A stretch of DNA of 64,000 bases from Lachnospiraceae bacterium V9D3004 (GTDB taxonomy: Bacteria; Bacillota; Clostridia; Lachnospirales; Lachnospiraceae), in assembly GCA_000621985.1 (NCBI GenBank), contig JHWW01000014.1:1-64000 (forward strand). Direction: 5' to 3'. Numbering within the stretch: the first letter of the stretch is position 1; each line of letters begins with the position of its first letter. Position numbers and translations under genes: made by a program. This document shows, piece after piece, positions 1-64,000 of this stretch. Below the pieces are notes generated by a model. It did no database searches. It was not told the DNA's origin and saw only the letters and a program-made list of their open reading frames with translations.

Positions 1-281
1 CCACAATGCTCCCAGTACCATACAACACCGGTGTCATAGTCCTCAACTTTGAAATCAGGACATTTAATCTTATCTTCTAACTTAAGCTCCGGCTCATATT
101 CGTAGTCTAAACCGTTATAATGTAGCGCATTAGCGATTATTATTTCTGTTTTACATTGTGGAGTACCACTGTGAAAATATCATACAAATTCTAGGTTCAC
201 AGCGTCGACAAGGGTAGTATTGAATAATCCGGTGCTGTAGGTTCTTCCGCCGGACAGGTGGCTCAAACAACTCCAGATTAT
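1..281 (-). pseudogene. Remnant of a helicase-associated PD-(D/E)XK nuclease domain (runs off left edge)
   Basis: Read leftward from position 179 to the edge, one frame is open and clearly protein-like. It contains TEIIIANAL, then YEYEPELKL, a PDF motif and WYWEHCG. That order (Glu helix, PDF, W-x-EH) resembles the nuclease domain found at the C-terminus of some UvrD/RecD-type helicases. Just upstream the same frame has a TGA at 182-180, and beyond it reads LVDAVNLEFV before further stops at 287-282. No start codon or ribosome binding site serves the open part. I therefore read it as the 3' part of a decayed gene whose end lies outside the window. A single-base change of CGA to TGA would explain the internal stop. 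The nuclease assignment is by motif only. Confidence 0.5.
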
Positions 282-325
282 TCACTAATGAGCAAGTGAC
301 ACAGTCTGTATCTCGCCATCCTCTT

Positions 326-826
326 TTACCAAAAAAAACCTATGCCAATCTGCTGTATCTGCGGATATGCGCGCCACTTAGTAGCTAATTCATATGTCTT
401 ATCGGAATAAGGTACAGCAACCATAGGTATGATTTCATCTAATAATTCACATGATGTCATAAGTTGACCAATTGATTCACGCATAAGGGAATATTCCTGA
501 TTGCTTTTGTTTGGTTTTCCTTTTTTACATTCAACATATAATCTCTTTCCATCTAAAAGAAAAACATTTACATCCCCAATCCCAGGAGATGAAGATATGA
601 TTATGTGCTCCGAATAACCACTTATACTATAAGTTCCCTGCCAGCGATCTGTATCACCATCTATTTTTTCACAGTTATTGTCACTCAAGAACTTCCGTAT
701 GTCAAAATGTACCTTATCACCTGTCTTTATCTGGGCGCCATCTATCGAAACTGTTACATCTTTTTTTGTCAATTTATTACGGATATAATACAATGCAACT
801 CTCAGGCTTACTTCTGCTTCCTGCAT
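326..826 (-). CDS. Small PD-(D/E)XK nuclease-like protein, last gene of the defence operon
   Basis: A 166-residue protein. The segment GIGDVNVFLLDGKRLYVECK carries the D-x(n)-E-x-K pattern of the PD-(D/E)XK fold (D85, E99, K101), followed by a helix with Gln121. It would be a DNA nuclease, but substrate and activity are inferred. It lies 51 bp downstream of the RelE-UvrD gene on the same strand and is probably co-transcribed. The reading frame ends just after a run of eight T (coding strand, 311-318). With one more T it would continue in a sensible frame (LVKEDGEIQTVSLAH) to a stop at 287-285. The C-terminus may thus be trimmed by a homopolymer indel, a sequencing error or slippage. Confidence 0.6.
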   Translation of the reverse strand: MQEAEVSLRVALYYIRNKLTKKDVTVSIDGAQIKTGDKVHFDIRKFLSDNNCEKIDGDTDRWQGTYSISGYSEHIIISSSPGIGDVNVFLLDGKRLYVECKKGKPNKSNQEYSLMRESIGQLMTSCELLDEIIPMVAVPYSDKTYELATKWRAYPQIQQIGIGFFW

Positions 827-877
827 AATATCTCCTTTATCATTACCAAAGTTTCATACCACAAAAATATACCTTCT

Positions 878-2971
878 CTATATAATCAGATTCGACATCG
901 TACCATAGCAGGTCACATAGGCTCCTGCTCTGGCTCTTGTCAGTGCCACATAGAGCAGGCACTTCTCTTCCGTCTCGAACTCTTCCAGCGATATATCATC
1001 CGAAAAGTCACTACGGACTCCGTTCGGAAGAGCTTTGTTGTTTACTCCGGCAGCAAAGATATAATTGAACTCAAGACCCTTTACTCTATGCATTGTGGCG
1101 ATACGCACTTCATCTCTGGAACGATCATCAACCTTGTTCGTTGTGATCTCGAACACATCGATCCCGTTATTCCTCAATCCGTCTTTGTAGCCGTTTATCA
1201 GCTTATGAGTTCTTGCAACGAGGCAGATATCCTTTCTCGGAATGCCTGCTGCCTCAAGGTCTTTGATCTCCTTCACGATAAACTCCAGCTCTTCCTCCGG
1301 AGTATTAAACTTCTGGATCACCGGCTTTTCACCGTGAGTCAGAGACTGGCAGTTATCGCCGTCATCATATTCTTCATCCATATCATCGAACGACACGCCC
1401 TTAAGGAGTCCGAAAGCATACTTTCTGATTTCCTCAGTTGTCCTGTAATTGATGCGAAGCTTTCTTGCCCTGCCGCGTACATTGATACCGCACTTGGAGA
1501 GAATCGCCTTATTACGATAGATTCTCTGGTGAGCATCGCCGACGATAAAGATATCATTTTTATGTGCCTCTCCTGCCAGAGCACGGATCAGCCTGAATGC
1601 ACTCGGACTGAGATCCTGTCCCTCATCCACGATGATGCTTTCATATCTTCCGGCGGAGAATTGCTTCTCCAGAATGATACGGCACTCATACATAGCAAAC
1701 TCTGAATCACGAAGCTTCTTCTCATCCATGAGGTTCATGTATTCTTCAAATACACCCCACACCTTCATACGTTTGATTCGGTCAAGCCGAAGACCTCTTC
1801 CGATACGGGATGCTTTAATATATTTCTCTTTCGTATAAGCTTCCTGTGCCTGCACAACCTTGATCCACTCATCAATGTAGAAGTTCTTGGTATAATCAAG
1901 TGATCCGCCGGCCTGTGCAATAGCATCATCCCAGATCTTATCAAGCTCATCTCCATAAGAGATGTTGTACTCATACCCCTGATCCCGAAGGAATGAAGCC
2001 ACCCAGGCATCAAGGTTTATGACCTCTATCTTCTTCATCTGATCCATGGATGCGATCTTACGAAGGTTTTCCCGGATATCATCAGCCAGATTCCTGGTGT
2101 ATGTTGTGAAAAGAACTCTCTTACCCAAAGGAAGATCTGATGCCAGTCTCTTCGCCCTATGCATAGCTACGACAGTTTTACCGGTACCGGCTCCGCCCAA
2201 CACTCTTGCGGGACCCGAATAATCTCTGTTCACGATCTTTCTCTGTGTCGGATGAAGGAAGATCCTCCATTTTTCAAGAGGCTCTGCCATAATGCGTTTC
2301 AGTTCCTCTTCGCCATCCACAATGACAAAAGACTTCTTGCTGGAATCCGACTGAAGAGCTGCAGCAAAATCATCTTCCTTAACCAGCTCTGCTTCATCTT
2401 CATACAGAGTCTCAATCACTTCATCGTAATCGAAACCATGAGCCACCCATTCCAGCCCTTCGTATGCATCCTCCGGAATGCTCTTTTTCATCGCATAGAA
2501 CTCATCCATGGTCTCAATACTCTTGATCATTGGAATCTGTTCCTCCGGAAGTCCCATACGGATCAACTGATCATCTGTGTAAGCAGCAAAGATCGTCTCC
2601 TTCTCTACCTGCTTTTCGACAGCCACTTCCTGAACATCAAATACCTGAACACCACCCGTGACCTTATTGATGGAGCACTTCTTGCGTTTTGCCCACGCAT
2701 AAGCTTCATCGTGATGATCTACCCAGAGAAGCATGTACACATTCGTATCTGGGCATCTGACCACGATAGCCCTGTATGTATCATCAATACGGACAGAACA
2801 TATATTCTTATCAATACCTTCATCAATCTTTTCATAATTGATTCCGGGAGAATTTGGATTGGTACGGAACTTATTGAAAAACTCCGTCGCTTTTCCCTGC
2901 TTTTGCTTCGGTAGTGATGCAAAAGAGGTTAGAAAATCCGTTGAAATCGCAACCATGGGCTTATCCATCAT
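878..2971 (-). CDS. UvrD/Rep-type SF1 helicase with N-terminal RelE-like domain
   Basis: A 697-residue protein. Residues 1-100 resemble a RelE/ParE-superfamily fold: a compact alpha/beta stretch ending in SVRIDDTYRAIVVR and LLWVDHHDEAYAWA. The rest is a superfamily 1A helicase: HPTQRKIV, Walker A GGAGTGKT near residue 260, IIVDEGQDLSP as Walker B, NYRTTEEI, ATMHRVKGLEF and VALTRAR at the C-terminus. The start overlaps the stop of the upstream giant helicase gene by 4 bp (ATGA) behind GGAGGTGAAGG, so the two are translationally coupled. Such RelE-fused UvrD proteins recur in bacterial accessory regions, but I do not know a defined role. In this operon it probably unwinds or tracks DNA. Whether the RelE-like part cleaves RNA is unknown. 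Confidence 0.8.
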   Translation of the reverse strand: MMDKPMVAISTDFLTSFASLPKQKQGKATEFFNKFRTNPNSPGINYEKIDEGIDKNICSVRIDDTYRAIVVRCPDTNVYMLLWVDHHDEAYAWAKRKKCSINKVTGGVQVFDVQEVAVEKQVEKETIFAAYTDDQLIRMGLPEEQIPMIKSIETMDEFYAMKKSIPEDAYEGLEWVAHGFDYDEVIETLYEDEAELVKEDDFAAALQSDSSKKSFVIVDGEEELKRIMAEPLEKWRIFLHPTQRKIVNRDYSGPARVLGGAGTGKTVVAMHRAKRLASDLPLGKRVLFTTYTRNLADDIRENLRKIASMDQMKKIEVINLDAWVASFLRDQGYEYNISYGDELDKIWDDAIAQAGGSLDYTKNFYIDEWIKVVQAQEAYTKEKYIKASRIGRGLRLDRIKRMKVWGVFEEYMNLMDEKKLRDSEFAMYECRIILEKQFSAGRYESIIVDEGQDLSPSAFRLIRALAGEAHKNDIFIVGDAHQRIYRNKAILSKCGINVRGRARKLRINYRTTEEIRKYAFGLLKGVSFDDMDEEYDDGDNCQSLTHGEKPVIQKFNTPEEELEFIVKEIKDLEAAGIPRKDICLVARTHKLINGYKDGLRNNGIDVFEITTNKVDDRSRDEVRIATMHRVKGLEFNYIFAAGVNNKALPNGVRSDFSDDISLEEFETEEKCLLYVALTRARAGAYVTCYGTMSNLII

Positions 2972-5900
2972 CCTTCACCTCCAAATTTGTCTATAGTCAG
3001 TTTTTCGTTCGTCAAAAGGACTGTCCATCCTTCATGTTTGAATACTTCTGCATATTCTTCCTGTTCAGGCAACAGCAGGACTACCATCTTTTCCGTCCAC
3101 GCCATAGATGCCTCGCCGATTACTGCTCCGTTCTTATTGCTTTCGAGCTCGTAACCAACCTCATCCGGTGCCGGAATATGATTCTTCATCATCTCTGTAG
3201 CGCAAGCCTTCTCGACATCATCCAGATAATCGTAGATGTCTTCCCAACCGCTCATATCGGTATCAACTACTGTTCCGCCCGGTGTACTGTCTACATCAGT
3301 TCCGGTGTGGTCATCCGGGATCAAAGCTGTATAAATTGAAGCTGCGATACCCTTTCTGGTCATGAACAATGCATCACCGATAAACTGCATATTGTTGGAG
3401 AAGCTCAAAAAGCCATTCCAGTCCTTGTTGTAGTTATCCGTGCGACTGTCATTATCATTCAGGATCGCGAGCACCCGTATTGGTGCATCCATCTTCTTAT
3501 CCCGATCATCCATGGAAAGCATTGAGTAAACCCACATATTACCCAGAGTCTGTCTCGGCTCCCACATACCGTAGATAGCCTTACCGTATTCATATATCCT
3601 TCTCAGGCTGTCCATGCTCTTATATGCGCTGTCCCAGTCTGTAACCTGGACATTATAAGCGTCCTGCTTATCCATCAATGTGTAATCCAGCACAGAGAAC
3701 GCAAACGCTTTGGCATGAACGGTAAAGAGTTCCTCAGCATTTGAACGGCTCAGGTACTCAATGAGCAGTTCAAACGGACTCTTCTCTGCCGGAAGCAGAT
3801 CCTGCGCATTCATAGCCTTCACATAGGACATATACATCTTGGAACCATTCGGCAACTTGTCATACAGCCATGTATCGGTCTTGTAGTCTCCCTTTGATTT
3901 GAAGACTTCCTGCACATCGTTATAGGAAAGAGACCATACCCTGTACTTACCGCTTTGAATGATTGCCATACGCTTCAGGAAATCATCTGCCACATTGTCT
4001 TTATGGAAGGTAAATCCATCCGTAAATACAGCCACCGGCTTCTGCGATCCGGTTGTACGCACAGGCCATAAGACAAAGTCCGGACGGCATTTCACCGCCA
4101 CACCTTCGGCGGTTCCAAAATCTACCTGAGGCTCAATATCCCAGGTGCATTCACCTATCTTTAAGGAATAACCTTCCTTCTCGTTAACCAGCTTCTTATT
4201 AACGGATACCATCCTGTTCACAGATCCCAGACGATTTAATGCCTCCAGGAACTGACGCTCCAACTCGCTCCCGATAAGCGGATTCGTATCAATCAGGGAC
4301 AGATTCTTGATCTTCTGAAGATTGCCCTGACCTGACAGAATACTTTTGAACATGGATAACGCCGCACGCCTTGAAATCTCACCGATATGCTGGCTCTGCC
4401 TGTAGGCATACAAACATTTGTAGCATCCATCCTTGCTCTCATAATCTTTGCAAGTACACTTTTCCATCGTATCCACGGCAAGTTGCATAACATCAATCAT
4501 GCCATGCTTGTCGTTCATCAGCTGACGCAGATACCCTGTTCCTCCCGGAACTGTATCGTAAATAACTAGATACTGATTCTTGTAATCGGCATCTGGAACG
4601 GGAACCTCACTTACTGTAGCCGCCAGATGATCAATATTACCGAACTTCTTTTTCATTCCCAGCATGAATGCCGCAACAAAGGATTCCACTCTCACATTAG
4701 AAGTATCCAGAGACGTGGACGGAACGAGGATACGGATAGCCTCAGTCGTAAACTGTCTATAAAGGAACAGACACTCCTCATACATCTGCTGAATAGGATT
4801 CGTATTAGCATCCTTTATTACACGACAGAATCTGGTATGCTGAGGTGGTTTATTAGGAAGCTGGATTTTTCCACAGAATTTGCATATTGTAAAGCCCTTG
4901 CGAACAGCTTCTTCTCCTGCGACAAAAATTTTCTCACCACTCAGATCTTTTTCGCCAAAGTTGATTTCCCGCATGGTAGCCTTCTTAACGAACTCATATC
5001 CAAACGGAAACTCTGCATTATCCATCCGGTACGCAGGCTCTATATACTTGTCATCTTCAACTTCCACCAACATTTCCTTGTTATAGAACTTGGCGGTACG
5101 GTCATCGCTGTCTTCGCTGTTCACGCTGTCCTTGTATCTCATGTTGGAGTACACCATCTGTACCTTCAGCATAGGACGTACTTGACCGGCATCTCCCCAT
5201 CCGGGACTTCCACATTTATCACAGGCGATATGTGGCTTACTAGAATTTTCTAGTTCTGCATGCGAACAATTCGGGCACAGTCTCCATCTTTCAATTTTTG
5301 TTGTATTAATATCCACCTGGTCAATATTCAGTTTTTTCCCTCCGGCATAAAAACTATTCAGCGGAGCAAATTCACTAATAGCAGCTGATGCCGAACGATT
5401 AAATTCATATATGTATTTCTCACTTTTAGGCTTTTCATCTTCTTCCAAAGGTTCTGTACGTAAAAGGATTGCCTTTAATACTATACCCGCCTCAGGGAAT
5501 GCGTAATTTGGCAACAATCCCTGATCAGACATGAACTCAAAGGTGTTTCTCTCATTTATGTCATGAACCACCCTTCCAAGAGCAGCCTTTTCACTTCGAA
5601 GATCTGACATTTCCTCATCATAAGAAGAATCCTTTGGCTTGTTTTTCAATTGCTTAATCATAGAATCCAATTCTTCAATATTTAACTGAATTGTTTTTTT
5701 ATGTTCCTTTATGATTCGAAACTCTTCAAATATTCTGCTATGAAGAGTCTCACCACCTTGACCGTCACCCATCGCAAAGCGGGTAATCTCCTTCTTTGCA
5801 TTCTCATCCAAACCATCTTCTCCGTTTGCACTGGCATTGAACGTCTGAATAAATGTACGAACCAACTTAGACAAGTTGTCCTGAACATATTTCAGATAAT

Positions 5901-8900
5901 TAAATGGAAATCTCTTCTTATTCTTGCTATCCAAAGTTGTCAAAATCTGATTCAGTTTAGGCGGTATCTCTGCCTTTCCAGTCTTCACCCATGAATCCAT
6001 ACAGTATGCCATAAACTGCCTTACCAAAACTGAAGTAGCCTTAAGGAATATCCTTGGAGGTTCCACACTACCGGTAATCATCTCTTTAGGCTCCGCATAG
6101 AAGTAGAGATCATGTGGTCTTGCATTTGCCACTGCAATAACTAAAGAATTACCATCTGTTCTACCCCCTCGACCAGCTCTCTGAGCATACTGTGCCTGTG
6201 CCGGAGGTATTGAACACATTACTACCGTGGACAGATCACCAATGTCAATACCCATTTCAAGAGTAGGTGTACATGAAAGAAGGTTTGCATCCCAGGGCAT
6301 CTGCGCTTTATTATTCTTCTTAAAAATGCGCTCCAATTCTTCTCTCGCTTCTCTTTCCAAGAGTCCGGTATGCTCCCTTGCAACGACACGCACCATTTCA
6401 CCATTGCTATAGAGTTTCCCATAGAAATCAAGACCTTCATCCGTAGTTTCCACATAATGACCATAACAAGCAGTACGCAAACAGCACATTTCATCTGTAC
6501 TGTGCTGATTCTTCTTTGCTACAGTTATCTTGTTACCACAGATATCACAGACCATCTGAACCGTATCACGGCTGACGATAGTTTTCTCATAGCTGATTCC
6601 CCATGCTGGGATATCATCTGGTCCTTTTAACCTGTCAACAGTTCCCATTTTAGTCAATTCATCCAGTATAACAGGTAAAATTATCTCACAATCAACTTCA
6701 CTTTTTATTACTGATAAATATTTACTAATCCACTTTCCATACCATGAGCGTCTGGACACATCATCGAAAAACCAATTCTTCTTTGCTTTTCCTCCAACAG
6801 TTATAAATTTAGGTGCATTTCTTCCTTCACGCATACCAGGCAGCCACTTGTTATCACGGTAAACATACTTGTTCCCACCATTTTCCACATATGAATTATA
6901 AATAGGGTTAGAAAATGCGCCGTTCTGCTTCATGGTAAGGAGAACACCCATGATCATCCGCTCACACTCTTCCTCACTCAGGCCATCCAGTAGACCATGC
7001 TCGCTGATTACTCTGTCAAGAATTCTCTTTGCAGCTCCATCCAGATAAAAAGCTGTCACACAGCAACCTGACTTTTCCAAAGAGCGACCGATACGGGCAG
7101 ACATGCCAAACTCCAGCATCATTTCATATTCCGCCCTCTTAGTAACAGACTCCATAAAACCGACTCCATCTTTATCCGCGATCCATACACCTTTACTGAT
7201 CAGTTTGTCGTATCCTCTCATCCATGTAAGAGAAGGTGCCGCGAAGTAAGACAGAAACTTTTCATTTCCCATCTCTTCTTTCCAATACTGTACGCATTCT
7301 TCCGTGAAGTCCTTCAGTGACTTCTCCTCTTCCTGCTGCATGGAATACTGCTGCATGGCAGTTCTAAGTCCGAATCTCCACGTCCTTGAATTGTAGAATC
7401 CGGCATGGTGAGATGCATCCTGCACATTATCCGTGAAAGCAAGTAACTTCTTGTCATCATTAAAGTGTGACGCGTAAAGCTCTGATACACTCGCACTGAT
7501 TGCTGTAGCGCTTCTTACACCCATGATGGCAAGTCCGCCACGGCTTCCGCAGAACGGGCACACGAAATTCTTTCCTCTTCCTGATCCGGCTGTTTCCGGC
7601 TGGAATGACCATACCGGGAATGTCCTGTATCCATTGCTGGAAAGCTGGCCTTCACGTTCTTCCAGTGAAAGCTCCATATCCTCAGGAGAAAGCACTTGCC
7701 TCTCATCGGGAGTTACCTCTGCGCTCTCATCCTTCAAGTGAGGGAATATAATCCTGATCCTCTTATCGCAGTCAAAGTACAGGTTATAGAATGTGGAAAG
7801 GTCACCAAGCTCGATACTTCCCATCTCATTTACAACAGTAGCCCATCCCGTCTCACCACAGTCACGGCAGTTTACAACCGGCAGATAATGCTTTGCTTGC
7901 ATCTCATTCAGATCGGATGCAATGGCAAAATCGATATCTTTATCATCTACCTTCGCCATCAAACGACGAAGCTCTCTTACCCATACCTGCACTTGTACTG
8001 TCAGGAACGGGTGCAGTTTTCCCTTTGAATCATAAGTTCTCGCATGTGATATAAGTGCATACAAAGCTTCTAAAGCAGAAGAAGCTTCTTCTCCAAGCTC
8101 TGCAAACTCGCGAAACCTTTCCTCCAGTTCTTTTGCTGTTCCACTGCTTTGTCTGTACTGTCCCTTCGCTCTTGTAATCAGCTCGCGGAATACACTGTGC
8201 TGTTTTAAGATAGTACCCAGCTTTACTCTCTCATCAACACTTGATAAATCTTCACCCTTGTAATCTTCGATCCACGCTTCCGCCGCTGTATGCAGATATT
8301 TATCCATATCATCCTGAAGAACAAGTGAATCAAGTTTCTTCGCCATTTCCCTGTCGGGGATCTGGAAATACTCCACTTCTTCTCCGGCAAAATATTCTTC
8401 CGGAGAAAGCCTGTCCTCTGTAACAATAGAATCTTCCTCGAACACCTCTCCAAAGATGTCCTCAGCATAGTTACGGATATTGCCGTTACTTTCTTCTCCA
8501 CCCATTGTTGCAGATGTTCCGATACAACAGAGATGTCCCGGCAGGATATTCAAGCGCACCTTCAGTCTCCTGAGCAGGCACGCCAGATCAGTACCCTGAG
8601 CACCATCAAAGGTATGAAGCTCATCAACTACGATATACTTTAAAGTCTCCGGCTGATTCCACTTCCACAGTTCCGCATCCTTCGGTCGGACAAGCAGATA
8701 ATCCAGCATCTTGTAGTTCGTCATCAGAATATCCGGAGGAGACGCAAGAAGCGTTTCATGATCCGTGATAACCTTATCCGGCATCATCATCTTAGTCGCA
8801 TTCTTCTCTTGACCACCGACATACATACCGACACGGACTTTTGCTTCCTTAAGCTCCGAACTGCTGTTGATCAGTTCAGCCATACGTTTTGCCTGATCAG

Positions 8901-9309
8901 CAGCAAGAGCATTCATGGGATAAATAATAAGTGCTTTGATACCGTTCTCACCACGATGCCTATAGCAATACTCCAAGATAGGGTACAGGAAACACTCCGT
9001 CTTACCGGAACCGGTTCCCGTAGCCACAAGTGTTGACCGTCCGTCTTCACCGGTCAGTCTGCTGAATGCTTTCTGCTGATGAACATATGGCGTATACACC
9101 TGATGAATGGACTGAAAGATATTCTCTGCTCCATCAGCCACACGGAAAGGAAGCCTTACCGCTACATATGGTTCGTGAAAGACTTTCTTTGGCTCCGACA
9201 ACATATTCCTGAGTGAATCCTTAAATACCAGATTCGTTATCGGAAATGTCGTTTCAATGTAATCTTTTAGGCCGCTTTGTATCTGTCCTGCCAGAACTGA
9301 TGGAATCAT
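2968..9309 (-). CDS. Giant SF2 helicase with DUF1998 zinc domain and C-terminal nuclease-like domain (DrmA/DrmB-like fusion)
   Basis: A 2113-residue protein. N-terminal SF2 motor: Walker A ATGTGSGKTE near residues 96-105, VVDELHTF near 228-235, TSATMGG, then a second RecA lobe with TLEMGIDIGDLS and QRAGRGGR. A Cys-rich region follows (LCPNC...CDKCGSPGWGD, ICKFCG...FC). Then comes a DUF1998/MrfA-type zinc-binding block, YDTVPGGTGYLRQL...CTCKDYESKDGCYKCLY. After that, SELERQFLEAL...CRPDFVLWP...VAVFTDGFTFH...YRVWSL resembles a Vsr-like PD-(D/E)XK fold. In DISARM the helicase (DrmA) and DUF1998 protein (DrmB) are separate chains; here both activities are on one chain, which is my inference from domain order. 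It overlaps the downstream gene by 4 bp and sits 29 bp after the DUF2971 gene. A central AT-rich stretch (about 5.3-6.8 kb) contrasts with both ends. Confidence 0.82.
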   Translation of the reverse strand: MIPSVLAGQIQSGLKDYIETTFPITNLVFKDSLRNMLSEPKKVFHEPYVAVRLPFRVADGAENIFQSIHQVYTPYVHQQKAFSRLTGEDGRSTLVATGTGSGKTECFLYPILEYCYRHRGENGIKALIIYPMNALAADQAKRMAELINSSSELKEAKVRVGMYVGGQEKNATKMMMPDKVITDHETLLASPPDILMTNYKMLDYLLVRPKDAELWKWNQPETLKYIVVDELHTFDGAQGTDLACLLRRLKVRLNILPGHLCCIGTSATMGGEESNGNIRNYAEDIFGEVFEEDSIVTEDRLSPEEYFAGEEVEYFQIPDREMAKKLDSLVLQDDMDKYLHTAAEAWIEDYKGEDLSSVDERVKLGTILKQHSVFRELITRAKGQYRQSSGTAKELEERFREFAELGEEASSALEALYALISHARTYDSKGKLHPFLTVQVQVWVRELRRLMAKVDDKDIDFAIASDLNEMQAKHYLPVVNCRDCGETGWATVVNEMGSIELGDLSTFYNLYFDCDKRIRIIFPHLKDESAEVTPDERQVLSPEDMELSLEEREGQLSSNGYRTFPVWSFQPETAGSGRGKNFVCPFCGSRGGLAIMGVRSATAISASVSELYASHFNDDKKLLAFTDNVQDASHHAGFYNSRTWRFGLRTAMQQYSMQQEEEKSLKDFTEECVQYWKEEMGNEKFLSYFAAPSLTWMRGYDKLISKGVWIADKDGVGFMESVTKRAEYEMMLEFGMSARIGRSLEKSGCCVTAFYLDGAAKRILDRVISEHGLLDGLSEEECERMIMGVLLTMKQNGAFSNPIYNSYVENGGNKYVYRDNKWLPGMREGRNAPKFITVGGKAKKNWFFDDVSRRSWYGKWISKYLSVIKSEVDCEIILPVILDELTKMGTVDRLKGPDDIPAWGISYEKTIVSRDTVQMVCDICGNKITVAKKNQHSTDEMCCLRTACYGHYVETTDEGLDFYGKLYSNGEMVRVVAREHTGLLEREAREELERIFKKNNKAQMPWDANLLSCTPTLEMGIDIGDLSTVVMCSIPPAQAQYAQRAGRGGRTDGNSLVIAVANARPHDLYFYAEPKEMITGSVEPPRIFLKATSVLVRQFMAYCMDSWVKTGKAEIPPKLNQILTTLDSKNKKRFPFNYLKYVQDNLSKLVRTFIQTFNASANGEDGLDENAKKEITRFAMGDGQGGETLHSRIFEEFRIIKEHKKTIQLNIEELDSMIKQLKNKPKDSSYDEEMSDLRSEKAALGRVVHDINERNTFEFMSDQGLLPNYAFPEAGIVLKAILLRTEPLEEDEKPKSEKYIYEFNRSASAAISEFAPLNSFYAGGKKLNIDQVDINTTKIERWRLCPNCSHAELENSSKPHIACDKCGSPGWGDAGQVRPMLKVQMVYSNMRYKDSVNSEDSDDRTAKFYNKEMLVEVEDDKYIEPAYRMDNAEFPFGYEFVKKATMREINFGEKDLSGEKIFVAGEEAVRKGFTICKFCGKIQLPNKPPQHTRFCRVIKDANTNPIQQMYEECLFLYRQFTTEAIRILVPSTSLDTSNVRVESFVAAFMLGMKKKFGNIDHLAATVSEVPVPDADYKNQYLVIYDTVPGGTGYLRQLMNDKHGMIDVMQLAVDTMEKCTCKDYESKDGCYKCLYAYRQSQHIGEISRRAALSMFKSILSGQGNLQKIKNLSLIDTNPLIGSELERQFLEALNRLGSVNRMVSVNKKLVNEKEGYSLKIGECTWDIEPQVDFGTAEGVAVKCRPDFVLWPVRTTGSQKPVAVFTDGFTFHKDNVADDFLKRMAIIQSGKYRVWSLSYNDVQEVFKSKGDYKTDTWLYDKLPNGSKMYMSYVKAMNAQDLLPAEKSPFELLIEYLSRSNAEELFTVHAKAFAFSVLDYTLMDKQDAYNVQVTDWDSAYKSMDSLRRIYEYGKAIYGMWEPRQTLGNMWVYSMLSMDDRDKKMDAPIRVLAILNDNDSRTDNYNKDWNGFLSFSNNMQFIGDALFMTRKGIAASIYTALIPDDHTGTDVDSTPGGTVVDTDMSGWEDIYDYLDDVEKACATEMMKNHIPAPDEVGYELESNKNGAVIGEASMAWTEKMVVLLLPEQEEYAEVFKHEGWTVLLTNEKLTIDKFGGEG

Positions 9310-9338
9310 AGCCTACCCTCCTGTACCCTTTCAATTTT

Positions 9339-10349
9339 TTATAATATAAAACCACATAATTCTTTCAAAAAAATACGTTTTATAGTTCCATACTGTAGTA
9401 TATTTTTTTTCTTACCATTTATTTCTCTATCAAAAAATTTGTCCAATTTCAATTTATCCAATTTATGTTTTGTTAAATTAAATCTGCCGATATCAGGAAG
9501 TACTATAAAAAGAGGAATGTCTTTTTCATTTGCATAACTAATTATTCTATTTAAATTATTTATTCCTTCTTCTGAATTATCACCAAAACAATTTTTCAGA
9601 AAATGAGTTCCAAAAATTATTTCTTTTATTCTTGGAACATTTATAAGATTAAATCTTGGTTTTCCTTCATCGTCAGGAAGCAATGGTGAGATTAATCTCC
9701 ATTCCTGTTCATAGCTCCATATTTCAAACTTACATAGAACAGATAGCATAACTGCAAGTTCTATACCGTGTTGATTTTTTTCGCTTTTGTCAAATAACAG
9801 TTGTGCAACATTCACAGGTTTGGATCTATACGCAACGGGAAATGCATATTTTTTGAATAAATCATTATCACCATTCGTATCATATTTTAAGCACAAGCCC
9901 GTATTATTATTTGCATAATGCGCCCACATTAGAATTGAACTATCTATTGTAGAAAAACAGCAAAAATGTGCTCCAAGATAATTAACTGTATTCTTTTTCA
10001 ACTCAGCTTCTTTTTGATATATTATTTTACTTTTATTTCTGAAATAATTGTTATTCCCTCCTATAGCTGACAATCCTTCCAAATCTTTATCTACAAGAGC
10101 ATCTAATTCTTCATCGTTTGAAAAAATACACATTGTGGAATCAAAAATATCATTATATTCACTAGCAGCTGAAAGTGTTAATGAGTTATTCACAATATCA
10201 TCAACAGAATACTTAGATATACTCCTATATCTACACAAACAAGGTATTTTATTCGGAATTATATATTCTATTTCTTGGTCAGATTTATTAAGCTCTGTTA
10301 TTATGCGTTCTCTAAAATCTGTATCTTGAAGCAAAGCAGAAAAGATCAT
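9339..10349 (-). CDS. DUF2971 domain protein
   Basis: About 336 residues. It shows the hallmarks of DUF2971: CCFSTIDSSILMWAHYANNNTGLCLKYD in the middle, then FEIWSYEQEWRLI, and a C-terminal segment with IKEIIFGTHF. No biochemical role is established for the family. It appears in accessory and defence neighbourhoods, which is general knowledge rather than something shown here. I chose the ATG at 10349 because AGAGGTG lies nine bases before it; a GTG at 10361 that overlaps the methylase stop is also possible. The gene lies between the methylase and the giant helicase on the same strand, so it belongs to the operon. Its DNA is visibly more AT-rich than the helicase gene, which suggests later insertion into the operon. 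Confidence 0.78.
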   Translation of the reverse strand: MIFSALLQDTDFRERIITELNKSDQEIEYIIPNKIPCLCRYRSISKYSVDDIVNNSLTLSAASEYNDIFDSTMCIFSNDEELDALVDKDLEGLSAIGGNNNYFRNKSKIIYQKEAELKKNTVNYLGAHFCCFSTIDSSILMWAHYANNNTGLCLKYDTNGDNDLFKKYAFPVAYRSKPVNVAQLLFDKSEKNQHGIELAVMLSVLCKFEIWSYEQEWRLISPLLPDDEGKPRFNLINVPRIKEIIFGTHFLKNCFGDNSEEGINNLNRIISYANEKDIPLFIVLPDIGRFNLTKHKLDKLKLDKFFDREINGKKKNILQYGTIKRIFLKELCGFIL

Positions 10350-10357
10350 TCTTTTAT

Positions 10358-13300
10358 TCACCTCTTAAATCTTTTTTCAAAATTCATCCAAACTTCTTCA
10401 TAGTCTTTTTCCCTGTCGCAACGATCAAACGGTGCAACATATTCGATGATCCGCTCTGCTGGACCACCTGGCATGGTATCATCCGTTTTAACTTGAGTAA
10501 TTATACCATTTGATTTATCTTTTACTTCTTCCCATTCTTTCCTATGTAATCCGACACCATTCAAACCTCGATTAACCGTAAAAACAATTCTTCCACTTTG
10601 GTCGTACCATGTATCCGACTCATATGTTTGCAGGACTGGGAACTGAATTCGATATATAGTCTTCAGCTGTTGTAGTGTCATTCCAAGAGCCATTGCAACA
10701 AGAACATCCAGTTCGACCAAAGCTTCTCTTCTTTCATAGTCAGATCTCAACGCACATTCGTATGACCACTCTTTTTTTACTCTTTGAATTGGATTTAACT
10801 CCAACCTATCATCAATTTTTGCCCAACAATCATTAGAAAAGGTTTCTTCAAATTCCTTGTCCCAAAGTTTTGCATAATTCTTGGTTAAACAGTTTAGTCG
10901 AAGAGACCTAAGTGCTATGCAACCAGCGTATTTCCATTTATCAAAGACTGGAAACGCTGCAAAAGTATCGATACGTCCATTTGATTTTCCTGTGATTCTT
11001 AAATAAAAATCATAACAAAGAGAAGCCATAGATCCAGCAATTACTGATGTATTTTCCTTAAAGGACATACCAAATATTCCATTTATAAATGCCGTAGTTG
11101 GCGGAAGAATGGCTGTCACAAGCGTTCTTTCACCGCTTAGATTCAGCATCTTTCTGGAACAGACCATATATTGCTCATTGATTATATTTCCCCACGGAGT
11201 TGTGGTTATTTTGCTATTATAATCAGACCTATTGGTCGCCACAGAATAGTTTATCCTTTGAATATATGTCTCTGACGTAATGGTTAAATCAATCTTGTCA
11301 TAATCACTATTTAAAACACATTCTCGTCTTGATGCCTTAAATAACGGGTTGGCAACACCTATATGCGGTCCCGAGAAAATTGCATCTGCTAAACTCTCTG
11401 GAAAATGCACATTACGAACAATAACACCTTTTTTCTGATCATTTGCCTCGTGCCACATTTCAGAGCTTGCAACGGTGTCTCCCAAGCTGCCAATGGTCCT
11501 TTCTTGCTGAGCAAAACATTTCAGCACATCTAAAAACTCTACGGCATGAATAACCGGCAAACGTGCCGTTTCCCATTTGTCATTACCATCAAATAATTTT
11601 GAAAAGACAGCCAATTCATCTTTTCCAATCGGAACTACTCTATCTTTATGCCCTTTTATTTCCCATTTACCGTCTTGATCTTTTATTCCTGGAACCACAT
11701 CATCATTGGTCGAAGAATAACTTTCTTCAATTGTTGATGTAGTAAACAAATTGGAAATCAGCTCAAATGAGCTCGTTTCTTCATTTCCATAAACATTTAG
11801 GCTAAAAGTCATATGATGATCCACCTCAGCGAACAGTTTCAATTCGTTCACAAACTGATAATGTCGCCTGAGTTTCTGGTATAGTTTTTTCCTTAATAAC
11901 TCACCATTTGGATCATCAAAAATGCTATCTGGATGGACAAATGCACTAATCCCTGTTTTTTGTCCAAGCATCCAAGCAAGCGGAATAAAGCATTTATACA
12001 GGTTTGTCTGTTGCCCCTTAAGCAACTTATAATTCTCATATGCATTTATATAATTCTGTGTGCCAGACATGCTTGTATATTCACTCATATACGATGCTCT
12101 TTGCACCTCATTTTTCAACTCATCATTTCTAATAGAAGCTGTCTGGGCGGCGTTAAGCTTCTTCACAGCAAACATAGGATTTTTATCTGACATCATTGCC
12201 TGCTCATTCCAAGTCATCTTTAACCACGGCGGATTTCCGATAACAAGATCAAATCCACCTCTCTCATAAAAAAGATCAGCAAATTCAAGCTCCCAATGCA
12301 TAAATCTCTGCTGTTTTGCTATATCATAAGCAGCCTGTAATCTCGGATAAAGATTTCGTATCTGCTCAAGGTTTACCACACCCAAATCACTAATTTGTGC
12401 CTGAACTTCATTTGCCAATGCACTACCCTGTGTTCCTAATCCTATATAATATCCTTGTTCATCAAACATCATTTTGTGCTGCCAGACATCTATATTCTTT
12501 TTAACAGTTGGTGATATCCCACCTTCCAAAATCAATGATAAATCCATAAAAAACTGTTGTCGTGTAGGAAGAAGATCAGCCTGATCAATAGGCCAAAACC
12601 AAAGTGCACACCAATAATCCATAGCTGCTTTTAATCTCGCGTATGGACTGGCATTTTCACCACCTATTGACTTGTATATATTCTGATAAATCATATCTTT
12701 TTCACGAATAGTCAGATGCTCTTCATAAGCTCCTTCATCATGTCCGTACACACTCAAAGAATCTTCTGTGCGGATTTCCACTCTCTGACGGGCATTGATC
12801 GTTCTCATCCAGAGATCATCTACAATATCAGAAAGCTTATTCAGAATCTCGATATCTTCATCCGAATACTTCGAACAGAAATCCTTCTGCCACTGCTTGA
12901 TGAGCTTGATGTTATCTGGCTCTAGTTCCTTGATGACCTTATCTGTATAGCTTGCCATGCCGGGATCACCCAACAGGAAGTGATAGATATAGGAACCGCC
13001 GGAACGTTTTCTCTTATACTGCTTCTTTGTCTCATGGCTATAACGATCTGTCACCCATTCTTCCGGTACCTTTTCCGGCTCTTCGTTATACCAGGTACCC
13101 TTCTTCAGTTTCAGAGCATTATATACCTGCCTTCTCGCACCGATCAGGGAATTACCGCAGGCAAGCTGTGTACCGAACCACGGCACATGAGCACCTTTGT
13201 ATATCGTATTCAGCCACAGAGAAACCTCAGCCAGTTCCACAGCGATAGGATTTAAGTCAACACCGTAGACATTTCTGTCAGCGATAAACATTTTCACACG

Positions 13301-15133
13301 CTGCAGCTCTGCCGTTCTTTTATCAAAAGCAATCTGCTCTCCCAGTTCTTCCTGTTTCTTCTCCAGATATGCTTCTGCCAGCTGCGAGATTGCTTCATTC
13401 AGGAAGGCTGCGGAACCCATAGCAGGCTCACATACCGTCATGTTCAAAATCTCATCAGCGGTCTTATCCTTAAGAAGTTCTTTGAGAGCATACTTAACCA
13501 GACACTTTGTCAAAACCTCCGGCGTATAGTAGGAAGCGGACTTCTCTCGCTCTCTACCCGCCAGTCGGTATATGAAAGTGCCTTTTTCATACATACGGAG
13601 TTTGCCCTTGCGCTCGTAATCCTCATAGCGGACACGCTCTTCCTCCGTATACTTATCCAGCTCTCGCTCCGGAACGAAATATCCTACATCAAGCTCATTG
13701 AACTTGTCTCCGGCACGCTTTACTTCATACAGATCTTCTTCCGCTATGAATCCGCGGTAGCTTAAGAGTGCCTCGTAAACAGCTCCCATCTGGTTAATTC
13801 CGAGAGCGGAATAAGATATTCTTCCCCTTCTCTCACGGTTGTTAGTTGGTCTCGAAATACTCATTAGATCCACGATCTTCAGCATCGTCACATTGCGAAG
13901 CTTCGCTTCATTGATGAGCTTTGTATACTGAGGATCAAAGATATGCGCCTTCAACGGCTCAATCGTAAACATGAATTTCGGCGACTCTATCTTCAGCGCT
14001 TCTTTATATGCTTCCGGATCTTCCGGGTAGCCTGTATAGATCAGCTCAAAGAGTGAGGAAATCGTTTCATCGATGTAATAACCATCTTCTGCCTCTGCGG
14101 ACACTTCCCGAACACTCTCACAGACATCACGGACACCTTCCAGAGAATATCCCTTCTGATATACATCCGATTTCATCGGAGCAAATCCAAGCTCCTCTCT
14201 TGCCTCGATAAAGAGCATGAAAAGGATACGGTACATATACCGCAGACACTCGATGGTCAGTTCTCCGGCATCCACAGGGTTTTCATCAAAGTTCACCTGC
14301 TGCCTTGTCCTCATATCGTAAAGAACTTCATTTCCGAGAAGCTCAATACACTCACGAAGAGCATATTTCAGGGAATCCGATACGCTGGAACTGTGCTTAT
14401 GGGAATTCTCATCAAGTGCGTCAAGCAGACTGTTTCCTTCTGCAGGACACAGGCTCTCCTTATGAAGAAGAACTGCTAGTGCCTGGAATGTAGTCTCCTC
14501 ATGTCGGCTGAATATTTCTTCAAGATCGAACCGAAGATACTTTTTCTTATCCCATTTATTTCTATCAATCAATGCAATTTGGTTAATACCAATTAGGATG
14601 ATCCATCTGGGTGCCTCATTACCTGCAAAGAACAGTTTTGCTAGTAAATCATCATTCTTTTCGGCAAAATCTGTTCCGAACTCTTCAGTTTCTGCATTCA
14701 TCCTTCCAAATACTCTACCCATCAAAATATCATCATAACGTTCTTCTGCAACGGAAAGCAACACCCATAAAAGCGGAGCGCCATTAGGCTTTCTTACTTC
14801 ATGGAATACTGGTACAACTATTTCTTCATTCAAATCTATATTTATACTGTCCGGTTCTCCATAACCAAGAGCAGTCATATAATCTGCAGCCTGATCTTCT
14901 ATAAGTATGCGGCTTCCTTCTTCATTGCGCAGCTGAAGATACTTATCACGGATACGATAATAATTCTTTGAAGTATCACGAAATGCAGCCCAAGGTGTTG
15001 CGCCACCATTATCCTTAGCGATCTTCCTCCAATTTGAAATGGTGCCAGATGCATTTTCCTCAAATATTGTATTGAAATAATGATTAGTATAATATTCATT
15101 TTGATTTAAAATACCATGTAAATCCATTGCCAT
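10358..15133 (-). CDS. Large DNA adenine N6-methyltransferase (DrmMI/PglX-like)
   Basis: A 1591-residue class I DNA methyltransferase of the Eco57I/PglX kind. Motif I is VCEPAMGSAAFLN near residue 565 (SAM binding). The catalytic motif IV is DLVIGNPPWLK near 965, the NPPW form typical of N6-adenine enzymes. The N-terminal 500 residues and the C-terminal region (IYRIQFPVLQTYESDTWYD, GRIVFTVNRGLNGVG) are like those I associate with class 1 DISARM methylases. Expected role: marking self DNA. It starts one base after the SNF2 helicase stop, behind a GGGGGT ribosome site. The conserved N-terminal half is GC-richer than the C-terminal half that should hold target recognition, consistent with exchange of specificity. 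A BREX PglX is the alternative, but no PglZ or BrxC is nearby. Confidence 0.85.
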   Translation of the reverse strand: MAMDLHGILNQNEYYTNHYFNTIFEENASGTISNWRKIAKDNGGATPWAAFRDTSKNYYRIRDKYLQLRNEEGSRILIEDQAADYMTALGYGEPDSINIDLNEEIVVPVFHEVRKPNGAPLLWVLLSVAEERYDDILMGRVFGRMNAETEEFGTDFAEKNDDLLAKLFFAGNEAPRWIILIGINQIALIDRNKWDKKKYLRFDLEEIFSRHEETTFQALAVLLHKESLCPAEGNSLLDALDENSHKHSSSVSDSLKYALRECIELLGNEVLYDMRTRQQVNFDENPVDAGELTIECLRYMYRILFMLFIEAREELGFAPMKSDVYQKGYSLEGVRDVCESVREVSAEAEDGYYIDETISSLFELIYTGYPEDPEAYKEALKIESPKFMFTIEPLKAHIFDPQYTKLINEAKLRNVTMLKIVDLMSISRPTNNRERRGRISYSALGINQMGAVYEALLSYRGFIAEEDLYEVKRAGDKFNELDVGYFVPERELDKYTEEERVRYEDYERKGKLRMYEKGTFIYRLAGREREKSASYYTPEVLTKCLVKYALKELLKDKTADEILNMTVCEPAMGSAAFLNEAISQLAEAYLEKKQEELGEQIAFDKRTAELQRVKMFIADRNVYGVDLNPIAVELAEVSLWLNTIYKGAHVPWFGTQLACGNSLIGARRQVYNALKLKKGTWYNEEPEKVPEEWVTDRYSHETKKQYKRKRSGGSYIYHFLLGDPGMASYTDKVIKELEPDNIKLIKQWQKDFCSKYSDEDIEILNKLSDIVDDLWMRTINARQRVEIRTEDSLSVYGHDEGAYEEHLTIREKDMIYQNIYKSIGGENASPYARLKAAMDYWCALWFWPIDQADLLPTRQQFFMDLSLILEGGISPTVKKNIDVWQHKMMFDEQGYYIGLGTQGSALANEVQAQISDLGVVNLEQIRNLYPRLQAAYDIAKQQRFMHWELEFADLFYERGGFDLVIGNPPWLKMTWNEQAMMSDKNPMFAVKKLNAAQTASIRNDELKNEVQRASYMSEYTSMSGTQNYINAYENYKLLKGQQTNLYKCFIPLAWMLGQKTGISAFVHPDSIFDDPNGELLRKKLYQKLRRHYQFVNELKLFAEVDHHMTFSLNVYGNEETSSFELISNLFTTSTIEESYSSTNDDVVPGIKDQDGKWEIKGHKDRVVPIGKDELAVFSKLFDGNDKWETARLPVIHAVEFLDVLKCFAQQERTIGSLGDTVASSEMWHEANDQKKGVIVRNVHFPESLADAIFSGPHIGVANPLFKASRRECVLNSDYDKIDLTITSETYIQRINYSVATNRSDYNSKITTTPWGNIINEQYMVCSRKMLNLSGERTLVTAILPPTTAFINGIFGMSFKENTSVIAGSMASLCYDFYLRITGKSNGRIDTFAAFPVFDKWKYAGCIALRSLRLNCLTKNYAKLWDKEFEETFSNDCWAKIDDRLELNPIQRVKKEWSYECALRSDYERREALVELDVLVAMALGMTLQQLKTIYRIQFPVLQTYESDTWYDQSGRIVFTVNRGLNGVGLHRKEWEEVKDKSNGIITQVKTDDTMPGGPAERIIEYVAPFDRCDREKDYEEVWMNFEKRFKR

Positions 15134-15134
15134 A

Positions 15135-17984
15135 TCAATTTACCCCCGTTATAACTGCGATAATCTGAATATATGGATTATTCTTAATCTCAATAGAATC
15201 CTTCTCCCATTCGCAAAAAGCATCAAACATTTCTTCTATTTCCCTCTCCTTTTCAGACTTCTTTCGTTGCTGTCCGAGAAGATCATATATCGAAAGCTGT
15301 GCATCTTTATGTCTTTCCTTTAATACCTCCAGTCTCTCCAGCTCATTATATATATACGGTTCTGTGCGTTCTTTATATTCATTATACTTTACATCCATTA
15401 TTTCATTTGAATTCTTTACCACATCCGGAAGCAAGCTTTCACCAAATGCTACAATATCTTCCGTAATCGTATTATGATTAGGCAGCTTATCAGCAGTCAA
15501 ATGTGTTTTTCCAATAACCTCTGTCATAGTCATCATTCCACTATACTTTCCATCTTCATATAACAAAGCAAACCACTCATCCACCACAGATATGGAATTT
15601 CTATTAGGAAACTGTCCTTCTACAATAAATAACAATTCTTTAGAACTAATACCATTTGCCAATGCTATAAAAGGAACCTCACCTCTGCGATAAAGAATGC
15701 CCGCTTTATCATTAATCCATGCAAAAATAGGATGTAGTTTCCAAAGAAAACCTGTTGTAGGCCAAGCTAACTCTGTAAGAGCGTTTGCCATACACCTCTC
15801 CATCTCTTTTTTGCAGAAATTCACATCCGGGGATAGTCTCATTATATTATCCACTGGCATTGCTTCGTCTGGAAGCACTTTTTTCAACTTCTTTTTTATT
15901 TCGTCGGTAAGCTTGATGTTCAAACCCTTTACTGATTGCATTTCTCTTACCTCTATGCATTCTGTATCAGCAAATTCAGAAAAGGCGTTCTTAATATATT
16001 CTGTGTCATCGTACAATGTTTCTTCATCACTATATTCTATTTTTACAGCAGACTCCTTTGAAGTTGCCATCTGCATCATCATTTCAAAAGGATCAAACGC
16101 TTCTTCAACAAGGTCCAATTGCGACCCGAAATCATCTGCACTCATATCTCCTTCAATTGCTTTAGCAGTCTCTAACTCTTCTTCCTCTTGATTGAATTTA
16201 CCGAAAAGAACTGCAGGATCACCAATGTTCTTATACGCCTGTTCTTCCTTCTGTATAAGGATTTCCATGATACGCGCATCCCCATGTATTTTCTTATTAT
16301 CAGAACCAATCAGCATATAACGAATATCAGGAGTTTCCTTCTGACCATATCTATCAATACGTCCATTTCTTTGTTGAAAAACCATAAGAGACCAAGGAAT
16401 ATCAAAATGTATCAACCGGTGCGAAAGGTAGTGCAAATTGATTCCTTCGGAAGCCACATCAGATGCAACAAGTATACGTATTAATGACTCCGGTCTACCA
16501 AACTCATCCACGATACGCTGAAGTTCTTTATCATTCATCCCCCCGTACATTGACTGGATAGACTTTTGTTTAAGCCCCAAATCTTTCTGAAGATTTTCCG
16601 TTAAATACTTCATGGTCTCTATACGCTCAGTAAATATCACAATACGGTCACTGTTATTCTGGGGATTCCAACCATATTCCTCACTTTTAAGTATCTTAAG
16701 TAATGTAGTATAACGTGAGAAGTCCTCAGAATTAACCCTCATGAGTGCATCGCGCAACTCTTTTAACACTTCAATATCTGAAATTCCTTTCTCCCCATAT
16801 TTCTTCTCTAATTTTTTCAATCTCTCATTAATACTTTTAATACATGCTGCCGGACTAGAGAATAATGCTTTTTCCAGGTTGGTTTTAAAAAGCTGTCCGC
16901 TTCCTTTTGTACTTATCTCATCCATCTGCAATTTCATTTCCGCAAAAATTTCAAAGGCATTTTCTTCACTTGCTGAAGCTTTGCACTCATGAATGCTAAT
17001 CTTTCTTTCCTTGAAAGACCCTTTAACCTGATCCTGTACATCTTTCTTAAATCTGCGAATGCATAGACCATCTATATCTTTCGGACCATAATCCTTATCA
17101 TTTGCTATTGCTGTAGGATCCAGCATATTCATAAGAGAAGCAAAACTCTCAGATTTTCCATCATGTGGTGTTGCCGATAACATAATCATCGTATCCGATT
17201 TATTGGCAAGAAGCTTTGCCAACTTTTCTCTCTGAGAATGTTTACCCCGCTTTGCAACATTATGAGCCTCATCAATCACAATAATGTCCCACCATGCATT
17301 TTCCAGATGAGTTCGATAATCCAGATCATTTTTTAACGTATCCACTGAAATAATAGTCTTGTCATAATAATAGAACGGGTTATAGTTTGCAGGAATCCTT
17401 GCACGTATTCTTTGAATCTTTCCGGAATCTAATCTCACAAGCGGAATTGTAAAACGATTCCACATCTCTTTCTGGAACTGTGTCATCATACTCTTAACTG
17501 TAACTACCAAAATGCGCTTACCTTTACCTCTGACTATTAGCTCACTCATTAAAATCCCAGCTTCAAGAGTCTTTCCAAGACCAACCGTATCAGCAATCAA
17601 TATACGCTGTCTTGTTCGATTAAGCGCAATCTGAGCCGGTTCCAACTGATAAGGCATAAGATCCATTGCCGCCTTATCACCAATATGTATTCTATTATCC
17701 GTCGGAATCTTCTGTCTAAGATGACTTTCGATATATAACTTAGATTTTTTAAAGAATGCTGAATTATCCGGTATCAACTTAACCTTTGCCGGATCAACAA
17801 CTTCTATATCTTTTTCGAGATCAGTCATAAAACAAGATTCATAATCCTTAACCAGATTAGAAATACCCACAACCTGAAGAGTTTGGTTGCCCAAGCTGTT
17901 TGTTTCAACTCTCTTCACAATCCACTCTTCACCACGAACTATTATTCTCATACCCGGTGCATACTTATCACACTTCAACTTCAT
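15135..17984 (-). CDS. SNF2-family helicase (DrmD-like)
   Basis: A 949-residue SWI2/SNF2-like SF2 translocase. Visible motifs are Q-region YQLEPAQIAL, Walker A ADTVGLGKTLEAG near residue 135, DEAH within IVIDEAHNVAKRG near 237, LSATPHDGK (motif III), and VASDVASEGINLHYL and QQRNGRIDRYGQ (motifs V and VI). The C-terminal third is typical of the long bacterial helicases that accompany methylases. This architecture, followed immediately by a giant adenine methylase, is the drmD-drmMI arrangement of class 1 DISARM. It is the first gene of the five-gene block. The ATG follows GGAGAAA, and a promoter-like sequence lies about 65 bp upstream. An alternative reading is a phage-type or RapA-like helicase, but the neighbours argue for defence. 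Confidence 0.85.
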   Translation of the reverse strand: MKLKCDKYAPGMRIIVRGEEWIVKRVETNSLGNQTLQVVGISNLVKDYESCFMTDLEKDIEVVDPAKVKLIPDNSAFFKKSKLYIESHLRQKIPTDNRIHIGDKAAMDLMPYQLEPAQIALNRTRQRILIADTVGLGKTLEAGILMSELIVRGKGKRILVVTVKSMMTQFQKEMWNRFTIPLVRLDSGKIQRIRARIPANYNPFYYYDKTIISVDTLKNDLDYRTHLENAWWDIIVIDEAHNVAKRGKHSQREKLAKLLANKSDTMIMLSATPHDGKSESFASLMNMLDPTAIANDKDYGPKDIDGLCIRRFKKDVQDQVKGSFKERKISIHECKASASEENAFEIFAEMKLQMDEISTKGSGQLFKTNLEKALFSSPAACIKSINERLKKLEKKYGEKGISDIEVLKELRDALMRVNSEDFSRYTTLLKILKSEEYGWNPQNNSDRIVIFTERIETMKYLTENLQKDLGLKQKSIQSMYGGMNDKELQRIVDEFGRPESLIRILVASDVASEGINLHYLSHRLIHFDIPWSLMVFQQRNGRIDRYGQKETPDIRYMLIGSDNKKIHGDARIMEILIQKEEQAYKNIGDPAVLFGKFNQEEEELETAKAIEGDMSADDFGSQLDLVEEAFDPFEMMMQMATSKESAVKIEYSDEETLYDDTEYIKNAFSEFADTECIEVREMQSVKGLNIKLTDEIKKKLKKVLPDEAMPVDNIMRLSPDVNFCKKEMERCMANALTELAWPTTGFLWKLHPIFAWINDKAGILYRRGEVPFIALANGISSKELLFIVEGQFPNRNSISVVDEWFALLYEDGKYSGMMTMTEVIGKTHLTADKLPNHNTITEDIVAFGESLLPDVVKNSNEIMDVKYNEYKERTEPYIYNELERLEVLKERHKDAQLSIYDLLGQQRKKSEKEREIEEMFDAFCEWEKDSIEIKNNPYIQIIAVITGVN

Positions 17985-18046
17985 GATATTATTTCTCCAT
18001 GTATTATCATAATTATCGTTTTCAGCAATCTACTCATCTGTAGATA

Positions 18047-18075
18047 ATTATATCATTTAACGATATCTTTTGAAA
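18047..18075 (-). promoter_or_regulatory. Likely sigma-A promoter of the defence operon
   Basis: On the minus strand TTTCAA (18075-18070) and a perfect TATAAT (18052-18047) are separated by 17 bp, about 65 bp before the helicase ATG. The rest of the gene-free stretch 17985-18285 is AT-rich and holds only the inverted repeat noted separately. Confidence 0.5.
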
Positions 18076-18154
18076 TAGTGATTTAATAAATAGATTGTTA
18101 TAAACAAGTATTTCCTCATACTCATCAGAAGTTATAATAATCCCACTAAATGAA

Positions 18155-18188
18155 TCAGGAGTATTCCAATTGACCGGAATACTCCTGA
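18155..18188. repeat. 13-bp perfect inverted repeat, terminator-like
   Basis: TCAGGAGTATTCC and its exact complement are separated by eight bases (18168-18175). A run of six T follows on the plus strand, but no plus-strand gene ends here. For minus-strand transcripts from the small upstream gene it has a strong stem without a T tract. It could end read-through from the excisionase-like genes and so insulate the defence operon, or be an operator. Confidence 0.45.
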
Positions 18189-18285
18189 ATTTTTTACCTA
18201 TCTCAACTTAAATCGTTTACACTCTCGCACGAACAACATCGGATCGCCTTATCTTCTTTCTCAATTTTGAAAGAAAACACTTTAT

Positions 18286-18519
18286 CTATAGTTTACATAT
18301 AATATTAGCCCCCTCCAATTCCGTAGTTCTTCTCCAAATAAAAGAAAGTCCCTTCTTTCTAAGTTCAAGTTCCGCAGCATACATATCTTTTTCTTCGCAC
18401 ACTCTTACAGGAATACCCTCCAATATAGTAGGTCCATCTTTTTTATATTCAATAAGTGCAACCCATCTATCGGGATATTCCTTCTTAATCTCTGCCCACG
18501 TCATCATTGTTGCTTCCAT
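18286..18519 (-). CDS. Small hypothetical protein
   Basis: A product of about 77 residues beginning MEATMMTWAEIKKEYPDRWVAL and ending with an EGANIICKL-like tail. I recognise no named family with certainty. The stretch EIKKEYPDRWVALIEY followed by a strand-rich region recalls small DUF5678-like domains. Upstream in-frame start codons (to 18579) exist; I prefer 18519 because GGTGAG lies just before it, but the spacing is short, and 18507 is also possible. It is separated from the excisionase-like genes by about 100 bp and from the defence operon by the inverted repeat and promoter, so it may belong to the element's own module. No function is proposed. Confidence 0.5.
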   Translation of the reverse strand: MEATMMTWAEIKKEYPDRWVALIEYKKDGPTILEGIPVRVCEEKDMYAAELELRKKGLSFIWRRTTELEGANIICKL

Positions 18520-18627
18520 AACACTCACCATACATTTCCATTTAATCTCAATTAAAAGATTCCAATTACAATGTACCATCTAATACATATTATTATAATC
18601 TGTCCGCCAAAGAATTCAACAAAAAAA

Positions 18628-18903
18628 TCACCGCCTCCTCTCCTTCAACTCCTTCACCTTAACAATCTCCTTCACATGATCCGGCATAGGTCTTGGATTC
18701 TCCCTGAACTGCTGTAAATACTGTTCAAATATCTCCGTATTCACCAACGCCGATTCACCCACCTTATATATCGCACCTGCCTTATCAGCATAATTCATAA
18801 ATGTAGTCTTTCCCATTCCGTATATTATAGAGCCTTCCGTTGCGTTGACGAACTTCTTCATAACATCCTTAACGTCTGAATATGTCTTATACGAATATGC
18901 CAT
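18628..18903 (-). CDS. DUF6462-like excisionase-family protein, single domain
   Basis: About 91 residues. The core ATEGSIIYGMGKTTFMNYADKAG-AIYKVGESALVNTEIFEQYLQQF is a winged-helix, MerR/excisionase-like unit of the sort found next to integrases in Lachnospiraceae mobile elements (family name from memory). Basic C-terminus KELKERRR. The chosen ATG follows GGGAG and sits one base after the stop of the upstream paralogue, so the two genes are coupled. The same unit occurs twice in that neighbour. Its expected job is DNA binding at an attachment site or as a small regulator. No integrase gene is visible in the window, so a present role in excision is uncertain. Confidence 0.7.
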   Translation of the reverse strand: MAYSYKTYSDVKDVMKKFVNATEGSIIYGMGKTTFMNYADKAGAIYKVGESALVNTEIFEQYLQQFRENPRPMPDHVKEIVKVKELKERRR

Positions 18904-18904
18904 T

Positions 18905-19351
18905 CTATCGCTCCCTTCCGTCTTTTTCATTAGGCGCTGCAGGTTTCTGGTGGAACTGCTCCATATAATTATCGAATGTCTCCAGATGAATAAGAATCAT
19001 TCCATCAGTAAGCTTATATACTGCCCCCGCAGCCCTTGCCATATCTATGAAACGATGTCTTCCGATACTATACAGAATCATCCCCTCTCCCGGCTTAACG
19101 AATACCTTATTAATCATTTTATTGGTTCCCGGCACCTTGACCATATGCTTCATATAATCCTCCAATCTCCGACGGTTGATAAGCATAATCTTAGGTAGCT
19201 TATACATTGCCCCCGCTGCATATGCTATTGCTGTAATATCATCTTCCGTATATCCGAATAGTTCGGCAGCCTTCTCTGTGCGAATATATCTCATATACAC
19301 ATCGCCCTTAAGATATCCCCGTACCGTCGGTTTCAAATACTTTGCACTCAT
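18905..19351 (-). CDS. DUF6462-like excisionase-family protein, two tandem domains
   Basis: About 148 residues holding two copies of the same unit. Copy 1 is RTEKAAELFGYTEDDITAIAYAAGAMYKLPKIMLINRRRLEDYM. Copy 2 is PGEGMILYSIGRHRFIDMARAAGAVYKLTDGMILIHLETFDNYM. Both align with the single copy in the next gene. Tandem winged-helix domains suggest binding to repeated sites. CTGGTC repeats lie just upstream at 19406-19571. The ATG at 19351 follows AAAGGAA at good spacing; the longer frame to 19387 would start with a rare codon. The gene reads away from lysS and toward the defence operon. Confidence 0.7.
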   Translation of the reverse strand: MSAKYLKPTVRGYLKGDVYMRYIRTEKAAELFGYTEDDITAIAYAAGAMYKLPKIMLINRRRLEDYMKHMVKVPGTNKMINKVFVKPGEGMILYSIGRHRFIDMARAAGAVYKLTDGMILIHLETFDNYMEQFHQKPAAPNEKDGRER

Positions 19352-19405
19352 ATAGTATTTCCTTTCAGTTTTATTTGCAATACGCAACTCATGGTCTAAC
19401 CAGAA

Positions 19406-19574
19406 CTGGTCAGACAGGTATCAGGATATAAAAAGAGGATTTTTTCTAACTGGTCTTAGAAAAAATCCTCTAATATCTGTACTTTTCGATATTGTATTAA
19501 ACTTAAACCATCATATAAATTCGTCCGTACCCATTCACCTGACTATGAAATTTTCTGGTCAAAAACTGGTCAAA
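19406..19574 (+). repeat. Four CTGGTC direct repeats in the lysS-island junction
   Basis: CTGGTC occurs at 19406, 19450, 19555 and 19566. The last two extend to CTGGTCAAA and are spaced exactly 11 bp, one helical turn. The second copy lies in the loop of the lysS terminator. Their position between lysS and excisionase-like genes suggests arm-type integrase or excisionase sites of an attachment region. The remaining sequence between 19352 and 19672 holds only this and the terminator. Confidence 0.4.
19434..19471 (-). terminator. Intrinsic terminator of greA-lysS
   Basis: A perfect 15-bp stem (19434-19448 with 19457-19471) and an eight-base loop, followed on the minus strand by TTTT. It lies about 200 bp past the lysS stop. 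The unusually long gap contains possible attachment-site repeats. Confidence 0.75.
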
Positions 19575-19672
19575 TCGCATTTTGGACGGTGATTTCAGTA
19601 ACTGTTACTGTTGTGGAATATGGTCGAAAACCCAGTGTTTTCAATGGTTTCACGACATCTGGCTGATTAGTG

Positions 19673-21178
19673 TCAGTCCTTCTGTGTCTTCATTGTCGGG
19701 AAAAGCAATACGTCTCTGATCGCCGCAGAATCTGTCATCAGCATACACATTCTGTCGATTCCGTATCCGATTCCACCTGTTGGTGGCATGCCGATCTCAA
19801 GCGCATTCAGGAAATCCTCATCTGTATGATTTGCCTCTTCATCGCCCTGTGCAAACTGCTCTTCCTGAGCTGCAAAACGCTCGCGCTGGTCAATCGGGTC
19901 ATTGAGCTCGGAGTAGGCATTTGCCATCTCCCAGCCGTTCATAAAGAACTCAAAACGCTCAACATATTCCGGATTGTCCGGTTTCTTCTTGGTGAGAGGC
20001 GAGATCTCGATCGGATGATCCATTACGAAGGTCGGTTGGATCAGGTGCTCCTCAACATAATCTTCGAAGAAGAGATTGAGGATGTCGCCCTTCTTGTGGC
20101 GGTCTTCGTATTCAACATGTTTTTCATCGGCGATCTTTCTTGCTTCCTCGAGAGTCTTGATCTCGTTGAAGTCTACGCCTGCATATTTCTTAACGGCATC
20201 TACCATTGTGATCCTCTCGAACGGTTTGCCGAGATCCATTGTAACGCCCTGGTATACGATAGTTGTTGTTCCGAGAACTGTCTGGGCTACATGACGGAAC
20301 ATACGCTCTGTGAGATCCATCATGCCGTGATAATCGGTGTACGCCTGATATAATTCCATGAGTGTGAATTCCGGATTGTGTCTTGTGTCAACACCCTCGT
20401 TACGGAATACACGGCCGATCTCGTATACTCTCTCGAGTCCGCCGACTATAAGTCTCTTTAAGTACAATTCAAGTGATATTCTTAATTTGAAATCTTCATC
20501 GAGAGCGTTCGAATGAGTAACGAACGGTCTTGCTGCGGCACCGCCTGCGTTGGATACGAGCATCGGAGTCTCAACCTCGATGAATCCCTGATCATCAAGG
20601 AACTTCCTTATCGTGCTTATGATCTGTGAACGCTTAACAAATGTATCCTTAACTTCAGGATTCATGATAAGGTCAACGTATCTCTGACGGTATCTCATAT
20701 CGGTGTCGGTAAGACCGTGGAACTTCTCGGGAAGGATCTGAAGACTCTTGGAGAGAAGCGTGATCTCTGTAGCCTTTACCGATACTTCACCTGTCTTGGT
20801 GGTGAATACCACGCCTTTGATACCAACGATATCACCTATATCATATTTTTTGAATTCCTTATATTCTTCTTCACCGACCTGATCACGCTGTACATATGAC
20901 TGGATCGTTCCGGCCTTGTCGGCAACATGACAGAATGACGCTTTACCCATAACTCTCTTGGACATAAGACGACCTGCGATGGTAACTTCCTTATCTGCAT
21001 ATTCATCATAATTGTCCTTGATAACGTCTGAATGGATCGCTCCATCATATTTTGTGATTACAAACGGGTCTTTTCCGGCTGCCTGAAGATCTGCGAGTTT
21101 GTTTCTTCTAACCTTCAGAAGCTCACTTAATTCCTGTGTTCCCTGTTCTTTTTTTTGATCTTTTTTCTGTTCTGACAC
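19673..21178 (-). CDS. lysS: Lysyl-tRNA synthetase, class II
   Basis: A 501-residue class II LysRS that charges tRNA-Lys in the cytosol. The N-terminal OB-fold anticodon-binding domain (about residues 60-160; [22 protein letters not shown]) precedes the catalytic core with RQRYVDLI, the motif 2 [23 protein letters not shown], and motif 3 [16 protein letters not shown]. Length is normal for the family. A charged Lys/Glu/Gln-rich leader (first 20 residues) is common in Firmicutes. It starts 24 bp after greA and is probably co-transcribed with it. A strong terminator follows. Its 3' side borders the accessory island. Confidence 0.97.
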
Positions 21179-21202
21179 TCTGATCTTCCTTTCGAATATA
21201 TA

Positions 21203-21685
21203 TTATGATCTTCTTATACCGATTACTTCATACTGGATAACTGCGCCGGTAGGAGTCTCAACATCAATGACATCTCCTGCTTTGCGTCCGACAAGAGCAG
21301 CCCCTACAGGTGATTCATTGGATATCTTGCCTTCAAGCGAATTAGCTTCGGTTGAACCTACAAGCTTGTACTCTTCTTCAGTACCGTCTTCAAGATCCTT
21401 TATTGTTACATGGCATCCTATACTGATCACACTGGCATCAATATTGTCATCAATCACTATCTCAGCATTGTTGAGTATTCTCTCCAGTTCATCTATTCTT
21501 GCCTTAATGGCTGCCTGTTCTTCCTTGGCTGCATCATATTCGGCATTCTCCGAGAGATCTCCCTGTTCACGGGCTTCCTTGAGCTTTACAGCCACATCCT
21601 TACTGAGCCTGCTGCGAAGATCGGATATCTCCTGTTCATACTTTTCAAGTCCTTCTTTTGTCAGTATATTCTTCTTATCCGCCAT
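21203..21685 (-). CDS. greA: Transcription elongation factor GreA
   Basis: A 160-residue protein with the two GreA domains. The N-terminal antiparallel coiled coil (residues 10-75) has the conserved tip DLSENAEYDAAKEEQ, whose acidic residues enter the RNA polymerase secondary channel and stimulate cleavage of backtracked RNA. The C-terminal FKBP-like domain (80-160) has SPVGAALVGRKAGDVIDVETP. The ATG follows GGAGGAG. It is first gene of the greA-lysS pair, a common arrangement in Firmicutes. Confidence 0.97.
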   Translation of the reverse strand: MADKKNILTKEGLEKYEQEISDLRSRLSKDVAVKLKEAREQGDLSENAEYDAAKEEQAAIKARIDELERILNNAEIVIDDNIDASVISIGCHVTIKDLEDGTEEEYKLVGSTEANSLEGKISNESPVGAALVGRKAGDVIDVETPTGAVIQYEVIGIRRS

Positions 21686-21759
21686 AATAAAACTCCTCCA
21701 TTAACATAAAAAATGAAATATTACGATTCATTGTCAGTGACGTTAAGTTAATATCTCAA

Positions 21760-21850
21760 GTGTGAGGGTATGGTGTGGGTTACAGGCTTTTCAACTGTCT
21801 GAGCGTAAGCGAGTTTTGAAAAGCCAAAAACCTATATCATACCCTCACAC
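21760..21850. repeat. Large imperfect palindrome with GCGTAAGCGA loop
   Basis: Outer arms GTGTGAGGGTATG (21760-21772) and exact complement (21838-21850), inner arms GGCTTTTCAA (21785-21794) and complement (21116 offset, i.e. 21816-21825), with mostly wobble pairing between. The loop holds GCGTAAGCGA (21803-21812). The same ten bases, on the other strand, fill the loop of the palindrome at 32091-32150. There is no T tract on either side, so this is not a classical terminator. It lies in the 249-bp gap between greA and the solute-binding lipoprotein gene. Confidence 0.55.
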
Positions 21851-21934
21851 GTCTGTATATAACCAATGTCATTGATTTACAGTAACATTCGATTATTATA
21901 TCCCATACATATATCATTGTCAAATATGTAATTC

Positions 21935-22744
21935 TTATTCTCTCTCAATAAGCGATTTGTCAACGCCATATTTTTCGGCGATATAAGTCATTGTTCCGTC
22001 TTCGTATGATGAATCAAAGAATTCATCAAGCATTCCCGCGATATCGGAGTTCTTACGGAAGCCCACTCCGTATTCTTCATCGCTTATATCAAGAGCACAT
22101 GCAAGGTCTGCGTATTCATTTCGATTCCCGATCATTGCATATACAAGGATCGAATCGGCAACTGCCGCATCAGCCGTCCTGTCAGCTACGTTTTTCAAAG
22201 CATCATTCTGCGTATCGGCAACCAGATATCTGATATTATTATCTTTAAGTACCTGCTCTCCCGCAGAACCGGACTCAACAGCAAAGAGAAAATGAGTACA
22301 ATCTTTGATATCTTTTATATTCGAAGCAGTCTCAGACTTCACGACGACCACCTGGGAATTTTTCAGATACGGTCCGGTGCAGGCCATTGATTCCTTAACC
22401 TTATCCGTAAGTGTCATTCCGTTCCACACGCAGTCAATATCTCCGTTTTCAAGAAGCCCTTCTTTGTTGTCCCAGTCAATCTCGACGTATTCGACTTCCA
22501 CTCCGAGATTATCTGCGAATTCTTTTGCCATCTCGGCATCAAAACCGATCCATTCGTCATCATTTTTATAATCCATCGGCTTAAAATCGGTTATACCGAC
22601 TACAAGTTTTCCTTTGTTTTTTACGTATTGTGAATCGGTTTCACCGTCGTTATATAATTTCTTACCGGTTTCCGCTTTGTCACAACCTGCAAGTCCCATG
22701 ACAATAATCATAATAATCGCAATCAATTTAATAGTCTTTTTCAT
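21935..22744 (-). CDS. Solute-binding lipoprotein, amino-acid ABC family (SBP_bac_3)
   Basis: A 269-residue extracytoplasmic protein. Signal peptide MKKTIKLIAIIMIIVMGLAGC ends in a LAGC lipobox, so it should be lipid-anchored outside the membrane. The family 3 fold is visible from KGKLVVGITDFKPMDY and WIGFDAEMAKEFADNLGVEVEYVEIDW to the second-lobe pattern AVESGSAGEQVL. No ABC permease or ATPase gene is adjacent. Its start overlaps the stop of the kinase-DegV gene by one base, so the two are coupled. This makes it more likely a ligand-sensing partner of the kinases than a transport component, which is inference. Confidence 0.87.
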   Translation of the reverse strand: MKKTIKLIAIIMIIVMGLAGCDKAETGKKLYNDGETDSQYVKNKGKLVVGITDFKPMDYKNDDEWIGFDAEMAKEFADNLGVEVEYVEIDWDNKEGLLENGDIDCVWNGMTLTDKVKESMACTGPYLKNSQVVVVKSETASNIKDIKDCTHFLFAVESGSAGEQVLKDNNIRYLVADTQNDALKNVADRTADAAVADSILVYAMIGNRNEYADLACALDISDEEYGVGFRKNSDIAGMLDEFFDSSYEDGTMTYIAEKYGVDKSLIERE

Positions 22745-25422
22745 TATCTTCCCTGCCTTTTCATATATATAAGTCCAAATGTTCCGGCGCCGCTGTTGCT
22801 GGCGATAACAGCAGATGCTTTATTATAATATATATTATTAAAATTCTGTTCAAGCATTTCTTTGATTATCCCGAATTCTTCATCATTTAATCCGACATAA
22901 GTAACAAAAACATTGTCGGGATCGATACTTTTCTTATGCCTTAATACCGATCTGATATACTTTCTTAAAACAAGTTTGAATTGTCCGAGAAAATGTCTTC
23001 TTACTTTTAATTTATTCTTTGAAAATGATATGACCGGACTTACCATCATTGTCTCAAAAAACCTGTACATGAAAGTCGATATTCTTCCGGCGTTAAGAAG
23101 CGTATCGGTATTTTTTACAATACATGAAGCGTATATTTTTTCCGGCATCCTGTCTATCTCTTTTACTATATCTTCAATTGCCATCCCCTGTTCTATCAGA
23201 CTTGCCGCTTTCAATGCAACTATACACATGCCTCCCGATATCAGTCTGCTGTCAACCACTTCGACATTACCGAATTCCTTGGCTGCTTCTTTTGCATTTT
23301 TATATCCGTCACAGGCATTGCCCGAGGCTGATATATGAATAATATGTTCCGCTTCCATAAGCTGTTCCGCAAAAAATACTTCATAATCTTCAATCTCCGG
23401 AACTTTTGAATGAATTGTTTTTTTGCCTCTGTATATATTGAGATACTCTATAAGCGAGTCTGTTCCGATCTCCTGTCCATCAAGGAAATTACCTTCCGGA
23501 GTGCATACATAGTACGGCATTATTGCAATATTATACTGATTCGCCATCTCTTCGGATATGTCGCTTATACTGTCTATTGTAATCTTAACGGCTGTTTTTC
23601 TCCTGCCCTCTTTTACAAAGAAAGTATTCTCATTATCACTGACGGTGTCTATATCATTGGTGACCGTAACCAGCTCTTTCGGAAGCATCTTAAGTACTGC
23701 TGCCTCAAGCAAAGCACCGTTAACCGGCTTGGCAAGATATCCGTCGAATCCTTCCTCTCTGTACAGCTTGCTCACATCACTTCCCGCATTGGCCGTAAGT
23801 GCTATAACCGGAGTCTGTCTTGACATTCCGCCTTCCTGAATTCTAAGCTTCTTAAGCGTCTCAATTCCATCCATAACCGGCATTATGTGATCCATCAGTA
23901 TACCATGATATATATTATCCTGCGTCAGCTGAAGGCATTCTTCTCCGCTTCTTGCCGTATCTATACGGACTTTTGTAGGCTCAAGCAGCTTACAGGCAAC
24001 ATTAAGGTTCATATCATTGTCGTCAACGATAAGTATTCTTGCCTCAGGCGCTTCAAAGCTCTGCTTATAAGCTTTCATACTCTGAAGAATACTTCTCGTC
24101 TCAAGATTAAGTACTCCAAGCTTTTCGCTTCCCACCACTTTCTGTGGAATTGTTATTGTAAATGTAGTTCCTTTTGTATATACACTGTCAACTGCGATAT
24201 CGCCATCCATAAGACTTACGAGCTGTCTTACTATCATAAGTCCCAGTCCGGTGCCTTCTATCGTCCTGTTTTTCTTTTGATCCATTCGTTTAAATGCATC
24301 AAAAAGATAAGGCAGATTCTCTCTCTTGATCCCTATTCCGGTATCTGACACCGCAAATATTATCTTTGCATTTTCATCATCGATCTTCTCGCTTCTGACA
24401 GATAATGATACCGATCCTTCATTCGTATATTTTACGGCATTATTAAGTATATTAAGAAGTATCTGCTTAACACGCATCTCATCGCCGTTAAGCACTGCGG
24501 GAACTGCCGGATCCGCTTCAACATGAAGCTTCAGATTCTTTGAATCGGCGCGCACCCATATCATATTGACAAGATCGCTTATCACGGAACCGAGCTCATA
24601 ATTGACGGGAACGATATCCATATTACCCGATTCGATCTTTGACATATCAAGAATATCATTGATAAGAGCAAGAAGCATGTTACTTGCGCTCTGAATGTTT
24701 GCCGCATTCTTTCGTATCTCGGGATCCACATTATTCCTTAGCGTCATCTCATTGAAACCGATGATCGTATTGATAGGAGTCCTTATCTCATGACTCATGC
24801 TCGAAAAAAAGCGGTTCTGTGATGCACTTAATTCTTCTATCTCATTTTTCTGCATCTTAACAAGTGTATTCTCATTCTTATATGTAGTATTCTGGAATTG
24901 TATCAGCATATTCAGCAATACCCCGATAAGAATGACAGCCACGGCAGAATCCACATAAGCTGAAAATATAGTATGCTGAACCACGAGACGCGGTTCGAAA
25001 AACCCTATGTAATAACATACCGCTGTCACGATACATGATAAAACGAGAATAACGTTTCGTATCTTTCCCGTAAATACAAGGCAGATATATGCAAATCCCA
25101 GCACAAACATGACCGGCATCTCTCCGTATAGTCCCCCGGCATTAAAGAACATAAGCGGAAGCATTACGAAAGCGAACACGATCGTAATTATCTCGGCGCC
25201 TCTTTTGGTTGATTTTTTATTATAGCTGACTATCGTTATTATATTGAATACTACTATTCCCACTCCAAGAAGCAGCTGCTCAAGGATGCTTTCTCTTATG
25301 AACCATCCCAGGGCAAACAGAAAAATACATATGAGTATTGCGAATATACTTACCAGTCTGTATACACGTTCATGCAGATCCCTGCTCTCTTCGAATGCAT
25401 AGTGCAGAATCTTTTTTAACAT
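22744..25422 (-). CDS. Hybrid histidine kinase-receiver fused to a C-terminal DegV domain
   Basis: An 892-residue membrane protein. Residues 1-185 hold about six hydrophobic segments. HisKA has MSHEIRTPINTIIGF with the phospho-accepting His near 210. HATPase motifs are NILNNAVKYTNEG, DTGIGIKRENL and GTGLGLMIV. A receiver domain (about 465-590) has ILIVDDNDMN and the phospho-acceptor in ILMDHIMPVMDG. From about 613 to the end the sequence is a DegV fold: TIDSISDISEEM, FLDGQEIGTDSLIEYL, IHISASGNACDGYKNA, VDSRLISGGMCIVALKAA, NAGRISTF. DegV proteins bind fatty acids. I know of no characterised kinase carrying one, so this chain may sense or report lipid status. It is middle gene of an AraC/kinase/kinase/lipoprotein operon. 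Confidence 0.88.
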   Translation of the reverse strand: MLKKILHYAFEESRDLHERVYRLVSIFAILICIFLFALGWFIRESILEQLLLGVGIVVFNIITIVSYNKKSTKRGAEIITIVFAFVMLPLMFFNAGGLYGEMPVMFVLGFAYICLVFTGKIRNVILVLSCIVTAVCYYIGFFEPRLVVQHTIFSAYVDSAVAVILIGVLLNMLIQFQNTTYKNENTLVKMQKNEIEELSASQNRFFSSMSHEIRTPINTIIGFNEMTLRNNVDPEIRKNAANIQSASNMLLALINDILDMSKIESGNMDIVPVNYELGSVISDLVNMIWVRADSKNLKLHVEADPAVPAVLNGDEMRVKQILLNILNNAVKYTNEGSVSLSVRSEKIDDENAKIIFAVSDTGIGIKRENLPYLFDAFKRMDQKKNRTIEGTGLGLMIVRQLVSLMDGDIAVDSVYTKGTTFTITIPQKVVGSEKLGVLNLETRSILQSMKAYKQSFEAPEARILIVDDNDMNLNVACKLLEPTKVRIDTARSGEECLQLTQDNIYHGILMDHIMPVMDGIETLKKLRIQEGGMSRQTPVIALTANAGSDVSKLYREEGFDGYLAKPVNGALLEAAVLKMLPKELVTVTNDIDTVSDNENTFFVKEGRRKTAVKITIDSISDISEEMANQYNIAIMPYYVCTPEGNFLDGQEIGTDSLIEYLNIYRGKKTIHSKVPEIEDYEVFFAEQLMEAEHIIHISASGNACDGYKNAKEAAKEFGNVEVVDSRLISGGMCIVALKAASLIEQGMAIEDIVKEIDRMPEKIYASCIVKNTDTLLNAGRISTFMYRFFETMMVSPVISFSKNKLKVRRHFLGQFKLVLRKYIRSVLRHKKSIDPDNVFVTYVGLNDEEFGIIKEMLEQNFNNIYYNKASAVIASNSGAGTFGLIYMKRQGR

Positions 25423-25464
25423 TTTTCAACCCTCCCTGCAATGATATTCACAATATAGTGCGGA

Positions 25465-27981
25465 TCACGATAAAGCAGTCCTGATGTTTTTAATAACCGT
25501 ATCGAATTCATCAAGGAACTTTCCATGAAATGAATCAATATATTCCATGTCATGTCTTTCTCCGGCTTTCTGCAGCCCCTCGGCAAGATCTGCCGCCGTA
25601 TCCGCACCTGCAGTTCTTGAGTTTCCTTTTAAAGTATGTATCGTTAAGATATATGTCTTTAAATCATGGTTTGTATACGCATTTTTAAGATCCTCTATCT
25701 TGCTTACGGAATCATCGCATAAACTGTCAAGCAGTTCCATGTAGAATTCTTTGCTGCCGGCACAATATTGAAGTCCGGCTTCAACGTTGAATCCGAAGTC
25801 AGCCAATCTTTCGACAACCTGTTCCGGTGTGGCAGGTTCGGCACTTCCTTGAACCACCGATTCACGTCCCGGAGCAGTCTCTATCAAGTCATTACCCTGC
25901 ATGTCAATTATCCCGTTATCCTTCTTCCTGTAACCGATCTTATCCTCGGGCAGAACTTTCTTAAGGACACGCTCAAGATTACTTCTTTCCATCGGTTTCG
26001 GCAGGAATTCAGAGAATCCTTCTTTTAAGAACATTTCTCTGGCACCGCTAACGGCATTGGCTGTGAATGCTATTATCGGAACATTTTTATTGATGCTCTG
26101 AGCCTGTTTTCTTATCCTCCTTGTGGCTTCGATTCCATCAACATCAGGCATCATATGATCCATGAATATTACATCAAACTTAAGTTCTTCACACAATCTT
26201 ACCGCTTCAATGCCTCCGGCGGCGGTTTCAACCTCCAGACCGTAATTGGACAATATTCCTCCGGCTACGCTTAAGTTAAGAATATCATCGTCAACAACCA
26301 GTGCTTCCACATCCTTAAAATACAATTCCTCATCGGCATCAACGACTTTTTTACCGGAATTGAATTCCTTATCCATGAATGCCATTGCCATGGAAAATAC
26401 GGAGAATGGTTTTTGTACTACATACATGTGAGACGGTACAGGTTTGTTCCATTTTCTCTCCAATACAAGAATGACATTGATATGCTTTCCAATTTCATTA
26501 AAATATTCCATATTGGCGCCGTATTCCGCATCGGATGTAACAACGTGCGTAACATTGTGGCCGGCGATATATCTCTCTGCCTCTTCCTGATCGAATACCC
26601 TGTATATGTTGGCTCTCAACTCTTCGCCCATATGTCTTATAGTCTCATCATAAAAATCTCTTATTCTCGCATTCTCATATTTTTCTTTTCTGAGGAAACA
26701 AAGTACATGCTTTTCTTTCATGTTCTCAAGCGTAACAAAAGGTTCCCTGTTCTCGACTTTTTGCGGAAGACAGAATGATATCCTTGTTCCATGTCCTTTT
26801 TTACTGGAAACATCCATGAAACCGCCCATTGAACTGATCAGTCCGTGTACGATGCTGAGTCCGAGACCGATTCCTCCGGCCTTACGGCTTCTTCCCGAAT
26901 CCACCTGATAGAACTGGTTATATATCTGCACAAACTGGCCCTCATCCATTCCGATTCCCGTATCTTCAATATCAAAATACAGGTTGACACCGTACTCTTC
27001 CTCCCTGAAGTTGATACGTATTATAACTCCGCCGCGTTCAGTGAATTTGATGGAATTACTTATGATATTATCAAGTATACGACGTATCCTTGCCTCTTCA
27101 CCCACCATAACGGAAGGAAGTTTTGAGGACACATCAAATATGATATCCAGATTCTTATCTTCGTTCATGACTGCTGCTGAATTAATGATATCATTTATCA
27201 TCGAAGCGGTCTCATAACTATCATCAGAAGATACGAATCTGTCCGCGATAAGCTCCGAATAATCAAGTATATCACTTATCTGACCGTATAATCTTCGACT
27301 GGCTTTCTGGATGATATCCATATCTCCTTTTATCTCGGAATCCCTGTTCTTCCTTTGGATGATATCACTCGTACCGATGATCGCGTTGATCGGAGTTCTG
27401 AGCTCATGTGATATATTGGCCAGAAAATCCTCGCTTCGCTGGTTGATATTCTGGAGCTGACTGATAACTTTCGAGTAATTATTCTTTTCTTCCTGTCGTC
27501 TTTTTATCATATATCTTGATAATACGGTGGCAACAATTACCGTTGCTACCTGAAGTCCCAAACGGGCAAAATCAAGTATGGTTTCCATTTTGAAAAAAAT
27601 TCCGGTGACAATTGCATGATAGATCAGCACAAGAACGTATGAAGCGAAACCCATATACATCATTTTTGTTTCATCAAATACGGATATAACTATCATTATA
27701 AGACATATGACCACAGGCATATCATAATAGCTTGTGTCATGAATGGCATAATAGAAGAAATCAACCAGAATCAATACAACATATATATAAGAACGCATGC
27801 GCAGATTCATTCTCTGTCCGATGTGAACAGACCATGCTACGACAATCCCTATCACAAAAAGAAAAGCAGGCCATAATTCCCACGACAATATAACCGCAAC
27901 ACCGATCAATAATATTGTAAATATGGTATACATTACCAATACCGTAAGCTGCGCACTGGTCTGAATATCTTTTTGCTCCAT
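25465..27981 (-). CDS. Hybrid histidine kinase with receiver and HPt domains
   Basis: About 838 residues. Six membrane segments occupy residues 15-170. The HisKA motif is ISHELRTPINAIIGT. HATPase motifs are NIISNSIKFTERG, DTGIGMDEGQF and GIGLGLSIVHGL. A degenerate receiver-like stretch (about 415-540) lacks the acidic pocket. A full receiver follows (ALVVDDDILN, FDVIFMDHMMPDVDG). The C-terminal HPt domain has ILTIHTLKGNSRTAG. The chain can thus run a whole His-Asp-His relay. The ATG at 27981 follows AAGGGG. It lies about 27 bp after the AraC-type gene and 42 bp before the kinase-DegV gene, so all belong to one operon. Final acceptor unknown. Confidence 0.88.
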   Translation of the reverse strand: MEQKDIQTSAQLTVLVMYTIFTILLIGVAVILSWELWPAFLFVIGIVVAWSVHIGQRMNLRMRSYIYVVLILVDFFYYAIHDTSYYDMPVVICLIMIVISVFDETKMMYMGFASYVLVLIYHAIVTGIFFKMETILDFARLGLQVATVIVATVLSRYMIKRRQEEKNNYSKVISQLQNINQRSEDFLANISHELRTPINAIIGTSDIIQRKNRDSEIKGDMDIIQKASRRLYGQISDILDYSELIADRFVSSDDSYETASMINDIINSAAVMNEDKNLDIIFDVSSKLPSVMVGEEARIRRILDNIISNSIKFTERGGVIIRINFREEEYGVNLYFDIEDTGIGMDEGQFVQIYNQFYQVDSGRSRKAGGIGLGLSIVHGLISSMGGFMDVSSKKGHGTRISFCLPQKVENREPFVTLENMKEKHVLCFLRKEKYENARIRDFYDETIRHMGEELRANIYRVFDQEEAERYIAGHNVTHVVTSDAEYGANMEYFNEIGKHINVILVLERKWNKPVPSHMYVVQKPFSVFSMAMAFMDKEFNSGKKVVDADEELYFKDVEALVVDDDILNLSVAGGILSNYGLEVETAAGGIEAVRLCEELKFDVIFMDHMMPDVDGIEATRRIRKQAQSINKNVPIIAFTANAVSGAREMFLKEGFSEFLPKPMERSNLERVLKKVLPEDKIGYRKKDNGIIDMQGNDLIETAPGRESVVQGSAEPATPEQVVERLADFGFNVEAGLQYCAGSKEFYMELLDSLCDDSVSKIEDLKNAYTNHDLKTYILTIHTLKGNSRTAGADTAADLAEGLQKAGERHDMEYIDSFHGKFLDEFDTVIKNIRTALS

Positions 27982-28007
27982 TAGCAACTACCCCTTTTTT
28001 GCACCCA

Positions 28008-28814
28008 TCATATCATCTTTGGTTCATTTGACCGCCTGTTTGTTTCATCATCTTTATTAACATGCTGATATTCTTTCGGTGAATATCCGGTATGCTTCCT
28101 GAACTGTCTGAAGAAATGTTCGATATTCTTATAACCACATTCAGAAGATATCTGAGCAAGTGTCATATCCGAACATATCAGCTTGTATTTTGCATATTTG
28201 ATCCTTGCGGAAATGATATCGCTTACACAGGATATTCCGAATGCTTCTTTATATATCGTCTGTAATCTTCCGTTTGATATATGCATATATTCAGCCATAT
28301 CAGCCACAGAGTTGAATCTTGCCGGTTCGGCATATATCTTCTGTCTGAGTACTATGAGATCGCGGTATTTTGAAGGTACTCCGGGATTATCCTGGAATTC
28401 GATCAATTTGTTAAGCACGATCCTTATCGCATAATCTATATTGATGTCCCTGTAAGGACTCCTGCAGGCGTTCTCAACGCACAGGAACTGAAATATTGAA
28501 TTGATCTCTATCGCAAGAGGATCGTGAACCGGAGTTTCCACGGGATAGGATGATACACTCAGATCATTCTTATCTGCCGTAAAAAACAGCCAGTTATCGG
28601 AATATGAATCACCGCACGCCCTGTAATATATGGGTCTTTCCGGCGGATACAGCACAAGCGTGTCTTTATCAACTTCATATTCAATGCCGTTGAATCTGAA
28701 TATTGCAGGGGTATTTGTCTGCAGCAAAAGCCAGTGATCCATACCATTAGGTATATCGTACACAAAATCACCATCATGTTTGGAATTAATATCAGTCATA
28801 ACTATTTTTAACAC
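28008..28814 (-). CDS. AraC-family transcriptional regulator
   Basis: A 268-residue protein. The N-terminal half is a cupin-like sensor domain (FRFNGIEYEVDKDTLVLYPPERPIYYRA). The C-terminal 100 residues form the two helix-turn-helix motifs of AraC/XylS: FNSVADMAEYMHISNGRLQTIYKEAFG and LAQISSECGYKNIEHFFRQFRKHTGYSPKEYQ. The start is GTG behind AGGGG. It is first in the operon with the two kinases and the lipoprotein. The cupin architecture usually responds to a sugar; nothing here shows the ligand. A paralogue of similar build is encoded at 59354-60118. Confidence 0.9.
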   Translation of the reverse strand: MLKIVMTDINSKHDGDFVYDIPNGMDHWLLLQTNTPAIFRFNGIEYEVDKDTLVLYPPERPIYYRACGDSYSDNWLFFTADKNDLSVSSYPVETPVHDPLAIEINSIFQFLCVENACRSPYRDINIDYAIRIVLNKLIEFQDNPGVPSKYRDLIVLRQKIYAEPARFNSVADMAEYMHISNGRLQTIYKEAFGISCVSDIISARIKYAKYKLICSDMTLAQISSECGYKNIEHFFRQFRKHTGYSPKEYQHVNKDDETNRRSNEPKMI

Positions 28815-28901
28815 GAAATCACCCCTAATTATTCAATAATGTCACTAACCATTATAATATATATTTATGATTTATGCAAATATATCGTTGTCAACTAATC
28901 C

Positions 28902-28931
28902 TTGACATAATGTAGCAAACGGCATTATCAT
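28902..28931 (+). promoter_or_regulatory. Probable DAHP synthase promoter with overlapping inverted repeat
   Basis: TTGACA (28902-28907) and TATCAT (28926-28931) are 18 bp apart. ATAATG (28907-28912) and its complement CATTAT (28923-28928) form an inverted repeat that fills the spacer and touches the -10 element, the position expected of a repressor operator. No attenuator or T-box is visible in the short leader. Confidence 0.4.
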
Positions 28932-29003
28932 AGCATGGTAATTCCTACCCGGATTACACACATCTTTAATATTCCTACACACTGTAAAGGAGGCAACTAA
29001 TAT

Positions 29004-30032
29004 ATGGGAATGCATTACATCAGAAAAGTCATGACACCAGAGGAGATCAAGGAACAATATCCGCTTCCCGCAATGCATGCCAATCTGAAAAAAGAAAGAG
29101 ATGAAGAAGTAAGAAAGATACTTACAGGTGAGTCAGACAGATTCCTTGTTATCATAGGTCCGTGTTCGGCTGACAATGAAGATTCGGTTTGTGATTATAT
29201 CAACCGTCTTGCAAAGGTTCAGGAGAAGATCAGTGACAAGATCCTTCTGATCCCAAGAATATATACAAATAAACCAAGGACCACAGGAGAAGGATACAAA
29301 GGTATCGTTCACCAGCCGGATCCGGAAAAAGCACCTGATATCAGCGAAGGTATCATAGCTATGAGAAAAATGCATCTTCGCGCGATTCATGAAACCCACA
29401 TGTTTGCAGCCGATGAGATGCTGTATCCAGAGAACTGGCCTTATATCAGTGATATATTATCCTACGTGGCTGTAGGAGCCCGATCCGTGGAAGACCAGCA
29501 GCACAGAATAGTTATAAGCGGTTTTGATATTCCGTGCGGAATGAAGAATCCGACAAGCGGCGACTTTTCTGTTATGCTTAATTCCTGCAAAGCAGGTCAG
29601 AGTTCGCATACTTTCCTGTACAGAAGTCATGAAGTAAAAACAGACGGTAATCCTCTTACCCATACGATATTAAGAGGCGCCGTTAACAAGCACGGACAGA
29701 GTATTCCGAATTATCATTACGAAGATCTTCGCAGATTATACAAGCTGTACATTGATTATAATCTGAAGAATCCTGCTGTTATAATCGATACCAACCATTC
29801 CAATTCCAATAAGGAATACAAGGAACAGATACGTATCGCTTCGGAAGTTCTTCACAGCAAAAAGATTGCCGATGACATTGGAAAACTTGTCAAAGGACTT
29901 ATGATAGAAAGTTATATAGTTGAAGGAAGACAGGATATCGGACAGCACATCTACGGACAATCGATCACCGATCCATGTCTTGGATGGGAAGAAACCGAGA
30001 GACTTCTGTATGATATAGCCGACAGGCTGTAA
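29004..30032 (+). CDS. aroF: 3-deoxy-7-phosphoheptulonate (DAHP) synthase, AroG/AroF type
   Basis: A 342-residue type I alpha DAHP synthase, first enzyme of the shikimate pathway, joining PEP and erythrose 4-phosphate in the cytosol. Characteristic motifs are VIIGPCSADNEDSV, IPRIYTNKPRTTGEGYKGIVHQPD (PEP and E4P contacts), GARSVEDQQHRIVISGFDIPCGMKNPTSGD and MIESYIVEGRQDI near the metal site. The form resembles the feedback-regulated enterobacterial isoenzymes; which aromatic amino acid inhibits it cannot be told. AAAGGAGG precedes the ATG. It is monocistronic, converging on the Nudix gene 31 bp away with no terminator hairpin between. Confidence 0.95.
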   Translation: MGMHYIRKVMTPEEIKEQYPLPAMHANLKKERDEEVRKILTGESDRFLVIIGPCSADNEDSVCDYINRLAKVQEKISDKILLIPRIYTNKPRTTGEGYKGIVHQPDPEKAPDISEGIIAMRKMHLRAIHETHMFAADEMLYPENWPYISDILSYVAVGARSVEDQQHRIVISGFDIPCGMKNPTSGDFSVMLNSCKAGQSSHTFLYRSHEVKTDGNPLTHTILRGAVNKHGQSIPNYHYEDLRRLYKLYIDYNLKNPAVIIDTNHSNSNKEYKEQIRIASEVLHSKKIADDIGKLVKGLMIESYIVEGRQDIGQHIYGQSITDPCLGWEETERLLYDIADRL

Positions 30033-30063
30033 ACTGAAAACACATGAATGAAAGTACGCATCC

Positions 30064-30621
30064 TTAGCGGATTCTGTTATGATGAATCCGGCTATAAGCT
30101 AACAACCCTGCGATGGTCTTCCCGTCAATTATCCTTCCATCCATTATCATTGAAACAAGTTCATCGATCGTATATCTCTCAAGACTGATGAATTCATTCT
30201 CATCATAATTGGTTTTCGATGGTATAAGCTTTTCGGTATAATATGTATATACACATTCCGAAGTATATGCCGGTGCAGAATATACATCAAGCAGATGATT
30301 CAGGTGCTCGGTCCTGTAACCGGTCTCTTCCTCAAGTTCTCTCATTGCGGCATCATAAGGCTTTTCACCCGGATTGATGCCTCCTGCGGGAATCTCAACG
30401 ATCTCTCTGTCAGCACCTATACGGTACTGTCTCACCATTATGATCTTTCCTTCATCATCTACCGGTATCACGGCCACCGCACCTTTGTGCTCAATATAAT
30501 CCCATGTTGTAACATTACCATTCGGAAGTTTTATATCTTTCTGGTAAAAATCAACTATACCGCCCTCGAATGCAAGCTTTGTGTCCAGTATCTTACAAGA
30601 ACCGTCCTTTTTATCTCCCAT
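30064..30621 (-). CDS. Nudix hydrolase, ADP-ribose pyrophosphatase type
   Basis: A 185-residue protein with the complete Nudix box G-x5-E-x7-REUxEExGU, here GGINPGEKPYDAAMRELEEETGY (residues about 82-104). The preceding IMVRQYRIGADREIVEIPAG is characteristic of ADP-ribose pyrophosphatases (NudF family), which cut ADP-ribose to AMP and ribose 5-phosphate. GGGGGT precedes the ATG. It begins eight bases after the pepD stop and is probably co-transcribed with it. Substrate is inferred from family resemblance only. Confidence 0.9.
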   Translation of the reverse strand: MGDKKDGSCKILDTKLAFEGGIVDFYQKDIKLPNGNVTTWDYIEHKGAVAVIPVDDEGKIIMVRQYRIGADREIVEIPAGGINPGEKPYDAAMRELEEETGYRTEHLNHLLDVYSAPAYTSECVYTYYTEKLIPSKTNYDENEFISLERYTIDELVSMIMDGRIIDGKTIAGLLAYSRIHHNRIR

Positions 30622-30629
30622 ATGATCAA

Positions 30630-32051
30630 TTACCCCCTTGCCAATCTTTCGATCACATTACGCAGGAATCTGTCCAGCCTTCCTACAGAAGCAATATCTA
30701 TCTTCTCATTAGTCGTGTGGATATCATACATATCCGGTCCGATAGATACGATATCCATATCCGGTATCTTTTCCACGAAAAGACCGCCTTCAAGACCGGC
30801 ATGCACTCCTTCGACGACCGGATCTTTTCCGAATGTATCCTTATATACTTCACACAGTACATCCCTGAACGAAGATTCTTCTTTCATATCCCATCCCGGA
30901 TATCCGCCGTAAGACTTATATGCCGCTCCGGTTATCCCTGCAAGCATTTCAATTGTTCGGCTCATGTGATCAATATAACTTTTCTTGCTGCTTCTCATGG
31001 AGATGACTATTCGAACATTCTTTTCGTCCGTATTCAATACTCCGATATTGCAGGAACTCTCAACCATTCCGGGAATTCCCGCACTCATAACCTGTACTCC
31101 GCACGGAAGCAATGTTAAAAGCTGTTTTAACTTTTTGGCACTATCGACATCAAATATGTTATGCTTTGGAACGCTACCGTAACTTATATCAAAAGAAATG
31201 CCCGGCTCGGCTGCAATACATTCGCTTTTTATGACTTTAATTGCCTGTCTGATGTCATTCTGAATATTAACGTCAGGATCAACTGCGATCCTTAGTACGG
31301 CTTCGCCCGGTATAACATTGTCTTTCCTTCCGCCGCATATATCGATAAGCTTGTATGAAACACCTGTATTGTCAAGAATATCCATGAATCGTCCGAGAGT
31401 TTTTACGGCATTCCATCTGTTCTTATCGATCTCGATTCCCGAATGCCCTCCTCTAAGTCCGCTAAGTCTGATGATCATTTCCTCGCCTGTGAATCCTTCT
31501 CTTCGTATCGGAAGATCGATCTCTCCCACAAGACCTCCTGCGCATGATACAGTGAATATCCCTTCTTCTTCCGAATCGATATTGATCATTCGTCTGCCTT
31601 TTAATACGGATGCGTCAATTGCTGCGGCACCGTACATTCCTATCTCTTCATCGGTGGTGATCACCATCTCAAGCGGCGGATGAACAAGCGAATCATCTGC
31701 AAGATATTCAAGCATATAAGCAACCGCTATCCCATCGTCTCCGCCAAGGGTTGTCCCGTCGGCATGTAAGAATCCGTCTTCTTCTATGATACTGATTCCT
31801 TCCGTAAGAAAATCATGGGTACTTCCCGTTTCTTTCTCGCACACCATATCCATATGTCCCTGCAGGATAAGCGGTTCACATTTCTCATATCCCGGGGTCG
31901 CGTCCTTATATATAACAACATTAAGAGCATCATCCTGTATGTATTCAAGACCATGCTCTTTTGCAAAATCAACCAGAAAATTGCTTATACCCTCATTATT
32001 CCGTGAGCCCCTGGGTATAGAGCTTATTTTCTTAAAATATTCCAAGATCAT
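30630..32051 (-). CDS. pepD: Aminoacyl-histidine dipeptidase (PepD, M20 family)
   Basis: A 473-residue metallopeptidase. LILQGHMDMV (metal His and catalytic Asp), TTLGGDDGIAVAYML (bridging Asp), ITTDEEIGMYGA (general base and metal Glu), and INIDSEEEGIFTVSCAGG are the M20 active-site blocks typical of PepD. The lid domain lies between. It cleaves beta-alanyl-His and other dipeptides in the cytosol. Length matches the family. It follows the palindrome at 32091-32150 and is followed closely by the Nudix gene. Confidence 0.95.
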   Translation of the reverse strand: MILEYFKKISSIPRGSRNNEGISNFLVDFAKEHGLEYIQDDALNVVIYKDATPGYEKCEPLILQGHMDMVCEKETGSTHDFLTEGISIIEEDGFLHADGTTLGGDDGIAVAYMLEYLADDSLVHPPLEMVITTDEEIGMYGAAAIDASVLKGRRMINIDSEEEGIFTVSCAGGLVGEIDLPIRREGFTGEEMIIRLSGLRGGHSGIEIDKNRWNAVKTLGRFMDILDNTGVSYKLIDICGGRKDNVIPGEAVLRIAVDPDVNIQNDIRQAIKVIKSECIAAEPGISFDISYGSVPKHNIFDVDSAKKLKQLLTLLPCGVQVMSAGIPGMVESSCNIGVLNTDEKNVRIVISMRSSKKSYIDHMSRTIEMLAGITGAAYKSYGGYPGWDMKEESSFRDVLCEVYKDTFGKDPVVEGVHAGLEGGLFVEKIPDMDIVSIGPDMYDIHTTNEKIDIASVGRLDRFLRNVIERLARG

Positions 32052-32090
32052 AAGATTTGTACCTCTATACTTTTGTAGTTCTGTCCGTGT

Positions 32091-32150
32091 TCAGCACCCC
32101 CTAGGTGTTCCTTGTCGCTTACGCGCCAAGGAACACCTAGGGGGTGCTGA
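32091..32150. repeat. 24-bp perfect palindrome, loop with GCGTAAGCGA
   Basis: Arms 32091-32114 and 32127-32150 are exact complements; the 12-base loop contains TCGCTTACGC (minus strand GCGTAAGCGA). The stem has a CCTAGG core. No T tract follows on either strand. It lies between the PFL gene and pepD. The palindrome at 21760-21850 shares the loop, suggesting a dispersed element family. Confidence 0.7.
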
Positions 32151-32156
32151 CACTTA

Positions 32157-33521
32157 TTAGTTTTTAAAACTGTGGATCGGCGCCGGTATCCTTCCTTTTC
32201 TGTTGATAAAATCAGCGCATCCGAATCTGTTCACGGGCATTATCGGCGCATATCCGAGAAGGCCGCCGAACTCAACGGTATCGCCCACTTTTTTTCCGGA
32301 TACCGGAATTATCCTCACTGCCGTAGTCTTCTGGTTTATCATTCCTATAGCCATCTCATCGGCGATTATTCCGGAGAGTGTAGTCTCACTTGTATCACCC
32401 GGAACAGCTATCATATCAAGACCCACCGAACATACGCAGGTCATTGCCTCGAGTTTTTCAAGAGTAAGAGCTCCGTCATTCACTGCGCGGATCATACCCT
32501 GATCTTCACTTACCGGAATAAATGCACCGCTTAATCCTCCGACATACGAAGAAGCCATTATTCCGCCCTTCTTTACCTGATCGTTAAGAAGCGCAAGAGC
32601 TGCCGTTGTTCCCGGAGCACCCGCTCTCTCAAGTCCCATCTCTTCAAATATATCAGCAATACTGTCTCCTATTGCCGGTGTCGGCGCAAGTGACAGATCG
32701 ATTATTCCAAACGGAATACCAAGCCTTTCAGAAGCCTCTTTTGCAACAAGCTGTCCCACTCTTGTGATCTTAAATGCTGTCTTTTTAATTGTTTCGCACA
32801 GCACCTCAAAATCTTCACCGTGAATGCTTTCAAGCGCTTTCTTAACAACTCCCGGTCCGCTTACTCCGACATTGATCACATTATCGGCTTCCGTAACACC
32901 ATGGAATGCTCCCGCCATGAAAGGATTATCATCCGGCGCGTTACAGAATACAACAAGCTTCGCACAACCTATCGAATCATTCTCTTTTGTAAGCTCTGCA
33001 GTCTCGCGGATTATACTTCCCATAAGCCTTATAGCATCCATGTCAAGTCCTGTCTTGGTAGAACCGAGATTAACGGAACTGCATACCATATCGGTTGATG
33101 CAAGAGCTTCGGGGATCGAACGTATAAGATATTCATCGGCCTTTGTCATGCCTTTTGAAACAAGAGCAGAATATCCTCCGATAAAATTAACGCCTACCTC
33201 TTTTGCAGCCTTATCGAGAGTCTTAGCGATAGTCACAAAATCCTCGCTGCTTTTGCATGCAGAAGCACCGACAAGCGCTATTGGCGTAACGGATATCCTC
33301 TTGTTAACTATCGGGATTCCAAACTCTTTTTCTATGTCACAGCCTGTCTTTACCAGATTGGCTGCTGTTTTTGTGATCCTGTCATATATTTTTTCATTAA
33401 GTCTGTCAAGATCATTGTCTGCAAGATCAAGAAGACTTATACCAAGTGTGATCGTTCTTACGTCAAGATTCTCTTTTTCGATCATCTTGTTGGTCTCAAG
33501 AACTTCATTAATATTTACCAT
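32157..33521 (-). CDS. PFL family protein (UPF0210/DUF711)
   Basis: About 454 residues. Highly conserved blocks typical of the family are [28 protein letters not shown] at the start, the Gly-rich [28 protein letters not shown], and [45 protein letters not shown] at the end. The fold is related to pyruvate formate-lyase/glycyl-radical-type barrels, but no reaction is known. I chose the ATG at 33521, preceded by GGACAGG, over the upstream codon at 33545. The upstream ACT-domain gene is its usual partner (UPF0237), so the two very likely work together. Confidence 0.92.
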
Positions 33522-33611
33522 ATTTTTCCTGTCCTTCCGAATCAAATCCTTAGTTTTTTATGCATCCGTACCCGCATGACCGGTTATCTGTATCGATGAT
33601 ACAATCCGTAC

Positions 33612-33884
33612 TTACAGTCTGTGCATCATATCGAATATCTCTTCGCGCTGTATCTTTATCACGCAGCCGATATCCTCTCCAAGCTTTGTAAGATCATCAT
33701 TTATCTCACTGAAATCCCTGCTTCCTTCGCTTATATCGGCGATCATCATCATGTTAAAATATCCACCGGTGATAGTCTGGGATATATCAAGAATATTCAC
33801 CTTGATCTCTGCCAGATATGTACATACTTTTGCAATAATTCCAACACTGTCTTTTCCTACTACTGTTATGATTGTTTTCTTCAT
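33612..33884 (-). CDS. ACT domain protein (UPF0237)
   Basis: A 90-residue single ACT domain: MKKTIITVVGKDSVGIIAKVCTYLAEIKVNILDISQTITGGYFNMMMIAD followed by the second half with CVIKIQREEIFDMMHRL. ACT domains bind small ligands, often amino acids, to regulate a partner. The invariant neighbour is the PFL-family gene 90 bp downstream, so it is probably the regulatory subunit of that protein. The start at 33884 (ATG after AGAGGAAGG) is preferred to a TTG at 33902. Confidence 0.93.
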   Translation of the reverse strand: MKKTIITVVGKDSVGIIAKVCTYLAEIKVNILDISQTITGGYFNMMMIADISEGSRDFSEINDDLTKLGEDIGCVIKIQREEIFDMMHRL

Positions 33885-33934
33885 TTTCCTTCCTCTTTTC
33901 AATGAAATATACTGTTTAACCCCAGATGTTTTTT

Positions 33935-34726
33935 TTACACTGCAGACATGCAGGACATCTCGTCCCGCCTTGCCGTTTTTATATTGAATCTTGAGATATC
34001 TCCGTATTCAAGGTTAAGCTCACATTTTACTGTCTCATATGCCAGTTCCGGATAATTATTCTCCTTACTCAGATGACCGAGATACACATTCTTAACGCTT
34101 CTTCCAAGCAGATGCAGTATAAGTCTTGCGCACATATCATTGGAGAGATGTCCGTGTGAACTTATGATCCTTTGTTTTAACATGTACGGATAAGGCCCTG
34201 CTTCCAGCATTGATCTGTCATAATTGGATTCGAGAAATAATGTACTTGAACCTTCAAGGTGGGATATTATATAATCATCAAATGTTCCGAGATCTGTTGC
34301 AAGACCGAGCTTTGAATCTCCGTCAGACAGAGTGTAACATATGGGATCTTTTGCATCATGAGATATCGAAAAAGGCATTACGTCTATATCACCCACGACA
34401 AATGCATTATCAGGTTTCACAGGATTGAAAAGGGATGTATCTATCCTGTTTTTTTTGTCCAGTGCCGCTATCGCATCAAGAGTCGCCATGGTAGCATACA
34501 CGGGCACATGGTGTCTGCTCAAAAATACTTCGAGTCCTTTAATATGATCCGAATGCTCATGAGTTACAAGTATCGCATCAAGGCCCTCAGGTTTAACTCC
34601 CAGACTTTCCAGACCGCATGTAATGCGCTTTGTCGATATACCGGCATCTATAAGAAGTCCGGTACTTTCGCTTCCGACATATTCACAATTACCGCTGCTG
34701 CCACTGGCAATACAACAGAACTTCAT
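33935..34726 (-). CDS. Metallo-beta-lactamase fold hydrolase, YycJ/WalJ type
   Basis: A 263-residue protein. It opens with FCCIASGSSGNCEYVGS, then LIDAGIS, the metal motif THEHSDHIKGL (HxHxDH), ATDLG, and a late His in ISSHGHLSND. This matches YycJ/WalJ, a 5'-3' exonuclease-like MBL protein linked in other Firmicutes to coordination of cell division and replication. The usual walRK genes are not next to it here. It lies 24 bp after the FtsA-like gene, which supports a cell-cycle role. The ATG at 34726 follows AAAGGAG. Confidence 0.9.
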   Translation of the reverse strand: MKFCCIASGSSGNCEYVGSESTGLLIDAGISTKRITCGLESLGVKPEGLDAILVTHEHSDHIKGLEVFLSRHHVPVYATMATLDAIAALDKKNRIDTSLFNPVKPDNAFVVGDIDVMPFSISHDAKDPICYTLSDGDSKLGLATDLGTFDDYIISHLEGSSTLFLESNYDRSMLEAGPYPYMLKQRIISSHGHLSNDMCARLILHLLGRSVKNVYLGHLSKENNYPELAYETVKCELNLEYGDISRFNIKTARRDEMSCMSAV

Positions 34727-34750
34727 CAAAAAAACTCCTTTGCTATTGTA

Positions 34751-37039
34751 TTATTTCTCCCAATACAGACGTATTATATCTCCCTCATCGATCGGCGATG
34801 TGAATGTTGCCGTCTCATCATTTACGGTAAGCTGCAATTTCTTACCGCCGATAACAGATGTATCAAACGGATAAAAATCCAATATATCCACGAATATATA
34901 AGAACTCTTTCCTTTAAGAACAACTCTTGTATTATTGACTATGACCGCGATCTCCTTCGGCTTTGAATCAACCGGCTTCGGAATGTCTCCGGTCTCAACC
35001 TGACTATTGTTTTCAGAAGCACCGACGCCTCCGCCTGTATGTCCGGGTACTGACATGTTACCGGCTTCATGTGCGCCTGCTGCCCGAGTGGTTGCTCCCG
35101 CCTGCACATTTTCACCTGTTCCGCCGCCTTCTCCTGCTCTCTTCGCGCCTGCGTATATTGCACTGTCATCATGAGTAGAACCGTCATCATACTGATCACG
35201 GCCTCCTATACTCTCGTCCGCATAATGATAATCAGCTTCAGCCTCTTTGTCATCTACGGGCAGATCGTGATAAGACATATCCTGTCTTTCTTTCAGGATA
35301 TTGTATTGTATCTTAAAATTCGCATATACTTTCTCTTCAGGTCCTGCCGCCTCGTTATTGACAGTTATTCCTTCATGATATGGCAGATCCATAAAATCAA
35401 GCACCTGACCAAGTGTATAATAATCAAGCACTTCTATCACATCTCCGGTAGCGATATTATAGCTTCCCGGAACAAGCTTGCGGTTAACGCTTACATATCT
35501 CGGACATACGATCTCACTTCCGTTTACATAGAACACGATGTCGGAAGAATATTCCGGAAGTGACTGTACTACGCACACTGCCGCCGCACCTTTGGTCGAT
35601 TCTTCGATCACTATCTTATCATTTGCTTCGATCGATGCATTGAGGTTTGATTCCCTTCCGTTAACGAATATTTTCGAAGGTTCTCCCTGTTCTCCACGAA
35701 CCATCCTCTTTTCACCATTTATCGTATAAATGATCTCATCGCCCCTCTTCGGGAACAGGAAATCATTGGCAAGACCAAGCTGGAGCGCCGCATCCATTAC
35801 GGTAACTCTGTCATTGTCATACAGCTTGATATGCTCACCATTAATAACAACCTGAATAAAATTATTCTTCTGTTCATAGAAATTAAGGCATATACCTATA
35901 GGCGTAACAAGCAGCGAATCTTTCTTGATATCCTGCTTAAAATCAATATTATGCATAACCTCGGGGCCGCGGATCGCAACCCTCTCCTTGGCAATTCCAA
36001 GGTAATCAGCAAGCGCATCGGTATAACCTATGATCTTGCCGCCGCCACCTACAACGAACACGGCACTTACCGGTTTGTCGCCGTTTAATTCTATTATCTT
36101 ATCCGCAGTCTCCTTCGCAATGCGATCAACTGTCGGTTTGATCGTCTTAAGTAATTCCGCCTGGGATATGGTCTGGCTGAGTCCCATGATATCCTTGAAC
36201 TTGATAGTCTTGCGGTTGAGACTCTTCTTAATATCCTCCGCGACCTTAAACTCCGTGAGACATTTTGCGGCAATGACTTCAGTGATCTCATCACCTGCAA
36301 AAGGCATCATTCCGAATGCCTCTATACGTCCGCCTTTGGCTATGGAAATATCGGAAGTTCCGGCTCCAACGTCCACAAGCGCAATATTAAGAAGCCTGTA
36401 TGCTTCAGGAATAGCAACATTAATGGCAGCGATCGGCTCCAAAGTCATATTGGCAACCTTAAGGCCTGCTTTCTCAACAACCGCATACAGTCCATCAACA
36501 ACTTCATCCGGCAGGAAAGTAGCTATAAGTTCAACACCGATCTTAACTGCCTTATGTTCATCAAGTACAGAGATCGCATAATCATTCAGATAATACTGTA
36601 CTACAGAATATCCGACACAATAGAATCTTGTTATATCGGAAGCGGTAAGCTCCCTGATCTCATCGTATGCTTTCTCAACAGCAAGCATCTCCAGCGAATA
36701 TACATGCTCGGGTGTTACAATAGTTTCCTCGGGAAGCTCCTGATCCACCCTTTTTCTGATCGTTCGAAGAACACGTCCGGCTGCCGCGATACATACATCT
36801 TCAAGCGGTCTCTTTATCATGTCTTCAAGCTTATCCTTAATCTGCACTATCGACTCGGCAACCATGTTGATATCATGTATCTGTCCGTCAAGCATGGCTC
36901 TCGTCTGGTGCTCGAGCGACACCTGTGCCTCAACGATAAAATGATTCCTCGCATCTTTATAGCCGACTGTGCCGACCATATTGCGTGTACCTATATCCAA
37001 ACCAAATATATATCTTCCGGTGTGATTCTTATTTGCCAT
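34751..37039 (-). CDS. Long FtsA-like actin-family ATPase
   Basis: About 762 residues, far longer than classical FtsA (about 420). Residues 1-370 carry the actin fold: GLDIGTRNMVGTVG (phosphate 1), a 1C-like insertion, ALVDVGAGTSDISIAKGG (phosphate 2), and FVVGGGGKIIGYTDALADYLG (adenosine). Residues 380-600 are beta-rich with ubiquitin-like/ThiS-like repeats (VVINGEHIKLYDNDRVTVMDAALQLG; FYVNGSEIVCPRYVSVNRK). A low-complexity Gly/Ala/Ser linker (about 610-690) precedes a final folded block (VNNTRVVLKGKSSYIFVDILDFYPF). It probably takes part in membrane-linked division or envelope assembly, but no membrane-targeting helix is obvious. The ATG at 37039 follows GGGGGC. Confidence 0.8.
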   Translation of the reverse strand: MANKNHTGRYIFGLDIGTRNMVGTVGYKDARNHFIVEAQVSLEHQTRAMLDGQIHDINMVAESIVQIKDKLEDMIKRPLEDVCIAAAGRVLRTIRKRVDQELPEETIVTPEHVYSLEMLAVEKAYDEIRELTASDITRFYCVGYSVVQYYLNDYAISVLDEHKAVKIGVELIATFLPDEVVDGLYAVVEKAGLKVANMTLEPIAAINVAIPEAYRLLNIALVDVGAGTSDISIAKGGRIEAFGMMPFAGDEITEVIAAKCLTEFKVAEDIKKSLNRKTIKFKDIMGLSQTISQAELLKTIKPTVDRIAKETADKIIELNGDKPVSAVFVVGGGGKIIGYTDALADYLGIAKERVAIRGPEVMHNIDFKQDIKKDSLLVTPIGICLNFYEQKNNFIQVVINGEHIKLYDNDRVTVMDAALQLGLANDFLFPKRGDEIIYTINGEKRMVRGEQGEPSKIFVNGRESNLNASIEANDKIVIEESTKGAAAVCVVQSLPEYSSDIVFYVNGSEIVCPRYVSVNRKLVPGSYNIATGDVIEVLDYYTLGQVLDFMDLPYHEGITVNNEAAGPEEKVYANFKIQYNILKERQDMSYHDLPVDDKEAEADYHYADESIGGRDQYDDGSTHDDSAIYAGAKRAGEGGGTGENVQAGATTRAAGAHEAGNMSVPGHTGGGVGASENNSQVETGDIPKPVDSKPKEIAVIVNNTRVVLKGKSSYIFVDILDFYPFDTSVIGGKKLQLTVNDETATFTSPIDEGDIIRLYWEK

Positions 37040-37169
37040 TAACTGTGCCCCCAAGAACATTATTAATTAACAGAGTTTATATACCAAGCATTGAAAAACA
37101 ATAATAAAATATTATAACATATACCCTAAAACAATACAAGACCATGACACAATGTCGTTTTGCCGTGCT

Positions 37170-38561
37170 TTAATCATTTACTATGTTATTGATCCATATC
37201 TCTTTTTTGATAAGAATATATGCGATAGCACTTTTTATTCCGTCCGCAAGCTGCACGAGAAAATACAACATGAATATATCCATATCAGTGAACCGGCTTA
37301 GCACATAGGCTATCGGCAGTGACACGACGATGAGGAATACACTGTCGAACAGGAACGTGATAAATGTCTTTCCACCCGAACGTATAGTAAAATACGACGC
37401 ATGTAAAAATGCTATCTGCGGCATGAACAGAGCAGATAATCTAATGAATCCCACTGCGAGTTCGCTTGTATGTTCATCGATATTATAAAATAACGGATAG
37501 AGTCCCGATGTAAAGAATACGACAAATGCCAGCACTACAGCCGAAAAGACTCCGAGTGATATAAGTTTCACCGCCGTATCCTTTGCTTCTTTCATCTTAC
37601 CTGCGCCGAGAAGCTGTCCGACAAGTATCGCCACCGCATCTCCCATTGCAAAGAATACTACATAGAAAATGTTGACAACGGTATTACATATATTCATTCC
37701 CGCAACAACGGAAAGTCCCCTGACGGAATAACATTGCATAAGCATTGCCATTCCCAAAGACCATAACGTTTCATTTATAAGCAACGGAGTTCCCCGTCTG
37801 ATTATACTGAACGTCAATTCTGCCGGAATCCTGAAATTCCTGTACATTCCCACAATATACGTATTGATATGACTGTTGTGATGTGTCCATACGATCACTA
37901 TCAGCGCTTCGATCCATCTCGATATGACAGTAGCAAATGCCGCACCTTCGACACCCATCTCGGGAAAGCCAAACATTCCATATATCAGAAGATAATTAAA
38001 TATCAGATTGATAACAACAGCAATTATTCCCGCAACCATTGGCACAAAGGTTCTTCCGCACTCTCTCAGTGTTCCGGAATATATCTGCGACAGCATCATC
38101 GCAGGAAGTCCGGCGAACATAATTACCATATACTCATAGCCGAAATGATGCGTTGCAACAATATCTCCGCCGTCATCATTTCCTCTCAGATACATATCTA
38201 TGAGTCCGTCACCGGCAAAATATAATATGGCTACCGTAGCGGCGATTATGATCGTACATATTACAAGTTTGAATCTGAAAGTATATCTGACTCCTTCATC
38301 ATCAGCTTTTCCAAAATACTGCGCCGTGAATATTCCGGCACCTGCGATGGCGCCGAACAATGCAAGATAGCACACAAAGAAAAGCTGGTTAACGATTGCC
38401 ACTCCGGACATTTCTTCCGTTCCCAGCCTTCCGACCATTATATTATCAAGCAGACTCACAAAATTCGTAATGGCATTCTGTACCATTATCGGAACGGAGA
38501 CAGCAAGCACTTTTTTGTAAAATGCACGGTCTCCAACATATTTTGAAAGCTTATTGTTCAT
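37170..38561 (-). CDS. MATE family efflux transporter
   Basis: About 463 residues with twelve predicted membrane helices in two pseudo-symmetric halves, as in MATE drug/sodium antiporters. Typical segments are VSVPIMVQNAITNFVSLLDNIMVGRLG at the start and SLGMAMLMQCYSVRG and GDAVAILVGQLLGAGKMKEAKDTA in the second half. The substrate is unknown. I chose the ATG at 38561 behind AAGGAC rather than an upstream ATG at 38588. It lies 39 bp after the phosphatase gene on the same strand. Confidence 0.93.
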   Translation of the reverse strand: MNNKLSKYVGDRAFYKKVLAVSVPIMVQNAITNFVSLLDNIMVGRLGTEEMSGVAIVNQLFFVCYLALFGAIAGAGIFTAQYFGKADDEGVRYTFRFKLVICTIIIAATVAILYFAGDGLIDMYLRGNDDGGDIVATHHFGYEYMVIMFAGLPAMMLSQIYSGTLRECGRTFVPMVAGIIAVVINLIFNYLLIYGMFGFPEMGVEGAAFATVISRWIEALIVIVWTHHNSHINTYIVGMYRNFRIPAELTFSIIRRGTPLLINETLWSLGMAMLMQCYSVRGLSVVAGMNICNTVVNIFYVVFFAMGDAVAILVGQLLGAGKMKEAKDTAVKLISLGVFSAVVLAFVVFFTSGLYPLFYNIDEHTSELAVGFIRLSALFMPQIAFLHASYFTIRSGGKTFITFLFDSVFLIVVSLPIAYVLSRFTDMDIFMLYFLVQLADGIKSAIAYILIKKEIWINNIVND

Positions 38562-38600
38562 ACTACAGTCCTTTTTGTTCCCTTTCACTTTGCGACATAA

Positions 38601-39053
38601 TTATGCTGTTATCTCCTCCAGAAATGCTGCAAGCCCAACACACAGGTCACTGTATGTAGCCTCAAAATCTCCTGTATACCACGGATCAGCGACGTCACGC
38701 CCCGAGCCGGCAAAAGTAAGAAGTTTGTATATCTTTCCTTCGGGATCTCCGCCAGCAATACGCGTCATATTGCGGATATTGGCAGTATCCATACCTATAA
38801 GATAATCATAGTATTCATAGTCCTTCTTAGTCATCTGTCTCGCATGCCTCGGCGAAAAAGGGAATCCGTATCGCTTCAGTGTTGTTCGCGCTCCGTAATG
38901 AATATCATTTCCGATCTCTTCTCTGCTCGTTGCAGCTGAAGCGATCTCAAACTGATCTGCCAGACCACGATCGGCAACATATTTTTTCAGCATGAACTCA
39001 CCCATTGGCGATCTGCATATATTTCCATGACAAACTATTAGCACTTTTATCAT
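38601..39053 (-). CDS. Low-molecular-weight protein tyrosine phosphatase
   Basis: A 150-residue protein. The P-loop is VCHGNICRSPMGEF (C-x5-R-S), starting at residue 8 as usual. The general acid loop is DVADPWYTGDF (DP motif) near residue 120, preceding a short C-terminal helix. Such enzymes dephosphorylate protein tyrosine in the cytosol, often acting on polysaccharide-export kinases, none of which is nearby. GGAGGG precedes the ATG. It is between the HTH-nucleotidyltransferase gene and the MATE gene, probably in one transcript. Confidence 0.94.
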   Translation of the reverse strand: MIKVLIVCHGNICRSPMGEFMLKKYVADRGLADQFEIASAATSREEIGNDIHYGARTTLKRYGFPFSPRHARQMTKKDYEYYDYLIGMDTANIRNMTRIAGGDPEGKIYKLLTFAGSGRDVADPWYTGDFEATYSDLCVGLAAFLEEITA

Positions 39054-39078
39054 ATTTTTTTAACCCTCCAAAACTACA

Positions 39079-39552
39079 TTATCCATATATCCTAATCCCG
39101 TCCTTTAGAATTTCGTTCGTCAGTTCAAGATTATCTCTAAGCTGTTCAAGGCTGAGCACATCTACCCTCTTATGGAGTGAATTTCTGAGTTTTTCAACCA
39201 TCCCATAAAACTTAAGTCCCCTAACATCGGATGAAACCAACAGATCCACATCACTTGTTTCTATAGCTTTCCCTTTTGCATAAGACCCAAACAAGATACA
39301 ATAATGAACGGAATATTCTGAGAAAACACTGTCGCATTTAGCTCTTATATATTCCAGGTCCAAAATACCGTGTTCTTCATCTATCGGGTTTATTGCATTA
39401 AGCTTATCAAGAATGTAATTATATTTTAATGTACCAACCTTATCGGCATCATTCTCATAAGATTTAAATGATCTTAGAGAAATACCCAGAATTTCTGCCG
39501 CCTGTTGTTGGGTCAGTTTCTTTTCTGTTCTCAATTCCTTGATAGTGTTCAT
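39079..39552 (-). CDS. HTH-XRE / nucleotidyltransferase (MNT-like) fusion
   Basis: A 157-residue two-domain protein. Residues 1-45 are a Cro/XRE helix-turn-helix (LTQQQAAEILGISLRSFKSYE). Residues 75-150 are a minimal nucleotidyltransferase with the catalytic signature GSYAKGKAIETSDVDLLV (GS-x10-D-x-D). MNT proteins normally pair with a HEPN toxin and act as antitoxin by modifying it. No HEPN gene lies beside this one. GGAGGTGC precedes the ATG. Three palindromes just upstream are likely binding sites for its own HTH, so autoregulation is probable. Confidence 0.87.
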   Translation of the reverse strand: MNTIKELRTEKKLTQQQAAEILGISLRSFKSYENDADKVGTLKYNYILDKLNAINPIDEEHGILDLEYIRAKCDSVFSEYSVHYCILFGSYAKGKAIETSDVDLLVSSDVRGLKFYGMVEKLRNSLHKRVDVLSLEQLRDNLELTNEILKDGIRIYG

Positions 39553-39576
39553 ATTGCACCTCCTTCATGGATAGTA

Positions 39577-39649
39577 TGCAATATTTGCACTTTAATGTCA
39601 AGTGCAAGTGCATTTTTTGCACCATTTATAGATACAAGTGCATCTTGCA
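39577..39649 (-). promoter_or_regulatory. Palindrome cluster, probable operator of the HTH-nucleotidyltransferase gene
   Basis: TGCAATATTTGCA (39577-39589), GTGCATTTTTTGCAC (39608-39622) and TGCATCTTGCA (39639-39649) are all symmetric. CAAGTGCA is directly repeated at 39599, 39605 and 39635. All lie within 100 bp upstream of the start, as expected for cooperative repressor binding. Confidence 0.55.
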
Positions 39650-39664
39650 ACCTAAGACGGTTTT

Positions 39665-41293
39665 TTATCTTCTTCTGTCATTATTTTCGGAATAATACCG
39701 TTCTTTTTCGGCATACATAAGCTTTTCAGCCTTCTTTTTTATTTCGTTCCTGTCAGCTGATGCATCGGTTTCATATACTCCACCGATTGATGCGGAAGAC
39801 TTCTTATCTGCCAGCATTTTTCTTGCCTGTTCCAATTTTTCATTAAACCTTTCTTCCGTTGATTCAAATGAATAAGCAACAAATTCGTCTCCGCCGACTC
39901 TGAAAACATTATGAATCCCGAACACTTCCACAAGTTTTCCGGCAACATTTTTAATCAGTCTGTCACCGGCCTCATGACCGTATATATCATTTTCTTTCTT
40001 AAGCGCATTGACATCACACATTACAAAACCGTACGGATATATATCCTTTTTTTCTTCCTCATATTCAATATATGACCTTCTGTTTCCTACTTCCGTGAGT
40101 GCATCTTTATATCCTACTTCCCTGAGAGAAGAGTATTCTGTCGCCCAGATTCTGCCTACTTCTATACACATGTTCAGGAAAAAGACAAAGCATCCTACAC
40201 GTGAAAATGTAGCATATCCCGATATACTTCTCACACCGCACATATATAATATTGCGTCAAGCAATGCACAAAAAGCAACTGTGACGATTCCGATCAAAAA
40301 GAAACTCACATCATGTTTTGTTGTATGTCCCATTAAGTTTTTCCTGTCAGTGATGAGTATGACAGCCGCCAGGATCATCATAAGCAATGCATATACAAAG
40401 AAGCATCTTATCATTTTAAATGATGCCATATCCTGATCATATACAAACCGGGCGATAAGTACCATTGTGTAATACAATAATGACATCACATATGCTGACA
40501 CTTTGAATTTTTTTTTCTTCACTTTTGTTAATGAATATATAAATAATACCGGAGGGAGAAAACAAAGGTGCATGCATATATAAGACAGATTTCTCGAAAG
40601 CATGACGGCATCGGCCACAAGTCTTAAGAATCCGGTATCAACAGCCATCCATATACCTGCAATAACTGCAGTTATTCCAAGTGCAATGGTATCAATGCTG
40701 CTGTTCATTCTTTTGACGATCAGTCTGAAAAGCAAGAGCAGTATTCCGAGTAAAGCAATACTTCCCGATATTATAAAAGACAACACTTCACCAGATGCAA
40801 GACGCGAAAAATATCTTTGTGAATTCTCAAGCGATACCATCCTGATAGTTCCGCTGGTTTTTATCTTAAACGCACCTGTCATGGAGATTCTGATAGTTTT
40901 TCCGGCCTGTTCGGGCGAAAGATTGATAGCATGATATGCTGTTCCATAGCCGTATCCGGTAAAGTTGACAGGCTGCTTATAACTGTATACCTGCTCTTCC
41001 CCAATAAATACATCAAAATATATATTAGTACTCATAAAGCAGAGTGAATCGTTATACCTGATCTCTCCCGGAAGCTCCTTGGAAATTGTGACATCTCCTC
41101 CGTACTTGTGCGTAATGATCGAGTCCGTATCGACTGTAGTGCCATTTACAGACCATCCCTCGGAGTAATCGGATTCTGTCTTTCTGATAATCTCCGCCTG
41201 ATCATCCATATATATCATAACAAATCCCACAAATACAACAAACAGAAATAATATGATCAGGTTCGGTTTAAAGTATCGCTTAATATTTCTCAT
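39665..41293 (-). CDS. Membrane diguanylate cyclase (GGDEF)
   Basis: A 542-residue protein. One membrane helix near the N-terminus, then about 150 residues of extracytoplasmic beta-rich domain (resembling a 7TMR-DISM sensor), seven hydrophobic segments (about 170-375), and a GGDEF domain with YKDALTEVGNRRSYIEYEE and the intact signature RVGGDEFVAY. Hence it should make cyclic di-GMP. The RxxD inhibitory site expected five residues before GGDEF is missing, so product inhibition by that site is unlikely. AGGATG precedes the ATG. Confidence 0.92.
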   Translation of the reverse strand: MRNIKRYFKPNLIILFLFVVFVGFVMIYMDDQAEIIRKTESDYSEGWSVNGTTVDTDSIITHKYGGDVTISKELPGEIRYNDSLCFMSTNIYFDVFIGEEQVYSYKQPVNFTGYGYGTAYHAINLSPEQAGKTIRISMTGAFKIKTSGTIRMVSLENSQRYFSRLASGEVLSFIISGSIALLGILLLLFRLIVKRMNSSIDTIALGITAVIAGIWMAVDTGFLRLVADAVMLSRNLSYICMHLCFLPPVLFIYSLTKVKKKKFKVSAYVMSLLYYTMVLIARFVYDQDMASFKMIRCFFVYALLMMILAAVILITDRKNLMGHTTKHDVSFFLIGIVTVAFCALLDAILYMCGVRSISGYATFSRVGCFVFFLNMCIEVGRIWATEYSSLREVGYKDALTEVGNRRSYIEYEEEKKDIYPYGFVMCDVNALKKENDIYGHEAGDRLIKNVAGKLVEVFGIHNVFRVGGDEFVAYSFESTEERFNEKLEQARKMLADKKSSASIGGVYETDASADRNEIKKKAEKLMYAEKERYYSENNDRRR

Positions 41294-41428
41294 AGTCTTA
41301 TCATCCTATTGTCAAAAATCCCCAATTATTCTGATGGTATTCTGAATAATTTTACTATAATATTCGTGGCTAAGCAATATCTAAATTTATAAAAAAGCCA
41401 TAACAAGACGAACAATATTATCATTTTG

Positions 41429-41458
41429 TGACACTTTTTAATAAAAATATGTTAAAAT
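41429..41458 (+). promoter_or_regulatory. Possible promoter of the M18 aminopeptidase gene
   Basis: TGACAC (41429-41434) and TAAAAT (41453-41458) are 18 bp apart, ahead of GTGAGG and the ATG at 41492. The -35 match is weak. Confidence 0.3.
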
Positions 41459-41491
41459 ATGCGTAATAAATATAAGTGAGGTCAGATTATT

Positions 41492-42892
41492 ATGAAAACA
41501 AACACATCTGAAAACAATCAGGAAAACAAAAATGAGCCATGTCTGTGCAACATGACTGACGAATTAAAAGAAAAAATAATGGAATTCTCGGAAGATTACA
41601 TGCACTTTTTAGATGCTGCAAAAACAGAACGAGAGGCTGTGAAAGAAGCCGTGAACATTGCAAAGTCACATGGTTTCAAAGACATCAATAAGAAAAGATC
41701 TCTGAGGCCCGGCGACAAAGTGTACGGTATCAACAGGAACAAATCTGTATATCTTGCCGTTATCGGAAAAGAGCCTCTTACTGACGGTTTCAATGCGGTA
41801 GGCGCTCATATCGACTCTCCGAGGCTTGACCTGAAGCAGAACCCTCTCTATGAGGATAACGGGATCGCACTTTTTAAGACCCATTATTACGGAGGGATAA
41901 AAAAATATCAGTGGACCACGATCCCTCTTGCACTTCACGGCGTTGTCGCGCTCACTGACGGAACCGTAAAAGAGATCAATATCGGTGAAGCACCGGAAGA
42001 TCCCATATTTCTTGTGACAGATCTGCTCCCACATTTATCGGGAAAGCAGAACAGTAAAAAAATGTCGGAAGGTGTTCCTGCCGAGAATCTCAATATAATG
42101 ACAGGATCATTTCCTACGGTAACCGATGAAGAATCATCCGTAAAAGCAACCATACTGGCATTGTTAAAAGAACAATACGGTATGGAAGAAAAAGACTTCA
42201 GAAGTGCTGAGATAGAAGCTGTTCCGGCAGCAAAAGCACGTTCACTGGGCCTTGACAAAAGCATGGTCGCTGCCTACGGACAGGATGACAGAGTATGCGC
42301 ATATCCGGGACTTATGGCTCTTATGGACATCGACAAACCGGAGAGAACATGCATATGCATACTGACCGACAAAGAAGAGATCGGCAGCGTAGGCAATACC
42401 GGAATGAAGTCTCATAATTTTGAATTATTCTTAATGGATATCCTGGAAAAAAATGGTATCTCAAATTCTTACGCACCACAGAGAATGTTGTCGGCGTCAA
42501 AGGTATTGTCTGCTGATGTCACCGCGGCATTCGACCCTACTTACTCCGATGTCATGGAGAAGAATAACGCAGCTTTCGCAGGCAGGGGAATAAGCATAAA
42601 AAAATACACCGGCGCACGCGGTAAATCAGGTGCTTCCGATGCAAATGCGGAATTCGTAGGTCATGTAAGAAAAATATTCGAAGACAATAACGTTGCTTAT
42701 CAGTCTTCGGAAATGGGAAAAGTCGATGAAGGAGGCGGTGGAACGATCGCATATATCCTTGCAGACAGAGGTATGGAAGTACTTGACTGCGGTGTTCCGA
42801 TCCATTCCATGCATTCGCCTTACGAGTCTGCAAGCAAATATGACATATACATGGCTTACCTCGGATACAGGGCTTTTCTTTTGAATGCCTGA
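41492..42892 (+). CDS. M18 family aminopeptidase
   Basis: A 466-residue zinc aminopeptidase of the M18 (aspartyl aminopeptidase) family. Metal and catalytic blocks are VGAHIDSPRLDLKQNPLYED, VAAYGQDDRVCAYPGL, ILTDKEEIGSVGNTGMKS, and SADVTAAFDPTYSD, with the last metal His in GVPIHSMHSPYE. It trims N-terminal residues from peptides in the cytosol. Length is normal. It stands alone on the plus strand and converges on the zinc-ribbon membrane gene with only four bases between the stops. Confidence 0.95.
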   Translation: MKTNTSENNQENKNEPCLCNMTDELKEKIMEFSEDYMHFLDAAKTEREAVKEAVNIAKSHGFKDINKKRSLRPGDKVYGINRNKSVYLAVIGKEPLTDGFNAVGAHIDSPRLDLKQNPLYEDNGIALFKTHYYGGIKKYQWTTIPLALHGVVALTDGTVKEINIGEAPEDPIFLVTDLLPHLSGKQNSKKMSEGVPAENLNIMTGSFPTVTDEESSVKATILALLKEQYGMEEKDFRSAEIEAVPAAKARSLGLDKSMVAAYGQDDRVCAYPGLMALMDIDKPERTCICILTDKEEIGSVGNTGMKSHNFELFLMDILEKNGISNSYAPQRMLSASKVLSADVTAAFDPTYSDVMEKNNAAFAGRGISIKKYTGARGKSGASDANAEFVGHVRKIFEDNNVAYQSSEMGKVDEGGGGTIAYILADRGMEVLDCGVPIHSMHSPYESASKYDIYMAYLGYRAFLLNA

Positions 42893-42895
42893 GTA

Positions 42896-43279
42896 TCAGG
42901 TTTTATGAATTGTTTTATTACCACAGACCGGGCAGGTTACTTCTATCCTGCCCTTTCCTTTTGGAACTCTGATCGTTTTTTTACATCCCTTACATTTAAA
43001 ATATCTGTATTTTCCTCTGTTATCGAATCTGAGCTTAAGCATCTTTACCATGCCGGAAAACATCTGATTTTCAGCCTGTCTCGCAGTAAGATTCTTCGAC
43101 AGAAACCGATACATAAAATAAAATGAAACAATCAGTGACAGTAACACGACGGGGTAGAATCCGGTTATCATGGCAAGGATATCAAGTATTATGATCATGA
43201 TAAATAAGATCATATTGAAAAAATCCACACCGTTTCTACCACTCATAAATCTTAACAACATAAGTTGAAATTTATTCAA
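42896..43279 (-). CDS. Small membrane protein with C-terminal zinc ribbon
   Basis: About 127 residues. Two hydrophobic helices (DFFNMILFIMIIILDILAMITG and YPVVLLSLIVSFYFMYRFL) are followed by a basic linker and a zinc ribbon YFKCKGCKKTIRVPKGKGRIEVTCPVCGNK with two CxxC pairs. No function is known. The reading frame is open to 43285 (GTG), but AGGAGG stands nine bases before the TTG at 43279, so I prefer that start. It is eight bp from the fusion gene upstream, so co-transcribed. Confidence 0.75.
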   Translation of the reverse strand: MNKFQLMLLRFMSGRNGVDFFNMILFIMIIILDILAMITGFYPVVLLSLIVSFYFMYRFLSKNLTARQAENQMFSGMVKMLKLRFDNRGKYRYFKCKGCKKTIRVPKGKGRIEVTCPVCGNKTIHKT

Positions 43280-43293
43280 AACCACAAGCCTCC

Positions 43294-44511
43294 TCAGACA
43301 CCTTCTTTATGTGATGATCTTACAACACTTATGTACAGTTTTATATACATGAACAAAGCCATTATCATAAATATGGTGCATACTACCATCAGACAATCGG
43401 CGCATACATTACTCATGTCAGGCCAAAGCACGAATGCGAGCATTATCACGTAGAATACAAATGTGTTGATCTTTCCATACCATTTTGCGCCTTCATTTTT
43501 CTTGGTAATAAGAACGATCCTGCTTCCTATAAGTGATACTATCACTTCTTTTATGATAAATAAAACAAACAGATATACCGCTTCGCGCCTTAATGTAGTC
43601 AGATAAAACATAAGCGCTCCCTGAGTTATCTTATCTGCCAGAGGATCAAGTATCTTCCCGATCTCGGTTACCATATTGAATCTTCTTGCGATCCTGCCGT
43701 CCAAAAAATCCGTTACTGCGGCAACTGCAAGAACAGATATCATAATAACGATCTTGTTGTCACCTGAATACCTTATGAGCACTCCAAGAAAAACCACAGC
43801 AAGCACGATCCTGAAAAGACTCAATAGATTGGGTATTGCAAGCATGTCCCTGAAATTAAGGATATCGTTGAATTTTTTGTAATTCTTCGGCAGAAATCTG
43901 TATACAAACAGATATACAAGTATATTAAGTATCAAAGCTGTAAATACATCGATCACCGTATGCTGTTTAAGAAACATTGTCGATAATACGATCATGATAC
44001 CGACAAATCCTGTAAGGGGTTTTATCCATCTTCTCTTTGCATTCAGTTCCGTATCTTTCCACCATGCGATCATACAGGCAACAGCACAGTATACATGCAT
44101 GCTTGGCAATATATTGGTCGGGGTATCGATCGAATGAAGATACCTTACCGCTGCCGCAAAACCGTTCGTTCCGGTAACCTGCGGTCTCAGATCATGACCG
44201 TTTGGATAAACAAGCGAAACGAAAAGGAACAGCACCATTCCCATCATTATTGATAACAGCACTTTATGAAAATGCCATCCTTTACCATTAGCCACTGCGT
44301 AATACACCAGTGTAACGGTAAGAAAAAGAAACCAGCTGAAATAAAATACAATAAAATATTCACAAAAGGGAATATAATCATCCAATGATGATCTTATTAT
44401 ATGAGCAGGCGGTGATTCCAGTTTTTCCAATAATTCAAACCCTGCCAGATATAACGCAAAAAATACCAGAGCTGTAATTACATTATTCTTTTTTCGCTTT
44501 TTATCACTCAT
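43294..44511 (-). CDS. PAP2-like phosphatase / CDP-alcohol phosphatidyltransferase fusion
   Basis: A 405-residue integral membrane protein of two halves. The N-terminal half (1-210) has membrane helices and a PAP2-type signature, LPSMHVYCAV and STMFLKQHTVIDVF; it has S-T where PAP2 usually has S-R, as in inositol-phosphotransferase-like PAP2_C proteins. The C-terminal half (about 225-400) holds the complete CDP-alcohol motif DG-x2-AR-x8-G-x3-D-x3-D (DGRIARRFNMVTEIGKILDPLAD). This could couple phosphatidylglycerophosphate synthesis with its dephosphorylation, but substrates are not shown. The ATG at 44511 follows AGGTGA. Confidence 0.87.
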   Translation of the reverse strand: MSDKKRKKNNVITALVFFALYLAGFELLEKLESPPAHIIRSSLDDYIPFCEYFIVFYFSWFLFLTVTLVYYAVANGKGWHFHKVLLSIMMGMVLFLFVSLVYPNGHDLRPQVTGTNGFAAAVRYLHSIDTPTNILPSMHVYCAVACMIAWWKDTELNAKRRWIKPLTGFVGIMIVLSTMFLKQHTVIDVFTALILNILVYLFVYRFLPKNYKKFNDILNFRDMLAIPNLLSLFRIVLAVVFLGVLIRYSGDNKIVIMISVLAVAAVTDFLDGRIARRFNMVTEIGKILDPLADKITQGALMFYLTTLRREAVYLFVLFIIKEVIVSLIGSRIVLITKKNEGAKWYGKINTFVFYVIMLAFVLWPDMSNVCADCLMVVCTIFMIMALFMYIKLYISVVRSSHKEGV

Positions 44512-44539
44512 ATGTATCACCTGAAACCGGTCTTTACTC

Positions 44540-45502
44540 CTATTGAACTTCTATAGTCTTACTTACTGATTTGCCGTTTGGCAAAACAGCTTTGATCTTT
44601 GTCTTTCCTGCTTTTTTTGCAGTAAGCTTTCCGTTTTTGTCGATCACGGCGATCTTCTTGTCGGAAGTCTTCCACTTGATCGTTCCCAAGACAATAACTT
44701 TGGATCTGTTCTTTCCGCTCATTATTCCGGGATATGTCGCTGTACGGATCAATCTGTAGGAACTCTTCTTTCCTTTCTTTACGGTTGCTTTTCCATCTAT
44801 GATATTCTTTGATAATTTATTATTCTTAACATCGATCTTCTGAACAACTTTTCCTTTGAGGCCGTTCTGCTTCTCTCCGGATGAACTCATTGAACTGAAT
44901 TCTCCCGCGATGCCGTGCCAACCGCCTTCCAAACGCACAAATCCGCCAAGTCCGATATATTTCGTATTAGGAGATATCATATTGGTATAATGTCCGGTTA
45001 CGGCTTTCTTGTTCTGCTTAACCCAGTCCTTTTTCTCTGCATACCACTGGTCTATACCTTTCATTATACCATCGTTATTCCAAGCGAGACATTCTCCCCA
45101 TGAATGCTCATCATTGTAAACGATCGTGAAACAGTCCCTTCCGTTCGGACGTGTGTGTGACTGATTAACAGTACATTCCGCTGCACGAAGCTGCGCGATA
45201 AGCTCTAAACTCTCCGACCATTTTACCGGTGTATAATCGGCTGAAGTAAGTTTTTCTCCGTTATCCGGATTAATATAACCTTTATCGCATGCCTCTTTGC
45301 GGATCTTATTGACTTTCTTTAAGATCTTTGCCTTGGCAACCTTCTCATATTTGCCTTCAAGCCCCACAAATGTACAGCCTTTTGAAGCTTTTTTTACATC
45401 GGCCTCCCGTACTTTCGCACTTATACTCTGCGAAGGCAGTATGATATTGATCACAAGCGCTGCTATAAGCATTACAATTACTCTGTTTTTGTAAACCTTC
45501 AT
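44540..45502 (-). CDS. Secreted CAP-domain protein with Big_2 Ig-like tail
   Basis: A 320-residue secreted protein. Signal peptide residues 1-29 end in SQSISA. The CAP/SCP domain (about 55-210) shows VKWSESLELIAQLRAAE, SHTRPNGRDCFT, GECLAWN and AVTGHYTNMISPNTKYIGLGGF. The C-terminal 90 residues are a bacterial Ig-like (Big_2) domain ending in WKTSDKKIAVIDKNGKLTAKKAGKTKIKAVLPNG. Family function is obscure. GGAGGTAC precedes the ATG. Confidence 0.9.
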   Translation of the reverse strand: MKVYKNRVIVMLIAALVINIILPSQSISAKVREADVKKASKGCTFVGLEGKYEKVAKAKILKKVNKIRKEACDKGYINPDNGEKLTSADYTPVKWSESLELIAQLRAAECTVNQSHTRPNGRDCFTIVYNDEHSWGECLAWNNDGIMKGIDQWYAEKKDWVKQNKKAVTGHYTNMISPNTKYIGLGGFVRLEGGWHGIAGEFSSMSSSGEKQNGLKGKVVQKIDVKNNKLSKNIIDGKATVKKGKKSSYRLIRTATYPGIMSGKNRSKVIVLGTIKWKTSDKKIAVIDKNGKLTAKKAGKTKIKAVLPNGKSVSKTIEVQ

Positions 45503-45603
45503 TACATAGTACCTCCGTTAATCTTTATAACGTTGAATTATACACTATTTGCCGTAATATTTCAAGTTGGCTGCCCCGGACACACCCCTATCCTTACAGT
45601 AAG

Positions 45604-47421
45604 TTACCCTTCAGAGTCCTCATACATCAATACATAACCAAGCGATCTTATAATATTTTTAAGTTCAGTCGTATCCCCCTCAACATCATTATTGTTATCT
45701 TCCGTGATCACGAGACATATATTCCCGGTTTTCAATCTGTAGCGATCGGCAACTTCCTTAAGGAACGGTACAAATCTCTTGTCGCACATGGTTGATAAAG
45801 TAACATTTATCTTCATTACGAACTTATCACCATGATCCTTTCTGAGATCACAGGAATCGCAAACAGCCCTTTCCATGATATATGTTTCAAGCCTGAACAG
45901 ATCCCCGCTTTCTTTTGCGATCCGGATTGCAAGAGGCGGATATATATATCCGTACATTTTATGTTTCCACCGAAGGCGGGCCTTAGCATATATGCACTGC
46001 CCCGTATCGTCAAACTTCTTTTTATATTCAACATATACGGGACTTTCCACGTTATCCCTTTTCGCCTTACGTGAAGATGCACTGATCGAAGATTCCAGAT
46101 CGATAGCAAGAAGCTTTGCCAGCCGTCCTACATTTCCTTCGCGATCGATAAGAACAGTATCTTCCTTCGAACCTTCACTTTTCTTAATAATATCAACAAG
46201 TTTATCGAACTCACCCGAGAATGTATGAAGAGATTTTTTCTCATATCTGATCACAAATGGTGCGTAACATGCAGTTGAGATCATTATATTCATTATCTGA
46301 ACTATTATTCCCCTGACAGAGCCGGTAGCCAGATAACCGCTCATAAGCGCCGGCGTTGTCCACACAACTTCATTGGTAACCTGCGGCAGGAATCCCACCT
46401 GTGTCAAGAGGAAAGCATTGGAAAAACAGATCATGGGAGCCGTTATAAAAGGTATCACCATAAGAGGGTTATATATTACAGGGAATCCGAATACAAGAAG
46501 CTCTCCGATATTGAAAATGCCCGGAAGTAACGCCATACCGGATAATCTTTTCGTGGATCTTCTTTTGCCGAATATGATCAATGCTATCAACAATCCGATA
46601 GTGCACCCGGTCCCTCCCATATTAACGAAAGTATCTATAAAACTCTTTGAAACCGTCTCTCCGGGAATGATCGCAGTGAACATATCTTCCGCAACCTGAT
46701 TCAATACGTTATTTCCATGGATACCAAACCACCACATGGTGCTTATAAGCGTAGTGAACAACAGACCGCTCGAATAAGAACGCTGCATTTTGTCAAAGAC
46801 CGCTTCCATTGCTTTCATGAACAGATGCTGGACGCTTTGTACATCAAAGCATACCGTGATCAGATAATTCGCTGCCGCAAAGCATACAGTCACCGCAAGA
46901 AAAGGAAGTATTACCTGAAGCGTGGCATTGAATTCGGAATCGGCGCCATCAACAAAAACCATTTTTCGCTTTACGAATATCTTCTCGAATCTACTGAATA
47001 AGACCGATCCGATTATCCCTGCCAAAAGTGCACTGAATACACCCTGTCCGCTAAGCAGCGAAAAGTCCGGCTCTCCCGCAAAAAATCCGACAAGAATAAA
47101 AAATGCGTTCACGCATGACAGAATGCCACCGAATCGAAGCACAAGCCCCCGGTCATTTTTTGTCTGATTCATATAACTTAAACTGACTGCGATCGTTATG
47201 TATATTGCAAGAATTCCCACGGTTGAATACTGAATGGTCTGAATGATACTCCTTATTGCTCCACCCATGTAAGTATCTAAGAATTCCTGATATTCAATGA
47301 TCGGAAAACCGTTCAGCATTACCGTTATGCTGCCTATGAACAATATTGGGATCACCATAGCCAGGCCGACTTTTACGGTGCGGGCTATAATTGATATTTT
47401 CTTAAAATATACTGATTTCAT
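45604..47421 (-). CDS. PTS EIIC (cellobiose-type) permease fused to truncated EAL domain
   Basis: A 605-residue protein. Residues 1-405 are an EIIC of the lactose/cellobiose group: about ten helices, WWFGIHGNNVLN, GGTGCTIGLLIAL, and GIFNIGELLVFGFPVIYNP. A roughly 60-residue linker leads to an EAL-like part: YAKARLRWKHKMYGYIYPPLAIRIAKESGDLFRLETYIMERA. The signature EALLRW is changed to KARLRW, the metal-binding Asn block is altered, and the chain ends at YEDSEG, the position of DDFG, so only half an EAL domain exists. It cannot hydrolyse c-di-GMP by the usual mechanism; binding or protein contact is possible. No EIIA/EIIB gene is adjacent. It follows the kinase gene by about 14 bp. Confidence 0.85.
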   Translation of the reverse strand: MKSVYFKKISIIARTVKVGLAMVIPILFIGSITVMLNGFPIIEYQEFLDTYMGGAIRSIIQTIQYSTVGILAIYITIAVSLSYMNQTKNDRGLVLRFGGILSCVNAFFILVGFFAGEPDFSLLSGQGVFSALLAGIIGSVLFSRFEKIFVKRKMVFVDGADSEFNATLQVILPFLAVTVCFAAANYLITVCFDVQSVQHLFMKAMEAVFDKMQRSYSSGLLFTTLISTMWWFGIHGNNVLNQVAEDMFTAIIPGETVSKSFIDTFVNMGGTGCTIGLLIALIIFGKRRSTKRLSGMALLPGIFNIGELLVFGFPVIYNPLMVIPFITAPMICFSNAFLLTQVGFLPQVTNEVVWTTPALMSGYLATGSVRGIIVQIMNIMISTACYAPFVIRYEKKSLHTFSGEFDKLVDIIKKSEGSKEDTVLIDREGNVGRLAKLLAIDLESSISASSRKAKRDNVESPVYVEYKKKFDDTGQCIYAKARLRWKHKMYGYIYPPLAIRIAKESGDLFRLETYIMERAVCDSCDLRKDHGDKFVMKINVTLSTMCDKRFVPFLKEVADRYRLKTGNICLVITEDNNNDVEGDTTELKNIIRSLGYVLMYEDSEG

Positions 47422-47435
47422 CAATGCACACTTCC

Positions 47436-50351
47436 TCAAATATCTTTAACAGTTCCAATAATACCGTCCCAGTCAAGTTCCATAAGCATTCCCTCGATCT
47501 TTTCTATCCTCTCCCTGTGAACTTCGGGAAGATCGTATCCGTGAAGATCTTTAAGTATTCCTTCCATCATTCCATAATCCATACTTCCCGCAATCTCTGC
47601 AATGGTCTGATACGCTTCTTTCATTTCTCCTTCACTTATTCCCGAAAGGATCTCTTCTTTACTGTCAAGCAGAGATAATTTTTCATTCAACGTACGGAAC
47701 ATAACAAGAAGCCTGTCTGTATTATCTTTAATATATTCTGCGTCATTCCTCTTTCCGGCATCCTCAAGACTCTTGGCATATTCCGAAAGATCTTTGGCAC
47801 CTATTATTCGCGCAGAACTTTTCAATGCATGAACTTTGATGGTATAACCTTCTGTATCTCCGTTTTTATACAGACTCTCTATCTCGTCTGCTTTTGCTTC
47901 TGCAGTCTGATGAAATACCGACAGTACGGACTGATATCCTTCTACAGAACCGGTATGTCTGAGTCCTGCCTGTTCGTCGATATCTTCGATGGCTTTAAGT
48001 TTTTCCATAAAACCTGAATCTTCGGTTTCTTTTGAAGACTCAGGGATATCCCCTGTATAATTATCTCCTGCTGAAGATACAACGCCGAAAGTGACTTCAT
48101 CCGAATGATTGCTGTCAGGCACTTTAATCTTCTCATCAGGAAGCATGTCATACAATAATTTTTCGAGTTTCTCACCATCAACAGGCTTGGACAGATAATC
48201 CGTAAAGCCGGCCTCAAGGTACATCTCTCTTGCACCTGATACGGCATTGGCTGTGAGTGCTATTGCGGGAACTTCTGTGCACATTCCCGATTCACGAATA
48301 TGTTTTAATGTCTCTATACCATCCATATCAGGCATCATGTGATCAATAAAAATGATGTCATATGTGTTGTCCTTTACAAGATCCAGAGCATCCTTTCCGG
48401 ACGAGGCAGTGTCTATTCCAACCCTTGTTCTCTTAAGAAGGCTCTGTATTACGGTAAGATTCATCTCTGTATCGTCTACCACAAGAAGTTTCGCATCCGG
48501 TGCATGGAACAGTTCATGATATTCATGGGAATGTTCCGACATACCATCAAACCTTGCAGCATAATTACCTATCTCTTCCCATTTGATGACTTCCTGATCT
48601 ATTACGAATGAGAATACCGATCCCTTGCCGTATTCACTCTGCACCGACAGAGAGCTTCCCATAAGTTCAAGAAGCTGCCTTGTGATGCTCATGCCGAGTC
48701 CGGTTCCTTCTATGGAACGGTTTCTCTTTTCCTCAATACGCTTGTAAGGAGAAAACAGATTCTCCATATCCTCTTCCTTCATACCTATACCGGTATCTTC
48801 AACAGTAAAGCCAAGAATTATGTCATCCTGATCCTTTTTTTCATAAGACACAGTCATTGTCACTTCGCCGGCTTCCGTATATTTTACGGCATTGGTAAGA
48901 AGATTCATCACACATTGTCTGATACGGATCTCATCTCCGAGTAACAGATGCGGAATGTGCTCATCCACTTTTACATTAAACTTCAGTCCTTTTTTCACGG
49001 CCCTGTCACGTATCATATTAACAAGATCATTGATGAGCGAAGACAGATCATACTGTACAGGAATGATCTCCATCTTACCCTCTTCCACTTTTGACAGATC
49101 CAATATGTCATTAATGATCGAAAGCAGTGTCTTTCCTGCAGACATAATATCCGAAGCATATGTCCTGATCTGTTTTTCATTTGATTCACGAAGGATCATC
49201 TCATCCATACCAAGCACGGCATTTATCGGGGTTCTGATCTCATGTGACATACTTGCAAGAAATCTTGATTTGGCCTCATTTGCACTGTCAGCTATGTCTC
49301 TTTGCGCCTGAAGTTCTTCCATATATTGGTAATGTTCAGTATCGTCAACAAGTGCATAGAGCTTGCCGTAACACTCTCCCTTGAACAACAGATCATTCTC
49401 TTCGGGAGTATATACACGGTCGTCAATAGTCAGAGTCTCACTGTTCTTTACAGCATCAGAGATGAAAGATACGATATCATACGGAGTATAGATACGATCC
49501 CTTACCTGTTTTACCGGTTTGGATTTGTAGAAAATATCAAATTCCGGGAACAGCAGAGCCGCCGGTTCATTATAATATTGTATTCTTCCATCATTATCCA
49601 CGGCTATGATACCTTCGGATATCCTATCCAGTGCAAAATCTCTTGCAATCTCTCTTGTGCCGAGCAGATCAAATCCCAATATTCCGATAAGCATGAATAT
49701 TGTTCCGATTAATGATCCCGGCATTGTAAGATCATAATAATCCGATATATTGAAAATACCCGTTACCTGAATTATGAAAGAAGCTGCCTGAATACCAAAA
49801 GCGATGATCAGCATGATATACCTTAATCTGAAAGTCCTGTTTTTTTCTTTACGGTATGCTCTTACAACCCACGTCATTGCAATTACAATGAATATTACAT
49901 TCAGGCCTACAAACAGATCATGTACGCTCCCGTTTGTGTGTAAAAATTTAGGGAACAACGGATCGGGTATAAATTCATGATCCGCATAATACAGATCTGA
50001 ATATCCTATTGAAAGGACTGTACTGTATATTCCTATGTACAACAATACCAGAAATATTAACAAACCTCTCGGTATCTTTATCCTGCACATCTTTGCCGTG
50101 AAAATGAAAAATGCCAGAACGATCCAGACTCTTCCGACATACGAAAGCTGAAGGGCTGTAATATAAGCCTCTTCAGTTTTCGCTTTCAGTTCAAGAAGAT
50201 ATCCTACATTGCTGATAAATGAAGATATGCATGTCAAAAAAAGATAAGTATGGATTGAATTCTTCCATCTCGAAAATACGATCAATATCTCGATAAACAG
50301 TACACTTATTGTTATATATTGCAATGTCATAAAAATTTCATGAACATTCAA
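47436..50351 (-). CDS. 7TM hybrid histidine kinase with PAS, receiver and HPt
   Basis: A 971-residue protein. Residues 1-235 hold seven or eight helices of the 7TM histidine-kinase N-terminal type. A PAS-like sensor (RISEGIIAVDNDGRIQYYN, about 240-355) follows. HisKA is MSHEIRTPINAVLGMDE; HATPase motifs are NLLTNAVKYTEAGE, DTGIGMKEEDM and GTGLGMSITRQL. The receiver has LLVVDDTEMN and FIDHMMPDMDG. The HPt motif KVHALKSSARIIGA is near residue 850, with about 100 further residues after it. The start is TTG behind GGGGGG. It is operonic with the EIIC-EAL gene, so these are likely partners in one signalling route. Confidence 0.9.
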   Translation of the reverse strand: MNVHEIFMTLQYITISVLFIEILIVFSRWKNSIHTYLFLTCISSFISNVGYLLELKAKTEEAYITALQLSYVGRVWIVLAFFIFTAKMCRIKIPRGLLIFLVLLYIGIYSTVLSIGYSDLYYADHEFIPDPLFPKFLHTNGSVHDLFVGLNVIFIVIAMTWVVRAYRKEKNRTFRLRYIMLIIAFGIQAASFIIQVTGIFNISDYYDLTMPGSLIGTIFMLIGILGFDLLGTREIARDFALDRISEGIIAVDNDGRIQYYNEPAALLFPEFDIFYKSKPVKQVRDRIYTPYDIVSFISDAVKNSETLTIDDRVYTPEENDLLFKGECYGKLYALVDDTEHYQYMEELQAQRDIADSANEAKSRFLASMSHEIRTPINAVLGMDEMILRESNEKQIRTYASDIMSAGKTLLSIINDILDLSKVEEGKMEIIPVQYDLSSLINDLVNMIRDRAVKKGLKFNVKVDEHIPHLLLGDEIRIRQCVMNLLTNAVKYTEAGEVTMTVSYEKKDQDDIILGFTVEDTGIGMKEEDMENLFSPYKRIEEKRNRSIEGTGLGMSITRQLLELMGSSLSVQSEYGKGSVFSFVIDQEVIKWEEIGNYAARFDGMSEHSHEYHELFHAPDAKLLVVDDTEMNLTVIQSLLKRTRVGIDTASSGKDALDLVKDNTYDIIFIDHMMPDMDGIETLKHIRESGMCTEVPAIALTANAVSGAREMYLEAGFTDYLSKPVDGEKLEKLLYDMLPDEKIKVPDSNHSDEVTFGVVSSAGDNYTGDIPESSKETEDSGFMEKLKAIEDIDEQAGLRHTGSVEGYQSVLSVFHQTAEAKADEIESLYKNGDTEGYTIKVHALKSSARIIGAKDLSEYAKSLEDAGKRNDAEYIKDNTDRLLVMFRTLNEKLSLLDSKEEILSGISEGEMKEAYQTIAEIAGSMDYGMMEGILKDLHGYDLPEVHRERIEKIEGMLMELDWDGIIGTVKDI

Positions 50352-50444
50352 TTTCTTTTCCCCCCACGCAACAACTTACCCGTTTTTATCATACTCAATC
50401 CCGAATTTTCATATTGCCGTGGTATAATTATATACCTATTACGT

Positions 50445-51221
50445 CTATGCCGGAAGTTTATCGTAATTCTTTATATATGCAATACCTGACACAAATTCGC
50501 ATTCATCAAAATAGATCCTGATCCTATAGGTTCCATCATAATTTATTTCAAAGTATTCCTTAAAAGTATCTTTCATAAGTTTTGCTGTCTCTGAAGGATT
50601 CTGTCCGTCGGCATCCTTGTGTCCTTTAAGATAAAACTGATACAGTCTGTCTGAAGCAGGATCATACTTCAAAACTGTGGCCTTGTATCTGTTAAGTACC
50701 TCGTTCTTATCATTTCTGAGACTCACGCCTCTGATCGTCTCTATGCCGGAATCATTGTTCTCATTTTGGAATGCAATATCATATTCATTACTGTTTCTGT
50801 CGATGAACATGGTCTTTATATTCGTAAAACCATCAACAATCTGAAAATCTTTCTTTTCAAGCTTATTTGAACGTACTGTTACCTTGCATTTCATTTTTTT
50901 ACCTTTTTTAGTGGTAACATAGATTGTTGCGCTTCCTTTTTTCTTTGCTTTAACAGTGAAATGATTGTTTTTGCCTCTTGATACGGTTGCAACTTTCTTA
51001 TTGGAAGATTTTAACGATTTTATATCTGCATAATACACGAAATTATCCACTTTGCATCCCACAAATGTAGTTATGTAATATTTTTCCATTCCCGGACTGC
51101 CATCTCCGGCATTGGCCGAGACGTAAGCCGCCTTACCCGCGATCAGATATGAAGCAGATACAATCATAAATGTTAACAGTAACAGTGCGCCTTTTTTGTA
51201 AAATTTTTTTAAATTGTTCAT
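50445..51221 (-). CDS. Secreted protein with Big_2-like domain
   Basis: A 258-residue protein with signal peptide MNNLKKFYKKGALLLLTFMI through SANA. Residues 45-120 resemble the end of a Big_2 domain (SSNKKVATVSRGKNNHFTVKAKKKGSATIYVTTKKGKKMKCKVTV). The C-terminal 130 residues (QIVDGFTNIKTMFIDRNSNEY and onward) are beta-rich and not recognised. GGAGAG precedes the ATG. It is likely cell-surface or released. Neighbours are an MCP gene upstream and the 7TM kinase gene downstream, both on the same strand. Confidence 0.78.
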   Translation of the reverse strand: MNNLKKFYKKGALLLLTFMIVSASYLIAGKAAYVSANAGDGSPGMEKYYITTFVGCKVDNFVYYADIKSLKSSNKKVATVSRGKNNHFTVKAKKKGSATIYVTTKKGKKMKCKVTVRSNKLEKKDFQIVDGFTNIKTMFIDRNSNEYDIAFQNENNDSGIETIRGVSLRNDKNEVLNRYKATVLKYDPASDRLYQFYLKGHKDADGQNPSETAKLMKDTFKEYFEINYDGTYRIRIYFDECEFVSGIAYIKNYDKLPA

Positions 51222-51310
51222 GTGAGTCTCTCCTTTTTTTTGGGTATATAATTATTCAGCACTACTTTGCTCCGTGTTCCCTAACCCGTCAAATGTCTGT
51301 TATATTAATA

Positions 51311-53326
51311 CTATACCGTATACTGTGACAGATCCGAATTGATCTCATCTGAGTACTTATTAAGGTTCTCTGAAATGTATGCGATATTCTCTGTTTCTGT
51401 ACGCAACTTACTGCTCTCTGCCACGATAACATCACTGAGACTTAGAACTTCGTTAATGTTGGATGCCTGTTCCTGTGTAGTTGCGGCATTGCCTGATGCT
51501 ACGTCATTGATCCTCTCTATACCCGATGTGATCTCAATGATACCGTCTGTTGCTTTGGCCACATCACCGTATATCTTGTTGAATGATTCATTAGCTCCCT
51601 CAACTCCGCTAAGACAGGCTGCCATATCCTGTGCACAGATATCTGCCTTCTGGTTGATATCAACGATATTCTTCGTAATGTCTTCGATAAGTCTTCGTAT
51701 TGTCTCTGTAGCTTTCGATGACTGATTGGCAAGTGCTCCTACTTCCGAAGCAACAACTGCGAAACCTTTGCCCATCTCTCCCGCTCTTGCAGCTTCAATG
51801 GAAGCATTAAGAGAAAGAAGGTTTGTCTGTTCAGATATTGCATTGATCGTTTCGGTTATTCCCGTAATCTCCTGTACGGACTTGGCTGTGACTCTCGTTA
51901 ATGCTGTAAGATCACTTATTGTATCATTAAGTGTGTTAACGTTTCTTGTCATGCTCTCCATCTCATCCTTACCTTTGGCAGATGCTTCGAGAGTCTCATC
52001 ACACAGAGTCTTAACATCTTTTGCATTCTCTGCAAGCTGATTAGATGTTGCCGCCAGATCATTGGCCGCATTGGCAATATCTTCGATGGATGAATTCATA
52101 TCAGAGAGTGTATCATTAAGCTTCTCAATGGATTCTCCCTGATTCTGGTTGGCATCGGAAAGTGAATGTGATATATCGAAACATTCACCCGCTCTGCTGT
52201 TCATCTCACCGGATATACTTGCCAGACTCGTAAGCGTATCTCTCATCTTTTCGATGTATTCATTAAAACTCTCCGAAAGAGTCGTTATCTCATTATTACC
52301 TTCGGGAACAAGCTTAACCGTGAAATCACCCTTGCTTATATCTGTAATACGTTCTGTAACCGTGGTAACAGGATTAATTGACTTACTTATCATTACATAT
52401 ACTATTGCCGAGAATATTATCAATAATATGATGGCACATGCAAATGTAATGAACATAACCTTTAATATACTGTCACTGAGAAGTGAAGTAGGTACCGCGC
52501 TTACTACAGCCCAGGATGTTCCTTCCACATCAGTTGCCGTAAACATCTGTGCGCCGTCATCCGTGGATGCCGTAACAACCTTATCTCCATCTGCTGCCAC
52601 ATTCATATCCATTGAATCAAATATCGATGCAAGACCGGCTGCTATCGGTTCGGTAGCTGTTGCAAGATTCTGACCTTTTGCATCGGCTTTGCTGCTGACA
52701 AGAATATCTTTTGAATTCTTATCAATAATATAATAGTTCGCATCCGACGACAGTGAATTGAAATTTGCAACGATCTCTTCTACTTTAACAAAATCAACAT
52801 CACTGCTGAGTACTATATTATCACTTATCATTGTCGAACATGCCATACTGATATTATTCGTTGAAGCATCCAGATACGGATTCGAAGTAAATATCTCTCC
52901 CTTACTGCTTAATGCACCTTTATACCATTCTCTTTCCGTGAATACAAAATCATCGTCAGGAACCCAGCCGGAACCGTCAAAGAATTTGCCATTATTACCG
53001 TTTGCGACATAAATATCATGGGAATCCGCATCAAGTTCCGTAAGTTTTAATAACATAGCAAGTGTAGCCTCATCCGACATCTCGGGAGTATTACGCATTA
53101 CGTCCGCGGTATATTCCACTCTGTCTTCAATAGTTTTCCACCAGCTCTGAATCTGACTGGCGTACGTTCCGGATTCTCTTGCAAGCACATTATTCATAAG
53201 CGACTGAATATTATCGACTGCAAGTTTGATACTAACTTGTGTACATAATATTATTATTATTGCCACATAGATTATGATCTTGCTTAAGAGTGTCTTCTTT
53301 AAAGATTTTCTTTTAATCTTTTTCAT
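51311..53326 (-). CDS. Methyl-accepting chemotaxis protein, dCache type
   Basis: About 671 residues. A membrane helix (residues 12-35), an extracellular sensor of about 260 residues resembling dCache_1 ([33 protein letters not shown]), a second helix, HAMP ([27 protein letters not shown]), and the signalling coiled coil with the hairpin tip [40 protein letters not shown]. Ligand is unknown. No cheW/cheA gene is nearby. The ATG at 53326 follows GGGCAGGG. Related receptor fragments follow at 53453 and 55067. Confidence 0.93.
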
Positions 53327-53452
53327 GTTATCCCTGCCCTTCATTATTACGTTATTAGTGTGATCACACATTCCCATCAGAGGAAACACTGTGACCACAC
53401 CTCATATTGTACAATATATTAATAATTATTTCAATCGTATTTAATAGTTATT

Positions 53453-53645
53453 TCATATCCTGAAGGAATTAACGAACTCATTGATCTTATCTGCCGACTG
53501 CGATACGTTGATAGCGCTCTCGTCCACATTACGGCTCTCCTGTTGCGGTTACAACCTCATTACTCTCGGCGATATCCTTAACACTTGCCTCTGACCTTTC
53601 GGAAAGCTTCTCGGATACTTCCGTTCCGTTATATTCCGTCCGTAT
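53453..53645 (-). pseudogene. Remnant of a methyl-accepting chemotaxis protein C-terminus
   Basis: In two frames this stretch encodes the end of a chemoreceptor: TEVSEKLSERSEASVKDIAESNEVV reads to a stop near 53540, and the next frame continues with ESRNVDESAINVSQSADKINEF to a natural stop at 53455. A frameshift near 53540 separates them, and nothing recognisable remains upstream. It is a different gene from the fragment at 55067, which has its own C-terminus. Confidence 0.6.
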
Positions 53646-53722
53646 ACCAGTCTCTTTTCCATGAATATTACACCTGCCGGCAACATAATGAATCATAAAA
53701 TTTTCCGAGAGAGATTGTTATT

Positions 53723-53777
53723 GCACCCGGCAAATGTGTGTTCGTTAGGGCACGACATACGCTTGCCGGGTTGGTGC
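53723..53777. repeat. Imperfect inverted repeat
   Basis: CCCGGCAA (53726-53733) and its complement TTGCCGGG (53763-53770) form an 8-bp stem extended imperfectly by GCAC/GGTGC. It lies between the receptor remnant and the terminator of the next secreted protein. A segment of the right arm, GGTGCTA (53773-53779), can also pair with TAGCACC of that terminator. Confidence 0.35.
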
Positions 53778-53780
53778 TAC

Positions 53781-53815
53781 AAAAAAATAGCACCTGCTGT
53801 TTCCTGCAGGCGCTA
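53781..53815 (-). terminator. Intrinsic terminator of the secreted Ig-like protein gene
   Basis: Ten-base arms 53788-53797 and 53106 offset i.e. 53806-53815 (one mismatch), eight-base loop, and a run of seven T on the minus strand, 40 bp past the stop at 53855. Confidence 0.75.
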
Positions 53816-53854
53816 TGTATTACGTAATATATATTCTATTATATTAGCAAAAAG

Positions 53855-55036
53855 TTATGATCTTACAGTTACTTTTACACCGGTGATCGTAAGATCTCCA
53901 AACATTCCGTTCCATGTGGAAGCCTTAACCGTTATTGCTGTAGTGATTCCTCCACTCCTCGCAGCCTTTTCGGCATCACCTTCATTTACTCCCGCCACGA
54001 ATGTCTTCTTAATCGTAAATTCATTCTTATCGTTCAGTTTCAACGATTCTTTATTGTCTCCACCGGTTTTTGTAAGAACCATGATATCGGACGTTGTTAT
54101 AGGATCTCCGCTGCTGACGTTTGCAGACGCATCTTTTCCTTCCGTATCCACAAGAAATACCCTGAATCCCTTATCAGAATCTTTGGAAGGATCGTAAGTT
54201 CCGCTTATCTCAACGTCTATCTTATCACCTGTTTTAATATAATGATCCGAAGGAAGATTGAATATTATATTGTTGGCTGATTCACAATACACGATACCAT
54301 TTTCATATTTTGCTTTGGAATTCATACTGCTGTACTCATCCAGCGGTATATAATTACCGGCATTATCTTTGAGATATTGTCCGTCTGTACCGGTTTTTCT
54401 GAACTCGTCACGAAGAGGTATCTCAACAAGATCATCTTTCATCAGGTCTAAGGTTTTGACCGGCAAAGGAGTCGGTTCAGCGGATGGCACCGGATTCTCA
54501 GTCGGACTTACGGACGGAACTGTCTGTGGAACACTTCCCTGATTACCATTTGCAGTATCACCCGATGTTACCGGAACTGTAACGGAGGGCTGATTAACCA
54601 CAACTGCAGAAGATTGAGAAGCATTCTGCCCCGGAGCAGCTGTTGCGATCCTGTCCGATGTGCCTGATAACGGACCGGTAGCCTTTTTTATCTTTATCAC
54701 ACAATTATATTTTTTTGTTTTCTTCTTATGTTTATATGAAGCGGTTATCGTTACTTTTCCGGGTGCAATACATCTGATCTTTGCTGATGATGTATTTCCT
54801 TTAGCTGTTTTTTTTATGATCTTTGCAATTTTTTTATCAGTAGTCTTCCATGTAACCTTTGCTTTTTTGCTGACATTTTTCAGGCTGAGACTCACAACAG
54901 CGCCAACTTTCGTATTAATACCGGTTTTGTTCAATGACACTTTTTTCTTTGCTGTCGGAGTAATTCCCTGTGGAAGCATTGTTACGCTCATAGCTGCAAC
55001 AAGTGATAATACTACGGATATTTTAATAATTCTCAT
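53855..55036 (-). CDS. Secreted protein: Ig-like domain, Pro/Ser/Thr linker, beta-sandwich domain
   Basis: About 393 residues. Signal peptide residues 1-28 (MRIIKISVVLSLVAAMSVTM to TPTA). A Big_2-like Ig domain (about 35-115; VTWKTTDKKIAKI, RCIAPGKVTITASYKHKKKTKK) leads to a low-complexity P/S/T/Q linker (120-195) and then an unrecognised beta-rich domain (200-393; GIVYCESANNIIFNLPSDHYIKTGDKIDVEISG, TWNGMFGDLTITGVKVTVRS) that has the look of a carbohydrate-binding module. Binding to polysaccharide is inference. The ATG at 55036 follows AGGAGG at eight bases, better than the upstream start. It has its own terminator. Confidence 0.8.
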   Translation of the reverse strand: MRIIKISVVLSLVAAMSVTMLPQGITPTAKKKVSLNKTGINTKVGAVVSLSLKNVSKKAKVTWKTTDKKIAKIIKKTAKGNTSSAKIRCIAPGKVTITASYKHKKKTKKYNCVIKIKKATGPLSGTSDRIATAAPGQNASQSSAVVVNQPSVTVPVTSGDTANGNQGSVPQTVPSVSPTENPVPSAEPTPLPVKTLDLMKDDLVEIPLRDEFRKTGTDGQYLKDNAGNYIPLDEYSSMNSKAKYENGIVYCESANNIIFNLPSDHYIKTGDKIDVEISGTYDPSKDSDKGFRVFLVDTEGKDASANVSSGDPITTSDIMVLTKTGGDNKESLKLNDKNEFTIKKTFVAGVNEGDAEKAARSGGITTAITVKASTWNGMFGDLTITGVKVTVRS

Positions 55037-55066
55037 GAACAGATCCTCCTGCAACAACAATGATAA

Positions 55067-56186
55067 TTACATTCTGAAATTACCGATAACATTCTCAATA
55101 TCATTTACATTACCCCTGCTGATATCTGCAAGATTATTGATGGAATCCGATACCATATTGGTTTCTTCGTTCCTGTTAACAATCTCTCCAACACCCAGCA
55201 TATTAGTCTCAGCAGCCTGTCTGACTGTATCTATTCCGGATACTATGAAATCGATAAGTTTACTAACCTGTTCACGAACATTATCAACAGCCGCATTGCT
55301 GTTTGCAACAACTTCCTGAATGCTCATAGCGGTCTGCTTGGACTGTTCCGCAAGCTGTCCTATCTCGCTTGCAACTACCGCAAATCCTTTTCCTGCTTCA
55401 CCTGCTCTTGCCGCTTCGATCGAAGCATTAAGAGATAACAGATTGGTCTGTGAGGTAATATCCATAATAGAAGCTGCAAGATCGTTGATCTTCTCAACGG
55501 CCGAAAAACCCTCAAGCGCTTCTTCCATATTGTTCACGGTTAATGTCATATTGTCATGACTTGAAGCAATATTGGCATTAACGTGTTCGTTAACATTGTC
55601 AATTGAATCTTTGGTCTGATCTATACTTGCGGACAACTATTCGGTAACAGATGAATTATCCATGGTAACCTGTACCAGTTTGTTGGAAGATTCTTTCAGA
55701 TTACCCGAACTCTCATATCTCATTAAGTCTATCGGTATTAAGAGTCAACGCTGCATAACCTCCCGGAGTACCGTCTTCCCTGTACACGGTTCTTGAGAAA
55801 ATGACAGACAAAGACTGGGTTGCCGGAGACAGTAATGCCATAACATCGTTGGATGGGATTCCCTTATCATTAAAATATGTTGTCTGAATAGTCTTCTTGG
55901 TCTCATCAGCACTTACATACCCTACCATCTCTTTCATTGAATGAACCAGACACCGACAGTCATAATTGGAAAACATCATACTGTCAAGATTGGGAATGGT
56001 AGCGGACAGATTCTCGATATAGGTCTGCGCAGCTGCAACCGTTTCGGGATTCTCATCTTCAATAAGCGCACGAATCTCATTCGAACTCAGGAAAGCTTCC
56101 ACCGTTGCGAATTGCTGCTTCACGTATTCATTGATGATGTCCGTCTGCGAATCAACATATGCAGGCTTAATGAATCTGTGGAACAA
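55067..56186 (-). pseudogene. Broken methyl-accepting chemotaxis protein gene
   Basis: The upstream part (56186-55713) encodes a dCache-like sensor fragment (YVDSQTDIINEYVKQQFATVEAFLSSN to NTDRLNEI) without the N-terminal membrane helix. The downstream part (55636-55067) encodes the signalling tip [40 protein letters not shown] and the C-terminus. Between them the second membrane helix and HAMP are missing. A frameshift follows NEI, and SSVTE is followed by TAG where family members have Gln (CAG). At least three lesions mean it cannot make a working receptor. Confidence 0.85.
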
Positions 56187-56361
56187 TTCATTGACAGTTA
56201 GTTATATTTTACACAAAAAAATATTAAAAAGCAATAAAGTTTCCAAGAAATTTTGAAATTTTATAAAATTTATCACTAATCCTGTGAAGCCGAACCCTCC
56301 CCCATGTCCCATAGCCATAACTAGAGAAACTATGACAGCTGCGAAGCAGACAGATTATGAG

Positions 56362-59022
56362 TTAATAACTCAGTTTTTTTAATTTTTTTGATTTGAATAC
56401 CAGCTTTGTAAGTTTTTTACAGTTGGAAAATGCGCTTTTTTCTACCTTTGTCACGTTGGCTCCGATCACGGCGGTCTTTAGTTTTTTCAATCCGGCAAAT
56501 GCTTTTTTTTCTATCTTTGTCACTTTGAACTTTTTCCCTTTAACAGTTATTGTTTTGGGAATATTAAGTGATGTGATATTCTTCTTTTTAACACCGGTTG
56601 CCGCTACTTTACCGTTACCTTTGTTCCCAACAGATAAAACTTTGTATATTATATTCTTATAAGTAATCTTCTGACCTTTTTTTAGTTTGGAAGAACCTGT
56701 AGTCTGATTACCGGCATCGTTTGTTGTGCTCGATTTTACAGCTCCGTTTGACGTACCGTTATTAGTTGAAGTCAGATTGTTATTACCGGAATTGACGAAT
56801 GACGCATTACTGTTGGAATTCTGTCCTGCGTTATTCTGCTCAACAGGTGTCTCTCCTACTCTTACCTTAACCGATACCTTCTTGAGATCTGCAGCAAGAT
56901 AATCTTCAGGATCAAGTATTACTACCGGGAATCCGTCATAATCGAACACAACATTGGCCGCGTAGGCATGTCGTCCCGGATCAACAAGACCGTACTTTGC
57001 ATCACCCGTAGCACCCGGATATTCATCATCCCAGTCCCTTGCATGGTATATTATAACCGGATTACCGTTAGTATCTACAGTAAAAGAATTATGCCCCGGA
57101 CCGAAAGTTCCTTTGTATTCACCTTCGGCTCCATCTAACAGGCCGTTATTACCATTACCGGTAACATCGGTTGTTCCGTCTGTTTTTGTGTAATCAGCTG
57201 TTTTTATTGTGGTTGTGAGCTGTTGGGTATTAAGTATCGGATACGGGTATTTACTCCAGCTGTCCGGATCCGTGAAGTCCGAATCAAGATCAGCATACAA
57301 CAGACATACGCAGTACATCATATCAATCGTACATCCCGCATACGCAATGAATATCTTATCGTCATGTATGAGCACGGAAGATGCTTCCTGTATACACTGA
57401 CCTTTCCTTCCGTCACTCATATCATTGTAACCGGCTTTACCGGAACCGTTATTGGCCTCATATGCTCTGTCGGCACCTGACAGCTGTACAAGCGGTCCCG
57501 TTGGATTGCAGGGATCCTTTGGATCAACGGTAGTGATCCATATCTTTGAATTACGCGGTGTTACATAATAGCTCTGTCCGCCGTACTCAAAATAAGTGGT
57601 ATCAAATGCTCCAACAGACTGATTATTGGTCGTGTTGTGAATATATCCTGTATATTCCCAGTTATCCGGATCCATAAGGTCATTCCCGTTACATGTGAAT
57701 ATGCACTGCTTTGATCCGAGACTGTTACCGTTTTCGGTGACACTTGCCTGGGCGATTATTCTCCATTTCCCGCCTATCTTATGAAGTTCAGGAGCCCAAT
57801 ACCAGCCCGTAACTTTAACACCATCTTCTGTCGTGCCATCTTTCCATACTACCACTTCATCTGCTTCTGTGATCTCATTAATCGAATCTGCCCTGCGAAG
57901 GATAATATTCTCATATGCTCCGCCGCCGCTTGCAGACTTTTCATTCATATTGGATCCGGTAAAGTAATACACCCCATTTTCTTCATCATATGTCATAAAA
58001 GGATCTGCCCTGTACAGAGCGAGCGGACTGTTGAAGCCAGTATCCGCATTGAGCTCACCGTTGATCACATATTCCCCATCTGAAGGATTACTCATATTGA
58101 CCCCTGATGTATCCCATGTTACTTTCATCGGGGTTCTTGAATCATCACTATATATAACATCAAGCTTTTCGGGAAGTGTAATCTTCTCTCCCGATTTTAT
58201 ATTGATATTCTTAACATCAACCGACACACTGTGCATCCTTGAATACTTTTTATACACACGTTCATATTCTTTTTGGGTCAGTTTGAATACAGACGCTTCA
58301 TCGGAAAGAGCATATTCCGGAAGCTTACCTGTCACTTTCTCTTTTGTATAGTCAGTCTTTACAGGCTCTGAAAATGAAGTGAAATCTTCGGTAGTTGTCA
58401 GGTAAGAATCACCGTCTCCTCCAGTCCAGTATATTTTATATTCTTTTGATAAGTCATCATATACAACATATGGGTCTGAAACCGTGATGCCTTTTTCATT
58501 AAGCTTTACGGTTCTTTGATTTTCATAAAAAATCAATTCCCACGAATCAACAAGAAGAATCCTGTCAGTAGAATTATTCTCTGAGGCGATAAGTCCGAAA
58601 GTTCCGTCTGCTTTTCTGAATATCGAAGGTGAACCCATCTGAAAATATCCTACAGGATTATAGATTGCTTTGTCATAATTAAGTGCCTCGTAATTAACGC
58701 CGTCTTTTGATATGGCAGCATACAATACATCCGTTCTGTATGTATCCGTGTATTCCTTTGAAGGATACTGGGCGAATTCCACTCCCATGTTGGGTTCGTA
58801 CCTTACAGGATATACCGCAAGATATCCGCCTTCAACCGACGTGTCAATTTCTGAATATCCCACATCTCCTGCTGCCGATATCTTTACTTCGTCAATATTG
58901 TCTGTAACACCTGATCCTTCACCTGCACTCACACTCTTAGCTCCCATTTCACTGAGAAGTACAACCCCTGCAATAACAAACGACATAACTTTTCTAAGTT
59001 TACTGACATTTTTTGTTCCCAT
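56362..59022 (-). CDS. Secreted GH43 glycosidase with Ig-like and LRR_5 modules
   Basis: An 886-residue secreted enzyme. Signal peptide about residues 1-35. An N-terminal beta-propeller-like region (40-250; RKADGTFGLIASENNSTDRILL) precedes a Big_4-like block (NIKSGEKITLPEKLDVIYSDDS). The GH43 five-blade catalytic domain (about 335-705) starts with ALYRADPFMTYD (general base Asp); the likely acid Glu is in QEASSVL near 545; GPGHNSF is also typical. A poly-Asn/Ser/Thr linker and a BspA-type LRR_5 tail (about 790-886; VTKIEKKAFAGLKKLKTAVIGANVTKVEKSAFSNCKKL) end it. Probably an arabinofuranosidase, arabinanase or xylosidase. The ATG at 59022 follows AAGGAG. Divergent from an AraC gene. Confidence 0.88.
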   Translation of the reverse strand: MGTKNVSKLRKVMSFVIAGVVLLSEMGAKSVSAGEGSGVTDNIDEVKISAAGDVGYSEIDTSVEGGYLAVYPVRYEPNMGVEFAQYPSKEYTDTYRTDVLYAAISKDGVNYEALNYDKAIYNPVGYFQMGSPSIFRKADGTFGLIASENNSTDRILLVDSWELIFYENQRTVKLNEKGITVSDPYVVYDDLSKEYKIYWTGGDGDSYLTTTEDFTSFSEPVKTDYTKEKVTGKLPEYALSDEASVFKLTQKEYERVYKKYSRMHSVSVDVKNINIKSGEKITLPEKLDVIYSDDSRTPMKVTWDTSGVNMSNPSDGEYVINGELNADTGFNSPLALYRADPFMTYDEENGVYYFTGSNMNEKSASGGGAYENIILRRADSINEITEADEVVVWKDGTTEDGVKVTGWYWAPELHKIGGKWRIIAQASVTENGNSLGSKQCIFTCNGNDLMDPDNWEYTGYIHNTTNNQSVGAFDTTYFEYGGQSYYVTPRNSKIWITTVDPKDPCNPTGPLVQLSGADRAYEANNGSGKAGYNDMSDGRKGQCIQEASSVLIHDDKIFIAYAGCTIDMMYCVCLLYADLDSDFTDPDSWSKYPYPILNTQQLTTTIKTADYTKTDGTTDVTGNGNNGLLDGAEGEYKGTFGPGHNSFTVDTNGNPVIIYHARDWDDEYPGATGDAKYGLVDPGRHAYAANVVFDYDGFPVVILDPEDYLAADLKKVSVKVRVGETPVEQNNAGQNSNSNASFVNSGNNNLTSTNNGTSNGAVKSSTTNDAGNQTTGSSKLKKGQKITYKNIIYKVLSVGNKGNGKVAATGVKKKNITSLNIPKTITVKGKKFKVTKIEKKAFAGLKKLKTAVIGANVTKVEKSAFSNCKKLTKLVFKSKKLKKLSY

Positions 59023-59353
59023 AACGTCCACTCCTTCCAATTTTACTGCCGCAAGTCTTTGAATCATCCAAGCCATATATCCCCCTCATATCCATGTTAT
59101 TAAAAGATAAGATAATATAAACGTAAGAGATTGAAAATTGCGGTGTGTACTTTAACAGCGTGGCAGTGCTTACAGTACATTATCATAGTTGATACATACC
59201 ACAATTCCCAAGTCATACGTTTGCAAGAGGGTTAGCAATGAATCTATGTTTGATTATAACTATTGATATTGCTATATACAATGATATTAAATTGAGTTAT
59301 AATTGATGTATTATAACATCGTTACTGTGAATACCAATTCGGGAGGTCTGCTT
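59023..59353. promoter_or_regulatory. Divergent intergenic region between GH43 and AraC genes
   Basis: A 331-bp AT-rich stretch. Near the AraC start on the plus strand there is TATAAT at about 59300 and a second AT-rich hexamer near 59312, but no convincing -35 box. No strong palindrome was found. The placement of both start sites here suggests the AraC protein controls the GH43 gene from this interval. Confidence 0.35.
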
Positions 59354-60118
59354 ATGTTTAATGTATACTGTGTTGTTACCGATTGTCCTGTCACCGAAGA
59401 TTTTTATTGCGATTTTCCTACCGGAATAAGTAATGACATGATACTCGTGCCGAGTTCAAATTTTAAAGTGATGATAGACGGTGATCTTACAACTTTTCCT
59501 CCCCATACGGCTTTCTACTATCCTGCCCGTACTCCGTTCTGTTATACTCGTACAGAGGGAGAATATATTGATTATTTTATTCATTTTTCCAGTGATAATA
59601 ATGCTTACAAAGAATTTCATCTTCCAATCGGACAACCTATCTACATTACCGAGCCTTCCGATATATACAGTCTTATGAAGATGATCGCACGAGAGAATAT
59701 CCTCACAGGACGAAACAGAAGTGAGATACTTGATAATCTTATGAAGAACCTCTTTCTCAAGATTGGAGAAAATATTGAAAATAATTCTCCTGAACCACAT
59801 TACAATGAATTATACAAGATCAGAAGCAGAATCTATCTTCATCCCGAAAAAGAATGGTCGCTTGACTTAATAGCAAGCGACCTTCATATGAGCATTAACA
59901 ATATACACCGTTTATATAAAAAATTCTTTGGCACATCATTTATTAACGATGTTATTGAAAGCAGGCTGAGAAAGGCAAAGAATTACCTTTCTCATACCAA
60001 TTATACGGTTGCAACCATCGCAGAATACTGCGGTTACAATAATGTGGAGCATTTCAGCAGGCAGTTCAAGCAATATACCGGGATCACTCCGAAGAGATAC
60101 CGGGATCAGGAAGCTTAA
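59354..60118 (+). CDS. AraC-family transcriptional regulator
   Basis: About 254 residues. An N-terminal cupin-like domain (FPPHTAFYYPARTPFCYTRTEGEYIDYFIHFSS) is followed by the AraC DNA-binding pair: LIASDLHMSINNIHRLYKKFFGTSFINDV and VATIAEYCGYNNVEHFSRQFKQYTGITPKRYR. The ATG at 59354 has GGGAGG seven bases before it, so the upstream ATG at 59303 is unlikely. Flanked by two GH43 genes, one divergent and one converging 13 bp away, it is probably their local activator responding to a released sugar (inference). The paralogue at 28008-28814 has the same layout. Confidence 0.92.
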   Translation: MFNVYCVVTDCPVTEDFYCDFPTGISNDMILVPSSNFKVMIDGDLTTFPPHTAFYYPARTPFCYTRTEGEYIDYFIHFSSDNNAYKEFHLPIGQPIYITEPSDIYSLMKMIARENILTGRNRSEILDNLMKNLFLKIGENIENNSPEPHYNELYKIRSRIYLHPEKEWSLDLIASDLHMSINNIHRLYKKFFGTSFINDVIESRLRKAKNYLSHTNYTVATIAEYCGYNNVEHFSRQFKQYTGITPKRYRDQEA

Positions 60119-60131
60119 AAATATGCATAAA

Positions 60132-62678
60132 TCAGAGATCGGTTTTAATTTTTTCAGACCCCTTTATCAGAACATTTTTGTTAACCCCTTTAAACGCTCC
60201 CGAACCAATCGTTCCAAGCCTTTTTGACTTAACGTTTATTTTCTTCAGATTTTTACATCCATAGAATGTTTTTTTCCCGATCTTTGTTACATTTTTACCG
60301 ATAACCAGTTGTTTCAGTTTTATATTTTTATAGAATGCCTTTGCAGCTATTGATGTTACCTTATATGTGACTTTTTTGTGCTTTACTGTTGAAGGTATTG
60401 TGATCTTTGATGCTTTTTTATCACTGCACTTTACAAGTTCGACTGTTTTTTTGCCTTTTGCGGATGATGTTATCTTATATGTCATCTTTCCGACTGTGAA
60501 TCGTGTTCCTTTATCTGATTTTGAAGGTGATCCGTTCTTCCCGGCATCCGATGCCTGTGTAGAACCGGAGGACGTTGTCCTTCCTGTTATTGAAGATGAT
60601 GTAGCAGAATTAGTCGTACCGGTTCCATTTGAATTATTGGTGTTATTCGAATTATCTACATTATTCGCATTGCCCGAATCATCCGGTTTCGGTAGCTGTA
60701 CATTCACTGTCATCGTTACCGCCTTATTCTCCGGCAGTATCTCATAATCTTCCTCCATATCAAGCACAGGCTCGCCGTCTGCTCCAAAATGAACTCTTCT
60801 AAGGAATGCATCTCTTGCGAACTGGCTTCCATCACCCGGTCTTGCGTGGAATACATTAATAAGATCACCATCTTCATCCGTAACATATGAATTATGTCCG
60901 GGTCCGTGATATCCTATGTTGCCGCGAGCTGACAATCCGGTTAATAACGGATAATTGGTCTTCTTCCATGCTCCGGCATCAAGAAAATCCACATTCTCAG
61001 AAAGTCTGATCTGAGTCATTCCAACACAATATGACTCATCCGTGGCACCGCCCGAATATGTAAGATATAATACATCATCTCTGATAATGACATTCGGTCC
61101 TTCCGTTACAGGGGTATCATTATTTCTTTCCCAGCCGTATTCACAATTAACTATCAGAACAGGCTCACTTATCAGCTGTCCCGGATTATCTGCTGTTGTC
61201 TCACCGATCCACAGATCCGCAGTACCCCCGTTCTTACCGAAGTTTCTCTGCGACCAGACAACATAATCTCTGTCATTATATGAAAAATGAGTCATATCAA
61301 GTGTTATTCCGCCACAATAAGTGTTCAGGTTTTTCCCGTCTTTATCGAGATATCGCTTAGGCGCTTCCCAATCCTCATATTTCTTCGGATCACCACCGGT
61401 CTTAAGTTTCATTATGCAACTCTGCACGTCCCAACCCGTGCCGATATTACTTGCAAATAACATATATAATTCATTATTTATAACATGAAGTTCAGGTGCC
61501 CAGTGATTGGACTTTGATATAATATTTCCTTCTAAGCCTTTTTCTTCATCATATATAAGATTTTCCTTTGAATCATTAAGTCCAGCAACCGTATCCGATT
61601 CTCTTATGTACAGATTGACATTGCCCGATTCATTGGTTGCCGTAAAATAATATTTTCCGTTAAAATACACTACATTCGGATCCGCTCTTCCCGGAATAAA
61701 AGGATAATTGCCCGTATCGGATATCTTATCTGCCAACTGTATTATCTCTCCGCGTACTGTATAACTTCCCTCTTTTGAAAAATCCACTTTATTTATGTCA
61801 TCTTCATTCCATGCAACGCATTTTTCCGCCGATGAACCGTCTGAATAATTGGCAATTACTTTTTTATCTCCAAGTTCAACAGATTCACCAGGTTTTGTAT
61901 TGATAACAGGCTGATCAATTGTCGTATTGATAACCGGGCTTAATTTATCATGGATCTTTTTTGCCTCATCTGTACTGACCTTTATCACATTACCCGGTAT
62001 GGCATATTCTATACCCGGATCCGGACAGGTTTCTTTTCGATAATCACATTCATTTTCAGACCCAATATTTACTAAATCTGTAGTTTTATCTTCATATGAT
62101 ATGCCTGTTTCAATACCTGTCCATCTGATAATGTAGCTGTCCGAATCCTTATCATATTCACACGAAGGATATGACACATAATCTTTACCCGAAAGCATCA
62201 GAGTACCTTTCTCCTCATATGATAGCAGATCTTCTGACGCAAACAGGATCACACATCCTTTTTTATCCGGCACAGTGCCTGCCTCATTATATCTTACAGC
62301 GATAACACCAAAAGTTCCGTCCTTCATTCTGAATATATAAGGCTGTCTGATCACTTTGGTATCATCTCCGTCATTTTTTGGAAACAACACTCCCGTATTG
62401 TTATTAAGAGCTTCAAAATCCTCCCCATCCTCGCTGTAAGCAAGATGCATACTGTCAGTAGTCGCAGATTGATACATTCCATGTTTACCACCGCTTCTTC
62501 CCTTAACGGAATCATCAATTTCTCTTGTATAGCACATTATATAAGCTTCTTTTTCGGAGCCTTCTGTAATTGAATCATTAGCGGCCGCCTTTCCCGTTTC
62601 AGTTCCCGGTAAACCTGATGTTATAATCCCCGCAACAAGCGATAGTGTAAGTACTGCTGATATTATCTTCTTTTTCAT
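60132..62678 (-). CDS. Secreted GH43 glycosidase with LRR_5 tail (second copy of the plan)
   Basis: An 848-residue secreted protein. Signal peptide MKKKIISAVLTLSLVAGIIT to about residue 32. An N-terminal half-propeller region (45-240; RQPYIFRMKDGTFGVIAVRYN), a Big_4-like block (TKPGESVELGDKKVIANYSDGS), then GH43 from PGRADPNVVYFNGKYYF (base Asp near 332) with NHWAPELHVI, general acid Glu in VTEGPNVIIRDD near 525, and YHGPGHNSY. An Asn/Thr/Ser linker precedes the LRR_5 repeats (TSIAAKAFYKNIKLKQLVIGKNVTKIGKKTFYGCKNL). Most like alpha-L-arabinofuranosidase or beta-xylosidase. GGAGAGGG precedes the ATG. It is the modular sister of the 56362 gene. Confidence 0.9.
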   Translation of the reverse strand: MKKKIISAVLTLSLVAGIITSGLPGTETGKAAANDSITEGSEKEAYIMCYTREIDDSVKGRSGGKHGMYQSATTDSMHLAYSEDGEDFEALNNNTGVLFPKNDGDDTKVIRQPYIFRMKDGTFGVIAVRYNEAGTVPDKKGCVILFASEDLLSYEEKGTLMLSGKDYVSYPSCEYDKDSDSYIIRWTGIETGISYEDKTTDLVNIGSENECDYRKETCPDPGIEYAIPGNVIKVSTDEAKKIHDKLSPVINTTIDQPVINTKPGESVELGDKKVIANYSDGSSAEKCVAWNEDDINKVDFSKEGSYTVRGEIIQLADKISDTGNYPFIPGRADPNVVYFNGKYYFTATNESGNVNLYIRESDTVAGLNDSKENLIYDEEKGLEGNIISKSNHWAPELHVINNELYMLFASNIGTGWDVQSCIMKLKTGGDPKKYEDWEAPKRYLDKDGKNLNTYCGGITLDMTHFSYNDRDYVVWSQRNFGKNGGTADLWIGETTADNPGQLISEPVLIVNCEYGWERNNDTPVTEGPNVIIRDDVLYLTYSGGATDESYCVGMTQIRLSENVDFLDAGAWKKTNYPLLTGLSARGNIGYHGPGHNSYVTDEDGDLINVFHARPGDGSQFARDAFLRRVHFGADGEPVLDMEEDYEILPENKAVTMTVNVQLPKPDDSGNANNVDNSNNTNNSNGTGTTNSATSSSITGRTTSSGSTQASDAGKNGSPSKSDKGTRFTVGKMTYKITSSAKGKKTVELVKCSDKKASKITIPSTVKHKKVTYKVTSIAAKAFYKNIKLKQLVIGKNVTKIGKKTFYGCKNLKKINVKSKRLGTIGSGAFKGVNKNVLIKGSEKIKTDL

Positions 62679-62707
62679 TTTGGACCCTCTCCTTTTTTAG
62701 CAAAGTA

Positions 62708-62814
62708 CATTCTTGGTTCTTAACTATTACATTCATTTAATCAAAATTTATCCGTTTCAGTCAATGATGATTATTTTTATTAAAGATGATGATTTTTACA
62801 ATGAACCAAGAATG
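62708..62814. promoter_or_regulatory. 12-bp inverted repeat flanking the GH43 promoter region
   Basis: CATTCTTGGTTC (62708-62719) and its exact complement (62803-62814) are 83 bp apart, just upstream of the GH43 start. A TTGACT hexamer on the minus strand lies between them. The arrangement fits a looping regulator such as an AraC protein; a short mobile repeat is the alternative. Confidence 0.35.
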
Positions 62815-62839
62815 AATACGCGCAGAAAAACCTGCTAAC

Positions 62840-62866
62840 AAAAAGCCCGACACAATGCCGGGCTTT
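62840..62866 (-). terminator. Intrinsic terminator of the esterase gene
   Basis: AAAGCCCG (62842-62849) pairs with CGGGCTTT (62859-62866) around a nine-base loop. On the minus strand the stem runs into TTTTT. It lies 66 bp past the esterase stop at 62932. Confidence 0.8.
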
Positions 62867-62931
62867 GAAATTATTTTACGTATTAAACTATTGAAAGGAT
62901 CAGACCACGTCTTTCATAATGTCAGTAAAGA

Positions 62932-64000
62932 TCACTGTCTCGTAAAGAACAGTCTCAGACAATTGTACAGATGTACATGCCATGACCACATACTGTGTTC
63001 TCCAAGATTACCTTCCTTTGGAAGATCAACAAACGCATAGTTCGCACCTTCAACAAGGAAATCTGTCTTCTCAAGAACCTTCTGCATAATGTCCACGTGC
63101 TCGTCATGAGCTATATCTCCTACTCCGTTGCCGCAGTATAAGAAACCAAGAGGCATATCTTTTTTAGCGCCTTCTTCAATAGCAGTTACTATCTGATCTA
63201 CTTCCTTGTCATGATCTCCGTTCGGACCACCACATCCCGAATAAGGTCCGAACCATCCAAAGAGATCGTAATTAGCATATAATGCTGCACGATATGTTGT
63301 CATCGAACCCATTGACAGACCTGCAAATGCGCGGTGCATCCTTGTCTTAACAAGATTCGCATCAGACACATCTCCGCCCGCATAAGTTGAATAATGTGAC
63401 TCAATATACGGAATCAGGTCTTTTCTAAGCTCATACGCAAACTGTGCCGGAAGGTCATTGGTATCTATCTGCGGAGCATCATCCGGTCTGTAGAATGTGG
63501 GATTGACGATGATCATCGGCTCTATCACGCCCTCCATGATCATTTTGTCAACCATGATACGATTGTGGGTATAATCACCGTATCCACCGGGATTGGAATC
63601 CTGATCACCCTTCAACCATGTATCCTTATTCTCTCCGCCACCATGCATCAGGTAGAATACATTATACTGCTTTGACGGATCATAATTATATGGCAGATAT
63701 ACATTAGCTTCCTTCACCATCGGAACAGAACCGTCTTCATCATAAGTCTCTGTATTATAAGATATCGTCTCTATTTTTCCTCTATATTCAGCAGCCACCT
63801 CAGTTGTAGAACTATCATATTCTTTTGGTATTGCAGTAACAAACTCGATATTGATCTTCTCCGGTGGAATAAACTTAAACGGAGTAGGTGATGGTGTCGG
63901 TGCTGTAGTTGCAACAGGCTGCGCAGTAACGTTACTTGCCTGATTTACCGACGGTTGCGTTGTTGCAACATTGGTTCCGGCATTAGAAGTTGCCGCAGGT
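62932..64000 (-). CDS. CE1-type esterase with Pro/Thr linker, partial at right edge
   Basis: The frame is open without a stop from 62932 to the right edge, so the gene starts outside the window. The visible part has a linker rich in P, T, S, A, Q and N (63800-64000; TAPTPSPTPFKFIPPEKINIEF) and a carbohydrate-esterase 1 domain: NVYLPYNYDPSKQYNVFYLMHGGG, the nucleophile elbow AFAGLSMGSMTTYRA, WFGPYSGCGGPNG, and the late HSMWSWHVHLYNCL with the probable catalytic His. Likely a feruloyl or acetyl-xylan esterase attached to another catalytic or binding module beyond the edge. It fits with the GH43 enzymes next to it. A GTG at 63798 could look like a start but lies after the linker. Confidence 0.87.
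   Translation of the reverse strand, partial: PAATSNAGTNVATTQPSVNQASNVTAQPVATTAPTPSPTPFKFIPPEKINIEFVTAIPKEYDSSTTEVAAEYRGKIETISYNTETYDEDGSVPMVKEANVYLPYNYDPSKQYNVFYLMHGGGENKDTWLKGDQDSNPGGYGDYTHNRIMVDKMIMEGVIEPMIIVNPTFYRPDDAPQIDTNDLPAQFAYELRKDLIPYIESHYSTYAGGDVSDANLVKTRMHRAFAGLSMGSMTTYRAALYANYDLFGWFGPYSGCGGPNGDHDKEVDQIVTAIEEGAKKDMPLGFLYCGNGVGDIAHDEHVDIMQKVLEKTDFLVEGANYAFVDLPKEGNLGEHSMWSWHVHLYNCLRLFFTRQ

Follow-up and report, generated by a model that had tools for sequence, protein, structure and literature searches.

The locus described here is, as judged from homology of the encoded proteins, an ARMADA type II system with the genes armA-armB-armC-armD in their published order, and the junction between its armB and armC genes is an insertion slot, a hotspot that is occupied in this case by a gene for a DUF2971 protein. 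By "the window" we mean the whole stretch of 64,000 nucleotides that was analysed; the contig begins at base 1 of the window. The locus belongs to a known kind of system, of a class described in 2025, and has it in a variant form. The new point is the slot, that is, one defence-operon junction that repeatedly takes up genes, of which we found no description in print. An ARMADA type II operon carrying an embedded accessory gene is in our opinion the best explanation of the locus, and we hold this reading with good confidence.

Five long open reading frames (ORFs), all on the minus strand, span positions 878-17984 of the window (Table 1), and along that strand they encode in turn an SNF2 helicase, an adenine methylase, a DUF2971 protein, a helicase of 2113 residues and a UvrD helicase. 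The original prediction had described these five same-strand ORFs in tight order, and all of them are in place and backed by Pfam. The 4-bp overlaps that it reported are present at two of the four junctions (armB/DUF2971 and armC/armD), the remaining two being spacings of 1 bp (armA-armB) and 29 bp (DUF2971-armC).

Table 1. Features of the ARMADA type II locus, in window coordinates
Feature	Position	Strand	Description
armA	15135..17984	-	BrxHII/RapA-like (DrmD-like) SNF2 helicase, 949 aa
armB	10358..15133	-	PglX/type IIG-like adenine methyltransferase, 1591 aa
Embedded DUF2971 gene	9339..10361	-	340 aa; GTG start as listed, 4 bp over the end of armB
Inserted stretch	9326..10361	.	No nucleotide match to L032 by blastn, with homology on both flanks
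armC	2968..9309	-	YprA-like helicase, MZB/DUF1998, C-terminal predicted nuclease region, 2113 aa
ArmC C-terminal 459 residues	2971..4347	-	Predicted PD-(D/E)XK (Vsr/MTES_1575-like) nuclease and next domain
armD	878..2971	-	RelE-like domain and GajB-like UvrD helicase, 697 aa

According to the main text of Bell et al. (2025, PMC12458937), ARMADA type II comprises a BrxHII-like ArmA, a PglX-like ArmB, a YprA-like ArmC and an ArmD that joins RelE to a GajB-like UvrD helicase, in a gene order that is termed strict; the type II helicase is described there as carrying BrxA-like and MarR-like insertions, and the ARMADA helicases as closest to those of Druantia. The same text reports that the E. coli ARMADA II system protects against phage without abortive death, and that mutants of the ArmD Walker B and ArmB SAM motifs suffer partial loss only. 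The window shares with this system the four genes, their order and sizes, the catalytic residues and full-length homology of each chain, but differs from it in that one gene, for DUF2971, stands between armB and armC in the A-B-C-D order.

With the full-length operon from E. coli MLI105 (L013) as reference, the identities are 46.1% for ArmA (which keeps K136 and D236, the K and D of Walker A/B), 45.0% for ArmB (which keeps the N of NPPW and the G of the SAM motif), 37.0% for ArmC (K110 and D234 kept) and 46.1% for ArmD (K266 and D454 kept). At the eight residues mutated in PMC12458937, MLI105 carries the expected residue in 8/8 cases and the window carries the same residue in 8/8. The ArmC of the window also aligns end to end, at 36% identity, with the reference ARMADA II ArmC WP_000937974.1, which is named as ArmC in a figure legend of PMC12458937 and whose gene is flanked by those for the methylase and UvrD in an E. 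coli chromosome. An ARMADA II gene is present in 518 of 5426 E. coli genomes.

All four arm genes are ordered A-B-C-D in 45 surveyed loci, counted as those rows in which all three gaps were measured and with the genome loci being the best 80 of 521, and these loci include Bacillota, Pseudomonadota and cyanobacteria; the recurrence of one order in 45 loci argues that it is not due to chance. Exceptions are L033 and L063, in which the 10 kb upstream contain no armB, and L101, a distant locus dropped from the counts, in which the order is C-A-B. The probable placement in the ARMADA II clade is made from the homology of the chains together with the set and order of the genes. We note that the nearest ARMADA relative of the host genome, among the matches listed, is a Lachnospiraceae record.

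The profiles of the individual proteins are consistent with this assignment. ArmA contains the Pfam domains SNF2-rel_dom and Helicase_C and matches the DrmD profile of PADLOC at 1.4e-104, and that of NCBIfam with 356 bits, under its cut-off of 610. ArmB has N6_Mtase and Eco57I domains (Pfam) and matches REase_MTase_IIG (2.3e-262) and DrmMI (4e-61) in PADLOC. In ArmD, the UvrD domain assigned by the original prediction is confirmed by Pfam and is accompanied by PADLOC GajB profiles. The N-terminal domain of ArmD is, at 40-75% identity, clearly homologous to the same domain of nine other ArmD proteins, whereas the RelE fold predicted for it is weakly supported: Pfam gave no RelE match at 0.001, and a profile search of the PDB returned YoeB as the best match with a weak E of 0.025. 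This gene had been counted as an extra component; it is instead a core ARMADA gene.

In ArmC, Pfam recognises DEAD and Helicase_C together with MZB, which is the DUF1998 domain. Its best PADLOC match is DruE1 (2.4e-110), other DruE profiles come next, and DrmA matches locally (1.2e-15); against the NCBIfam DrmA models it reaches 21.5 and 17.5 bits. By these profiles the protein is a helicase of the YprA/DruE type in a single chain of 2113 residues. For its C-terminus the main text of PMC12458937 assigns a Vsr-type nuclease. An alignment of 52 ArmC C-termini revealed nine invariant residues (E30, D90, D110, G111, H115, D122, R126, W138 and D144) in the pattern E, D, D-G-x3-H, D, R, W, D, and the MTES_1575 nuclease family matches 11 of the 52, with a best E of 0.0077, the window's own chain not being among the listed matches. 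A structure model of the C-terminal 459 residues has a mean pLDDT of 86; Foldseek with this model returned nothing at E 0.001 or better, the nuclease TnsA being at rank 8 with E 0.35, and phmmer of the C-terminus against the PDB gave weak matches alone (best E 0.085). A PD-(D/E)XK nuclease of the Vsr type in this region is plausible and probably present. Such a nuclease would explain the lack of a DrmC gene.

The original prediction had seen the locus as a distinct DISARM subtype in which DrmA and DrmB are fused and a nuclease set takes the place of DrmC. Part of this holds, as the locus shares with class 1 DISARM (drmD-drmMI-drmA-drmB-drmC) a related SNF2 helicase and adenine methylase, ArmA and ArmB matching the DrmD and DrmMI profiles as given above, and as a DISARM-related, restriction-like antiphage locus it was well described; the suggestion that it might already be catalogued under a related name was also apt, the name being ARMADA type II. 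The window differs from class 1 DISARM, however, in having a YprA helicase of a single chain, probably with a nuclease fused to it, and an added RelE-UvrD gene, and in having neither a DrmB gene nor DrmC. Separate drmA and drmB genes were not found, the one chain of 2113 aa matching the DrmA profile locally only, and DruE scored far ahead of DrmA in the PADLOC profiles; together with the end-to-end alignment to WP_000937974.1 this speaks against a DrmA-DrmB fusion. That no drmC was visible is borne out, since Pfam gives no phospholipase-D match in the operon proteins, genes past the contig end lying outside view. The prediction also named a PD-(D/E)XK gene trailing the operon, and we rejected it as a component. 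PADLOC, Pfam and NCBIfam all failed to match this ORF (326-826, 166 aa) at E 0.001, BLAST at 1e-6 gave no relative among the ORFs of 113 loci, and a run of eight T near the contig end interrupts the reading frame. Alternatively, the locus might be a Druantia (type III-like) system, for DruE is the nearest helicase family in PADLOC and DruE1 and other DruE profiles lead the list for ArmC. PADLOC-DB 2.0.0 dates from 2023 and is older than ARMADA, so that DruE is merely the nearest model available in it, and the partner genes differ from those of Druantia: no DruH occurs among the PADLOC matches listed (at most 25 each) for the six proteins, and the SNF2, methylase and RelE-UvrD partners are the ARMADA II set. 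The mixture of DruE, DrmA, DrmMI and DrmD profiles fits ARMADA as described in PMC12458937. We regard a Druantia system as very improbable and the fused DISARM subtype as improbable in the extreme, and on the profiles, the full-length alignment and the partner genes we reject both in favour of ARMADA type II.

The gene that sets the window apart from other ARMADA II operons encodes a protein that matches DUF2971 (PF11185, 1.8e-9) and the PADLOC defence candidate PDC-S31 (6.7e-36). Its GC content is 28.1%, as compared to 37.3% for armA, 40.7% for armB, 44.4% for armC and 45.6% for armD. The nearest relative of the operon among the matches listed, L032 from Lachnospiraceae bacterium UBA2864, is identical to the window at 88% of residues in ArmA, 87% in ArmB, 93% in ArmC and 97% in ArmD, has an armB-armC gap of 21 bp and lacks the DUF2971 gene. 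When positions 1-26000 of the window were compared with 26.3 kb of L032 (blastn, E 1e-10), the homology covered exactly 878-9325 and 10362-17986, which is the operon minus 9326-10361, with none outside the operon. The operon thus seems to have been transferred whole from one genomic setting to a different one, and the DUF2971 stretch is a difference at a single exact place. The DUF2971 gene is also lacking in L008, L009 and L014 (about 58% ArmC identity), L008 and L014 being nearly identical to each other. From its low GC and its absence at 93% ArmC identity, we conclude that the DUF2971 gene is a precise insertion and probably a recent one; a gain in the window is a simpler reading than losses elsewhere.

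DUF2971 had been proposed as an added component of the operon and, with the trailing ORF, as part of a six-gene set whose conservation was to be examined. It is a true addition, but one made at a recurrent site and not a conserved component, being absent from the nearest relative; the order A-B-C-D is conserved in the 45 loci, but DUF2971 and the trailing ORF have no relatives there. No BLAST-detectable relative of the window's DUF2971 was found in any other of the 113 loci (genome loci being the best 80 of 521), nor does any of the other slots examined carry a DUF2971 gene. A conserved sixth gene is ruled out on this ground, and the link of DUF2971 itself to ARMADA rests on one locus. Of 299 genomes of the host's family, 5 have a relative at 1e-8, one of them being the window's own and the other four giving weak matches (1.8e-10 to 9.5e-10). 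Relatives also occur in 11 viral-collection loci and 9 plasmid records, which suggests that the family moves on mobile elements. Among the relatives a MWAHYANN motif is invariant and WxYExExR nearly so, a conservation that is overstated and partly built in, as the search seeds contained both motifs. An AlphaFold model of DUF2971 made from 11 sequences was poor (mean pLDDT 62), its best Foldseek match in the PDB had an E of 0.71, with none significant, and phmmer of DUF2971 against the PDB returned 0 matches at E 1. An ADP-ribosyltransferase-like fold, considered on account of the motifs, found no support.

The site at which this gene is inserted proved to be one that is used repeatedly. Loci were gathered by a scan of genome and viral collections with an ArmC alignment, to which plasmid, E. 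coli and further genome loci were added; the 80 genome loci are the best 80 of 521 confirmed relatives, flanks extend to at most 10 kb, and start codons are as called, uncurated. From the 113 loci we dropped 16 with no ArmC or an ArmC under 700 bits (L101 among them), leaving 97 rows, 30 of which have no ArmB match and hence stand outside the 67 armB-armC junctions. With genome loci again the best 80 of 521, a gap of at least 300 bp is found at armB-armC in 27 of 67 loci, the window included, as compared to 0 of 48 at armA-armB and 2 of 85 at armC-armD (347 and 302 bp). Fisher tests of armB-armC give 4e-8 against armA-armB and 1e-9 against armC-armD, values that serve as a guide only as the loci are related; removal of the repeats L002, L003, L012 and L013 leaves 0/47, 27/64 and 2/81 for A-B, B-C and C-D. 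The 40 loci with a smaller armB-armC gap have a median gap of 1 bp, and the junction is thus tight when empty. In the 47 scan loci whose sequence reaches 9.6 kb or more beyond armC on the upstream side, armB is adjacent in 21, at least 300 bp away in 24 and without a match in 2. In 19 of the 30 rows without an ArmB match there are at least 700 bp upstream of armC with no such match, L033 and L063 being among the 19 with none within 10 kb; these rows would suit further occupied slots, yet they could be losses.

On an ArmC tree of 63 rows, built with FastTree and flagged for long branches and unequal letter make-up, the state of the slot requires at least 19 changes; shuffled labels require a mean of 20.6, and a count as low was reached in 136-139 of 500 draws. 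The state of the slot is not clustered on the tree, which suggests that slot genes are often gained and lost. In 514 of the 518 E. coli genomes with the armB-armC junction, 80% or more of it lies in one place; insertions of less than about 800 bp could escape this search, in which pieces so close to each other are joined. With the slot nearly always empty in this species, its occupancy depends on the lineage.

The genes within the slot are referred to here as its cargo. An ORF of at least 100 aa on the operon strand is present in 26 of the 27 gaps (L067 has none, and L062 a doubtful one of 100 aa), and of the 67 cargo ORFs that reach 150 aa, 64 are on that strand. The first cargo gene begins within 30 bp of the end of armB in 17 of 26 loci, and in six of these, the window included, it overlaps armB by 4 bp; in 16 of 26, no more than 60 bp separate the last cargo gene from armC.

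Several of the cargos match known defence systems. According to PADLOC, for instance, L075 holds Gabija (GajA 4.3e-289, GajB 4e-254), L055 Zorya II (ZorA2 2.7e-188, ZorB2 1.6e-98, ZorE2 2e-128), L081 a GmrSD-type system (Orf5 4.2e-96, HEC-06 1.2e-59), L043 AbiEi (1.8e-57), L065 a ThsA-like SIR2 protein (5e-31), L085 LeoA and LeoB (1.6e-245, 5.9e-165), L097 TmtA (3.2e-252) and L082 HEC-01A (5.9e-196). Pfam adds the Schlafen domain AlbA_2 (L015, L075 and L094), a protein kinase (L039), NO VEIN (L049), AbiEii (L074) and patatin with dynamin (L055). The kinase, and the helicase matches in L016 and L089, may reflect the superfamily only. Related genes also recur: in L043 and L068 the gene next upstream of armC is AbiEi-like, and in L044 such a gene precedes armC with AbiEii between. 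The slots of two dissimilar bacteria, L026 and L069, hold related peptidase-like proteins (31% identity), and a further relative stands beside the operon of L007. The PADLOC scan covered 26 hand-picked ORFs of the 75 slot ORFs of at least 100 aa, and 4 others; 21 of these 30 hand-picked proteins match at 1e-10 or better, and such a match is present in 14 of the 19 slots scanned, the window included, and lacking in five (L015, L026, L083, L094 and L095). Neither Pfam nor PADLOC has a match to the L083 cargo, the L095 cargo or the gene that comes first in L094. Since defence genes tend to lie together in any case, the defence matches among the cargo may partly reflect this clustering.

From homology and the conserved catalytic residues, the operon of the window would be expected to protect against phage. 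If it works as its E. coli counterpart does, the SF2 helicases ArmA and ArmC would act jointly with ArmB and ArmD against the phage without killing the cell, and the C-terminal nuclease of ArmC would probably cut the DNA. DUF2971 is probably on the same transcript, and its overlap with armB on the same strand implies that it would be expressed with the operon.

What DUF2971 does there may be read in several ways. As its gene lies co-directionally between two genes of one defence operon, at a slot that recurs and whose cargo includes known defence matches, it is most likely an embedded accessory defence gene and not a core subunit. It would act separately as a second layer, perhaps as a fallback effector when a phage escapes ARMADA. 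A more far-reaching form of this view, which we put forward tentatively as a possibility, is that the junction is a dedicated docking slot that takes in defence genes or whole systems at the armB stop, in many cases with translational coupling to the operon, to form a guarded second layer that comes into play when a phage blocks ARMADA, with DUF2971 as a new class of effector. A model for such an arrangement is the anticodon nuclease PrrC, which sits inside a type I restriction-modification operon. DUF2971 might on the other hand have become a functional fifth subunit in this lineage of ARMADA, such as a sensor or a nuclease partner on which activity depends, as its direction, its overlap with armB and the 29 bp that separate it from armC make translation with the operon probable. 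We think this quite improbable, for the gene is absent from the 93%-identical L032 and from 58%-identical operons in which A-B-C-D is open, its GC is very different from that of the arm genes, and the slot is elsewhere filled by unrelated genes. It is unlikely, though somewhat less so, that DUF2971 is a passenger, a selfish gene or one that modulates ARMADA, drawing on operon expression with no defence role of its own. A single-gene insertion at one locus, from a family with relatives in viral-collection loci and plasmid records and hence apparently mobile, is what a passenger would look like, but PADLOC lists its relatives as the defence candidate PDC-S31 and several other cargos of the slot match known defence systems. 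An accessory defence gene is the reading that we retain.

Defence genes embedded in the operons of other defence systems have been described: tgvAB, and DarTG2 between hsdS and hsdR, occur in type I restriction-modification operons (PMC11411939, PMC12255303), and both papers cite the "guilt by embedding" work of Payne and colleagues. The window resembles these cases in having a foreign gene inside the operon of another defence system, but here the host operon is ARMADA II, and neither the armB-armC site nor a DUF2971 cargo is named in the parts of PMC11411939 and PMC12255303 that we drew on. The main text of PMC12458937 contains none of the terms "DUF2971", "inserted between", "intervening", "Schlafen" or "Gabija", and inserted genes in ARMADA II are mentioned neither there nor in the available text of a later ARMADA preprint (PMC13192584). 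The slot raises the question of whether ARMADA and its cargo cooperate, and "look in the slot" offers a simple rule for finding candidate defence genes, such as the unmatched cargo genes of L083, L094 and L095 named above. In four extra loci from beyond the survey, the slot is occupied in L137 and empty in L138 and L140, and the proteins of L139 are those of L015.

Genes resembling AbiEi/DUF6088 lie upstream of armC in three of the ARMADA type II loci that we compared with the window (L043, L044 and L068), and AbiEii adjoins armC in L044 and L074; the AbiEi/DUF6088-like genes are recurrent at the slot, as we call the armB-armC junction, in unrelated bacteria. Another slot, that of L137, holds a gene for a 308-aa protein, for which a PADLOC search returned no match, and in L138 it is armC itself that is broken (see the table).

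At the armA end of the operon, a large DEAD/DEAH helicase gene precedes armA in two E. coli loci, one of them on a plasmid, and judged by its position this is probably DruE of Druantia III. The presence of a putative DruE at this site agrees with the published pairing of Druantia and ARMADA.

Features at the slot and flanks of ARMADA type II loci
Locus	Feature	Position	Strand	Remarks
L004 (E. coli plasmid)	large DEAD/DEAH helicase gene	1-6012		ends just upstream of armA
L013 (E. coli MLI105)	large DEAD/DEAH helicase gene	1-991		ends just upstream of armA
L137	308-aa slot protein	8958-9884		hydrophobic N-terminus; 4-bp overlap with armB end
L138	ArmC	9938-16288		one stop interrupts reading frame
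L032	other genes	18579-26339		downstream of operon
window	second fragment	about 1-170	minus	nuclease-looking by eye; beyond 166-aa ORF, truncated by contig end
window	166-aa ORF	326-826	minus	frame broken at run of eight T
window	two DUF6462 genes	18628-19387	minus	armA on one side, lysS on other

Within the window, the DUF6462 pair is possibly a mobile-element remnant. Only this armA-lysS side is visible, the other border lying off the contig. For the 166-aa ORF beyond armD, described in the original prediction as a PD-(D/E)XK gene, no relative was found among the loci compared. The downstream flank of L032, the nearest relative found, gave no match when its nucleotides were compared with the first 26 kb of the window; by eye, one gene in that flank resembles a DUF262/GmrSD protein.
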